Below the pieces are notes generated by a model. The model was not told the origin of the DNA and did no database searches. It saw only the letters and a list, made by a program, of their open reading frames with translations. From Rhizobium sp. Q54 (lineage in GTDB: Bacteria > Pseudomonadota > Alphaproteobacteria > ATCC43930 > CGMCC-115725): DNA of 41,144 nucleotides. The stretch covers positions 1 to 41,144 of the forward strand of contig CAMATN010000032.1 of NCBI GenBank assembly GCA_945861155.1, given 5' to 3'. A program made the position numbers and the translations under genes. This document shows, piece by piece, positions 1 to 41,144 of the stretch. Within the stretch, counting starts at the first letter, position 1. Every line of letters starts with the position of its first letter.

Positions 1-144
1 CCTGGCCTGGCTCAACCGCTGCCGCAGGCTGGCCAAGGATTGGGAAAATCTCAACCGCAAGGCGCTCGCCTTCCTGCGCCTGGCATCAATCCGCCTGATG
101 TTGCGAAAACTATGCAATCCCAAATGATGTTCCCGGACAGACTC
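1..144 (+). mobile_element. Right end of an IS5-family element (IS427/IS1031-like)
   Basis: This is the 3' part of an insertion sequence cut by the window edge. It holds the transposase C-terminus, and after the stop codon comes a terminal inverted repeat candidate at 128-144 (tgttcccggacagactc). Its complement, GAGTCTGTCCGGGAACA, has the look of IS5-family ends. The 5' end found at the right edge of the window (GGAAACACTGAAATAAGG) does not match this terminus, so the two edges carry different elements. The element boundary is inferred from the repeat-like end only. Confidence 0.65.
2..127 (+). CDS. IS5-family transposase, C-terminal part
   Basis: The frame is open from the window edge and ends at a TGA. 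About 41 residues are visible, including AWLNRCRRLAKDWENLNRKA and a tail ending in LMLRKLCNPK. This is the usual C-terminus of IS5-family transposases of the IS427/IS1031 type, which cut and paste DNA with a DDE nuclease. The catalytic residues lie outside the window. Family recognition is from memory of the conserved C-terminal wording. Confidence 0.75.
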   Translation: MAWLNRCRRLAKDWENLNRKALAFLRLASIRLMLRKLCNPK

Positions 145-203
145 TCAGATTGTCGTCGAAAAAGGTGATCGGGTGGCAAGATTATTGCGTGTTGCGAGAA
201 GCG

Positions 204-221
204 GATCTGGGTATACAGATC
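204..221. promoter_or_regulatory. Short inverted repeat upstream of the first lipoprotein gene
   Basis: GATCTG and CAGATC flank a 6-base spacer (ggtata) about 65 bases before the first gene of the plus-strand operon. It could be an operator or part of a promoter, since the spacer resembles a -10 element. Nothing else supports a function. Confidence 0.2.
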
Positions 222-287
222 GAAACATGAGGACTTAGGGATGCCAACGCTATGCATGTCAGATTTGTTGAGCGAGGAGATCGGGCT

Positions 288-524
288 ATGAAGAGAGCAA
301 TGGTTTGGGCTGGCGCAGTGGTCTTGGTTGCGGCTGTCTCCGCATGCGCGCCCCGCCCGCACACGGATGATACAATGCTGTCTGGCACACACAATATGCC
401 CGGTCCCAAGACCGGCACGATGAGCAATGAGGTCATGCCCTCGCGCAGCCCTGATTGCTCGCCAGCGGCGCTGGCTAATATGCCGATCGAGCACCGTCAA
501 GCGTGCGCGCAAAGAACGCGGTAA
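288..524 (+). CDS. Small lipoprotein, unknown function
   Basis: A 78-residue protein starting MKRAMVWAGAVVLVAAVSAC. The hydrophobic stretch ends in the lipobox VSAC, so it should be a lipoprotein anchored in the inner or outer membrane after signal peptidase II processing. The mature part is short, rich in Met, Pro and Thr, with a Cys in SPDCSP and another near the C-terminus. The start at 288 is preferred over an upstream ATG at 252 because a GCGAGGAG ribosome site lies 7-8 bases before it and the signal peptide begins exactly there. It is the first gene of a tightly packed plus-strand run. The Met content fits a metal-related periplasmic role, but that is inference. Confidence 0.6.
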   Translation: MKRAMVWAGAVVLVAAVSACAPRPHTDDTMLSGTHNMPGPKTGTMSNEVMPSRSPDCSPAALANMPIEHRQACAQRTR

Positions 525-534
525 GGGTGAGCCC

Positions 535-789
535 TTGAGCACGCAAGTCTCGTTGCTGACGCTTTTGCTGCTTGGGGGCGTGCTGTTCGGCTGCATACCG
601 CATCAGGATACGCGATTGGCCGACGATCAGCAGACCTGTGTACAGATGGGGCATGCGGCCGGCGGCCCGATATTTCAGCAATGCTTGGCGGAGCTGAACG
701 AGCGCCGTTGCGCGATGACCGTCGGTAAAAGGGGTTCGGAGCGCCATCTGGCAAGCGAAGAGTGCACCAGGCTACCGACGCAACGCTAG
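535..789 (+). CDS. Small Cys-containing lipoprotein, unknown function
   Basis: An 84-residue protein if started at the TTG at 535, ten bases after the previous stop and six bases after an AGGG site. Its N-terminus, STQVSLLTLLLLGGVLFGC, is a signal peptide ending in the lipobox LFGC. The mature part holds QQTCVQMGHAAGGPIFQQC, a spaced Cys pair around Gly residues, and a third and a fourth Cys further on. Small lipoproteins of this layout are common in alphaproteobacteria and have no assigned role. Close spacing suggests co-translation with the gene at 288. A longer frame open from 427 overlaps that gene and lacks a signal sequence, so it was not used. Confidence 0.5.
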   Translation: MSTQVSLLTLLLLGGVLFGCIPHQDTRLADDQQTCVQMGHAAGGPIFQQCLAELNERRCAMTVGKRGSERHLASEECTRLPTQR

Positions 790-823
790 GCGAGCGCTGC
801 GCGCATGCTCACAGCGCCCGGCC

Positions 824-848
824 CACTCGCCCGATGACTGGGCGAGTG
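824..848. terminator. Perfect GC-rich hairpin between the lipoprotein and Met-rich genes
   Basis: CACTCGCCC and GGGCGAGTG form a perfect 9-bp stem with a 7-base loop, 31 bases before the Met-rich gene start. There is no T run after it, so it may be an attenuator, an mRNA-processing or stability structure, or a weak terminator separating the lipoprotein pair from the larger genes. Confidence 0.35.
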
Positions 849-878
849 AGCGCGTTCCCACAGAAAGGCCCACCAGTT

Positions 879-1706
879 ATGGCAAGACACATTTTGACCG
901 TCGTCGCAGGCGTGCTTTCGGTGCTCGCGCCACTATTGCCGGGTGGGGCCGTGGCGGAAGAGCCCCGTCACCCGTTACGCCTCGCCATGATGGACATGAT
1001 GCCGATGGGCGCGACCGCGATGCCTGGTATGCCAGCCGCGCCCAGTGTCCAACCGGCGCCTGTTGCGGGGGGCATGGGTGATGACCGAATGCGCATGGGC
1101 GGGCCCATGCAGCCCACGATGCCGATGGGCGCGACCGCGCTGCCCAGTACGCCAACCGCACCCAGTGCCCAACCGGCGCCTGCCGCGGGGGGCATGGGCG
1201 ATGACCGAATGCGCATGGGCGGCGCCATGCCGGGGCAGGCTCAGGCCACGATGCCGCTCGGCCAAGCACAGCCGGCGCCGATGGCCATGTGCCCCATGTG
1301 TACAATGATGATGCAGAATATGGCGCGCCCGGGCGCGGCGCCCGGAACGGGTGCGACCGGCGGTGAACAGCCCGGGTCAAGCCCCGTCGCGCGCCTGGAA
1401 GGGCGCATCGCGTTTTTGCGGACAGAGCTCCATATCACCGATGCACAGGCGCCGGCCTGGGAAGCCTTCGCCACGGCTCTGCGTGCCGGGCGCGAGCATC
1501 TGGATGCAGCCCGTGCCGCGCTGCAGGACAGCGCCACCGGAAGCGATCCCATGGCGCGGCTCATTTCGTATGAAACCCACTTAACGGCCCGCGCCGAGGC
1601 AATTCACAAAACGCGGCTAGCCTTCAGCACTCTTCAAAGCCAGCTTGACGATGCGCAGAAGCGCCTGGCGACGAGCACCATGCTGCCCTTCATCGGAGCC
1701 TTCTGA
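879..1706 (+). CDS. Met-rich periplasmic Spy/CpxP-like (LTxxQ-type) protein
   Basis: A 275-residue exported protein. MARHILTVVAGVLSVLAPLL followed by GGAVAEE is a Sec signal peptide. Residues about 35-150 are low complexity, rich in Met, Pro, Ala and Gly, with two tandem copies of a roughly 40-residue repeat (GATAMPGMPAAP, GGMGDDRMRMGG) and a CPMCTMMMQNM segment that could bind soft metals such as Cu(I). The C-terminal 130 residues are helical (VARLEGRIAFLRTELHITDAQAPAW) and match the Spy/CpxP or heavy-metal-sensor helical family. Start 879 is the first Met before the signal peptide. Only 5 bases separate its stop from the reductase gene, so the two are probably co-translated. Metal binding is inferred from composition and from the nearby cus-type remnant. 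Confidence 0.65.
   Translation: MARHILTVVAGVLSVLAPLLPGGAVAEEPRHPLRLAMMDMMPMGATAMPGMPAAPSVQPAPVAGGMGDDRMRMGGPMQPTMPMGATALPSTPTAPSAQPAPAAGGMGDDRMRMGGAMPGQAQATMPLGQAQPAPMAMCPMCTMMMQNMARPGAAPGTGATGGEQPGSSPVARLEGRIAFLRTELHITDAQAPAWEAFATALRAGREHLDAARAALQDSATGSDPMARLISYETHLTARAEAIHKTRLAFSTLQSQLDDAQKRLATSTMLPFIGAF
999..1222 (+). repeat. Two tandem copies of a 120-bp-period coding repeat
   Basis: Bases 999-1102 and 1119-1222 are near-identical and offset by exactly 120 bases (both begin ATGCCGATGGGCGCGACCGC and end GCGCATGGGCGG). The period is a multiple of three, so the duplication adds 40 residues of Met-rich sequence to the protein without breaking the frame. Confidence 0.85.
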
Positions 1707-1711
1707 AGGCC

Positions 1712-3658
1712 GTGCGGCGGCGGAGTTCCGGCCACTGGTTCGGGCCGGCGGCGCTGCTCGCTTCGGCGCTGCTCGGGACCGCGGTGGCGCGGGCCGAGTC
1801 TGGCGGGCACCTCGGGCACCATCCGGGACAGCCTACACCCACCGCGGTGGCACCGGCGGCGGTGGTCCCGGCGCAGCCCGGCCCTGTCGGTATCGACCTC
1901 CCTCCGCCGCCGCCGATGGCCGGCGCCGTGCCGAGCGTCCAGGCGAGTGCCGGGTGCGGCGGCATGATGGGTTGCATGGGCGTCGGGCCGCGGCCGTTCT
2001 ACGCTGCCCTTTTGGACATGCCCGCGCTCACTCCGGAGGCGCGCCGTTTCATCGAGGCCGAGGCGGAGCGGCGCATCGGCTCGGGCTCGCAGGCAATCAC
2101 CGCGGCCCAAGCGCGGCTGCACCATGCATTGGCGGCGAATGACCCGACGGCTGTGCAGCAGGCAACAGCCGGGGCGCGGGTGGGCCTGCTGCAGCTCGAG
2201 AGCGGGACGGCGGCTCTGCGGGCGCTCGCGGCCGGCACGCCGCCACGGGAGCTTGCCCTGGCCTGGTTCAAGGGCCAGCTCGGCGTTGCGACCGTGGAGT
2301 CAGCCCCGAAGACAATGGACGCCGGTCCCTGGGGTCTATCCTGGTACCATCTGACGACGATGGTGTTCCTGGTCGCCTTCCTGGTCGCGGCCTTGCTGAT
2401 CCAGTACGCCCGAATGCGCCGGATCAGCGGATTGGTGCTGCGCCTCACGGCCGGCCCCCCCGAAGCCGCACCGGGGCCGACGGCCGCCTCCGGATTAACG
2501 CCGAGCCCAGGGCCGTCCGCCTCGCCTCCCGCCCGGGTGCCCGCCGCAGAGGTAGCGCCAGTTCCGGCCGCGGTCGCTCTGAAGCAGCCGTGGTCAGGCA
2601 CGCTGCGCGTGGCGGCGATCTTCAAGGAAACACCCACCGTGAAGACGTTCCGGCTCGAGGACCCGGAGGACGGGGCAATTCCGTTCATCTTTCTGCCCGG
2701 CCAATTCCTCACTTTCTTGGCCGAGATCGAAGGCATGGCGGTGCGGCGCTCTTACACGATCGCTTCCTCGCCCGCCCAACGCGACTACGTCGAAATCACG
2801 GTCAAACGGGAGGAGCAGGGTGCAGAGTCGCGCTATCTGCATGACCAAGTGGCGGTCGGAGACCTGCTCCAGGTGTCTGGTCCCGCGGGCAATTTTACTT
2901 TCACGGGCGAGGAGGCCGCCAGCATCGTTCTGATCGCCGGCGGCGTGGGCATCACGCCGATGATGTGCGTGATCCGCTACCTGACAGACCGCGGCTTTCC
3001 CGGGGATATTTTCCTACTTTATGGGGCGCGCGCAATCGAGGAATTTATCTTTCGAGAGGAGCTCGAGTACCTTCGAAAGCGGCATGCGAGCCTGCATGTC
3101 ACGGCGACACTCGATTACATCGAGGGCACGACGTGGAAGGGAGCGACGGGTCCTATCTCCAAGCAGTTCATTGCGCGTGCCGTGCCCGACATCGCTCGGA
3201 GCCGGGTCCATGTTTGCGGGCCGCCGGCGATGATGGATGCGGTCAAGGTGCAGCTTCTTGAACTCGGTGTTGCCGGGGCAAAGATCAAGATGGAGGCCTT
3301 CGGTCCGGCCCAAGGTCGGGTGCCAGCGCCCGCCGTGCCGGCATTTGCATCCGTCCTGCCCTTGGACCCGGCTATCGCCCCCGGTTTGCCCAACGCCACG
3401 GCCCAGGTTGAGTTCACGAAAGCGGGGAAATCGGCACCACTCGCTCCCGATCAGACCGTGCTGGAGGCAGGCGAGGCGATTGGGGTGGAAATCGATTATT
3501 CCTGTCGTGTCGGAACGTGCGGGATCTGCATGGTGCCTCTAAAGGCAGGCACCGTTACGATGGAAATCGAAGAGGGACTGCCACCTGAAAAGAAAGGGCA
3601 AGGCTTCATTCTGGCCTGTCAGGCGAAATCGCTTGGCAACCTTGTGGTTGAAGCCTGA
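1712..3658 (+). CDS. Periplasmic domain-TM-FAD/NAD(P) reductase-[2Fe-2S] ferredoxin fusion
   Basis: A 648-residue protein with GTG start, 5 bases after the Met-rich gene. Residues 1-29 look like a signal peptide ending VARA. Residues 30-210 are exported: a Pro/His/Met-rich part (GCGGMMGCMG) and a helical part like a heavy-metal-sensor bundle. One membrane helix lies at about 213-234, followed by RMRR (positive inside). After a Pro/Ala linker comes a ferredoxin-NADP reductase module: RSYT at 346-349 for FAD and GGVGITP at 410-416 for NAD(P). The C-terminus is a plant-type [2Fe-2S] ferredoxin with Cys 598, 603, 606 and 636. The expected path is NAD(P)H to FAD to the cluster in the cytoplasm, with delivery to a membrane partner. 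The next two genes supply a likely heme protein and a cytochrome c. The fusion of a metal-sensor-like ectodomain to such a reductase is unusual. The domain calls are firm; the physiological substrate is unknown. Confidence 0.8.
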   Translation: MRRRSSGHWFGPAALLASALLGTAVARAESGGHLGHHPGQPTPTAVAPAAVVPAQPGPVGIDLPPPPPMAGAVPSVQASAGCGGMMGCMGVGPRPFYAALLDMPALTPEARRFIEAEAERRIGSGSQAITAAQARLHHALAANDPTAVQQATAGARVGLLQLESGTAALRALAAGTPPRELALAWFKGQLGVATVESAPKTMDAGPWGLSWYHLTTMVFLVAFLVAALLIQYARMRRISGLVLRLTAGPPEAAPGPTAASGLTPSPGPSASPPARVPAAEVAPVPAAVALKQPWSGTLRVAAIFKETPTVKTFRLEDPEDGAIPFIFLPGQFLTFLAEIEGMAVRRSYTIASSPAQRDYVEITVKREEQGAESRYLHDQVAVGDLLQVSGPAGNFTFTGEEAASIVLIAGGVGITPMMCVIRYLTDRGFPGDIFLLYGARAIEEFIFREELEYLRKRHASLHVTATLDYIEGTTWKGATGPISKQFIARAVPDIARSRVHVCGPPAMMDAVKVQLLELGVAGAKIKMEAFGPAQGRVPAPAVPAFASVLPLDPAIAPGLPNATAQVEFTKAGKSAPLAPDQTVLEAGEAIGVEIDYSCRVGTCGICMVPLKAGTVTMEIEEGLPPEKKGQGFILACQAKSLGNLVVEA

Positions 3659-3660
3659 AC

Positions 3661-4347
3661 ATGGGCGTGAATGAGCGGCGCACAGTAGGTACGTTGCTGA
3701 TCCTGGTGGCACTGTTCGCGCCTGGCTTCGTGCTGCATTCGGCGCCGCGCTTCCCCGGCAGCTTCGCGGGCGGCATGCTCGGTATCGCCAGCACCTTACT
3801 ATTCGTAGTGCTGCTGGCCTACTCGCTGGCGCGGCGCCTCCCCTTGCTGAAGCGGCGGGTCGCGCTAGGGGCGACGCTTTCCTTCCACGTCTACGCCGGT
3901 GCGGCCGGCGCGGTGTTCGGGATCCTCCATACTGGCCACAAGTACCAGAGCCCACTTGGGATCGCGCTGGTCGTGGCCATGCTGACCATCGTTTTGAGCG
4001 GATTTATCGGCCGCTATTACTTGGCGCACATCGGTACCGACATCGGCGACCAGCGGCAGGAGCTCGGGGCGCTGCGGACACGATACGATACGATCGCCTC
4101 AACCATCGCCGTCGCGCAGCAAGGTGGCGCGATTTCGGCTGCCATGGCGCGGCCGTCCAGCGTGCCAATTCCAGCCCTGGTCGCCGCTATCGCCGATCAG
4201 GAATACGCGATCGGTCGGCGGGAGGCGCTGAAACGGTCTCTGGCCCGCTGGGTCGTGGTGCACATTGTCGCGGCCCTTGTGCTCTACCCTTTGCTAGCGC
4301 TGCATGTCTGGAATGGCATCTACTATGGCCTCAGGTGGCTGCGATAA
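3661..4347 (+). CDS. Small polytopic membrane protein, probable b-type cytochrome
   Basis: A 228-residue protein starting 2 bases after the reductase stop. It has hydrophobic segments near 10-25, 37-57, 70-92, 98-118 and 203-223. Histidines sit in helices or helix ends: FHVYAGAAGAVFGILHTGHK and LALHVWNGIYYG. This spacing resembles the heme-binding helices of ferric-reductase-like or DUF4405-type cytochrome b domains, so it may take electrons from the ferredoxin part of the upstream protein and hand them to the downstream cytochrome c. A soluble loop at about 125-185 separates the last helix. Heme binding is inferred from histidine placement and context; no exact family was recognised. Confidence 0.6.
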   Translation: MGVNERRTVGTLLILVALFAPGFVLHSAPRFPGSFAGGMLGIASTLLFVVLLAYSLARRLPLLKRRVALGATLSFHVYAGAAGAVFGILHTGHKYQSPLGIALVVAMLTIVLSGFIGRYYLAHIGTDIGDQRQELGALRTRYDTIASTIAVAQQGGAISAAMARPSSVPIPALVAAIADQEYAIGRREALKRSLARWVVVHIVAALVLYPLLALHVWNGIYYGLRWLR

Positions 4348-5177
4348 AGCCAACCACCATTCTTTACGCTGCGCTCGGGGCGATCGGCCTCGCCGCTGCC
4401 ATTGCAGTACCGGTGGCGCTTTACCGCTCCGGCTCGGCAGGGGTCCCGCTCTGGACTGCGGTGGCAAGTCCGGGACCGCTCTCCGCCGCGCACGAGTTCC
4501 TCGGCGCAGAGTGCAAATCATGCCACACGCCGGCCCGCGGGGTGGAAGCGGCCGCTTGCCTCACCTGCCACATTACCGCAGCCCCAGAGTTGGTGACGAA
4601 GCCCTCTACCGCCTTTCACGCGAACATCGCCGAATGTGCCGGTTGTCATGTGGAGCACCAGGGTCGCGATCGCCGCCCGGTCAACATGGACCACGCGGTG
4701 CTCGCCACTGTGGGTCATACCCGGGTTGCCGAAGCCGGGGTCAATGGCCCGTCGGCGGGTGACGCTCGCTTACGGCACTCCCTGATGCGCCTGGAGGCCC
4801 TGCTCGCTGGTAGCCGAGCGGACCTGTTCGGCGGCTCCCTGAAACCGCGGCCATTGCCGGCCGACACCCGCGCCACCCTCGACTGCGCGGGTTGCCACGC
4901 CAACCGCGATCCGCATCGCACCCTGTTCGGCCGCGACTGCCAGAGCTGCCATAACGTCGATGCGTGGAAGATCGCCACCTTCAGGCACCCATCGCCCCGC
5001 TCGCAGGACTGCGTGCAGTGCCATCAAGCCCCGCCAAGCCACTACATGATGCATTTTGAGATGATGGACCGGACGATCACCGGCCAAACCAATGCTCGCG
5101 TCGAGCAGTGCTTCCTGTGCCACCAGACCGACGCGTGGAATAACATCCGCGGCGTCGGTTGGTACAAGCACCATTGA
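4335..5177 (+). CDS. Membrane-anchored heptaheme cytochrome c
   Basis: A 280-residue protein with GTG start at 4335, overlapping the previous gene by 13 bases, which implies coupling. Residues about 8-29 form an N-terminal anchor (TILYAALGAIGLAAAIAVPV). Seven CxxCH motifs follow: CKSCH, CLTCH, CAGCH, CAGCH, CQSCH, CVQCH and CFLCH, each binding one c-type heme in the periplasm. The layout resembles cytochrome c3/c7-like or NapC-linked multiheme proteins that pass electrons to terminal reductases or outside the cell. As the last gene of the run it would be the periplasmic end of a chain beginning with the FAD/[2Fe-2S] fusion. The acceptor cannot be told from sequence. Confidence 0.8.
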   Translation: MAAIKPTTILYAALGAIGLAAAIAVPVALYRSGSAGVPLWTAVASPGPLSAAHEFLGAECKSCHTPARGVEAAACLTCHITAAPELVTKPSTAFHANIAECAGCHVEHQGRDRRPVNMDHAVLATVGHTRVAEAGVNGPSAGDARLRHSLMRLEALLAGSRADLFGGSLKPRPLPADTRATLDCAGCHANRDPHRTLFGRDCQSCHNVDAWKIATFRHPSPRSQDCVQCHQAPPSHYMMHFEMMDRTITGQTNARVEQCFLCHQTDAWNNIRGVGWYKHH

Positions 5178-5252
5178 TTCTCGTGAATTCCACTCGGCCT
5201 TCGGCGCCGGTGCTAACCCGCCTCAACGTCGACGCTTCGGCGGGCTGACTCC

Positions 5253-6140
5253 TTACTCCGCTGACAGGTGCGCGGGCGCGGGCCCGCGGGCCGGGAGCGC
5301 ATGGGAGAGCGGCGCCAGACGCCAGCCTTTGACCAGGCCGTAAATCGCCGGGATGACCACAAGGGTCAGCACCGTCGAGGAGAGCATGCCGCCGATCATC
5401 GGCACGGCGATCCGCTGCATGAGCTCGGAGCCGGTACCGTGGCTCCACAGGATCGGAAGCAGCCCGCCCATGATGGCGGTGACCGTCATCATCTTCGGGC
5501 GCACGCGCTCCACGGCTCCGGCCATGATGGCCTCCCTCAGGTCCTCGCGCGTGAAGGCGCGGCCCTCGGCCGCGCACCGCGCGCGCCGCTCCGAGAGCGC
5601 GCTGTCGAGATAGATCAGCATGACGACGCCGGTCTCGGCCGCCACACCGGCCAGCGCGATGAATCCTACCGCCACCGCGACGCTGAGATTGAAGCCCTTG
5701 AACCACATCAGCCCGACGCCGCCGACCAGGGAGAACGGCACCGACAGCATCACGATCAGCGTCTCGGTCAGCCGCCCGAAATTCAAATACAGCAGCACGA
5801 GGATGATCACGAGGGTGACCGGCACGACGACCTGAAGTCGCACTCTGGCGCGCTCGATGGTACTCGAACTGCCCGCTCCACGCCAGGCGGTAGCCGGGCG
5901 GGATCTGCACCTGGGCGGGCAACCGCGCGCTGCGCCTCGGCGACGTAGCCGCCGATATCGCGCTCGTGCATGTCGACGTAGATGTAATTGACGAGCTGGG
6001 CGTTCTCGGTGCGGATCATCGGCGGCCCCCTGGGGGTGAGCTGCACCCCTGCCACCTGGCCCAGCGGCACCGCGGGCCCGGCTGGGGCCTGCACGAGGAT
6101 TTGGCGCGCGATGTCCTGGGGCTCGCTGCGCAAGGCTCGC
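5253..6140 (-). pseudogene. CusA/CzcA-type RND efflux pump, decayed C-terminal part
   Basis: Three reading frames together give the C-terminal third of a heavy-metal RND pump. From upstream: frame one reads LGQVAGVQLTPRGPPMIRTE and VNYIYVDMHERDIGGYVAEA. Near 5915-5925 the frame shifts to QVQIPPGYRLAWSGQFEY. Near 5857-5863 it shifts again to VRLQVVVPVTLVIILVLLYL, and from there it runs on, including GFIALAGVAAETGVVMLIYL, to a normal stop at 5253. The N-terminal two thirds are absent: homology stops near 6140, about 140 bases before the integrase gene. Such pumps export Cu(I)/Ag(I) or Zn/Co/Cd across the envelope. The convergent operon to the left has Met-rich proteins, so a copper or silver theme is plausible. 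The two shifts could be sequence errors, but the missing N-terminus cannot. Confidence 0.8.
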
Positions 6141-6278
6141 CGACTTATATTAGATGATGGTTTCCGGAAGCGGCGACGGCAAAGTACGCCGGGGCCATTT
6201 GCCGTATAGGAAGATGTGGGCACGGCCAGTTGTTGCCTCCCAGGTGCTCGAATTCCATCGCCACCGCCACTTGACGGA

Positions 6279-7565
6279 TCAGCGCGCAATGGGGACCACG
6301 TTAGACGGTTCGGCGAGTCCGAGCGTGCCGAAGGCGGTTCGCACTGTGTCGGACACATAGCCGGGCGATAGGTGCCCGTAATGCTTCTCAACCATACGGG
6401 TGTCGCTATGGCCCAGCTGAGCCGCGACCACCGCGAGCGGCACGTTGCGCATCGAAAGGCGGCTCGCATAGGTGTGGCGTAGCCCGTGGAAATTCACTGT
6501 CGGGTCAATCTTGGCTACGGCACAGGCGGTGGCAAGCGGGCGCTGCTGATCGGATTTGCCCCAAGGCCTTCCGTTGCCGCGCAGGAACATGCGGGCGCTG
6601 CCCGGCCGTCCAGCGGCGAGCCCTGCGAAAAGATCGCGTCCTTCCTGCGTCAGCACGACATGACGCGGTTTCCCGCTTTTGCTGGTGCGCACTCGCACCG
6701 TTCCAGCATCGGTATTGAAATCATCGACGATCATGGCCGTCAGTTCACCGTAGCGACACCCGGTCAAGAGGGCAGCCGTCACAAGCACGCGGAAATCGGG
6801 CGGGCAGGCATTTGTCAGCCGCCGCGATTCATCATCCGACAGGTACCGCAGGCGGGCCGCATCGGCTTCGCGGAACCCGCGCACCGTGCGCCACGCGTCA
6901 TCGCTGGCGCAGCGCCCTTCCCGGTGCGCATGGTTGAGGGTCGCCTTCAAGATCGTCAGCACCCGGTTTGTAGTCGAGCGGCGCTGGCGCACGGCTTCGG
7001 GGCTGGCGTCGGCCTCCCGGTGCTTCGCTGCCGCGCCGGCCTTGGTGCGCAGCCGCGGGGGCGTCTCGGCGATCTTCTGATGCCAAGCGACGATGCGCAT
7101 CTTTGTCAGCCGGTCGAGCGGCACGCCGCCGAGTTCCGGGACAATCCAGGCCGCTGCGGACCAATCGAGGCGATCGATCGCCTTGCCACCGCGGCGCTGG
7201 TAATCGGCGCGGTAATCGGCGAGCGCGTCGGCGACGGTGTAGGGGCCGTCATGCGGCACGAAATCGCCGGCCGCCTCCCGCGCCCTGCGCTGGAACCACG
7301 CGCGCGCCCGCTCTTGCGCTTGCGCGAAGCTGTAGACACTGAGGCCGTCCGCGTCGCGCGCATCGTCGGCGGCGCCGAGCGCTTCAAGGTGCCGCTTGCC
7401 GTCCGCATCGCGGAACTTGGCAATCCAGGTGCCGCCCTTGGCGCCGCGGCGATAGCCGAGCGCGCATCCTCCCGAAATCACCGTCCAATAAGGCTCGCGG
7501 CGTTCGGCGAGCCGGGAGCGGGCGGAGCGGGTGTCGATCTTCGCGTTGCGGACGCTACGGGCCAT
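6279..7565 (-). CDS. Tyrosine recombinase (phage/island integrase)
   Basis: A 428-residue site-specific integrase. The N-terminal 80 residues are an Arm-type DNA-binding region (TWIAKFRDADGKRH), then a SAM-like core-binding domain, then the catalytic domain with Arg in LLTGCRYGEL, the HGLRHTYASRL box, a later His in LGHSD and the nucleophile Tyr in VEKHYGHLSP, so it looks intact. The gene begins 158 bases from a tRNA-Glu 3' fragment, the expected attachment site, and reads away from it. That places it at the right end of an element extending leftwards. It would join and excise DNA at the tRNA-Glu anticodon loop. Its start at 7565 is an ATG with an AAGG a short way upstream. Confidence 0.9.
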   Translation of the reverse strand: MARSVRNAKIDTRSARSRLAERREPYWTVISGGCALGYRRGAKGGTWIAKFRDADGKRHLEALGAADDARDADGLSVYSFAQAQERARAWFQRRAREAAGDFVPHDGPYTVADALADYRADYQRRGGKAIDRLDWSAAAWIVPELGGVPLDRLTKMRIVAWHQKIAETPPRLRTKAGAAAKHREADASPEAVRQRRSTTNRVLTILKATLNHAHREGRCASDDAWRTVRGFREADAARLRYLSDDESRRLTNACPPDFRVLVTAALLTGCRYGELTAMIVDDFNTDAGTVRVRTSKSGKPRHVVLTQEGRDLFAGLAAGRPGSARMFLRGNGRPWGKSDQQRPLATACAVAKIDPTVNFHGLRHTYASRLSMRNVPLAVVAAQLGHSDTRMVEKHYGHLSPGYVSDTVRTAFGTLGLAEPSNVVPIAR

Positions 7566-7722
7566 GGGTGCCGCCTTTTCCCCGGGTCAGAACGTACGGC
7601 AATTATACGGCACGGATGTAGCGGGACAAGGGCGGATTAGGGTGGACAGTGTTTTCGTTATATCAATGCTGTAAGCCGTCCACGCTTATCCGCTACCGTC
7701 CTGAAAATGGTACTTTGCCCCT

Positions 7723-7766
7723 CTCTCACGGCGGCAACACCGGTTCGAATCCGGTAGGGGACGCCA
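7723..7766 (+). other. Attachment site: 3' part of tRNA-Glu (CTC anticodon)
   Basis: The 44 bases match the 3' half of a tRNA-Glu: anticodon loop CTCTCAC with anticodon CTC at 7725-7727, stem strand GGCGG, T-arm ACCGG-TTCGAAT-CCGGT, acceptor strand AGGGGAC, discriminator G and an encoded CCA. The 5' half is missing: bases before 7723 neither form the anticodon stem nor give the GTCCCCT acceptor strand. Fragments that start in the anticodon loop are classic attR ends made by tyrosine integrases. The orientation says the element lies to the left and chromosome or other DNA to the right. No second copy was seen in the window. Confidence 0.8.
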
Positions 7767-7924
7767 ACAAATTCAATGTCTTGCGGTCTAACCGCCGGTT
7801 TCTTCCCGAACTTTTCCCGAATATACGTGGGTGGAAACCGGCGGACAGCAGAAGATTTTCGGGGGCCGCGATTAACGCCTTTGTAGCTCCGCGACACCGA
7901 ATTCGCTGCGTCCAACAGAATGCA

Positions 7925-8085
7925 AAAGTGCGCGAAAAGTGCGCAGGACGCCGCGGACCCTGTCTTGGGAAATATCGGTACAGACCGGCCTGACCCTGCC
8001 GTCTCGTGCACCGCCGGACGCGAGCGCTTCGGCTCCATTCCGCATTTCGATGATCTCGCCCTACGAAGACCCGGACACAACGAGG
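7925..8085 (-). repeat. Relic copy 1 of an unidentified sequence
   Basis: This stretch is clearly similar to 10085-10262. Shared wording includes CGATTTCG- and CATTTCGATGATCT-type blocks, followed by ACGAAGACCC. On the minus strand both give a related peptide (GEIIEMRNGAEALAS here, GQIIEIQNRAEPLATAVREM in the other copy). Both are without a start and in broken frames. It is probably the tail of an unknown gene carried as a decayed duplicate next to mobile elements. Confidence 0.5.
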
Positions 8086-8177
8086 CCGGATGCCCCTCTG
8101 TTGCTGACGCGTCAAGTTGGCCGCCCTTTGTAGGGCGTCAATTGACCGCTTCCGTGGTGGTAGTTCGGCGTGTGGGG

Positions 8178-8206
8178 TTGTGGACAACGCACAGCGTTGT
8201 CCACAA
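8178..8206. repeat. Perfect 13-bp inverted repeat, hairpin in the ISNCY 3' region
   Basis: TTGTGGACAACGC and GCGTTGTCCACAA are perfect arms around a 3-base loop. It lies just past the 3' end of the ISNCY transposase relic and may be that element's terminator or a subterminal structure. The arms contain a sequence one base from a DnaA box (TTGTCCACA), but nothing else suggests an origin. Confidence 0.6.
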
Positions 8207-8224
8207 ATCCATCAGGCCGCTGCC

Positions 8225-9302
8225 GAAGCGGCTGTGGCAGCCAATTTGGCGTCATCGCAGAGCTTTCCCTCAGGATTGTAGTCCGCCAGGCGATGGGGGC
8301 CGTGGAAGACGGCCAGGCGTGTGTCTGGGTATTCATGCACCCGGACCGTGGCGCGCACGAAGTGCGGCCGAAGCGGGCTCGGCGGAAGCTGCAGGGTGAG
8401 GGTGCGCCATTTGACGGTGTTGTCGTTGCCGACACGACGCTCCTCCTGGATACACAGGATCGCACGGGCTTGGCCGGCGCCACCGGGCACGAAGGCGCTG
8501 CCAGCCTGTTCGGGCGCGATCGCGAAGGCGGCGTTGTGCTGCGGCAAGTAGCGCTCGGGCGATAAACCGGTTGGCCGCCTCGATCGTCGCGATGCCGGCC
8601 AGGCCCAGCTCCTTCGGCAGGCGGTCCTGCAGGGTGCGGAAGGCGCGCTCGGAGCGGCCGCGCGCCTCGGGCGAATAGGCCGCGATTTGGCGGATGCCGA
8701 GCTGCGCCAACGCCCGTCCGATTTGGGTGCGCAGCGTTTTCGAAACCGGCTCGCCGGCTTTGGGCGTATGAAAGTAATGGTTGCCTCGGTCGGTGTAGAG
8801 CTCGCAGAACAGCCCGTGTGTGTCGATCAACTCGGCCAGACCGCGAAAGCTCGACGCCGTGCCATCCTCTTCGACCAGGAAGGCCGGGTAGACCGCGCTC
8901 GTCGCGTCGTCCAGGGTAACCCACCAGATCGTATTGCCGCTCGTCCTCGGGCAGCCAGGCAAAGCGCGAGGCGTCCTGGTGCAGCATCATGCCGACCATC
9001 GGCCGGGGCGGCCGCTTCTTGCGGTGCGCCGAGCGCTTCGGCGCCGGCTTGACCAGACCAGCCCCGTGCAGCGACAGCCGGGTCACCGTGTAGCCGAGCT
9101 TGTAATTGTGCCGCTTCACCAGCTGCTCGTGAAAATGTTTCAGCGTGAAGCCGCCATAGCGTTCCTCATACAACCCCAGTATGCGCCGGCTCTCTCCCAC
9201 CGCCGCCCGGCGGCTCGCCGATCCGCCGATCGCGCAACCCCGCCGGACCCTCATCGCGCAACCGGTCGCGCCGGATGCCCCTCTACAAACCCCTCGGCGC
9301 AA
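8225..9302 (-). pseudogene. ISNCY-family transposase, multiply frameshifted
   Basis: A transposase with an rve-type integrase core, spread over at least three frames. The N-terminal part reads ILGLYEERYGGFTLKHFHEQ and KRPPRPMVGMMLHQDASRFA. The core follows in another frame (LDDATSAVYPAFLVEEDGTA, LFCELYTDRGNHYFHTPKAG, QIAAYSPEARGRSERAFRTL). The C-terminal part is in a third frame (LPQHNAAFAIAPEQAG, ILCIQEERRVGNDNTVKWRT). This order is that of ISNCY (ISDol1-like) transposases. The helix-turn-helix start is scrambled or missing near 9210-9302. At least three frame breaks make it inactive unless many are sequence errors. Confidence 0.8.
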
Positions 9303-9433
9303 CGTCTAAACTTGATATCAATGTCGTCGACGCCACGCATAACTAGTCTAAGTCTCGCTCGGCAGCGAATTAGAACTCACTCGCGAACCCGTTTGGGTCT
9401 CTCGGCCGTCGATAGCTTCCTGATGCGATAACG

Positions 9434-9480
9434 CATCTGTGGACAGACGATAATTCAATGAATCCGTCCGGGTACGGACG
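9434..9480. repeat. Pair of 7-2-7 palindromes, same family as the 12.6-13.3 kb array
   Basis: CATCTGT-GG-ACAGACG (9434-9449) and CGTCCGG-GT-ACGGACG (9465-9480) are each imperfect palindromes. GATAATT follows the first and GTTAATT the second. The same unit and the same GATAATT follow the pair at 10423-10461. The rest of 9303-9684 shows no gene. Confidence 0.65.
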
Positions 9481-9684
9481 TTAATTCCCGCCGAAAAATA
9501 CTTTTAAGACACTGATAAGCCGTGATTTTCGGCGCACAACTCAAGTCTCCGTAAAATTGTGCGCCTGCAACAGCCGGAGACCGTAAACGCCAGGATCACC
9601 TTGCGTCGCCAGTGACGGTATCACGCGATCGCTGAGTCGCCTGCGTCAAATGTATTTTGACGCTCGACCACGAATAGAGGATGA

Positions 9685-9927
9685 ATGCGAATGATCAAGA
9701 TAACGATCTTTTATCGAGAAAAAGGTATGTCTCCGACGTTTTTGCCAGACCAGCCCCATCTCGTCGCGGCTGAAAAAACATATGCACCGTATAAGGACGA
9801 TCCGCTAGTCAGATATATCTGCGTATGTTCCTACGACACTAAGCCTTGGTCTTGCAGTCCTGAGATGTCGTTCACGCTGGAGCAAGACGCCAACGGTAAA
9901 TGGCGCATCAAGGACAGATTGGTGTAA
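9685..9927 (+). CDS. Small hypothetical protein
   Basis: An 80-residue protein (MRMIKITIFYREKGMSPTFL at the start, ending LEQDANGKWRIKDRLV) with two CxC-like cysteines in YICVCSYD and one in WSCSPE. An AGAGG ribosome site precedes it, and a second Met at 9691 is equally possible. It lies between the two palindrome pairs in lower-GC DNA than the flanking chromosome. It resembles no family I can name. The mixed alpha/beta composition, without the Arg/Pro/Ala bias of shadow frames, suggests a real gene. Confidence 0.45.
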   Translation: MRMIKITIFYREKGMSPTFLPDQPHLVAAEKTYAPYKDDPLVRYICVCSYDTKPWSCSPEMSFTLEQDANGKWRIKDRLV

Positions 9928-10084
9928 AGCGGTTACATCACAGGGCGCCTGGAAAGATAGATCATGATGGTGGCTGGGCGGAGAAGGAGCAAGTCCGTGA
10001 CGAACTAGGCAGAAGGCTTGCCTACTCGGTCACGGAACTCTGCGAAGCAAACCGTGCCGCGATGCTGCTTCGGACCGTGCACAC

Positions 10085-10262
10085 GCTGGTGTCGGCGAAA
10101 GTCCGGCACAGGCGGGGCGATGGGGCGATTCGGACCTGTCTCGGGAAAACATCAGTGTAGACCCACCTCGCCTGCCATCTCGCGCACCGCCGTTGCCAGC
10201 GGTTCGGCTCTATTTTGGATTTCGATGATCTGCCCCACGAAGACCCAGACGACGCGGCAGCC
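10085..10262 (-). repeat. Relic copy 2 of the unidentified sequence at 7925-8085
   Basis: On the minus strand the least damaged frame reads VVWVFVGQIIEIQNRAEPLA and continues TAVREMAGEVGLH to a stop, without an evident start. It is the better copy of the pair. In the intervening DNA of 9928-10676 I see no gene apart from this relic and the palindrome pair at 10423-10461. Confidence 0.5.
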
Positions 10263-10422
10263 TTAAGCACAAGTTGGGCCCCATCATGCCCCACCTGGCC
10301 TCCGAGTGCGCGTGAATTTTGACCGGCCGACAACCTCGGCTAGCGCGCCAGCATCTGCGAGGCATGCGGCTGGTCGTCTATGTCGAGCCACCGCCGAAAT
10401 CCGCATCCGCCATGCCGAGAGG

Positions 10423-10461
10423 CGTCTGTGGACGGACGTCGCAATCGTCCGTCCACAGACG
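10423..10461. repeat. Inverted pair of 7-2-7 palindromes forming a 16-bp stem
   Basis: CGTCTGT-GG-ACGGACG (10423-10438) and CGTCCGT-CC-ACAGACG (10446-10461) are exact reverse complements of each other, separated by 7 bases, and each is itself a near-palindrome. The structure can fold as two small hairpins or one long one. It sits about 215 bases before the HTH gene and shares its unit with the array at 12567-13335, so it may be a binding or nicking site for the HTH or HUH protein. Confidence 0.75.
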
Positions 10462-10676
10462 ATAATTGTGTCTTCGTAAGCATCGTTAACGCGCTGATTA
10501 TACCTACGATTTCGCCAAAGAATTTCCAAGCCGTAAAATTTGCTCGATGCAGGGCAGTCGGACCAAAAGGCGGGACACTGAGAGACCCTCGCCTGCGGAC
10601 GGGATGGACGGCCCCTTGCGCCTAATGCCGATTTTCGAATTGACGGACTGGGTACACGGTCGCGGGGAGAACCTAG

Positions 10677-10904
10677 ATGCCAAATGTACAGGGTACTGAT
10701 GACAAAAAGCATGCGGGAAAACGCCTGCTTACGATACGAGAGTTTTGCCAACTCTACGGACGTAGCCGCAGTCGGACCTACGAGTTGTTGCGGTCCGGCG
10801 ACCTACCAGGCGTTAAGGAGGGTCGCTCTACCCTCATACCGTTGGATGCAGCGGAAGCTTGGGCGCGGAGCTTAAAGCCAGTGTGCTCATTCAATCCCGG
10901 ATGA
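10677..10904 (+). CDS. Helix-turn-helix DNA-binding protein (excisionase/MerR-like)
   Basis: A 75-residue protein with a winged-helix HTH_17-type fold: LLTIREFCQLYGRSRSRTYE is the recognition part and DLPGVKEGRSTLIPLDAAEA the usual wing and following helix. Such proteins act as excisionases or as small regulators in plasmids, prophages and integrative elements. It lies downstream of an inverted palindrome pair and 38 bases before a 248-aa gene on the same strand, so it probably controls that module. No strong ribosome site was found: GGGGAGAACCTAG precedes the start. Confidence 0.75.
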   Translation: MPNVQGTDDKKHAGKRLLTIREFCQLYGRSRSRTYELLRSGDLPGVKEGRSTLIPLDAAEAWARSLKPVCSFNPG

Positions 10905-10942
10905 GAAGGGACGACACCGAATATGTCAATAGGGAGAGTGAA

Positions 10943-11689
10943 ATGACCCAGAACTATGATACACCAATCACGATCGATAAAGGGCCAAGTCGGGCCAAAG
11001 ATCGGCGCGCGTTGCGCCAAAAAGTCCTACAACGGTTGAATATCGGGGATGATGAGCGCCAGATCGATTTGCTTGTACCTAGATATCTTCAGCGCGCACA
11101 AATTTCTGGACAGAAGGCTGCGAGCAGCAAAAACGAACCGGCAGACGTACGTAGATTCTTAGCAGACGCTCTGGCGCTGTTTTTGCTCGCCTCCGAGCCT
11201 CGATCCCGCGCGTCAAAACTCGAGGCCGCGCTGTACCCTCAACGCCCAATCAATAAACACGAACAGACGACGCTACTAGCGCTTGTCCTGAAAACGCTTG
11301 GCCCCTATTCCCGCGATGGGCGGCGCATGGTACACCGGGATAGTGTAGCGCTAGAGTTCATTGTTCATCTTGGCCTCGCGCCGGATGATTTACCGGCGTA
11401 TCTGGCAAAGCCCGGCCAAGGCATAGATAGCACCTATCGACGCGCGCAGAATTTTTTCAACGCACACAAGGCAGAATACCGGCAGAAGCATCAGCTCATC
11501 GTTGAACCGAAAGCTCAAGCTCAATTAGCGCGCCGAATGCCAGATACACGCATAGTCGGCCTGCTTGAGATGAGTGGTACGGGTTTCGTGATGACAAGCT
11601 GCGTAGTCGACCGGGCCACCGTTCGAGCGGTCGTGGAGCTCGTGAACCGCCTATCAAGAAACAAAAAAGTCTCCAAAATGGATACCTAA
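10943..11689 (+). CDS. Hypothetical protein of the HUH/palindrome module
   Basis: A 248-residue soluble protein starting MTQNYDTPITIDKGPSRAKD. The start at 10943 is preferred because GGGAGA lies 5 bases upstream; a longer frame from 10859 would overlap the HTH gene by 46 bases. The composition is Lys/Arg/Gln rich in the first third (RALRQKVLQRLN), helical in the middle (ADALALFLLASEPRSRASKL), and basic at the end (NRLSRNKKVSKMDT). I recognise no family. Position between the HTH gene and the HUH gene suggests an accessory DNA-binding or replication protein of the same element. Confidence 0.6.
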   Translation: MTQNYDTPITIDKGPSRAKDRRALRQKVLQRLNIGDDERQIDLLVPRYLQRAQISGQKAASSKNEPADVRRFLADALALFLLASEPRSRASKLEAALYPQRPINKHEQTTLLALVLKTLGPYSRDGRRMVHRDSVALEFIVHLGLAPDDLPAYLAKPGQGIDSTYRRAQNFFNAHKAEYRQKHQLIVEPKAQAQLARRMPDTRIVGLLEMSGTGFVMTSCVVDRATVRAVVELVNRLSRNKKVSKMDT

Positions 11690-11937
11690 TGCCATAGTCG
11701 AGCCCGATTCAGGGCGTCAACGGCGGGGGCAGCGGTGTCTATTCCAGCCTGGTCACGGCGAGGCTATATCGACACTCATCGAAATCACTTCTCGACCACA
11801 TCGCTGTTCTGAATTGGATGATGCGAGGTCAAGTAACATCAAACCCGCCAACATTAGCCTCAGAATTCGAGATGAGTCTTTCACTATAGGATGGTCTAGC
11901 ACCATGTAAAATAGGCGGACTCAATCGGGAGATACTT

Positions 11938-12429
11938 ATGAAGGAAGATGTCTGGTCAAACCTGCGGTATCAGTCCCGCCGGGAATATCGAGATGCGTTT
12001 GAGGGGTTCCTTAAGACGCTGGACGTGGATTTGTTCGCCACCCTGAGCTTTAGCCAGAACACGCGCTTGCAGCAAGCGCGGCCACTGCTCGGGCAATGGT
12101 TCGCGCGCTTGGACAACCACTATCTCGGTCGAGGTTGGACAAGATGGAGTTCCGACGAGAGAACCTTCGCTGTCGCCGTATCGGAAAACATCGACACGAA
12201 CCTGCACTACCACTGCCTGATGCGGCTGCCGGCCTGGGGTCGTACGCAGGCAATCGACGAAACCGCGGGCGCTTTGGATCGATACTGGCGTCGGCTGGCT
12301 TGGGGCGGAACTTGCGGTGTGGTGCTGATCTACGACCTGCCAACATTGGCGCGCTACATGTCCAAACAGCTGGTGCGCCCGGGCTACGAGCAACACTACC
12401 TGTTCGCAAGCGAGTTCCACGCCCACTGA
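11938..12429 (+). CDS. Short HUH-endonuclease-like protein (Rep/transposase type)
   Basis: A 163-residue protein with a good GGGAGA ribosome site 5 bases before the ATG. LFATLSFSQN corresponds to Rep motif 1, NLHYHCLMRLP gives the His-hydrophobic-His metal motif, and LARYMSKQLV, 58-60 residues later, fits the YxxK motif of rolling-circle initiators, with Tyr as the candidate nucleophile. HUH enzymes nick one strand at a hairpin or short origin and attach to the 5' end. At 163 residues it is near the size of the nuclease core alone, with no helicase domain. An array of palindromes begins 140-240 bases after its stop. The fold assignment rests on three motifs in the right order; its exact family (replication initiator, RAYT-like transposase or relaxase relative) is open. 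Confidence 0.6.
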   Translation: MKEDVWSNLRYQSRREYRDAFEGFLKTLDVDLFATLSFSQNTRLQQARPLLGQWFARLDNHYLGRGWTRWSSDERTFAVAVSENIDTNLHYHCLMRLPAWGRTQAIDETAGALDRYWRRLAWGGTCGVVLIYDLPTLARYMSKQLVRPGYEQHYLFASEFHAH

Positions 12430-12566
12430 GACGCAATACCGAACGGCGGCCAGGGTATGGAGCGCGGCCCGCGGGGTGCCGGCAGCCACGTTCTCAGCGA
12501 AAAAAATTCGCCCGCTCCGGCGATACCATAATTTGACTCGGTAAAGTGATGAAGCGTGCCGCGGCC

Positions 12567-13335
12567 GTCTGTGTTCCAGACTTCCGACAGCGCATGCGCG
12601 TGCCTCTGTTGAGGCCCCATCGCATAGGCACCAAATGCGCTGCGAGCCAACGCGCCGCAAGCGATTGGTGCTGTCCGTCCACGGACAGGTGCCCTTCCCA
12701 AAGTAGGAGAGCACAGTGGCTCGCTTTGGTCAAAAAGCCCAATTTTGTCCGTCCACGGACATTCCAATCATATGATACGGGAAGGAGCATTATTCTCCAC
12801 TGATCGGGTCAAAAGAAACAAATTTGCTACTTTGTCCGTGAAACAGACATTTAGGTGATAGCCAACATCGTGCTCGCTTTTGTCAAAAAGCCTAAGATTT
12901 GTCCGTTCACAGACATTCCAGCGACTTGATACCGGAAAATGATCCGGGTCAGCCACACCAAACCGACGACTTCGTCTGTAAGACAGACGTTCATTAGTCA
13001 GCGGCGCGTATCACCAAATCTCCCCAAATTTGTCTGCTCACGGACAATCCAACCTTCTCGAAGGGAAGAGTGCCGGCCAGTGGTCTGTTCCAAGAAGAAG
13101 AGATTAGCAACTTTGTCCCTTCCGTAAAGAAGGCTCAAATCTGTCTGCGAACGGGCATCCAATGTCTCTCGAACCGAACAATGTTAACTATTGTTTGGTT
13201 TTAGGGAAAGATCAGATCACGCACTTTGTCCGTGAGACGGACATCCCAGACCACAGGATATGCGAGGGTATGTCGTTCATTCAAAAATATCTGCGTGCGA
13301 TTTTGTCAGTGAGCCAGACCGTCTGTGGGCAGACA
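12567..13335. repeat. Array of largely alternating 7-2-7 and 7-3-7 imperfect palindromes
   Basis: Consensus TGTCCGT-spacer-ACGGACA. Two-base-spacer copies (A): 12672-12687, 12746-12761, 12900-12915, 13031-13046, 13142-13157, 13320-13335. Three-base-spacer copies (B): 12833-12849, 12973-12989, 13227-13243, with decayed ones at 13114-13130 and 13304-13320; GTCTG-CAGAC at 12567-12581 may be another. The order from 12746 is A B A B A B A B B A. A copies are mostly preceded by a CCCAATTT-like word and usually followed by ATTCCA-like sequence; B copies are preceded by GCNACTTT-like sequence. A longer unit containing TCAAAAAGCC recurs 153 bases apart. Copies differ in compensating positions, as conserved hairpins do. 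No gene longer than chance is visible in 12430-13464. It could be an iteron-type origin, a REP-like target array, or a run of structured RNA. Confidence 0.8.
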
Positions 13336-13464
13336 AATGTCTATTTCAAAAACACATACCAGGTTTGCGTCTGCGCTTGCTTTCGGATCACAAGTTTTTG
13401 TAGCAGCAGCTGAATTTGGTCTTGACTCTATTTTGCTCGTTGTATCTTCTAATGGTGTAGTGTG

Positions 13465-13632
13465 ATGGGTCCCGAAGGTGATGACCTTCCGACTATACGC
13501 ATGTTGGTGAAATTCAACGATGACGTTCCACGCGAATTGGCTCTCCAACTCAGAGGCGGCCGGAGATCGTTCGCTAGCTCTGCCGGTGCACTCGAGTTTG
13601 CGCTGTTCCTTTCGGAGGTGACGGTAGAATAG
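13465..13632 (+). CDS. Possible 55-aa small protein
   Basis: ATG GGT CCC GAA opens a 55-codon frame (MGPEGDDLPTIRMLVKFNDD, ending LFLSEVTVE) with balanced amino-acid composition. There is no convincing ribosome site. It lies between the palindrome array and the next hypothetical gene, on their strand. Overlapping minus-strand frames look less protein-like. It is reported because it is too short for most gene finders. Confidence 0.3.
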   Translation: MGPEGDDLPTIRMLVKFNDDVPRELALQLRGGRRSFASSAGALEFALFLSEVTVE

Positions 13633-13752
13633 CGAGGCAAAGAACTGTGGCGCTGGGACCAGTTGGCAACTCAGCCACGAAAGCGCCGGTCAGGCTTACT
13701 GCTGATTGACCGAGGCTCCCGTGGTACCTGAAATTCATAGAGGACGTTTGCT

Positions 13753-14160
13753 ATGCCCAAGAACAAGACGCTTACAGCAAAATTTGTCGCGAAAGTTCTT
13801 TCACTCTTAATGGGCGAGGTCGCTATTCTGCGCGCTGCGGAATATGCAAAGCACGGGCGACGCTTCGAGCACCACTTTCTTGAGGAGCTGCATGAGCGTT
13901 ACGTCACTCAAGCGGAAATCCATATAACACAAGGGTGGCTTCCCGAAGACACATTTCGCGAGTATGAAGATATTATGGCAGAGTTTACTTTAAGGGGATA
14001 TGTGCCGCAGCTCTCTCCGGAGCTACAACAAAAACAGGAAGAGTTTGTGTTTGAGGGACTCAAGCGTATAAGAAGTGATCCGACCTGCAAGCAGAACTTC
14101 ATCGATAATGTGGACAGACATTTACGCCATCGACACACATGGTTTGGAAAGCCCGATTAG
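13753..14160 (+). CDS. Hypothetical protein, helical
   Basis: A 135-residue protein starting MPKNKTLTAKFVAKVLSLLM with an AGAGGA ribosome site 8 bases upstream. The sequence is mostly amphipathic helix, rich in Glu, His, Arg and Gln (EYAKHGRRFEHHFLEELHER, QQKQEEFVFEGLKRIRSD), with no membrane segment or signal. No family was recognised. Codon and base use is lower in GC than the chromosomal parts of the window, as for the other orphan genes from 9.6 to 16.9 kb, so it likely arrived with mobile DNA. Confidence 0.6.
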   Translation: MPKNKTLTAKFVAKVLSLLMGEVAILRAAEYAKHGRRFEHHFLEELHERYVTQAEIHITQGWLPEDTFREYEDIMAEFTLRGYVPQLSPELQQKQEEFVFEGLKRIRSDPTCKQNFIDNVDRHLRHRHTWFGKPD

Positions 14161-14233
14161 GCGTATTTGACCCATCGGCGGTGGGGCTTATCCCGTTGTT
14201 CCAGGTTGACCTAAACAGGGTACTCTACCCTGG

Positions 14234-14395
14234 ATGAGCCACCGGATGGTGGCCATGGCGGGGCAATCGATGGCCAGGGCTCGATCACTCACAGAATTCC
14301 AGGAAGCGTTTCCGGACGAGGCGAGTTGCGCGGCGTTCTTGTTCGAACGGCGCTGGGCAGGCGGTTTCGTCTGCCCTCGGTGTGGCACGGACCGC
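14234..14395 (+). pseudogene. IS1595-family transposase, N-terminal fragment
   Basis: About 54 residues ending in the zinc ribbon start of IS1595 transposases: [20 protein letters not shown] then [13 protein letters not shown]. The second half of the ribbon and the whole DDE domain are missing. After CPRCGTD the DNA becomes the antisense of a cupin gene, although the frame stays open for 367 codons to 15337. So this is a truncated element joined to foreign DNA, not a 367-residue protein. Confidence 0.75.
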
Positions 14396-14758
14396 AATGG
14401 TGACCTCTTGGCGGTCCACCAAGTCGAACTGCCACAGCTTGACGAACAGCACGCATCCGGGCGCGGAGCTGGGTGTGTGACGCGAAGTCGGCGGGTTGCG
14501 GACGTAGTGCCGGCGGGGGAGTCACCGTGCTCGTCCTGGAACACGCCATCGAGCACGCAAGAATTCTTCGCCGCCCCCGTGCGTGTGCGGCGAGAACTGG
14601 CTGCCGGGCGCGTACCGGGCGATCGAGATGGCTCGCGCTACTTCGTCGCCGATGCGGTCCAGCATGCGCCGGTCGACCCCTGCCATCGCCGATGGCACCC
14701 AGGGGAGCTGGGCGGCGTGGACCACTGCGCGCTGGGAAAAATCCGCGTTGATTTCCAT
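14394..14758 (-). pseudogene. ChrR-like cupin protein, frameshifted and truncated
   Basis: The start [20 protein letters not shown] has GGGAAG at the right distance upstream. The cupin metal site begins [18 protein letters not shown]. After EEFL the frame shifts (extra base near 14556) to [15 protein letters not shown], then shifts back (missing base near 14512) to [18 protein letters not shown] and [18 protein letters not shown]. This is the anti-sigma ChrR/cupin_7 family, which binds Zn or Fe and often acts in oxidative stress or as a detoxifying enzyme. Its 3' end is lost at the IS1595 fragment. Two opposite single-base shifts within 45 bases may be sequence errors. Confidence 0.7.
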
Positions 14759-14779
14759 CGCTACTTCCCGCTGACAATC

Positions 14780-15337
14780 AGGCCAATTGAGCCACAGTTT
14801 ACCAAAAGCCTTTCTTGGTATCGACTGCAGAGGGAAGCTTCGCCCAGTTTGTTCGTCGTCGTGTACGCTGCCGGTCTGCTCGCTCGCCACTACGGCATTC
14901 TTCCTTGGACAGCACCCGAACTCGCGCGGTCAGTCATCACTTGTGAGCTGGCGCATCGACAATTCGTTGCTGATACCCAGGTCGCGCTCGATCCGATCGC
15001 CGCGGTGCGCGCCTACATCGTCGATCATCTGCCGCGTTTCCGAAGGGTGCCCGACGCCAGCATCACCGCCGCTGAGTTTCCCACAATCCCAGGCTTCATC
15101 TACACCGACCAGCACGGCGTTACCGATTACCTGATTTCCCAGCCGGTGTTCGGCCGGCAGTTCGCGCACCTCAATGGCCGCCGCGTGCTACAGCCGTTGG
15201 ACGGAGCCGGCTTAGTAGTGCGAATGGGAAATAAATATGTCAGCAAAGCACCGATCCGCAGTTCTGCATCAAGTGGCCGTGAGTACGTCTACCGAATTAG
15301 GCCTCCATCCCTGCGCGAAAGGTCCTGCGGTCGCTAA
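14780..15337 (+). pseudogene. C-terminal remnant of a DUF927-type primase/helicase-like protein
   Basis: From about 14845 the frame reads [20 protein letters not shown], then RAYIVDHLPRF, then TDYLISQPVFGRQFAHLNGR, and it ends near REYVYRIRPPSLRERSCGR. This pattern (AAGxLAxxYGI, helical linker, YLI...VF...F, basic end with YVYRI) is the C-terminal tail of DUF927 proteins, which are found in plasmids, prophages and islands next to replication genes. The ATPase core is absent and the left border is unclear. It supports a lost replicon or prophage in this region. Confidence 0.45.
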
Positions 15338-15579
15338 GCGAACGCAATCCTTCTGGCACCGTTCTACCAGAATTCCGCCGGCCCCAAGATAATTCATCTA
15401 TAGTGTAAAGTAATAATGCCGGTGAACGCACGCTACGGATCGCGTGCTGTGTCGAGCAAAACAGGACAAACGGTGCAAACATGAACATTGGGTAGCGGCC
15501 TTCCGCCAATCTAAATTCTTGGTTTTGTGCCGTGGACTCCGCGTGCGTCGACTGCCCACTCCAAAAAGAGAAGCTTACA

Positions 15580-16398
15580 ATGGGATTTATGAATCTGACT
15601 TATGCGCAGCTAGAGAATCTACCTGTATCGAGCCGAAATTCATCTAGCGAACCAAAGCTGCTAACGATTGAAAGTCTCGATGCGTGTCGAGCGGAAGACT
15701 ATCGCCGTGCTGAAGGGTTCCACGCATTTGCAACGATGTACGAGGTCTGGGACGACGAAAGCGTCAAGTTCAGCCCTTATTGGACACACAAACTCTTGGG
15801 CAAGTGGGCGTCTGGCGAGGGAGATGAACCGGCCGTTGCGTCGGCGACGTATTTACGAAATCGGCGGCTCGCGTTGCTAACGGCGATACTTGACCTGATT
15901 CAGAGTACTGATGATCAGCGCATTGGGTTGGTATCGATCAAGTGTGTCGACTGGACCCGTGCTCTAATAATCCATGCGCGATGGCGGTTCAATGAAATTC
16001 GAGAATGCATCGTGAGCTGGCTTAGCCCCGTTTCTGAGGTACAGGGGTTTTTATTTCTGTACATGCTACCGATGTTCAATCCACGAAAAGGTTATTTCGA
16101 AATTGTATGCCGTGGCGTCTGTGGTGGCGAAAAGTTGGTGCGACTTCAGAGGCGGCAAGAGCTATGCCGAGGCGCGCGTAGCCCCGAGGTGTTCGTTCAC
16201 GACAGGGCCCGCCTAATGAACCAGATTACGAATGTCATACCGAACCCAGTGCTTTATGGGAACCAAACAGACAGCATTCCTGCGGAAATAGCGAATGGTA
16301 TGTATCTGCTTCAAATGTCGGTGTGTTCGATTGCCGACCTTTGTATGTTCGACGGCCTCTGTCTTCACAAAGGTCGGTTCGTTGTTGTTGATAGCTGA
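15580..16398 (+). CDS. Hypothetical protein, unknown family
   Basis: A 272-residue soluble protein. The start at 15580 (MGFMNLTYAQLENLPVSSRN) is chosen because AAGAGAAG lies about 8 bases upstream; a Met at 15532 has none. Notable stretches are EVWDDESVKFSPYWTHKLLG, a hydrophobic strand-rich block around SEVQGFLFLYMLPMFNP, and several Cys (EIVCRGVCGGEK). No catalytic motif stands out and no family was recognised. It ends just before a perfect 16-bp hairpin, likely its terminator. Low GC and isolation suggest cargo of a mobile element. Confidence 0.6.
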   Translation: MGFMNLTYAQLENLPVSSRNSSSEPKLLTIESLDACRAEDYRRAEGFHAFATMYEVWDDESVKFSPYWTHKLLGKWASGEGDEPAVASATYLRNRRLALLTAILDLIQSTDDQRIGLVSIKCVDWTRALIIHARWRFNEIRECIVSWLSPVSEVQGFLFLYMLPMFNPRKGYFEIVCRGVCGGEKLVRLQRRQELCRGARSPEVFVHDRARLMNQITNVIPNPVLYGNQTDSIPAEIANGMYLLQMSVCSIADLCMFDGLCLHKGRFVVVDS

Positions 16399-16408
16399 AT
16401 GCAGAAGT

Positions 16409-16443
16409 TCACAGTGAATCGGCTATAAGCCGATTCACTGTGA
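16409..16443. terminator. Perfect 16-bp inverted repeat after the 272-aa orphan gene
   Basis: TCACAGTGAATCGGCT and AGCCGATTCACTGTGA flank a 3-base loop, starting 11 bases after the stop codon. It probably ends transcription of the upstream gene, though no T run follows; the symmetry is also that of a protein-binding site. Confidence 0.6.
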
Positions 16444-16578
16444 GCATCAGCACGGAGTCTACTGATTAGATAAATCGGCTTTCGCACTAGGTCCCTAATT
16501 CTAGGCTTGAAAAAGGTGACACCGCGACATCGCGAAATTTGAACCGATCACAGATCACATTAACACGAGGGAAAATAC

Positions 16579-16896
16579 ATGCCCTATGAGCTCAACAATC
16601 CTCTCGCTGGGAGAATTCAGAGCGTAATCAACGATCAGGAACTTCCGGAGGTGCTAGTGGCGTTATTAACGGTCACCGTAAATGCGCTCCATCAGACTGA
16701 AGGGAGGGAGTTTCGGGAGAAGCTTGAGGCGGCATACATAAAAGCTCTCAAGTATGTGTCCGCTGTTGAAGAGCAACTTCAAGCCTCCACATCGCTGTTC
16801 GAGGACGCTGGCGACTGCGAGAAGCTACATCTCGGAGAGATGTATCGGAAGGTGATGAATCGACTTTTCGGCGGCCATCACGAGCCAGACCTGTGA
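16579..16896 (+). CDS. Small hypothetical protein, helical
   Basis: A 105-residue protein starting MPYELNNPLAGRIQSVINDQ with GAGGG 7 bases before the ATG. It is almost entirely amphipathic helix (REKLEAAYIKALKYVSAVEE) and acidic, with no membrane segment. It has no recognised family. A perfect hairpin follows 16 bases after the stop. It is the last of the lower-GC orphan genes on this strand. Size and charge would fit a small regulator or antitoxin-like partner, but that is a guess. Confidence 0.6.
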   Translation: MPYELNNPLAGRIQSVINDQELPEVLVALLTVTVNALHQTEGREFREKLEAAYIKALKYVSAVEEQLQASTSLFEDAGDCEKLHLGEMYRKVMNRLFGGHHEPDL

Positions 16897-16912
16897 ACGC
16901 TTCGTGAAGCGG

Positions 16913-16937
16913 CCGATGCCATCCCAGATGGCATCGG
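16913..16937. terminator. 11-bp perfect hairpin after the 105-aa gene
   Basis: CCGATGCCATC and GATGGCATCGG enclose a 3-base loop 16 bases past the stop codon, followed by a short pyrimidine-rich stretch. It is a probable transcription terminator for the plus-strand gene. Confidence 0.6.
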
Positions 16938-17181
16938 TCCGACAGCTTTCGTCCAGTCTCCTACAGTTCTTGGTACACGACCCGCGGTAGCGCGCTGCCG
17001 CCGTCAGCCGGTTTCCATTTTCGGCCGGCAGTAGTGGGTCGGCGATCAGCCGATCGACCGTCTCGATCAGTCGCGGGCCGCAGGCATCGGCGTGATGCGT
17101 AACGGGATCGATGATCCCGGTGAAGACCGAGGCCGAGAGGCTGCAGACGGAGCAAGGGCGGCGGATTCCCGGCTTCTCGCG
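16938..17181. other. Unassigned stretch between terminator and methyltransferase relic
   Basis: No convincing gene. The most protein-like reading is on the minus strand around 17000-17165 (PCSVCSLSASVFTGIIDPVT, then HHADACGPRLIETVDRLIAD). It has no good start codon and a stop shortly upstream, so at best it is a decayed fragment of an unknown gene. Confidence 0.25.
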
Positions 17182-17822
17182 TTATGCCTTGCGCCAAACC
17201 GTGGCGAGCCACGGTTGCCGCTCTCGCGGCAGACCGGGCGGCCGGTAGTAATGATGCAGCTCAACGAAACCGGCCGAAATCATGTAGCCGTGCCACGTGT
17301 CGGAGTCGAAGAAGCAGGCGTACCGGCCGTCGCTAAAGCCTTCGTTGTTGTTCCCCCGAGGATTTGATGAGAACAAAACACCGCGCAGCTTCAATGTCTT
17401 GTGCAGTTCCAACAGAACTCTGGGCAATTCCTGGCTCGGTACAGGGAACAGAGAGGCGTTGGCAAAAATCCCGTCAAAACGGCTCTCGGGCAATTGCATA
17501 GCCAGGAAATCCTGATGCAGGATCTCGCAGCCCGAATATGCCCGCGCCATCGCGATGAATTGCCGAGATCCATCGAGTCCAACAGCTTCGTGCCCCAAAG
17601 ATCGGAAGTAGCCAAGATCGCGGCCGGGTCCGCAACCGAGACCAGAATAGAGTAGGGCGGGTCACCCTCTATGGCATCGAGGAGTGCCGCGTAATTCTGG
17701 CTGACATCGTGGTCTCGCGTACCGTTCCAGAAGGCTCGGACGAACCGATCGTAAAACGCGATCGTCGTCTCGCCGAGGCGGCGGACCTCTTCCGCATCAC
17801 GTGGTTTTCGAGTGCGGCTCAT
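17182..17822 (-). pseudogene. Class I SAM-dependent methyltransferase, one frameshift
   Basis: The start MSRTRKPRDAEEVRRLGETT runs to GDPPYSIL in one frame. The SAM-binding motif I, GLGCGPGRDLGYFRSLGHEA, continues in another frame, with the break near 17640-17650. It then reads VGLDGSRQFIAMARAYSGCE and FDGIFANASLFPVPSQELPR to a normal end at 17182. Restoring one base (probably ctg-gat) gives a protein of about 212 residues of the Methyltransf_11/25 type. The substrate is unknown. The single shift, with both parts well conserved, suggests a recent lesion or a sequence error. Confidence 0.75.
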
Positions 17823-17880
17823 CAGAACCGAGCGCCTGTCTCAAGGTAAGCATCCGCCGAGGACCGCGGCGGCTTGAGCG

Positions 17881-18210
17881 TCAGGCGGCTGCGGCCTGAT
17901 CTCTGAGGGTTTTCCAATGCCACGGCAGGAGTTCGTGGACCCGGGAGGCCGGGTGGTCGGCGATGCGGCGGAGCACGTCGGCGAGCCAGGCCTGCGGATC
18001 GATGCCGTTGAGCTTGGCCGTTGCGATTAAGGTGTATATCGCGGCGGCGCGCTCGCCACCGCGATCGGAACCGGCGAACAACCAGGCTCGGCGCCCGAGG
18101 GCAATTCCTCGTAATGCGCGTTCGGCGGCGTTGTTGGTCAGGCAGATGCGGCGGCGGGCCATATCCAGATCGGGAGAGGTCTCCAGGTCGAAGACGACGT
18201 AGTGAGTCAT
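17881..18210 (-). pseudogene. Chimeric ORF: exonuclease-like start joined to IS66 transposase C-terminus
   Basis: The 109-codon frame begins MTHYVVFDLETSPDLDMARR, which looks like the first residues of a DEDD 3'-5' exonuclease of the PolB-like type and has GGAAG 7 bases upstream. It then switches to ICLTNNAAERALRGIALGRR and AAAIYTLIATAKLNGIDPQA, the C-terminal domain of an IS66 TnpC. The IS66 N-terminal and DDE parts are missing. The junction lies near 18150-18165 and happens to keep the frame. The IS66 part is certain; the exonuclease part is short and less so. Confidence 0.7.
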
Positions 18211-18428
18211 TGATGAGCTTCCGGGTCCCCGATGCGGAGCCGCCATGCCGCGGGCCGCTGAATCGATTCGACCTGACACGATGAGAACATAGAGCGAACG
18301 TATCCATGCCCCAAGATCCGTTCTGGGGGGATCGCGCGTGCTGCAAGCGGTGGACAATTTTCTCTGCCAGGAGCGCGACGATGCTCCAGATCGCTATCCT
18401 TTCAGCTGCGCCAAGCCTGGACCACGTA

Positions 18429-18920
18429 TCACTCCCCTCGGTCTCGGGGTTCGCCGACAACGATCTCAGGCTGATCGGCCACACGGTCTTCAGGGACGAA
18501 CGCGATTCGCATTCCCCAGCCAGCGAAAGTCCTGAGCAGCCGGCCAAAATCGCGAAGGCTCAGCTCTTGGTCGTCGACGTGAACGACCAGTTCGCCCGCC
18601 TCGTCGTCGTCAAGGTGGCAACGCAGCACGTCGCCGCGCGGCACCCATTGGTCGGATCCTTCCGAATAACGGATTTGCGGCTTACCGGGCGGAATCTCGA
18701 TGAGCGTGTCGTCATATTTTGACGCTAATTTCTCCTGGGCCTCGATCACATCGTTGAAAAGCTCGAGGATGGCAGCGTCGGTCATTGAACCAAGGTCCGG
18801 CCCAACGGTAAGGCGAACAACCGAAATGGACGGATCCGCGTTTTCGATTACTGCTACATCGCCCTCCCGGGTAATGCTGACCTGATCCGGGGAGGCCTGT
18901 CGTGGTCTTTTGCTTCGCAT
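18429..18920 (-). CDS. Conserved hypothetical protein
   Basis: A 163-residue soluble, acidic protein starting MRSKRPRQASPDQVSITREG. Start 18920 is chosen because AAGGA lies 9 bases upstream; the Met at 18941 has no such site. Conserved-looking blocks are TLIEIPPGKPQIRYSEGSDQ, DVLRCHLDDDEAGELVVHVD and RLLRTFAGWGMRIAFVPED. I believe proteins with this layout are widespread in alphaproteobacteria without known function. No membrane segment or catalytic motif is evident. Confidence 0.65.
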   Translation of the reverse strand: MRSKRPRQASPDQVSITREGDVAVIENADPSISVVRLTVGPDLGSMTDAAILELFNDVIEAQEKLASKYDDTLIEIPPGKPQIRYSEGSDQWVPRGDVLRCHLDDDEAGELVVHVDDQELSLRDFGRLLRTFAGWGMRIAFVPEDRVADQPEIVVGEPRDRGE

Positions 18921-19123
18921 CGTCAAACGTCCTTGATGCATTGACCGATGGGGCTGAACTCGTTGTTGGCTTTCTCGCTCACCCGGGGTGCTCGAGATAA
19001 AAATAAGGCTGCACTGCTTTCTCTCTTCGTTTGATGAGAGCGGGCCGCGCGGCTGATGTGCGGATGACGATCAGGGTAGGGCATCGAAGAGGGACTTAAC
19101 CCAGGACTGACCAGGCTGTCACC

Positions 19124-19920
19124 TCAGCACCCGATTTCGGCAAGGAACGCGGTGATCGCGTCGGCGACCGGCTGCGGCGTCTGCACCGCCATGAAATGGC
19201 CGGTCTCGATAACCCGCCAACGGGCACCGGCGATCGCGCGGGCGATGGGCTCGACGCCTCGGGCGGCCGCAGCCGGTCGTGGGTCCCGGCGATGACCAGG
19301 ATCGGGCAGCGGATCCAGGCGAAGTCGCCGTCCATCTCAGTATCGGCGAGCATCCGGCTGATCGCGGCGAAGCTGCTGGGGTCGTTGCCGAGCCAGCGGG
19401 CGCGAAAGGCGCGGAAACGCGCCTCGTCACCGCGCAGGACCGGCGGATAGGAGGCGGCGAGGCTGGCTTCGACGACCGAGCGCATCCCGTCGCGCTCAAC
19501 CGCGTCGGCCCGTTGCAATCCAGCGGCGCGGCGCTCGCCGGCAAGCCCGGTCGCCGGACTCATCGCGATCAGCGCGGCGGTACGCTCGGGCAACCGCGCG
19601 GCGAAGTGGATCGCGATCGCCGCGCCGACGGCGCAGCCAGCGAGCGCGATCGGCCGGTCGATGCCGAGCGCATCGAGCAAGGCGGCGAGATCGTCGACCA
19701 TCGTGTCCAGGGCGAGGGCGCCGCGCACCTTCTCCGATTGCCCGGCGCCGCGCGTGTCGTAGCGCAATACCCGTCTGTCCGCGGCCAGGGCCGGCAACAC
19801 CATGTCCCAGCTGTCGAGGCTGCCGCCCATCTCGTGCACCAGCGCCAGGGTCTTGGCGCCGCTGCCAGCGAGGTCGTAGCGCAGCCCGACCCCGTTTTGC
19901 CTCCAGCCAATCCATCGCAT
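19124..19920 (-). pseudogene. Alpha/beta hydrolase (PcaD-like), frameshifted near the 3' end
   Basis: The fold is clear: LALVHEMGGSLDSWDMVLPA (oxyanion region), the nucleophile elbow LAGCAVGAAIAIHFAARLPE, the acid in VIAGTHDRLRPPE, and the catalytic His in ETGHFMAV. The family resembles 3-oxoadipate enol-lactonase. Two oddities are seen. The elbow has Cys96 where Ser is usual (G-C-A-V-G). After RPPEA the frame breaks near 19251-19262 (one base missing); the true ending, VEPIARAIAGARWRVIETGH to FLAEIGC, runs in another frame to a stop at 19124. Without repair the protein would lose its His. It is divergent from the amidohydrolase gene at 20099, so they may share a control region. Confidence 0.75.
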
Positions 19921-20098
19921 TCTCCTTCGCGTTCTGATGGGGCTGCCGTAAGCGGCCGAGATTGCTGCGTCAACAGCGATCTGAGGAAGGGTGGGATGGC
20001 GCAGCGCTTCTGCCGTCGATCTATTTCAGGGTAGATTTCGCGGGAAGTTACCGCGACTGATCGGTCCGTCGATTCAGCCGGCCGCCAGGGAGGACGCC

Positions 20099-21127
20099 AT
20101 GCCTGTGGAAGCCCGTGCCTATCCCCGTCCGCTGCCCAATCCGGAATGGCTCGGCAAGCTGAGCGAGGAGATCCTCGAGCCCGATCTGCCGATCGTCGAT
20201 CCGCACCATCATCTCTGGGATCACCCGGGCAGCCGCTACCTGCTCGACGACATCCTGGCCGACGTCAACTCGGGACACAACATCGTCGCGACCGTGTTCA
20301 TTCAGTGCGGTTCGGGCTACCGCACCAGCGGCCCCGAGGAGATGCGGCCGATCGGCGAGAGCGAGTTCGTTCGCGCCATCGCCGAGGAGGCGGATCGGCG
20401 CGGCGGCAAGACTAAGATCTGCGCTGGCATCGTCAGCTTCGCCGATCTGCGGCTACCGAATGTCGATGCGGTGCTGGAAGGCCAGATCGCCGCGGCCGGC
20501 GGCCGGTTTCGCGGCATCCGCCACATCGCGGCGCACGACCCGGCGATCATCGGCGCCTCGTCCTACGTGCCGCCGCCGGGGCTGATGGACGACCCGAACT
20601 TCCGGCGCGGCCTGAAGCGGCTGCCGGCGCACGATCTGACGTTCGAAGCGTGGATCTATCACCCGCAGATCAAGACCCTGACCGCGGTGGCGCGCGACTG
20701 CCCCGAGGTGAAGATCGTGCTGAACCATTTCGGCGGGCCGCTCGGGGTCGGTCCCTACGAGGGCAAACGCGACGAGGTGTTCCGTACCTGGTGCGCCGAC
20801 ATCCGGGAGCTGTCGTCGTGCCCGAACGTCTATGTCAAGCTCGGAGGGCTGGCGATGTTCGTCAACGGCTTCAATTTCCACGCCGAACCGTTGCCGCCAT
20901 CGTCCGGCGAGATGGCGCAGGCATGGCGCCCCTATGTCGACGCCTGTATCGAGAGTTTCGGCGCCAACCACTGCATGTTCGAGAGCAACTTCCCGGTCGA
21001 CAAGGGCGCGTGCAGCTATTCGGTGCTGTTCAACGCGTTCAAACGGCTCGCGAGCGGCGCCTCAGCGTCGGAGAAGTCCGATCTGTTCGCCGGCACCGCG
21101 TCGCGGTTCTACCGGCTGGGCATTTAA
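20099..21127 (+). CDS. Amidohydrolase 2 family metal-dependent hydrolase
   Basis: A 342-residue TIM-barrel enzyme starting MPVEARAYPRPLPNPEWLGK with AGGGAGG 5-6 bases upstream. The metal motif is in LPIVDPHHHLWDHPGSRYLL; further conserved blocks are RFRGIRHIAAHDP, FEAWIYHPQI, IVLNHFGGPLG and CMFESNFPVDKGACSYSVLF, where the Asp is the catalytic acid of this family. Members include lactonases such as LigI-like PDC hydrolase and decarboxylases. It leads a plus-strand group with a dipeptidase, an SDR and a nitroreductase homologue, beside a divergent hydrolase, which suggests catabolism of a cyclic or aromatic compound. The exact substrate cannot be read from sequence. Confidence 0.85.
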   Translation: MPVEARAYPRPLPNPEWLGKLSEEILEPDLPIVDPHHHLWDHPGSRYLLDDILADVNSGHNIVATVFIQCGSGYRTSGPEEMRPIGESEFVRAIAEEADRRGGKTKICAGIVSFADLRLPNVDAVLEGQIAAAGGRFRGIRHIAAHDPAIIGASSYVPPPGLMDDPNFRRGLKRLPAHDLTFEAWIYHPQIKTLTAVARDCPEVKIVLNHFGGPLGVGPYEGKRDEVFRTWCADIRELSSCPNVYVKLGGLAMFVNGFNFHAEPLPPSSGEMAQAWRPYVDACIESFGANHCMFESNFPVDKGACSYSVLFNAFKRLASGASASEKSDLFAGTASRFYRLGI

Positions 21128-21159
21128 GCGACGCCGAGCATCATTTCGGGAGTATGGAG

Positions 21160-22278
21160 ATGGACTGCTGCGGTCACGCCCACACTCCGGCGTATCAACC
21201 CGCGATCTGGAGGATGGGCCTTGCGCCGGTCGGGGCGCTGCTGGCCGGGGAGGTGGGACCGCGCGGCTCGACGGAAGCGGCCCGGACGGCCGAGACCGCC
21301 TCCGCCGCGCTCGATGTCCTGCGCAAATCCATTTCCGTCGATGTCCATACACATGGCGGGAAATCCGGCATTACCTCGAAAGCACCGCCGAGCGACGATC
21401 TCGCGAACGCGATGCGCGCGGGATCGCTGGCGGTCGCGTGCCTTGCGGACGTGCCGGACAGCCCCATCCTCGGCAGGAATCCCGAAGGCTCCCTGGCCGT
21501 GGTGCGCACGCCGGAGCCGGGCCAGCTCTACAGGCACCACCTCGAGCGCCTTGCCTGGATGGACGATCTGGTCGCCAGCCATGGCGTGCGTCGCGCGCTT
21601 TGCACAGCCGATCTCGATGCCGCGCACAAGGCGGGGCAGCCCGCGATCGTCGCTGACGTGGAAGGTCTCGACTTCCTCGACGGCAAGCTCGAACGGCTAG
21701 AGGAAGCGCATCAGCGCGGCATCAGGCATCTGCAGCTTGTGCATTACACGCCCAACGACATCGGCGATTTCCAGACTGGCGCCATCACCCATCAAGGTCT
21801 CACCGCATTCGGCGGCGAGGTGATCCAGGCCTGCCATCGGCTTGGATTTGTTTGCGACGTCGCCCATGCGACCGAGGCCATGGCAAAGCAGGCGGTCAAG
21901 CTCGCGACGAAACCCCTGCTGCTGTCTCACACGGCGGTCTCCGGATCGCGCGCCATGGGTCCGACCCCGCTGACGGGAAGGCAGATCAGCCCCGACCACG
22001 CGCGAGCAATCGCCGATACCGGCGGCTCTGTCGGCATCTGGCACTTCTTTCCGAGCCTCGACAAATACGTCGACGGCCTCAAGGAAATGGCCGAGATGGT
22101 CGGGGTCGAGCACGTCAGCATCGGCACCGACCAGTTCGACGCCCGGGGTTGCGTCGAGGACTACACGCAATGGGTGCATCTTGTCGCCGCGATGCTGCGC
22201 GGCGGCTTCACCGCCGAGGAAGCGGGGAAGATTGCCGGCGGCAACTACATGCGCATCTTTCGCGCGGCGGTCGGCTAA
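21160..22278 (+). CDS. Membrane dipeptidase-family (peptidase M19) protein
   Basis: A 372-residue metallohydrolase. Start 21160 is favoured because GGGAG lies 7 bases upstream; ATG at 21154 is too close to it. Residues 1-50 are a variable leader. SISVDVHTHGG gives the first metal ligands, PAIVADVEGLDFL the bridging Glu, LLLSHTAVSGSRAM and FVCDVAHATEAM further ligands, and HVSIGTDQFDA the last Asp. M19 enzymes cleave dipeptides or related amides; many bacterial members act on unusual small molecules. It begins 32 bases after the amidohydrolase, as in an operon. Confidence 0.8.
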   Translation: MDCCGHAHTPAYQPAIWRMGLAPVGALLAGEVGPRGSTEAARTAETASAALDVLRKSISVDVHTHGGKSGITSKAPPSDDLANAMRAGSLAVACLADVPDSPILGRNPEGSLAVVRTPEPGQLYRHHLERLAWMDDLVASHGVRRALCTADLDAAHKAGQPAIVADVEGLDFLDGKLERLEEAHQRGIRHLQLVHYTPNDIGDFQTGAITHQGLTAFGGEVIQACHRLGFVCDVAHATEAMAKQAVKLATKPLLLSHTAVSGSRAMGPTPLTGRQISPDHARAIADTGGSVGIWHFFPSLDKYVDGLKEMAEMVGVEHVSIGTDQFDARGCVEDYTQWVHLVAAMLRGGFTAEEAGKIAGGNYMRIFRAAVG

Positions 22279-22329
22279 CGGTCCCCGGCCGGTAGTCGAT
22301 GTACGAACACCTGGAAAGGGACCTCGCGG

Positions 22330-23168
22330 ATGATAGACATCTCCGGCAAGACCGCCATCGTCACCGGCGCCGCGTGTCCGGCATCGGCCTGGGCATTGCG
22401 ACCGCGCTCGCGGAGGCCGGCGCGAACGTTGTCATGGCAGACATCCAGAAAGACGCAGTCGAGCAGGCGGCGCACGGCCTTTCCGGGACCAACAAGCGTG
22501 TTATGCCGGTGCGGATCGACGTGACGCAGGAGCAATCCGTCCTTAATGCCTTGGCGGAGGCCGAGCGCAATTTCGGCAAGCTTCACATCGCCTGCAACAA
22601 TGCCGGCGTACCCATGCACGGCACCCGGATGATCGACGTGCCGCCCCGCGACTGGGAATTCGTGATTGGTGTGAACATGTGGGGGATCATCCACGGCATC
22701 CGCCACTTTGTCCCTGCCATCCTGAAGTACGGGGAAGAAGGGCACGTCGTCAACACCGCCTCGGTCGCCGGCGTCCAGAACCGCCGCGGCACGAACCAGG
22801 GGCCGTATTCGATGAGCAAATACGCCGCCCTGTCGCTGTCCGAGGCGCTTGAGCACGAATTGGATGGCACCAATATCGGGGTCTCGGTGCTGTGCCCGGG
22901 TCCAATCAACACGAACATCGCCCGGGGCGCCCGCTACCGCCCGGATCACATGGGCGGACCTCAGATCCGCGCCGGCGACGAAGCAGTCTTGTCCGAACGC
23001 CTCGCGACGATCGGCCTCGACCCTAAGAAGGTGGGCGAACGCGTGGTGGACGCGATCCGTACGAACACGTTCTATGCCTTTGTTGGCGCCGTCCCCGCCG
23101 ATGTCATCAGGGCCCGCCACCGTCGCATCGAGGATGCCCTGAACAGCCCGTGGGTTACTCATTACTGA
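22330..23168 (+). pseudogene. Short-chain dehydrogenase/reductase, frameshift in the NAD motif
   Basis: MIDISGKTAIVTGAA starts at 22330 with GAAAGGGA upstream, then the frame breaks inside the nucleotide-binding loop (near 22370-22380), resuming as SGIGLGIATALAEAGANVVM. The rest is normal: NNAGVPMHGT, NTASVAGVQN (catalytic Ser) and YSMSKYAAL (Tyr and Lys), to a stop at 23168. Two extra bases (or one missing) explain the break. With repair it is an NAD(P)-dependent alcohol/ketone oxidoreductase of about 280 residues. It lies 50 bases after the dipeptidase gene and 17 before the next gene. Confidence 0.75.
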
Positions 23169-23185
23169 CAGAGGGAATTCGAAGG

Positions 23186-23647
23186 ATGACAGAGGCCAAG
23201 CTCGCCCCAAACCTTCCGGATTGGCAGGTGGAGCATACGAACCGCTACCTTTCCAGCGGTGGCACCGACGGGCACATGTACAAGATGACCCAACCGGGCC
23301 GGCCCCAGCTGACCGTGCCGTCGCTGCTGCTGACGACGACCGGCCGCAAGTCGGGCGAGCGGTTCATCTTCCCGCTGTTCTACGGGAAAATCGGCGATAG
23401 CTATCTTGTGATCGCCTCGAAAGGCGGCGCACCTAAACATCCGAGCTGGTACCTCAACATCCTCGCCAACCCGGATGTCGAAGTGCAGGTCGGCACCGCG
23501 AAGATGAAGGCGCGGGCCAGGACCGCCACAGGCGAGGAGCGCGCGCGGCTATGGGAAAAGTCGCTCGAATTCTGGCCGCCCTACGCCGACTACCAGCGCA
23601 AGACCGAGCGCGAGATCCCGGTCGTCGTGCTGGATCCCGTCCGCTAG
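23186..23647 (+). CDS. Deazaflavin (F420)-dependent nitroreductase-family protein
   Basis: A 153-residue protein starting MTEAKLAPNLPDWQVEHTNR, with GAGGGA and AAGG ahead of the ATG. The family signature is plain: TVPSLLLTTTGRKSGERFIF, then VIASKGGAPKHPSWYLNILA and EVQVGTAKMKARARTATGEE. It belongs to the F420H2-quinone reductase/Ddn fold (DUF385). Family members in actinobacteria use cofactor F420; relatives in proteobacteria may use F420, FMN or heme. It ends the plus-strand catabolic group, 17 bases after the SDR. Confidence 0.85.
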   Translation: MTEAKLAPNLPDWQVEHTNRYLSSGGTDGHMYKMTQPGRPQLTVPSLLLTTTGRKSGERFIFPLFYGKIGDSYLVIASKGGAPKHPSWYLNILANPDVEVQVGTAKMKARARTATGEERARLWEKSLEFWPPYADYQRKTEREIPVVVLDPVR

Positions 23648-23746
23648 AAGGTAGGTCCGCCGACCGCGCCGCCGGTGAAGGCGAATGCCAAGCACACGGC
23701 GGCGGCGATCAGCTTTGCGCTCAGGCCGGAGAGAAGCCCGAACACG

Positions 23747-24031
23747 TCACGCCTTGCGGCTGCCCAGCGGTGTCGAGGTGATCGCGCGGAAGCCGACGAT
23801 CAGCGCGCCCAGGGCCAGCGCGGTCAGCGGCGCCAGACCGAAGGACTTCCAGTCGACCTGGCCGAAATAGTCCGCGATCGCCGGGCCGATACCGACGACC
23901 GTGCCGAACACCGTGCAGTAGCCGACGATCTTGTCGTGCAGGCGCAATAGGATATTTCGGCTCCTGCCCTCCAGCGCGGTAATGCGCCGTTCGAGGTGCA
24001 TGAGATCGGCGTCCGTGCGCTCGATCGCCAA
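23747..24031 (-). CDS. Possible small membrane protein with coiled-coil start
   Basis: A 94-residue frame from a TTG: DADLMHLERRITALEGRSRN is a short coiled coil, then two hydrophobic segments (IVGYCTVFGTVVGIGPAIAD and LTALALGALIVGFRAITS). This looks like a real membrane protein of a holin-like or DUF1640-like layout. The ribosome site is weak and an internal Met is possible. DNA between it and 24265 shows no clear gene. Confidence 0.4.
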   Translation of the reverse strand: MAIERTDADLMHLERRITALEGRSRNILLRLHDKIVGYCTVFGTVVGIGPAIADYFGQVDWKSFGLAPLTALALGALIVGFRAITSTPLGSRKA

Positions 24032-24265
24032 GGCAGCCTGCGGCGGTCAGACGGAATATCTGCGCGGCGAACTCGACCAAAGGCGGTCCGGTTAATCGTG
24101 AACACCAGCTGCGCTGCAAGCGCTTGGAATGGCAGTGCCCTTGCCGGGCAAGGATTTCTCCTTGAACCGGCCTTGCTCCCGGCTTCGATGGCGAACGGAC
24201 GGGATTCGCTCATGGCGCGCCGCGCGGACGCTACACCGGATCAGAAACCGATTTAAGATAGCCGC

Positions 24266-26965
24266 ATGCCAAGATTCGGACTGCGGTTAACCCCTCACGG
24301 ACGCCTCAGCGTCGAGGAACAGGATGATGGGTCGGACATCGATGCCGCAGCGTCGATTCGTCTGATCGACGCGTTTGCTCGGGGGACCGGATATGGGCTG
24401 GTGTGGCTCGGCGCAGCCGAGGTGGGGCAGGCATTGCCCCCTTTGTGTGTTTGGTGGCGTGACTTCGCGGCCCGGTACGTCGGGTCGCTTTGTCTGCACG
24501 CGTCCGGCGTGGAGGCGCAAGAGCCCCGAAAGCTGCCGAGTGTACCGCCGCCAACTGCCGCGGAACTCTCATCTCTGGTGTTGACCGCGCCGATCATGGC
24601 GGGGGCCGAGTATCTGACCCAGGAGGTCTTGCTGGCGTTGTGGGATGAGATGGAGCGAGCCTTCGCTACGTCTCTTGCCGGCGCAAAGGTTGGATTGCAG
24701 GCCTTCCTGACCACCCTGAATCGGGCTTGGAACCTCGTTGGCCGGGTCCATTTCAATTTAGCGGAAAACCGGCGCGATCCCGACCAGCCCTTCGCCTTCA
24801 TGGCGACCTACACCACCCGCCTGTCTGCCCAGGCGAAGGCACAGCACGTCCCGCTCGGCCAAGCGTTGCGCGAATACGCCGGAGCGGCCAACCGAGACAA
24901 GTTACTGTCCCTGCTCCTGCCGGTGCAACGCGCTGCGGAACATTGCGCCTGGCTGAAGCCGATGATCGATGCCGGGGACATCTTTCATCCGCTGCGCTGG
25001 GGAACCACGGAGGCGTCGCGTTTTCTCCAAAGTGTCCCCGAGCTCGAGAGCGCCGGGGTGGTTGTGCGCATGCCGGTATCCTGGCGTGCCAGCCGTCCCG
25101 TCAGACCACAAGTAACCGCAACAGTCGGTAGCCGGGCGCCATCGGCTGTCGGACTGGATGGGCTGCTGGATTTCCAGATGGGCGTCATGCTGGATGGCGA
25201 GCCACTCACCGAAGCCGAGGTTGCAACCCTGCTCGCCGGCACCGAGAACCTCGTGCTGCTGCGTGGTCAATGGGTAGAGGTCGATCGGGCGCGACTTCAA
25301 CGAACGATGGAGCAGTTCCGCGCCGCCGAGGAATTCGCGGCCCGCGACGGCCTCACCTTCGCGGAGGCGATGCGGATGCTGGCCGGCGCCGGCGTTACCC
25401 GGGAGGACCCGGCCGCGACCGACACCGACTGGGCGCGCGTAACCGCCGGCCCCTGGCTGGAGCAGACGCTGAAGGAATTACGCGCGCCGGACGGGGATGG
25501 AGTCGATCCCGGCTCAGCGCTGCGGGGAACCCTGCGTCCCTACCAGAAAGCGGGAACCCGATGGATGCACCTGCTGGCAGGCCTTGGTCTCGGGGCCTGC
25601 CTGGCCGACGACATGGGCCTCGGGAAGACAATCCAGGTGCTATCCCTACTATTGGGGGAACAGGCGCGCGGCGCCAAGCCCCGGGTGAGCCTGTTGGTGG
25701 CGCCCGCATCGCTGCTGGCCAATTGGGCAGCGGAGATCGAAAAATTCGCTCCCAGCCTGAAGGCTGTGATCGTGCATCCTTCAACTATGCCTGCGGATCA
25801 GGTGAAGGCTTTCACCGCCGAACAGGCGTCGGACTATGATCTGGCAATTACCAGCTATGGCTGTCTGCTGCGCATCCCAATGTTTGCGGAGGCAGATTGG
25901 CGATTTGTCATTCTGGATGAAGCGCAGGCGATAAAGAATCCCAACGCCCGTCAGTCCAAAGCGGCGAAGGCGCTGAAGGCAAGGGCGCGGATCGCGCTGA
26001 CCGGGACGCCGGTCGAGAACCACCTCGGCGACCTGTGGTCGATCTTCGACTTCATCAACCCGGGTCTGTTGGGCAACGCTAAACAATTCACCCGCTATAC
26101 CAAAGGTTTGGCCGAGCGGGCACATAATCCATACGGCCCCCTGCGTGAGTTGGTGCGGCCCTACATCCTGCGTCGGATGAAAACCGATAAGTCGATCATC
26201 ACCGACCTGCCCGACAAGACCGAGATCAAGGCGCTGTGCGGGCTGTCGCGTCGGCAAACGGCACTGTACGGCCAGGCGGTCGAAGACCTTGCGAAGAGCC
26301 TTGAGGGATCGGTAGGCATTCAGCGGAAGGGCATCGTCCTGGCGATGCTGATGCGGCTCAAGCAGGTCTGCAATCATCCCTCCCAATGGCTGAACGACAA
26401 TGTCTGGGCAGAGGAAGACAGCGGCAAATGGGCACGCCTCCGTGAAATCGCTGAAGTCGTTGCCGCGCGGCAGGAGAAGATGCTTGTGTTCACGCAGTTC
26501 CGCGAAATGACCGGGCCGCTGGCCACCTTCCTGGGGCAGATTTTCGGCCGCACCGGCATGGTCCTGCACGGCGAGACCGCGGTGAAGAACCGCAAAACGC
26601 TGGTGCAGCGTTTCCAGGAGGATGAGGCGGTCCCCTTCTTCGTGCTATCACTGAAGGCCGGCGGTACCGGCCTGACCCTGACCGCGGCATCCCATGTGGT
26701 GCACTTCGATCGGTGGTGGAACCCGGCGGTCGAGAACCAGGCCACCGACCGGGCGTTCCGGATCGGCCAAAAGAAGAACGTCCTGGTACACAAATTTGTC
26801 TGCCGCGGCACGGTGGAGGAAAAGATCGACGCCTTGATCGACTCGAAGCAGGGCTTGTCGGATGAGCTTTTGGCAGGCGGCGACGAGATCAACCTAACCG
26901 AGATGACCAATGACGACATCATGCGAATGGTCAGCCTGGATCTGAACGCAGCGATGAAGGAGTAA
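24266..26965 (+). CDS. SNF2-family DEAD/DEAH-box helicase/ATPase
   Basis: An 899-residue DNA translocase. The first 420 residues are a bacterial N-terminal extension with no catalytic motif. The ATPase starts with LRPYQKAGTRWMHLL, Walker A DDMGLGKTIQVLSLL near residue 448, Walker B LDEAQAIKNP near 551, motif III ALTGTPVENHLGDLWSIFDF, and the second lobe LVFTQFREM, GGTGLTLTAASHVVHFDRWW and the arginine finger region ATDRAFRIGQ. Such proteins move along duplex DNA and remodel protein-DNA complexes. Four bases separate its stop from the SWIM zinc-finger gene, a pairing seen in many bacteria. TopB is encoded opposite and nearby. Confidence 0.9.
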   Translation: MPRFGLRLTPHGRLSVEEQDDGSDIDAAASIRLIDAFARGTGYGLVWLGAAEVGQALPPLCVWWRDFAARYVGSLCLHASGVEAQEPRKLPSVPPPTAAELSSLVLTAPIMAGAEYLTQEVLLALWDEMERAFATSLAGAKVGLQAFLTTLNRAWNLVGRVHFNLAENRRDPDQPFAFMATYTTRLSAQAKAQHVPLGQALREYAGAANRDKLLSLLLPVQRAAEHCAWLKPMIDAGDIFHPLRWGTTEASRFLQSVPELESAGVVVRMPVSWRASRPVRPQVTATVGSRAPSAVGLDGLLDFQMGVMLDGEPLTEAEVATLLAGTENLVLLRGQWVEVDRARLQRTMEQFRAAEEFAARDGLTFAEAMRMLAGAGVTREDPAATDTDWARVTAGPWLEQTLKELRAPDGDGVDPGSALRGTLRPYQKAGTRWMHLLAGLGLGACLADDMGLGKTIQVLSLLLGEQARGAKPRVSLLVAPASLLANWAAEIEKFAPSLKAVIVHPSTMPADQVKAFTAEQASDYDLAITSYGCLLRIPMFAEADWRFVILDEAQAIKNPNARQSKAAKALKARARIALTGTPVENHLGDLWSIFDFINPGLLGNAKQFTRYTKGLAERAHNPYGPLRELVRPYILRRMKTDKSIITDLPDKTEIKALCGLSRRQTALYGQAVEDLAKSLEGSVGIQRKGIVLAMLMRLKQVCNHPSQWLNDNVWAEEDSGKWARLREIAEVVAARQEKMLVFTQFREMTGPLATFLGQIFGRTGMVLHGETAVKNRKTLVQRFQEDEAVPFFVLSLKAGGTGLTLTAASHVVHFDRWWNPAVENQATDRAFRIGQKKNVLVHKFVCRGTVEEKIDALIDSKQGLSDELLAGGDEINLTEMTNDDIMRMVSLDLNAAMKE

Positions 26966-26969
26966 CGGG

Positions 26970-28160
26970 ATGTCGCGCTCCTTTGGGGGGTGGGCGCCCT
27001 ATGTGCCAGTCGCGGCACGCCGCCGCAAAGCCGAACGCGAGTTGGAGAAGCTCCGCAAGAAAGGAGCGGTGCTCTCTCCGGTCAAGATCGAGGGACGCCA
27101 GATCTCCAGAACGTTCTGGGGCAAGGCGTGGTGTGACAACCTGGAGAGTTATCGCGATTATGAGAACCGGTTACCGCGGGGGCGCACCTATGTGCGCAAC
27201 GGCTCGGTGCTCGATCTGCAGATAGCGCCGCGCGAGGTAACGGCGATGGTCAGCGGGTCGAAGATCTATAAGGTCAAGGTCAGCATCGGGGACGTCACCC
27301 AGGCCCGCTGGAAGACGCTTTGCGCCGACTGTTCGGGCGGGATCGACTCCCTGGTCGAACTGCTGCAGGGGAGGTTTTCCAAAGGGGTGATGGAGCGGCT
27401 CTGCCGTCAGGATGCCGGCCTGTTTCCAAGGCCATCGGAAATCCGGTTTACTTGCAGTTGCGCGGACTATGCGTCGATGTGCAAGCACATCGCAGCGGTG
27501 CTCTATGGTGTCGGCGCGCGGCTCGATGAAAGCCCGGAGTTGTTGTTTCGGTTGCGTGCGGTCGACGAGACTGAACTGCTATCCGATCTGGGAAACGCTC
27601 TGCCAGACACGCGAACGAAGCGCGATACGGCGCAGACCCTGGTGGGTGACGATCTTGCGGCACTGTTCGGTCTGGACATGGAGGAGAGTGAGGTTTCGGC
27701 TCCCTCACGCCCGGCCGATGCCATATCGGCCGGGCCCCGAAAGAAAACGCGCAAAACCGTGATTGCAAACATCGCTGCTGCTCCTGCGGCCGAAGCCAAG
27801 ACCAAAGCGGCGAAGTCCGCCCGGGAAAAGAAAGCAGGCTCCGACAAGGAGGGACGCAGGCCGACGGCGGAGACTCCAACCAAGGCTATGTCGGCCCACG
27901 CGCCTCAGAAAAACACTATGGCACCTATCCGACCGGCACCGAACAAGACCGTTACCTCTCCAACCAAATCCCCGGCCAGGCCAGCAACAGCAAAACCCTC
28001 GACCGAAATGCGAAAGGTGCCGGCCGAAGCCGCGATATCGGCTCGCCGCCGATCTGCCCTCGCTCCGGCGATCGCGGCCCCCGTGCCAGTCAGCCAATCT
28101 CCGTCTCGGCGGCCTATCAGATCCGACGTGCCCAAACCGGCCGGCAGGAAGGCCCGATAA
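26970..28160 (+). CDS. SWIM zinc-finger protein, partner of the SNF2 helicase
   Basis: A 396-residue protein starting MSRSFGGWAPYVPVAARRRK, with AAGGAG overlapping the helicase 3' end. Residues 30-130 hold the conserved RTFWGKAWCDNLESYRDYEN block. The SWIM motif (CxC...CxH) is CSCADYASMCKH at about 162-173, followed by IAAVLYGVGARLDESPELLF. The last 150 residues are low complexity, rich in Lys, Ala, Pro and Arg, like a histone-H1 tail, suggesting DNA binding. SWIM proteins pair with SNF2 ATPases and may guide them to DNA or protein targets. Spacing indicates co-translation. Confidence 0.85.
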   Translation: MSRSFGGWAPYVPVAARRRKAERELEKLRKKGAVLSPVKIEGRQISRTFWGKAWCDNLESYRDYENRLPRGRTYVRNGSVLDLQIAPREVTAMVSGSKIYKVKVSIGDVTQARWKTLCADCSGGIDSLVELLQGRFSKGVMERLCRQDAGLFPRPSEIRFTCSCADYASMCKHIAAVLYGVGARLDESPELLFRLRAVDETELLSDLGNALPDTRTKRDTAQTLVGDDLAALFGLDMEESEVSAPSRPADAISAGPRKKTRKTVIANIAAAPAAEAKTKAAKSAREKKAGSDKEGRRPTAETPTKAMSAHAPQKNTMAPIRPAPNKTVTSPTKSPARPATAKPSTEMRKVPAEAAISARRRSALAPAIAAPVPVSQSPSRRPIRSDVPKPAGRKAR

Positions 28161-28407
28161 CGGGGACTCCGTTGGTGTGGGCGGCCCCCGGCGGCATCGA
28201 GCGTGCCAGAATGAGGTCGTTGCAGTTCTCATGTCAGACAAAGGGGGCGCGGTCCGTGTACCAAATTTAGTCGAATTGCCGAATTGGGATCTCGCCACCT
28301 GCGCCAGGCCAGCCCCGTCGCCATCGAGTGCCCAGTCATCGTCCGCTGAAGCGGGCTACCGCTATCCCGAATAGCCGGGCCAAGCGCGAGATCGTCGCAG
28401 CACCCGG
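28161..28407. other. Intergenic space between convergent genes
   Basis: No gene visible. A word similar to one near 24090 (cggttaatcataaacacc against cggttaatcgtgaacacc) occurs at about 28406, so similar words lie on both sides of the SNF2-SWIM pair; this could be chance. Confidence 0.3.
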
Positions 28408-28693
28408 TTAATCATAAACACCCCGGTCGGTATACCTGCTTCCGGCATCGGCCGTGTGTATCTGTGGCCTCCTCTTTGGCGCTGTCGATTTGGGCGCCGT
28501 TGATCCCGGCGACTTGTTGGCATTGGCCGTCTTGCCCGGGCCCTTGCCGCGCTCCGTGCTCAGGTGTGACTTAATCCATGCAGCCATGGCAGCGGAGTTG
28601 GCCTTGGTCTCGTCGGGAATGACGATCCCCCTCTCCCGCGAAATCTTCTCGGCCAACGACATCTGCGCCGGGCTTGCCGGTTTGGAACCAAGT
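28408..28693 (-). pseudogene. 3' continuation of topB in a shifted frame
   Basis: Directly after the topB stop, one frame over, the sequence reads GELGSKPASPAQMSLAEKIS, RERGIVIPDETKANSAAMAA and WIKSHLSTERGKG, then a Thr/Lys/Pro-rich tail to a stop at 28408. This is a second copy of the C-terminal helical repeat that precedes the break (PTPAMKRFADSLARQKGIRP with CRAFLDQHARKK). The break falls in a run of C/G (gggccccccggg), a common place for indels. So the intact TopB was probably about 95 residues longer. If the shift is real, this part is untranslated. Confidence 0.65.
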
Positions 28694-30709
28694 TCACCCG
28701 GGGGGCCCGCCGTCAGCCTTCTTGCGGGCGTGTTGGTCCAGGAAGGCCCGGCAGATCGTTCCTGATTTCATGTAGCCCACCGGAGGCCTGATGCCCTTCT
28801 GTCGGGCGAGACTATCGGCAAAGCGTTTCATCGCCGGCGTTGGTGGACGAACTCCCGCATCGCCGCCGACCACGCCGCCGAGCAACGACGGTCCTCCGGC
28901 ACCAGCGCCTTCCGTGAGCTTGCCGATGATGCGTTGGGCGACATCGCACACGGCGTCAATCGCGCCAACCATCTCCTGCTTGCCGATTACGACCTCGTCG
29001 AGCAGGCATTCGAGTTGCGCCGTTACGCCCGGGTCGACCAGCGCCGGATCGGCCTGCTTGAGAACCCCGAACAGCGACAGGCCAGTCTCGGTGGGGACGA
29101 TGTTCTTTCCCTGGGGGATCAAAAACCCCTGTTTCTTCAGCCCTCCAATGATCTCGGCTCGGGTCGCCGGCGTGCCGATGCCCTTGGCCTCCTTCAACCG
29201 TTCCCGCAGGACCTCGTCATCGACAAAGCGCCAGGCATTCTGCATGGCCTCGATCAGGGTGCCCTCGTTGTAGCGCGGCGGCGGGCGCGTCTCCTTGTCC
29301 TCGATGGTCGGGTTTTCCGGACGTGCGATCTCGCCGTCGCGGAGGGCAGGCAGCATTTGTGCGTCGTCGCCCTTTTCGTCCGCGGGCTGCCAGTCGGGGA
29401 ATGCCGCGCGCCACCCGAGATCGATGGGCTGGCGACCCGCCGCGCGGAAAGCGAAGCCGCGGACGTCAAGCGTCGCGGTGGTCTGGCGGTAGCGGAAGTC
29501 GGGCATAATTGCGGCCAGATACGCCCGCGCGATGACGTCGAACAGCTTCTTCTCGTCGATCGAAAGCCGAGGCCAGATCTCGCGCAGTTCGTCCACCGTG
29601 TTGACGTTTGGAATGACGGCGTGGTGGCTCGCCCCTTCCAACCCTTTGTCGTAGAAACTGCCGCTCGCTCCCTTGCGGATAACCGGTGGCTCGGGCACCG
29701 GAATTGCGCTGAAGGATTTCCCCACGCGCAGTCCGGCCACGATCCGCGGCACGTCCTTTATCAAGCTCTCCGGCAGGTAGCGGACCTCGGCGCGGGGATA
29801 GGTGACGATCTTCTTGCCCTGGCCGTCATAGAGTTCCTGCGCCACCTCGAGCGTCTTGGCCGCCGGCCAGCCGAAGCGCGAACTGCAAAATTTCTGTAGC
29901 GAAGGCAGATCGTGCAGCTTGGGCGGTCCTTGCCGCTTCTCCTCGACGCGCACGCCAAGCGGGCCCTCAAAGCCCCGAGCCGCATTGACTACGTTCTGGG
30001 CAATCTCGCGCCGGACAATCCGCTCCTGGGGCGCGTGCCGCATCCGGAATTGACCGCCCGCCACGTGGGCGGTGGCGACAACCTCAAAATAGGCCAACGG
30101 CACGAAGTTGCGGATTTCCAGCTCGCGCTTGCACACGATCGCCAATGTTGGCGTCTTCACCCGACCAACCCCGATCACCCCCCTGGCCCCTCGGCCCAGA
30201 ACGACCGTCGCGGTCCGGGTCAGCGACAGGTTGTAGATCTGGTCGGCCTGCCGGCGCGCGACGGCGGCGGCGTAAAGGCTGGCATATTCCGAGTTTGGCT
30301 TCGCCCGGGCGAATGCGTCGCGGATCGTCAGCGAATCCTGCGCGGTGAACAGCACCCGCATTACCTGGCCGCGGTATCCGTAATGCTCGAGGATCTCCTG
30401 GCCGATGAGCTGACCCTCGCGATCGCAGTCGGTAGCCAGCCAAACCCGTTTGGCCGAGCGCAGCGCCTCTCGAATGACTTTGAGCTTGGCTGCTTTGTTG
30501 CCGCCCTCGGCCGGCCTGGTGCCGTAAAGACCTTCGGGCCGAAGCAGGATCGGTGACCAGCGCTTCCAGGCCGGCACCACATCCTCCGGTTCGAGCAGAT
30601 CGAACAAATGGCCCTCGGCCGGAAGGACATCTCCGTAACGAGAACCAACGGCGGCGCGGATATCTTTCGCCTGGCTGGTCTTCTCGGTGATGACAATCTG
30701 ATCCGCCAT
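28694..30709 (-). CDS. topB: DNA topoisomerase III (type IA)
   Basis: A 671-residue type IA topoisomerase starting MADQIVITEKTSQAKDIRAA. The Toprim part has EGHLFDLLEP and ATDCDREGQLIGQEIL (acidic metal site). RQADQIYNLSLTRTATVVLG and GRVKTPTLAIVCKRE form domain II-III. The catalytic Tyr is in KKIVTYPRAEVRYLPESL; GIGTPATRAEIIGGLKKQGF is the C-terminal core motif. It relaxes or decatenates DNA by nicking one strand. The start is preferred over the longer frame at 30778, which adds a non-conserved leader. It converges on the SNF2-SWIM genes. The C-terminus is cut by a frameshift at a C run (see 28408-28693). Type IA enzymes of this length occur both on chromosomes and on conjugative islands. 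Confidence 0.88.
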   Translation of the reverse strand: MADQIVITEKTSQAKDIRAAVGSRYGDVLPAEGHLFDLLEPEDVVPAWKRWSPILLRPEGLYGTRPAEGGNKAAKLKVIREALRSAKRVWLATDCDREGQLIGQEILEHYGYRGQVMRVLFTAQDSLTIRDAFARAKPNSEYASLYAAAVARRQADQIYNLSLTRTATVVLGRGARGVIGVGRVKTPTLAIVCKRELEIRNFVPLAYFEVVATAHVAGGQFRMRHAPQERIVRREIAQNVVNAARGFEGPLGVRVEEKRQGPPKLHDLPSLQKFCSSRFGWPAAKTLEVAQELYDGQGKKIVTYPRAEVRYLPESLIKDVPRIVAGLRVGKSFSAIPVPEPPVIRKGASGSFYDKGLEGASHHAVIPNVNTVDELREIWPRLSIDEKKLFDVIARAYLAAIMPDFRYRQTTATLDVRGFAFRAAGRQPIDLGWRAAFPDWQPADEKGDDAQMLPALRDGEIARPENPTIEDKETRPPPRYNEGTLIEAMQNAWRFVDDEVLRERLKEAKGIGTPATRAEIIGGLKKQGFLIPQGKNIVPTETGLSLFGVLKQADPALVDPGVTAQLECLLDEVVIGKQEMVGAIDAVCDVAQRIIGKLTEGAGAGGPSLLGGVVGGDAGVRPPTPAMKRFADSLARQKGIRPPVGYMKSGTICRAFLDQHARKKADGGPPG

Positions 30710-31127
30710 CGAGGGCTCGTTTGGTGGACTGGATTCGAGAGCATCCAGAACGTATAGTGAACTCACTGCCCACCGCAAGTCACCCTCTGGCAGGTTTGCG
30801 TCAGGGCGGCAAAACCGTGGAGAAACGCCACCGAGTGCTCCGGCGCACAGGCGCTGTCGTTGAAGCCGCCTGCAGCATCAGGCGAATCATCCTTGTTCGG
30901 TTCAGCGGTTCTATCGCGTTTCGGAGGCCAGGGTTGCACCGGATCGGGATCAGCTCTGGTTCCCTGGTCTCGAACACTGCCGCCTCGATGAGCCAGCGAG
31001 GCGCCGGCGCGGGTCTTGGCATAGGCCTCCGCCAAGGCTGGCGATGCCGCCGACCCCAACAGCGGGATATTCCCGTTGACCGGGTGCCCGGGCCGACGGA
31101 ACGTCGCCACCAAACAGTGGGCACGAG
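30710..31127. other. Region upstream of topB without a supported gene
   Basis: Several overlapping frames are open on both strands, as expected for high GC, but none has a start with a ribosome site or a recognisable family. Minus-strand frames between 30763 and 31161 are Arg/Pro/Ala-rich and look like shadows. The topB promoter must lie here. Confidence 0.4.
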
Positions 31128-31622
31128 ATGATGGCGCAAGATAACGGATCTGATCTGGCACGGCTCGAACGGATGGAGCGGCGGCTACAGGCCCTGGAGG
31201 ACGCGGAGGCGATCCGTAACCTGAAAGCGCGCTATGCCGCCTTATGTGACAACAATTACGACGCCGACGGGATCGCGACGTTGTTCACCGAGGACGCGCT
31301 ATGGGAAAGCCCCGCCCTGGGCCGGTTCGAAGGGCGCGAGGCGATCCGGGGCTTCTTCCGCGGAGCGTCGGGGATCTTCTCGTTCGCGATCCATTACAGC
31401 CTGAATGGCCACATCGAGGTGGAAGGCGATACGGCGCGAGCGCGGTGGTACCTGTTCATGCCTTGCACGGTGGCTGCCGGAAATCGGGCGATGTGGCGCG
31501 CCGGCATCGATCACGAGACTTACGCGCGGGTGGATGGAGCTTGGATGTTCCGCCACAAGCGGTCGGAGCCGCTGATGAGCGTCCCGTTCGAGACCGGCTG
31601 GGCCACGACGCGTTTCGCGTGA
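31128..31622 (+). CDS. SnoaL/NTF2-like family protein
   Basis: A 164-residue protein with a coiled N-terminus (DLARLERMERRLQALEDAEA) then the NTF2-like cone: IRNLKARYAALCDNNYDADG, IATLFTEDALWESPALGRFE, REAIRGFFRGASG, and HYSLNGHIEVEGDTARARWY. The Tyr/Asp/His pattern is that of SnoaL_4-type proteins, which include dehydratases, isomerases and ring-hydroxylase small-subunit relatives. Start is at 31128 or the next Met at 31131. A truncated SDR gene follows on the same strand, so it was likely part of a catabolic operon now cut by IS91 DNA. Confidence 0.8.
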   Translation: MMAQDNGSDLARLERMERRLQALEDAEAIRNLKARYAALCDNNYDADGIATLFTEDALWESPALGRFEGREAIRGFFRGASGIFSFAIHYSLNGHIEVEGDTARARWYLFMPCTVAAGNRAMWRAGIDHETYARVDGAWMFRHKRSEPLMSVPFETGWATTRFA

Positions 31623-31729
31623 CGCGGCGTGCCGGCGGATGGGTCATCGGTGGCGTCGGCTGACGGCACCGGGTAACCTCCCCGTGTTGCGTGGGACGCA
31701 TCGCGATCGCCTGCCGAGGAGCCGTCCCG

Positions 31730-31890
31730 ATGGACCTGAAACTGACGGGCAAGGTCGCCCTGGTCACCGGCTCCAGCCGCGGCATCGGGCTTGCCACCGC
31801 CAAAGCCTTTGCGGCGGAGGGCTGCAATCTGGTGCTGTCGGCCCGCTCGCCCGAGCAATTGGCCGACGCCGAGGCCGGATTGCGCGCAAG
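31730..31890 (+). pseudogene. SDR oxidoreductase, N-terminal fragment cut by IS91 DNA
   Basis: The frame from 31730 reads MDLKLTGKVALVTGSSRGIG then LATAKAFAAEGCNLVLSARS and EQLADAEAGLRASGA, the cofactor-binding start of an SDR (TGxxxGxG intact). After about 54 residues the sequence becomes the antisense of an IS91 transposase N-terminus, head to head. The catalytic half is gone from the window. Confidence 0.8.
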
Positions 31891-32050
31891 CGGCGCAGGC
31901 CTCGGTATGCCCTCCCAGCGCCGCCGTCCGACACAGCTCGATGGCGCTCATCACCCGCCGCTCGACGCGGCCCAGGTGACCATCATGCCGGCGGCGATAC
32001 GCGTCGCCGTGGCGGCGGAAGACATCCGCCACTTCCAGGCCGGTCGACAT
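31885..32050 (-). pseudogene. IS91-family transposase, N-terminal fragment
   Basis: The start MSTGLEVADVFRRHGDAYRR continues to VMSAIELCRTAALGGHTEAC and stops matching at CAAC, just inside the zinc-binding region; the Y2 HUH nuclease domain is absent. It begins 12 bases after the (repaired) recombinase stop. The sequence overlaps the end of the SDR fragment on the other strand for about 10 bases, marking the recombination joint. Confidence 0.75.
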
Positions 32051-32062
32051 GGTGCCGCCGGA

Positions 32063-32946
32063 TCAGGCTGGCGGCACGACCTCCAGCGTCAGCCGGTCGA
32101 GCGGGCTCTGGGTCCCTCGGATAAGGCCGTTCGAGACCCGCGTATAGCGCGCCGTGCTCGACAGGTTGGCGTGACCCAAGAGGACCCCGGCTTTCGCCGG
32201 GGCAGGCTTTGGATGATCCGGATGTCGGTGCCGCCTTCCAGCAGATGCGTGGCGAAGCTGTGCCGCAGCGTATGCACCGTCGCCCGCTTGGCCAGGCCGG
32301 CCGCGGCACAGGCCGAGCGGCAGGCCGCATGCAGCACCTGGACATCGGTCGGCTTGGTCGAGCCCCGGCCGGGGAACAGCCAGTGCTGTGGCCGCGCCAG
32401 ACGCCAGTAGGTGCGCAGGATGCCGAGCAGCTGCGCCGACAGCATGACGTAGCGGTCCTTGCCGCCCTTGCCGTGCTCGACCCGGATAACCATCCGGCCG
32501 CTGTCGATATCGGCAAGCTTGAGGCCGACCGTCTCGGACGCGCGCAGCCCCGCCGCGTAGGCCGTCGTCAGCGCGGCACGCGTCTTCAGGCTGGGCACCG
32601 CTTCAAGAAACCGCACCACCTCGTCGGCGCTCAGCACCACCGGCAGCTTGCGCGGCTGCCGTGCGTACGGGATGCGCTCTGGCACCTCGCCATGACCAAG
32701 CGTGACGCCGTAAAAGAACCGCAGCGCACAGACCGTCTGGTTCAGCGCTGGCCACGAGATCCCGGTCGCGACCAGATGGACTTGGAAGGCTCGAACATCC
32801 TCCAGACCAAGACGATCCGGCGAGCGAACGAAATACCGGCTGAACTTCGAGACCGCGTGGACGTAGGATCGTTGCGTTGCCGGCGACAAATTGCGGACCG
32901 TCATGTCCTCGATCATGCGGCGGCGCAGAGGGCTCATCTCGGCCAT
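32063..32946 (-). pseudogene. IS91-associated tyrosine recombinase, broken by a 23-bp palindromic insert
   Basis: Start 32946 (MAEMSPLRRRMIEDMTVRNL) has AGGAG upstream. The core-binding part reads ALNQTVCALRFFYGVTLGH; the catalytic Arg is in YAAGLRASETVGLKL, and TVHTLRHSFATHLLEGGTDI has the His-Arg box. After IRIIQ the reading frame is interrupted by SLPRRKPGSSW, which comes from an inserted palindrome. The original continuation, LLGHANLSSTARYTRVSNGL, with the last His and the catalytic Tyr, follows in another frame to a stop at 32063. The insert length (23 bases) is not a multiple of three, so the recombinase lacks its nucleophile. Confidence 0.85.
32185..32208. repeat. Small palindromic element inserted in the recombinase gene
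   Basis: CCCCGGC-TTTC-GCCGGGG (32185-32202) is a perfect 7-bp stem with a 4-base loop, followed by CAGGCT. Comparison with the normal IS91 recombinase shows 23 extra bases here. Sequences of this type (GACCCCGGCTTTCGCCGGGG) are abundant as REP-like repeats in alphaproteobacterial genomes, recalled from general knowledge. This copy lies within a coding region. Confidence 0.75.
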
Positions 32947-33115
32947 CGGGGGCTCCTGCCTTGAGGGTTGGGCTTCGACACCCACAATCCTCTCAGACAG
33001 GAGACCTTCCTCTAACCGCTCACCCAAATCCCGCGACAGCGGGTTCGTTCAATCCACTTTTCCACAGCTTCGTCTGCGGGTCGATGGATCGTTCAAAGCA
33101 TTATGACTTTGGTTA

Positions 33116-33529
33116 TTAGATAGGCTGGCCGCTGGCGTGCGAAGAGTTGACCGTGAACGTCCAGCCATCGGGACCCGCAAGGTCGAACGAGTCATGGATC
33201 CGGCCGCGGCGGACCGGCGATGGCGACAAGCCCTTCTCGGCATAGTCGCGGTGCGCGGCGTCGACATCGTCGACCATCAGGTCGAAAGGCGCGCCGGTCC
33301 CCGGCTCTGGCGGCTGCTCGGCTCGTCTGACGACGACATGCGTACCGCCGCGCAGCTCAAGCACCGCCAGTTCATCCCTGGTCACGATCGGGCGCAAGCC
33401 GACCGTCTCGAGCCAGCGTGAAGCTGCGCCGACATCGACGACATTGAGGCGCACATGGCCGACAGCGACCGGCGGCCTTTGATCGCCGGCAGTGGGATCG
33501 ATTGCACCGGGTTCGATGGCATCAGACAT
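33116..33529 (-). CDS. VOC (glyoxalase/bleomycin resistance) family protein
   Basis: A 137-residue protein starting MSDAIEPGAIDPTAGDQRPP, with AGGAG 6 bases before the ATG at 33529. PVAVGHVRLNVVDVGAASRW is the first beta-alpha-beta unit, LAVLELRGGTHVVVRRAEQP the second, and FDLMVDDVDAAHRDYAEKGL then HDSFDLAGPDGWTFTVNSSH the rest. VOC enzymes bind a metal between paired units; candidate ligands are His in GHVRL and residues near HDSF. It is 23 bases downstream of the GMC oxidoreductase stop region, on the same strand, so the two may be co-transcribed. Confidence 0.8.
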   Translation of the reverse strand: MSDAIEPGAIDPTAGDQRPPVAVGHVRLNVVDVGAASRWLETVGLRPIVTRDELAVLELRGGTHVVVRRAEQPPEPGTGAPFDLMVDDVDAAHRDYAEKGLSPSPVRRGRIHDSFDLAGPDGWTFTVNSSHASGQPI

Positions 33530-33552
33530 AGCTATCTCCTCGCTCGCCGTCA

Positions 33553-35187
33553 CTACGCGGCCATTCTTTGCCGCGCTGCGCCTTTCATGATCGCCGCCCC
33601 CTTTTCGGCGATCATGATCGTCGGGGCGTTTGTGTTGGTTGACGTGACGGCCGGCATGACCGAGGCGTCGATGACCCTGAGCCCGTCGAGCCCGTGCACG
33701 CGCAGCTCGTCGTCGACCACCGCCATCGCGTGCTGGCCCATCATGCAGGTGCAGCTGGCGTGATAGCAGGTGCCGCCGTTGCGCCGCGCATAGTCGAGCA
33801 ATTCGTCGTCGCTCTGAAGGTGCCGGCCCGGCAGGCTTTCCTCCCGGACGAACTTCTTCAGCGCCGGCGCGTCGAACAGCCGCCGCGCAAATCGCAGGCC
33901 GCCGATGATGGCGCGCCGGTCGCTCTCTTCCGAGAGGTAGCGCGGGTTGATCGCCGGCGCATCGCCGGGCCGGTTCGACTTGGCCTCGACATAGCCGCGC
34001 GACAGCGGCCGCATCTGCCAGGCGCCGGCGGAGAGGCCGGGCGTCTCCTCCAATGCCCCCATCTGGCCATCCTTGAAGCTGCCCGGCGCGAACGTCACCT
34101 GCATGTCCGGCGTCGCCGATTCCTCCAGCACCTTGACCGAGGCGGCGACGAGCGAGGGGCTGTATGTCATCATGCCCTTGCCGGTGACCAGCCAGCGGAT
34201 GACCTCTCCGGCGAGCGGCAGGCCGCGCGAGCGCTCGTTGGCGGTCTGGGCCCCGACGACCGGATAGGAAACGCGCGCGACGTAGTGGTCCTGCATGTTC
34301 CGGCCGACGCCGCGGAGTTCATGCACGACCGGCACGCCGATCCGGCCGAGATGTTCGGGATCGCCGACCCCCGACAATTGCAGAATATGCGGCGAGCCGA
34401 TCGCACCGGCCGACAAGATCACCTCGCGCGCCGCGTCGGCCCGTTCGATGTTAGTCCCTGGGGCGCCGCCCGGGCCGCCGCGTGAGAACTCGACGCCGAC
34501 CGCGCGCTTGCCGTCGAACAGGATTCGGTGCACCAGCGCCTTGGTAACGAGCTGGAGGTTGGGCCGCTTCAATGCCGGCCGCAGATAGGTGCGCGCAGCG
34601 CTCGCGCGGCGGCGCCCGCCGCGGGTCTGCTGGCACCAGCCGATGCTGTCGCCGGCGCCCGGCGGCAGGTCGTTGACGTCCTCGCGGTATTCGAGCCCGA
34701 GCTCCTTGCCGGCCTCGATCACGGTGGCGCAGATCGCCGACCGGTCGATTTTCGAGGTGAACAGCGGCCCGTCCTTGCCGCGCACCTCGGTTTCCTCGCC
34801 CTCCCAGCGTTCTGCCTTGCGGAAATAGGGCAGGCAGTCATCCCACGACCAGCCGCGGTTGCCAAGTTGGCCCCAGTGGTCGTAATCCTCGGGTTGGCCG
34901 CGGATGTAGATCAGCCCGTTGATCGACGACGAACCGCCGAGGACCCGGCCGCGCGTGTAGACCATGGCGCGGCCGTTGGTGCCGGGATCGGGCTCGGAGC
35001 GGTACTTCCAGGTCAAGGTATTATGGTCGAGCATCTTGAAGAAGCCGGCCGGAATGTGGATCAGCGGGTTCCAGTCGCGTCCTCCCGCCTCGATCAGCAA
35101 CACTTTGGTGTTCGGATCCTTGGTCAGCCGGTTGGCCAACACGCAGCCGGCCGAGCCCGCCCCGATGATGATGTAATCCGCCTGCAT
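33553..35187 (-). CDS. GMC family FAD oxidoreductase (choline dehydrogenase-like)
   Basis: A 544-residue flavoenzyme starting MQADYIIIGAGSAGCVLANR, whose GxGxxG binds the ADP part of FAD. GGSSSINGLIYIRGQPEDYD is GMC signature 1 and AREVILSAGAIGSPHILQLS signature 2. The active-site His is in HASCTCMMGQ, with Asn in TNTNAPTIMIAEKGA. GMC enzymes oxidise alcohols; family members act on choline, aliphatic or polyethylene glycol alcohols. The longer frame from 35265 adds a non-conserved leader. It is divergent from the PhyH gene, about 290 bases away, implying a shared control region. Confidence 0.9.
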   Translation of the reverse strand: MQADYIIIGAGSAGCVLANRLTKDPNTKVLLIEAGGRDWNPLIHIPAGFFKMLDHNTLTWKYRSEPDPGTNGRAMVYTRGRVLGGSSSINGLIYIRGQPEDYDHWGQLGNRGWSWDDCLPYFRKAERWEGEETEVRGKDGPLFTSKIDRSAICATVIEAGKELGLEYREDVNDLPPGAGDSIGWCQQTRGGRRRASAARTYLRPALKRPNLQLVTKALVHRILFDGKRAVGVEFSRGGPGGAPGTNIERADAAREVILSAGAIGSPHILQLSGVGDPEHLGRIGVPVVHELRGVGRNMQDHYVARVSYPVVGAQTANERSRGLPLAGEVIRWLVTGKGMMTYSPSLVAASVKVLEESATPDMQVTFAPGSFKDGQMGALEETPGLSAGAWQMRPLSRGYVEAKSNRPGDAPAINPRYLSEESDRRAIIGGLRFARRLFDAPALKKFVREESLPGRHLQSDDELLDYARRNGGTCYHASCTCMMGQHAMAVVDDELRVHGLDGLRVIDASVMPAVTSTNTNAPTIMIAEKGAAIMKGAARQRMAA

Positions 35188-35480
35188 GCTCCGCGCTCCC
35201 GGGCGTGTGGTTACGCCTTCCACCAGACTGCCTATGTCGTGCAGTCTAGCGCATCGTGGCCACACCGAAAGCTCGGCTTGTATTCCGTCGCTCGGCCGTT
35301 TGACCGCTTGCGGCGTAGAGCGCTACCATTTCCCCGTTGTCTGCGGCTATGCTGCCCGGGCCGGCCGGGTGACGACTTTGATCAGGTCGGCGGCCTCTTG
35401 CGATCACCGGAGACCGCGCGACGTAATCGTCCGCCTCGCAGAGACGAGCCGGTCCCCACTCTCATCGGGAGATAATCGCG

Positions 35481-36287
35481 ATGCAGCTTAACTCGCAACA
35501 GCTCGGGCAATTTGTCGAGCAGGGTTATCTGTTCCTGCCCGATTGCTTCCTCGAAGCGGAAGTCGAGGTCTTGCGCGACGAGGCCGAGCAAATCTATGCC
35601 TCGAACCGGCAGGAGGTTTGGCGCGAGAAAACCGGGGCGCCGCGCACCGCCTTTGCCGCGCACACCTATAACGAGGCGTTCCGCTTGCTCGGCCATCATC
35701 CACGGCTGATCCGCCCGGTCGAGCAGGTGTTCGGCGAACAGCTCTACATGCACCAGTACAAGATCAACGCCAAGGCGGCGTTCGAAGGCGACGTGTGGCA
35801 GTGGCACCAGGATTACGGCACCTGGGCGCGCGACGACGGCATGCCCGAGCCGCGGGCGATGAATATCGCGGTGTTCATGGACGAGGTGATGCCGATCAAC
35901 GGCCCGTTGATGCTGATCCCGAAAAGCCACACGCACGGCGTGCTGGCGGCCGGCCATGATCTCGCCACGACCTCCTACCCGCTATGGACCCTGGACAAGG
36001 AGACCGTCACCCGGCTCGTCGAGGCCGGCGGCATCGTCGCGCCGACCGGCAAGCCGGGCGCGGTGCTGATGTTCCACGGCAATCTCGTTCATGGCTCGGC
36101 GCCGAACATCACCCCCTACCCGCGGCGCATCGTCTACCTGACGCTGTGCGCCGTATCGAACTACATCCGCACCCCAACCCGTCCGGATTGGATCGCGCAT
36201 CGCGATTTCACGCCGATTGAGCCGGTGGCAGACAGCGCATTGCGCGATTACGCGCGCGCCTACCACGCCCGGGCCGAGGCCGAATAG
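35481..36287 (+). CDS. Phytanoyl-CoA dioxygenase (PhyH) family protein
   Basis: A 268-residue Fe(II)/2-oxoglutarate oxygenase. LGQFVEQGYLFLPDCFLEAE is the family start. The iron ligands are His and Asp in WQWHQDYGTWARDDGMPE and the distal His in FHGNLVHGSAPNITPYPRR, where the Arg binds 2-oxoglutarate. The middle block, AMNIAVFMDEVMPINGPLML followed by IPKSH, resembles EctD-like and related hydroxylases, but the context has no ectoine genes. A ribosome site GGGAGA precedes the ATG. It starts a plus-strand group with a Gfo/Idh-type oxidoreductase 12 bases later. Confidence 0.88.
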   Translation: MQLNSQQLGQFVEQGYLFLPDCFLEAEVEVLRDEAEQIYASNRQEVWREKTGAPRTAFAAHTYNEAFRLLGHHPRLIRPVEQVFGEQLYMHQYKINAKAAFEGDVWQWHQDYGTWARDDGMPEPRAMNIAVFMDEVMPINGPLMLIPKSHTHGVLAAGHDLATTSYPLWTLDKETVTRLVEAGGIVAPTGKPGAVLMFHGNLVHGSAPNITPYPRRIVYLTLCAVSNYIRTPTRPDWIAHRDFTPIEPVADSALRDYARAYHARAEAE

Positions 36288-36299
36288 CGGCGCCGGGTC

Positions 36300-37628
36300 A
36301 TGAGCCTTTATCACCTATCGCAGCAGCGCGGCGCCGCGGGGCGGCCGGTGCGGGTCGGGCTGATCGGTGCCGGCAAGTTCGGCTCGATGTTCCTGAACCA
36401 GGTGCCGACCATGCCTGGGGTGGAGCTATCGGTCATCGCCGATCTTGACCCCGAGCGGGCGCGCAATGCCTGCCGCACCGTCGGCTGGGATGCGGACCGC
36501 ATCGATCGAACCGCGTTTGTCGCTTCGGGAGCCGAGGCTTGCGCCGATCCCGGGATCGAGGTCATCGTCGAGGCGACCGGCAGCCCACCGGCGGGCATTG
36601 GTCACGCGCGCGCGGCGATCGCCGGTGGCAAGCATATCGTCATGGTCAATGTCGAGGCCGATGTGCTGGCCGGCCCGCTGTTGGCCGAGGAGGCGCGGGC
36701 GCGGGGCGTCGTCTATTCGCTCGCCTATGGCGACCAGCCGGCGCTGACCTGCGAGCTGGTCGATTGGGCCCGCGCCTGCGGGTTCGAAGTCGTCGCCGCC
36801 GGCAAGGGAACAAAGTATCTGCCCGCCTATCACGCGGTGACGCCCGCCGATGTCTGGGCGCATTACGGCCTGACGCCGGACGAAGCGCGCCGCGGCGGGA
36901 TGAACCCGCAGATGTTCAACTCGTTTCTCGATGGCACCAAATCGGCGATCGAGATGGCGGCGATCGCCAATGCAAGCGGCTTGGCCGTCCCACGTGACGG
37001 CCTACAATTCCCACCCTGCGGGGTCGACGACCTGCCGCAGGTTCTACGAGGAACGACCGCGGGCGGGGTGCTGGAGCGAGACGGCATGGTCGAGGTCGTC
37101 TCCTCGCTGGAGCGGGACGGCAGGCCGGTGTTCCGCGACCTGCGCTGGGGCGTCTATGTCGTATTGAAGGCGCCGAACGATTACGCCCGCGCCTGCTTCA
37201 AGGAGTATGGCCTCAGAACCGACACGAGCGGCTGGTACGCCGCGATGTACAAGCCCTACCACCTGATCGGGCTGGAACTCGGCATGTCGGTATTGTCGGC
37301 CGCGCTGCGCGGCGAGCCGACCGGCCAACCCAGCGGCTTTCGCGGCGATGTCGTCGCCGTCGCCAAGCGGGCCTTGCGCGCCGGCGAGACCCTTGACGGC
37401 GAAGGCGGCTATACCGTGTGGGGCAAGCTCGTGCCGGCGGCGCGCAGCTTGGCCGAGGGCGCATTGCCGATCGGTCTCGCCCACAAGGTCGAGCTATTGC
37501 GCGATATCGCGGCCGGCGAGATCGTGCGCTGGGCCGACGTGGCGGTTCCCGACAGCGAGGCAGTGCGCGTGCGGCGCGACATGGAGCGGCATTTCGCGGC
37601 GCCGCCAACCGCCATCGCCGCGCAGTAA
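36300..37628 (+). CDS. Gfo/Idh-like NAD(P) oxidoreductase with C-terminal SAF domain
   Basis: A 442-residue protein. VRVGLIGAGKFGSMFLNQVP is the Rossmann nucleotide loop. AGGKHIVMVNVEADVLAGPL and VVYSLAYGDQPALTCELVDW follow, then a substrate-binding half (GMNPQMFNSFLDGTKSAIEM). The C-terminus, ALPIGLAHKVELLRDIAAGE then IVRWADVAVP, is a SAF domain. This architecture is often mislabelled as FlgA; relatives act on sugar acids or hydroxy acids. It begins 12 bases after the PhyH stop with only a weak ribosome site, suggesting coupling. The substrate is unknown. Confidence 0.82.
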   Translation: MSLYHLSQQRGAAGRPVRVGLIGAGKFGSMFLNQVPTMPGVELSVIADLDPERARNACRTVGWDADRIDRTAFVASGAEACADPGIEVIVEATGSPPAGIGHARAAIAGGKHIVMVNVEADVLAGPLLAEEARARGVVYSLAYGDQPALTCELVDWARACGFEVVAAGKGTKYLPAYHAVTPADVWAHYGLTPDEARRGGMNPQMFNSFLDGTKSAIEMAAIANASGLAVPRDGLQFPPCGVDDLPQVLRGTTAGGVLERDGMVEVVSSLERDGRPVFRDLRWGVYVVLKAPNDYARACFKEYGLRTDTSGWYAAMYKPYHLIGLELGMSVLSAALRGEPTGQPSGFRGDVVAVAKRALRAGETLDGEGGYTVWGKLVPAARSLAEGALPIGLAHKVELLRDIAAGEIVRWADVAVPDSEAVRVRRDMERHFAAPPTAIAAQ

Positions 37629-37765
37629 GCAGCAGACCGGAGAAGATCGCTGGAACGAGGCGATGTCGACTCGATGGCCTCAAGCGACGCCTGACGAGAC
37701 CATCGCCAATCGCGGTTTCTGGCCGGCGGCAGTGTCGAGGACGGTTTGTGCTCCCTACTGACCCC

Positions 37766-37850
37766 TCCCGACCCAACACGGAAATTCGGCATTCGGCCGT
37801 TTGGTGCCAGAAACCGACATTCGCCCGCAGAGCGAGACCCAACACGCCCG
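37766..37850. repeat. Probable dispersed intergenic repeat
   Basis: The segment with CGGCCGTTTGGTGCCAGAAA followed by CCGACATTCGCCC resembles short intergenic repeats common in Bradyrhizobium-like and other alphaproteobacterial genomes, whose false translations contain words like MSxxGTKR or FGTKRTF. Here the minus strand reads MSVSGTKRPNAEF. Only one copy is in the window, so the call rests on memory of the family. No gene is seen in 37629-37862. Confidence 0.4.
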
Positions 37851-37863
37851 TGCTTGCGTCTCT

Positions 37864-38501
37864 AAGGACCCGTCCGAAAATAAACGAATCAGGAATTTGG
37901 GGCCCGTAGATGTGGGATTCTCAAGGCGGCAAGAATACCATATGTTGGATGGATGATCGATGTCGCGGCCATCCGGCAGCGTTTTTCGGCGGTCGCGCCG
38001 TTTCTGAACGAGCGCGGTCGGCGTGTGGTGGCGGCGGCTGAAGCAGCGGCGGCGGGTGACGGCGGGATCGCAGCTGTATCGATGGCGAGCGGGATTGCCG
38101 CGAGCACCATCGGGCGCGGCTTGCGGGAGTTGTCTCAGCCTGAGGAATTGGATCGGGTTCGGCGCCCCGGTGGTGGCCGCCAGACGGCGGTGGCGAAGGA
38201 TGCAACGCTGTTGAGCGATCTGGGTGCGTTGGTCGAGCCCTTCACGCGCGGCGACCCGCAATCGCCGTTGCGCTGGACGTGCAAGAGCGTGCGCCGGCTG
38301 GCGCAGGAGCTTCAGGCGCAAGGCCACCAGGTGGGCCGCACGCTGGTCAGCACCCTGCTCGATGGCATGGGCTACAGCCTGCAAGGCAATCGCAAGACGC
38401 GTGACGGCGACAGCCACCCGGATCGGAATGCACAGTTCCAGCACATCAATGCGGCGGCGAACGCGGCGCTGGCCGAGCGTCAGCCGGTGATCTCGGTCGA
38501 T
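37864..38501 (+). mobile_element. ISAzo13-family element, left half
   Basis: The left end is placed at about 37864, where AGGACCCGTCCGAAAATAAA begins, a terminal-repeat-like sequence for this family. The transposase starts at 37953 and is cut at 38501, so the right half of the element and its right end are missing. The loss also removed the N-terminal half of the adjoining lyase gene. Confidence 0.65.
37953..38501 (+). pseudogene. ISAzo13-family transposase, N-terminal half
   Basis: The reading starts MIDVAAIRQRFSAVAPFLNE and goes on with EAAAAGDGGIAAVSMASGIA, RRPGGGRQTAVAKDATLLSD, SPLRWTCKSVRRLAQELQAQ and RNAQFQHINAAANAALAERQ up to PVISVD, the first catalytic Asp of the DDE domain. From there the ORF continues without a stop into a CitE-like lyase C-terminus, giving a 316-residue chimeric frame to 38903. 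The chimera would have the IS promoter and start codon. Whether any product is stable is unknown. Confidence 0.85.
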
Positions 38502-38903
38502 ATGGCGTGGAGCCGCGATGAGGCGGAGCTTGCCCACGCCCGCGCCGCTATCGTCGTCGCGTCGCGCGCGGCCGGCATCGAGGCGCCGCTCGATACGGTC
38601 TGGGTCGACTTGACCGACCGGGACGGGCTCGAAGCCTCGGCCCGTACCGCGTTGCGGTTCGGTTTCCAGGGCAAGATGTGCATCCATCCCGAGCAGATCG
38701 CGGTCGTCAACCGGGTGTTCACTCCGAGCGATGCCGAAATTGCGTTTGCCGAGCGTGTCGTCACCGCCTTTGCCAGGGCGGAAGCCGAGGGCAGCGCGGC
38801 GATCCAGCTCGACGGCAAGTTCATCGATTACCCGATCGTCTACCGGGCGCAGCGGGTGTTGCAGAGGATCGCCGCGATCCGCGCGCGGGAGGGTGCGCGA
38901 TGA
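38502..38903 (+). pseudogene. CitE-like (HpcH/HpaI) lyase, C-terminal half in frame with the transposase
   Basis: The residues MAWSRDEAELAHARAAIVVA, then APLDTVWVDLTDRDGLEASA, ALRFGFQGKMCIHPEQIAVV and AIQLDGKFIDYPIVYRAQRV, match the C-terminal half of CitE/malyl-CoA-lyase-type enzymes (GFxGKxCIHPxQ motif). The N-terminal half with the acyl-CoA and most Mg sites is missing. The gene ends with ATGA overlapping the CoA-transferase start, the normal operon link between such lyases and class III CoA-transferases. Confidence 0.82.
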
Positions 38904-40111
38904 CCGGCGGCCCGGCCGGAGGGCCAGCTGGCCCCCTCGACGGCATCACGGTTCTCGACCTGTGCAGCTATCTCGCCGGACCCTACGGCTGCACATTGCT
39001 CGCCGATCTCGGCGCGACCGTGATCAAGATCGAATCGCCGCAGGGCGACATGCTGCGCCAGTTTCCGTCGAGCCTGCCCAATCAAGCCAAAGGGGGCGAG
39101 AGCCGGTTCTTTCTCGGAACCAACCGCGGCAAGCGCGCGCTCGCGCTCGATTTGAAACAGCCCGAGGGCCTGGCGGTATTGCATCGGATGGTCGCGAGCG
39201 CCGACGTCCTCGTCGAGAATTTCCGCCCTTCGGTGCCGGCCCGGCTCGGGATCGACTATCCCCGTCTGCGGGCGATCAATCCGCGCCTCGTCTATGCCGG
39301 GCTGACCGGCTATGGCGACGAGGGACCGCTCAGCGACAAGGGTGGCTTCGACCAGGTCCTGCAATGCCTGAGCGGCATGGCGGTGTTCCAAGGCGGCGGG
39401 GCTGACACGCCGCAATTGGTGCTTGGCTCGGTGCTCGATTATTTCACCTCGGCGCTGCTCGCCTATGGCGTCGCCGCCGCGCTGTTTCAGCGAGAGCGCA
39501 GCGGCACGGGGCAATATCTGAGCCTCTCGCTGCTGCGCAGCGCTTTGACGATCCAAGCCGGCCGCTTCGTCTGGGCCGAGAGCGAGGGTCGCGACGTTGC
39601 TCGCGATTCCGGCACTGGAGGATTGACCGGCATCCATCCGACAAAACGCGGCGCGCTCTACATCTCGGTGCACTCCAACCATTTTTTTGCCGCGTTGTGC
39701 GAGCTGATCGGCCGCCCCGAGCTGGCGAGCGACCCGCGTTGCGCGACGATGCGCAGCCGAGCCGCGCATGCCGCCGAACTGGTGCCGGAAGTGCGGGCCG
39801 CCCTCGCGGAGCGCACCGCCCTCGAATGGGAGGAGATCTTTGGCGAGCGCGTACCCTGCGCCGCGGTGCGGCCGATCGAGGACATGTTCGACCATCCGCA
39901 GGTTCTCGCCGAGGATCTGGTGACGACGCTCGACCACCCGGTTGTCGGCCGCTACCGGACGATGACGAAGCCGATCAAATTCTCGGACACCCCGGGACCG
40001 GCACCGACCGCCTCACCGACCTTCGGCCAGCACAGCGACGAGGTTCTCGCCGCGCACGGCTATTCGGCCGCTGAAATCGCCTCACTGCGCGAGCGGGGCA
40101 TCGTGCGCTGA
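38900..40111 (+). CDS. CaiB/BaiF class III CoA-transferase
   Basis: A 403-residue enzyme. After a Gly/Pro leader, LDGITVLDLCSYLAGPYGCT and LLADLGATVIKIESPQGDML are the family start; NRGKRALALDLKQPEGLAVL and DVLVENFRPSVPARLGIDYP follow; the catalytic Asp is in SDKGGFDQVLQCLSGM; the C-terminal half has VPCAAVRPIEDMFDHPQVLA. It moves CoA between carboxylic acids through an aspartyl-CoA intermediate. It starts on the ATGA overlap with the CitE-like gene and has GGGAGGGT upstream. With a lyase it would activate and cleave a hydroxy-acid. The lyase is now truncated, so the pathway may be broken. Confidence 0.9.
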   Translation: MTGGPAGGPAGPLDGITVLDLCSYLAGPYGCTLLADLGATVIKIESPQGDMLRQFPSSLPNQAKGGESRFFLGTNRGKRALALDLKQPEGLAVLHRMVASADVLVENFRPSVPARLGIDYPRLRAINPRLVYAGLTGYGDEGPLSDKGGFDQVLQCLSGMAVFQGGGADTPQLVLGSVLDYFTSALLAYGVAAALFQRERSGTGQYLSLSLLRSALTIQAGRFVWAESEGRDVARDSGTGGLTGIHPTKRGALYISVHSNHFFAALCELIGRPELASDPRCATMRSRAAHAAELVPEVRAALAERTALEWEEIFGERVPCAAVRPIEDMFDHPQVLAEDLVTTLDHPVVGRYRTMTKPIKFSDTPGPAPTASPTFGQHSDEVLAAHGYSAAEIASLRERGIVR

Positions 40112-40185
40112 ATTTGATCGGGCTCGGCCACAGCACCGGACCGCATACGGCATGACCGTGCAGAGTAACCGTTGAGGAGGATGCC

Positions 40186-40833
40186 ATGGCCGAGGATGTC
40201 GCGAGCACCGCCGATCTGTTCGAGATTATCCGGACGACCCGCTCGATGCGCCGGCTGAAGCAGGACCCGGTGCCGGACGGGCTGATCCGGAAAATCCTGG
40301 AAGCCGGCGTTTGCGCCCCGAGCGGCGGCAATATGCAACGGTGGCGGTTTCTCGTGATCCGGGACGCGGCGATCAAGCAGACTGTCGGGGCGTATTACAA
40401 ACGCGCCTGGGACGAAGTGGTCGCCCCGCGTTACCGGGCGGGTGAACCCGCGCCCGGAATGGACCGGGATCGATTTCTGCGGCTGCTCGCCGCGGCGGAG
40501 CATCTGGCCGCGCACATTCATGATGCGCCGGTGTGGATTGTGCCCTGCTTGCAGGGCGGCACGCCGACCCGGACCGCAGGCTCTTCAATCTACCCAGCCG
40601 TCCAAAATATGCTCCTGGCGGCGCGGGCGCTTGGCCTCGGGGCGACCCTGACGACGCTTTACCTGTCGTTCGAGAAGGAAGCCGAAGCCGCTCTCGGCTT
40701 GCCGGCGGATTGGCACAGCTACGCCGTACTCCCCATCGGGTATCCGATGGGGCGGTTCGGCCCGGTGCGCCGCGTCGCTCTCGCCGATGTCGTTTTCGAG
40801 GACCGGTGGGGTCAGGCGTACCGGGATCTGTAG
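40186..40833 (+). CDS. Nitroreductase family protein (FMN-dependent)
   Basis: A 215-residue protein with GAGGAGG 5 bases before the start. LFEIIRTTRSMRRLKQDPVP carries the FMN-phosphate-binding arginines; ILEAGVCAPSGGNMQRWRFL is the second family motif; SIYPAVQNMLLAARALGLGA and VLPIGYPMGRFGPVRR complete it. Members reduce nitro groups, quinones or enones with NAD(P)H, and some dehalogenate. It follows the CoA-transferase by 74 bases on the same strand and may belong to the same catabolic set. Confidence 0.88.
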   Translation: MAEDVASTADLFEIIRTTRSMRRLKQDPVPDGLIRKILEAGVCAPSGGNMQRWRFLVIRDAAIKQTVGAYYKRAWDEVVAPRYRAGEPAPGMDRDRFLRLLAAAEHLAAHIHDAPVWIVPCLQGGTPTRTAGSSIYPAVQNMLLAARALGLGATLTTLYLSFEKEAEAALGLPADWHSYAVLPIGYPMGRFGPVRRVALADVVFEDRWGQAYRDL

Positions 40834-40965
40834 GGGCGGCAAGCTCGGCGCGGTCGCCACGGGTTGAAGTGTAGCCCTCGTGACAATTGCGCTGGTCTCG
40901 ATCGGCTTCTCTCGCAGACTCGTTCAGTCCGCTGCGGCCGTCAACTGGCGCGACTGCGCCTTTAA

Positions 40966-41144
40966 GGAAACACTGAAATAAGGCGCATTCCGCCACTCGC
41001 ATCGGGTAGAATCTGCTGTGGGGATGGAGACCAAGGGGCGGGACGATGCAGCGCCAGGGGAGCTTTTCGCAAGCGGAATACGCCGGCAAGAAGAGGCAGA
41101 CGCGGCGCGACAAATTCTTGGCCCAGATGGAGGCAGTGGTTCCG
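40966..41144 (+). mobile_element. Left end of an IS5-family element
   Basis: The probable left terminus is GGAAACACTGAAATAAGGCG at 40966, followed by an 80-base leader and a transposase start at 41046. The element runs off the window. No gene is seen in 40834-40965. Confidence 0.65.
41046..41144 (+). CDS. IS5-family transposase, N-terminal part
   Basis: The first 33 codons are visible: MQRQGSFSQAEYAGKKRQTR then RDKFLAQMEAVVP. This is the usual N-terminus of IS5-subgroup transposases (F-x-x-A-E-[FY]-x-x-K, then R-R-[DE]-x-F-L-x-x-M). It is a different subgroup from the C-terminus at the left edge of the window. The rest is outside. Confidence 0.8.
   Translation, partial: MQRQGSFSQAEYAGKKRQTRRDKFLAQMEAVVP

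Follow-up and report, generated by a model that had tools for sequence, protein, structure and literature searches.

A palindrome array beside the gene of a small HUH-like protein in Rhizobium sp. Q54, a possible mobile element with its own recognition site

The origins of rolling-circle plasmids and integrative elements carry iterated Rep sites by the initiator gene, with further sites near promoters, and many Rep initiators bind both their own promoter and their own origin. The genome systems closest to the locus described here combine HUH-type proteins with short palindromes. REPtrons, as the available excerpts of PMC6006769 present them, consist of an HUH-type protein flanked by palindromes, some of which are paired. 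The CGTC REPs, mostly alphaproteobacterial, appear in the excerpts of PMC3733652 as dispersed repeats reported without a dedicated transposase, in which a CGTC/TGTC tag precedes a stem of 8-9 bp starting with A-T, and a strand-biased integrative element is said, in the available part of PMC9345347, not to encode an HUH endonuclease.

We analysed a window of 41 144 nucleotides (the whole stretch of DNA considered here) from Rhizobium sp. Q54, in which the gene of a 163-aa protein precedes an array of short palindromes (Table 1). The locus resembles rolling-circle and integrative-element origins in that an initiator-type gene, known here from sequence alone, lies beside repeated candidate sites. 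The 163-aa protein is like members of the Pfam family REP_ORF2-G2P in its HUH motif followed by Y-x-x-K, in the matches of its own family to that profile and in one relative located near a Zot gene, but it differs in scoring under the gathering score and in being a single short domain; no description of a partner gene and palindrome array with REP_ORF2-G2P was found in the searches run. With RAYT/TnpA_REP proteins (IS200/IS605 superfamily) it shares the small size, the Y1-type HUH character and a gene flanked by adjoining palindromes. Unlike these, it displays Y-x-x-K at the tyrosine, and neither the window protein nor the scanned relatives have a Pfam match to a Y1 transposase (RAYT/IS200-IS605) at E up to 1. 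Whereas REPs are dispersed in many genome copies, the TG...CA-ended forms occur here at a single locus; the GTAG-type tetranucleotide at the hairpin foot is absent, and hairpins tagged GTAG, GTGG or CGTC show no enrichment near the HUH family genes. Short palindromes and the bacterial class are also common to the CGTC REPs as far as those excerpts describe them, but in the window the stem is 7 bp long, TGTC lies inside it and the copies are found at one locus.

Table 1. Coordinates of the features of the locus (positions in the window).
Feature	Position	Strand	Basis or detail
Imperfect 7-2-7 palindrome, no. 1 of tandem pair, right flank ATAATT	9434..9449	.	One mismatch to core
Imperfect 7-2-7 palindrome, no. 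2 of tandem pair, right flank TTAATT	9465..9480	.	One mismatch to core
Inverted pair of 7-2-7 palindromes	10423..10461	.	16-bp perfect arms, 7-nt spacer
75-aa HTH_17/excisionase-type (AlpA-like) putative DNA-binding protein	10677..10904	+	Pfam HTH_17 5.8e-10; TIGR01764 excise 1e-7
248-aa putative partner protein	10943..11689	+	Homologues beside HUH genes, 5/24 related loci
163-aa single-domain HUH/Y1 endonuclease-like protein (H90-Y-H92, Y140-MS-K143)	11938..12429	+	Below-cut-off Pfam match, kept residues
Weak outlying palindrome GTCTGT-GTT-CCAGAC	12567..12581	.	One mismatch to core
Palindrome array, about four tandem A+B units	12672..13335	+	Sequence, core search
Array A sites (7-2-7)	12672, 12746, 12900, 13031, 13142, 13320		
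Array B sites (7-3-7)	12833, 12973, 13227, 13304; degenerate B at 13114		

The 163-aa protein contains the two motifs named in a sequence-only reading of this DNA, HYH and then YMSK in Rep order, i.e. an HUH motif and a downstream tyrosine with its lysine (Y-x-x-K). Its match to REP_ORF2-G2P (PF23343; E 0.016) reached 15.9 bits, below the gathering score of 27.8; the same profile matched seven of the eight family members scanned (E up to 1; best 1.4e-6), none of which received an NCBIfam name. His90, Tyr140 and Lys143 are kept in all 25 aligned family members, and His92 and Glu83 in 24 of the 25 each. Judged by these residues, the protein is one of a diverse HUH/Y1-type family, which was detected in 16 of the 249 genomes searched from one bacterial family (E up to 1e-4), and its motifs point to an HUH fold. 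The structure models run on this question were weak (pLDDT 57 and 49), the predicted order of strands and helices in the former agreeing with the HUH fold. Foldseek searches with a weak model gave E values of 0.2-0.4 for ISHp608 TnpA and AAV Rep, with an unrelated GTPase as the first PDB row; in the VIA structure list the best Z score (5.0) fell to unrelated proteins and HUH entries were not high, which carries no weight either way, and among viral structures Rep proteins were retrieved, none at E 0.001 or below. Profiles of the HUH and partner proteins had no significant relative among solved structures. Of the earlier HUH/Rep interpretation, the catalytic-type residues stand, kept across the 25 members, and a kinship with RAYT/REP or IS200 is not supported.

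The palindromes form a family largely private to this locus. Three exact copies of TGTCCGTN1-4ACGGACA occur in the 41-kb window, against 0.00 in 100 shuffles, and the core GTCYGT-N2/3-ACRGAC with at most one mismatch gave 13 sites (starts 9435-13321, last end 13334) and none in the rest of the window, which bears out the initial impression that the palindromes occur only here within it. Allowing two mismatches yielded 15 sites within 9400-13400, in line with the 'about 15' first counted, and two elsewhere in the 41 kb. Within 5.9 kb around the HUH gene, the biggest palindrome family counts 12 members, of which two are by-catch, whereas the largest family in 20 Markov shuffles of the same DNA averaged 2.45 members and never exceeded 4; the palindrome-family and core shuffles were first-order Markov resamplings. 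Two inverted pairs had been claimed: that at 10423-10461 is a true pair, ending 215 bp from the HTH gene, but 9434-9480 consists of two imperfect palindromes in tandem.

Across the source genome (4.88 Mb searched in 226 contigs, 97% complete), nine sites matched the 7-2-7 form TGTCCGTNNACGGACA at two mismatches or fewer, four in the array and five scattered, and the reversed control pattern also had nine. With no or one mismatch the form gave three sites, all within the array. The 7-3-7 form TGTCYGTNNNACRGACA with at most one mismatch was detected in the array only, a genome-wide confinement that applies to the TG...CA-ended forms; the upstream copies (9434, 9465, 10423 and 10446) are C...G-ended. 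Neither the island DNA nor the palindrome pattern nor the 248-aa protein had a real copy in 60 near relatives; a match of 34 bp and a single palindrome, both in other genomes, were judged chance. The island DNA had no match among plasmids.

The array itself comprises about four diverged units, 115-155 bp long, in each of which a 7-2-7 palindrome is accompanied by a 7-3-7 one; spacings of 2 and 3 bp alternate regularly along it. Palindrome arms are 74-86% identical between copies, against 23-58% for the 10-bp flank blocks (ungapped; four of six A copies and four of five B copies), and the palindrome feet are mostly ATTT/ACTT. The arms show weak base-pair covariation (p 0.047 over all copies; p 0.33 for the array alone). 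At the one variable base of the half-site, the arms read CG in four of 14 copies, CA, TA and TG in three each and AA in one. The units diverge along the array, and the palindromes at 13114 and 13304 are broken. The region 9000-14500 had no Rfam match at gathering score, and promoter and terminator scans gave counts no higher than in shuffles.

The island has a GC content below that of its surroundings and an IS1595-type transposase on its right side; no recombinase was recognised in it. The 248-aa protein showed no significant match to Pfam, NCBIfam or PADLOC and no match in plasmids or viral contigs, and PADLOC applied to the locus returned merely a weak match of the HTH protein. The latter had no tblastn match (E 1e-4) in 24 related loci and is therefore not a shared part.

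Relatives of the HUH protein were gathered by whole-genome searches, with one locus added from a search of genome contigs with A1 and one plasmid record obtained with L018 as query. Searched as a single sequence, the 163-aa protein had no close relative in genome contigs, viral contigs, plasmids or phages. Likewise, A1, L018 and L040 found no close relative in viral contigs, the L042 protein nothing in plasmids and phages, and the L185 HUH and partner proteins nothing in plasmids; in the order of G334 the only positive among 18 genomes was G334 itself. Counts leave out G734 and G741 (inside long frames) and the weakest matches (G789, G850, G937 and G964:C4; E 3e-6 to 9e-5), L006 (G056) was rejected as a chance match inside other ORFs, and the by-eye gene reading leaves out the surroundings of L189 and part of L188.

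That HUH family genes sit in mobile elements, in line with the candidate mobile element of the sequence-only reading, is supported by site-specific recombinases located anywhere in at least 15 of the 24 fetched related loci (5-16 kb each), a lower bound, the Pfam search for recombinases having covered part of the loci. Two family members lie on contigs of 5-6 kb with 99-base terminal repeats, and one relative has a Zot gene nearby, an arrangement seen in filamentous phages. The two plasmid-like contigs have their own Rep_3 or RPA initiators, so the HUH protein is not the sole Rep there. Single-domain HUH-type proteins of this family travel with mobile DNA.

A new element of the picture is the 248-aa protein, which, judging from its gene neighbourhoods, is a conserved partner of the HUH gene: its homologues adjoin HUH genes in five of the 24 related loci, the next best ORF reaching E 0.47. 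In 293 730 bases of relatives the core GTCYGT-N1-4-ACRGAC has two occurrences, each at the starts of the HUH and partner genes (Markov shuffles: mean 0.25; none of 60 reached two), and GTCYGTTAAACRGAC was present in two of 368 genomes of the corresponding bacterial family, one copy each, only at these loci, L184 and L185. The L185 palindrome is enclosed by two divergent gene starts at distances of 29 and 49 bp. For L184, an intergenic position requires that the partner start no earlier than GTG 6408, and further in-frame starts exist at 6057-6114. The suspected tie between palindrome and HUH gene extends beyond the window, to two other genomes with a homologous gene pair, though the two count as about one independent event because they are sister loci. 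The shared palindrome was noticed after looking. The other three partner loci, whose HUH proteins do not group with that of the window in the tree, lack the core. An array that always flanks the HUH gene, as had been envisaged, was not borne out: no comparable array was detected in the 24 related loci, two of which exceed their own shuffle maximum in this comparison by one. Among the matches listed, the open-licence PMC literature held no account of the HUH-partner pair or the palindrome.

Since the pair recurs and the palindrome stands at the starts of two relatives' genes, the locus looks like a little-known small mobile element with its own recognition site. We favour, tentatively and with somewhat less than even confidence, a small mobile element whose palindromes are the target of the HUH protein or its partner and have multiplied here into an array resembling an origin. 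The island would be such an element or a remnant of one, the 163-aa HUH/Y1 protein its initiator, with Tyr140 cutting one strand and so leading to rolling-circle-type copying or transfer, and the 248-aa partner would act together with it. The module's own recognition site would be the palindromes, with half-sites GTCYGT/ACRGAC separated by 2-3 bp and presumably bound by one of these two proteins. Sites ahead of the HTH and partner genes, and at the divergent starts in relatives, may allow the module to control its own expression, and the tandem array behind the HUH gene may be an amplified origin-like region for loading or nicking. The conserved partner, together with the candidate recognition site, makes the function directly testable.

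A reading nearly as likely, and one we hold quite possible, makes the HUH protein a bystander. The palindromes would then be operators read as duplex DNA, or a cluster of the partition type, and their ligand a dimeric regulator, be it the AlpA-like HTH protein, the partner or an XRE-type repressor since lost. Variation at the half-site variable position is almost independent between the arms, a pattern to be anticipated of two half-sites read separately and not of a hairpin, the L185 palindrome is placed between divergent gene starts, and viral contigs fetched by the palindrome pattern have several copies of similar palindromes (e.g. five in L147 and three in L102). However, one dimeric operator would not usually alternate so regularly between 2 and 3 bp, some ten sites downstream of a gene are odd for simple repression, and the core is present again beside a homologous pair of HUH and partner genes. 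It is improbable that the array is a decayed, functionless tandem repeat that came to lie beside the HUH gene by chance, within an island containing fragments of insertion sequences. Diverging units, the broken palindromes, the IS1595-type transposase and the lack of the island copy in 60 relatives would all suit such decay, but the arms have been kept while the flanks drift, the same palindrome family stands upstream of the HTH and partner genes too, and the core is found again at homologous loci. Very unlikely, in our judgement, is a REP/RAYT-like system in which the HUH protein spreads palindromes as small non-autonomous elements. The resemblance to REPtrons (excerpts of PMC6006769) lies in the window's HUH-type protein, likewise flanked by palindromes of which some are paired. 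The link to RAYT/REP or IS200 drawn at the outset is nevertheless not supported: dispersed copies of the forms searched are lacking in the source genome, the relatives' form is present in single copy in each, no Y1 transposase match was obtained, and the GTAG tag is missing, with GTAG-, GTGG- and CGTC-tagged hairpins unenriched near family genes.

If the HUH protein of the favoured small mobile element acts on its palindromes, this would be a second, independent link between palindromes and HUH nucleases, and would bear on the question, left open in the available excerpts of PMC3733652, of which enzymes handle REP-like repeats devoid of a transposase. It could even be, at a low though appreciable probability, that such loci represent unrecognised small integrative elements of Alphaproteobacteria, pairing a G2P-like Y1 HUH nuclease with an orphan partner and using a private, expandable palindrome as shared origin and operator, an analogue of REP/RAYT from a different HUH lineage that keeps its palindromes at home.

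Among minor observations, palindromes in the plasmid-like L021 (4016-4206) were rejected as an array, the frame there looking by eye like an HTH protein. A second near-match in L184 and L185 (9582, 10091), at the start of a conserved gene, was not used. In the viral contig L102, the palindromes lie beside genes that look XRE-type by eye.

The low-GC island is best read as a small mobile module whose HUH initiator (the 163-aa protein) and 248-aa partner share one palindromic recognition site. GC content in the window, a single contig of 41,144 bases, is mostly 61–71% at 5,000–9,500 (58% in one 500-base block) and 47–63%, mostly below 58%, at 9,500–17,000. No site-specific recombinase was recognised in the island, and its HTH protein found no match in any of the 24 related loci that we fetched.

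Features in and beside the low-GC island
Feature	Position	Strand or location	Match
Frame without Pfam match	8112–9302	reverse strand	
AlpA/excisionase-type HTH gene	10677–10904		Pfam, NCBIfam
248-aa partner gene	10943–11689		
163-aa HUH gene	11938–12429		
Palindrome array		behind the 163-aa gene	
80-aa ORF		inside the island	
IS1595-type transposase (Zn_ribbon_IS1595)	14234–15337	right side of the low-GC island	Pfam

Exact TGTCCGTN1-4ACGGACA matched three times in the window (0.00 in 100 shuffles). With up to one mismatch, GTCYGT-N2/3-ACRGAC gave 13 sites, every one starting within 9435–13321, which bears out the sequence-only reading in its claim that the palindromes are local; with up to two mismatches, 15 sites lay in 9400–13400 and two in the rest of the window. 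Across the whole genome (4.88 Mb), TGTCCGTNNACGGACA with up to two mismatches was found at nine sites (four in the array and five elsewhere), as many as its reversed control, while all three sites with 0–1 mismatch lay in the array and TGTCYGTNNNACRGACA with up to one mismatch occurred in the array only. Because these low-mismatch sites are restricted to the array, the family is private to this locus within the scope of the genome-wide search, which covered the TG...CA-ended forms; the copies upstream end in C...G.

The array comprises about four tandem units of 115–155 bp, each with one A (7-2-7) and one B (7-3-7) palindrome. When four A copies (without 12672 and 13320) and four B copies (without the degenerate 13114) were compared without gaps, identity was 74–86% in the arms and 23–58% in 10-bp flank blocks, which suggests that selection acts on the palindromes, although indels also contribute to the flank difference. 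The arms paired in 82 of 98 cells over all copies (column shuffle, p 0.047) and in 58 of 70 in the array alone (p 0.33), so that base pairing of the arms is not supported by strong covariation. At pair 5 the combinations were CG (4), CA (3), TA (3), TG (3) and AA (1); this free mixing, as if half-sites were read independently, points to a duplex-binding protein and speaks against a strict hairpin. The array, 706 nt long, folds better than 20 shuffles on both strands (z −3.8 and −5.0), as would be expected of any palindrome array.

RAYT/REP systems, in the passages of two papers on which we draw (PMC6006769, PMC3733652), combine a Y1 transposase with dispersed copies and, in most cases, a GT[AG]G foot. 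The comparison with RAYTs made in the sequence-only reading fails on all three points, the locus being without a Pfam match to a Y1 transposase, the foot tag or, for the TG...CA-ended forms searched, dispersed copies, and we rejected a RAYT/REP identity. Tagged hairpins were not enriched near family genes (near versus further, per kb: GTAG, 0.19 vs 0.23; GTGG, 0.44 vs 0.46; CGTC, 0.57 vs 0.68). The window palindromes are also unlike CGTC repeats, which a passage of one paper (PMC3733652) says have no transposase and whose 8–9 bp stems begin A-T after the tag.

The match of the 163-aa protein to Pfam REP_ORF2-G2P was under the cut-off (E 0.016); NCBIfam and PHROG gave nothing at E ≤ 1, and no relative of solved structure was found. 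By profile search, relatives were recovered from 7 of 385 genomes in the class and 8 of 398 in the phylum (own genome included in both; two in the phylum search being long frames of doubtful kinship), and from 16 of 249 genomes of the Caulobacteraceae, including that of Brevundimonas halotolerans (G104). As G104 is an alphaproteobacterium listed in the class of the host, the host is one too. In the alignment of the window protein with those of the 24 fetched loci (L007, L008, L018–L022, L040–L042, L164, L183–L195), His90, Tyr140 and Lys143 are kept in all 25 proteins, Glu83 in 24 and His92 in 24 (Gly in L164). REP_ORF2-G2P matched seven of eight members scanned at E ≤ 1 (best 1.4e-6) and three of five further members at E 0.002–0.02. 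AlphaFold models of two sequences were weak (pLDDT 57, pTM 0.53; pLDDT 49, pTM 0.43), with a strand and helix order compatible with an HUH domain. Foldseek searches of the PDB with a weak model placed an unrelated GTPase on top (E 0.17), the best 50 rows including ISHp608 transposase, AAV Rep and plant-virus and circovirus Reps (E 0.2–0.9); some rows from a viral structure library were named Rep or NS1 proteins, most were unnamed and none reached E 0.001, and a second structure aligner gave no convincing match. Given these weak models and unconvincing structure matches, we infer the HUH fold from motif conservation.

A phmmer search with the 248-aa protein against the ORFs of all fetched loci found an ORF adjoining the HUH gene in L193 (3.3e-6), and iteration added ORFs in L184 and L185. 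The four-member profile then found ORFs of L190 (2e-4) and L186 (1.3e-3), both adjoining the HUH gene, the next ORF scoring 0.47. In hhalign, where none of 40 control ORFs exceeded 2.3%, L190 scored 91% but L186 no more than 17%, so that the L186 ORF is a likely, not certain, homologue. The pair occurs in five of the 24 relatives (L186 likely only) and in the window, arranged in tandem (window, L186), convergently (L190, L193) or divergently (L184, L185). In the members scanned, the partner matched nothing significantly in Pfam, NCBIfam or PADLOC, nor was a relative of solved structure found.

GTCCGT-TAA-ACGGAC in L184 and GTCTGT-TAA-ACAGAC in L185 have the B-type core of the window with one compensated pair between them, a sharing spotted after inspection. 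Only these two sites matched GTCYGTN1-4ACRGAC in 293,730 bases of the 24 relatives (60 Markov shuffles: mean 0.25, none reaching two). Of 368 genomes of the family, two contain GTCYGTTAAACRGAC, itself derived from the two sites, and solely at these loci, which is confinement and no independent discovery. L184 and L185 being sister loci that have neighbours in common, the shared palindrome amounts to about one event. The L185 copy sits between the likely HUH start (ATG 6231) and the likely partner start (ATG 6323), each preceded by purine-rich sequence; the L184 copy is intergenic only if the start of the partner is GTG 6408 or a later one, the alternative in-frame starts at 6057–6114 falling within the HUH gene on the opposite strand. 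The core is absent from the partner loci L186, L190 and L193, and the HUH proteins of partner-bearing relatives do not group with that of the window in the tree. L186 and L190 have other palindromes 8–32 bp before the partner start, but across those stretches palindromes of equal strength number about 1.5 per kb (30 in 20.3 kb by hand count). Among the relatives, sites with up to two mismatches were only slightly denser near HUH genes (10; 0.24 per kb) than far from them (45; 0.18 per kb).

Whether arrays always flank the gene family, a check that the sequence-only reading had proposed, was answered in the negative: no array comparable to that of the window was present in any of the 24 relatives over the 3.7–6.2 kb compared. 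The largest palindrome family had 2–5 members in the first 11 loci, 2–9 in the other 13 and 12 in the window; L018 (4 vs 3) and L021 (5 vs 4) exceeded their own shuffle maximum by one, with scattered and partly unlike members, and the nine of L192 lay within its shuffles (maximum 10). Two IMG/VR contigs, L147 and L156, each carry several scattered TGTCCGTGCCACGGACA-type palindromes, perhaps phage repressor operators, and in L102 similar palindromes occur several times beside genes that by eye appear to be XRE-type. The repeated palindromes in L147 and L102, viral contigs fetched by the palindrome pattern itself, suggest that sites of this kind can serve phage regulators.

Both the independent variation of the half-sites and the placement of a palindrome between divergent genes favour the nearest rival explanation, in which the HTH protein or the partner reads the palindromes as a duplex operator or partition cluster and the HUH protein plays no part. 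This rival accords less well with the array size and with how regularly 2- and 3-bp spacings alternate. We prefer a recognition site shared by both proteins. Rep initiators commonly bind their promoter as well as the origin; the candidate palindromic site would serve the HUH initiator and the partner alike, a palindrome near the promoter being one putative use and the amplified palindromes, as an origin-like array, the other.

At least 15 of the 24 fetched loci contain a site-specific recombinase at some position, a lower bound as the Pfam scan covered part of the loci: Resolvase or Phage_integrase matched in L007, L008, L020, L021, L022, L040, L184, L191, L192, L194 and L195, that of L164 is known from annotation (beside tRNA-Phe), and those of L183, L185 and L186 were recognised by similarity. 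L020 and L021, 5–6 kb contigs that are probably circular plasmids given their 99-base terminal repeats, encode their own Rep_3 or RPA initiators, and the HUH locus of L041 lies near a Zot gene. The HUH member on plasmid pAB510d of Azospirillum sp. B510 (L164 4968–5429), near an integrase and tRNA-Phe, has its second HUH His replaced by Gly. In L191 and L194 the HUH gene is accompanied by a tyrosine integrase and an AlpA-like gene. L184, L185 and L186 share a 190-aa tyrosine recombinase, an XRE-like gene and a 110-aa gene around the HUH–partner pair, a possible new type of integrative element in the genus of G104. A small-gene family, presumably DUF6641, recurs near HUH genes at four loci of different bacteria (L164 4119–4568, L007 9485–9874, L040 5693–6196 and L042 7165–7593).

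Within the window, a 120-bp stretch is present in two copies (10131–10250 and 7954–8076, 79% identical) whose ORFs have no Pfam match, possibly pieces of one old insertion sequence. Outside the island, 31895–33056 shows about 75–81% identity to IS91-family/tyrosine-recombinase regions in plasmids from rhizobia and their relatives. Finally, an inverted repeat whose perfect 16-bp arms enclose a 3-nt loop (16409–16443) directly follows a 288-aa ORF without a Pfam match.
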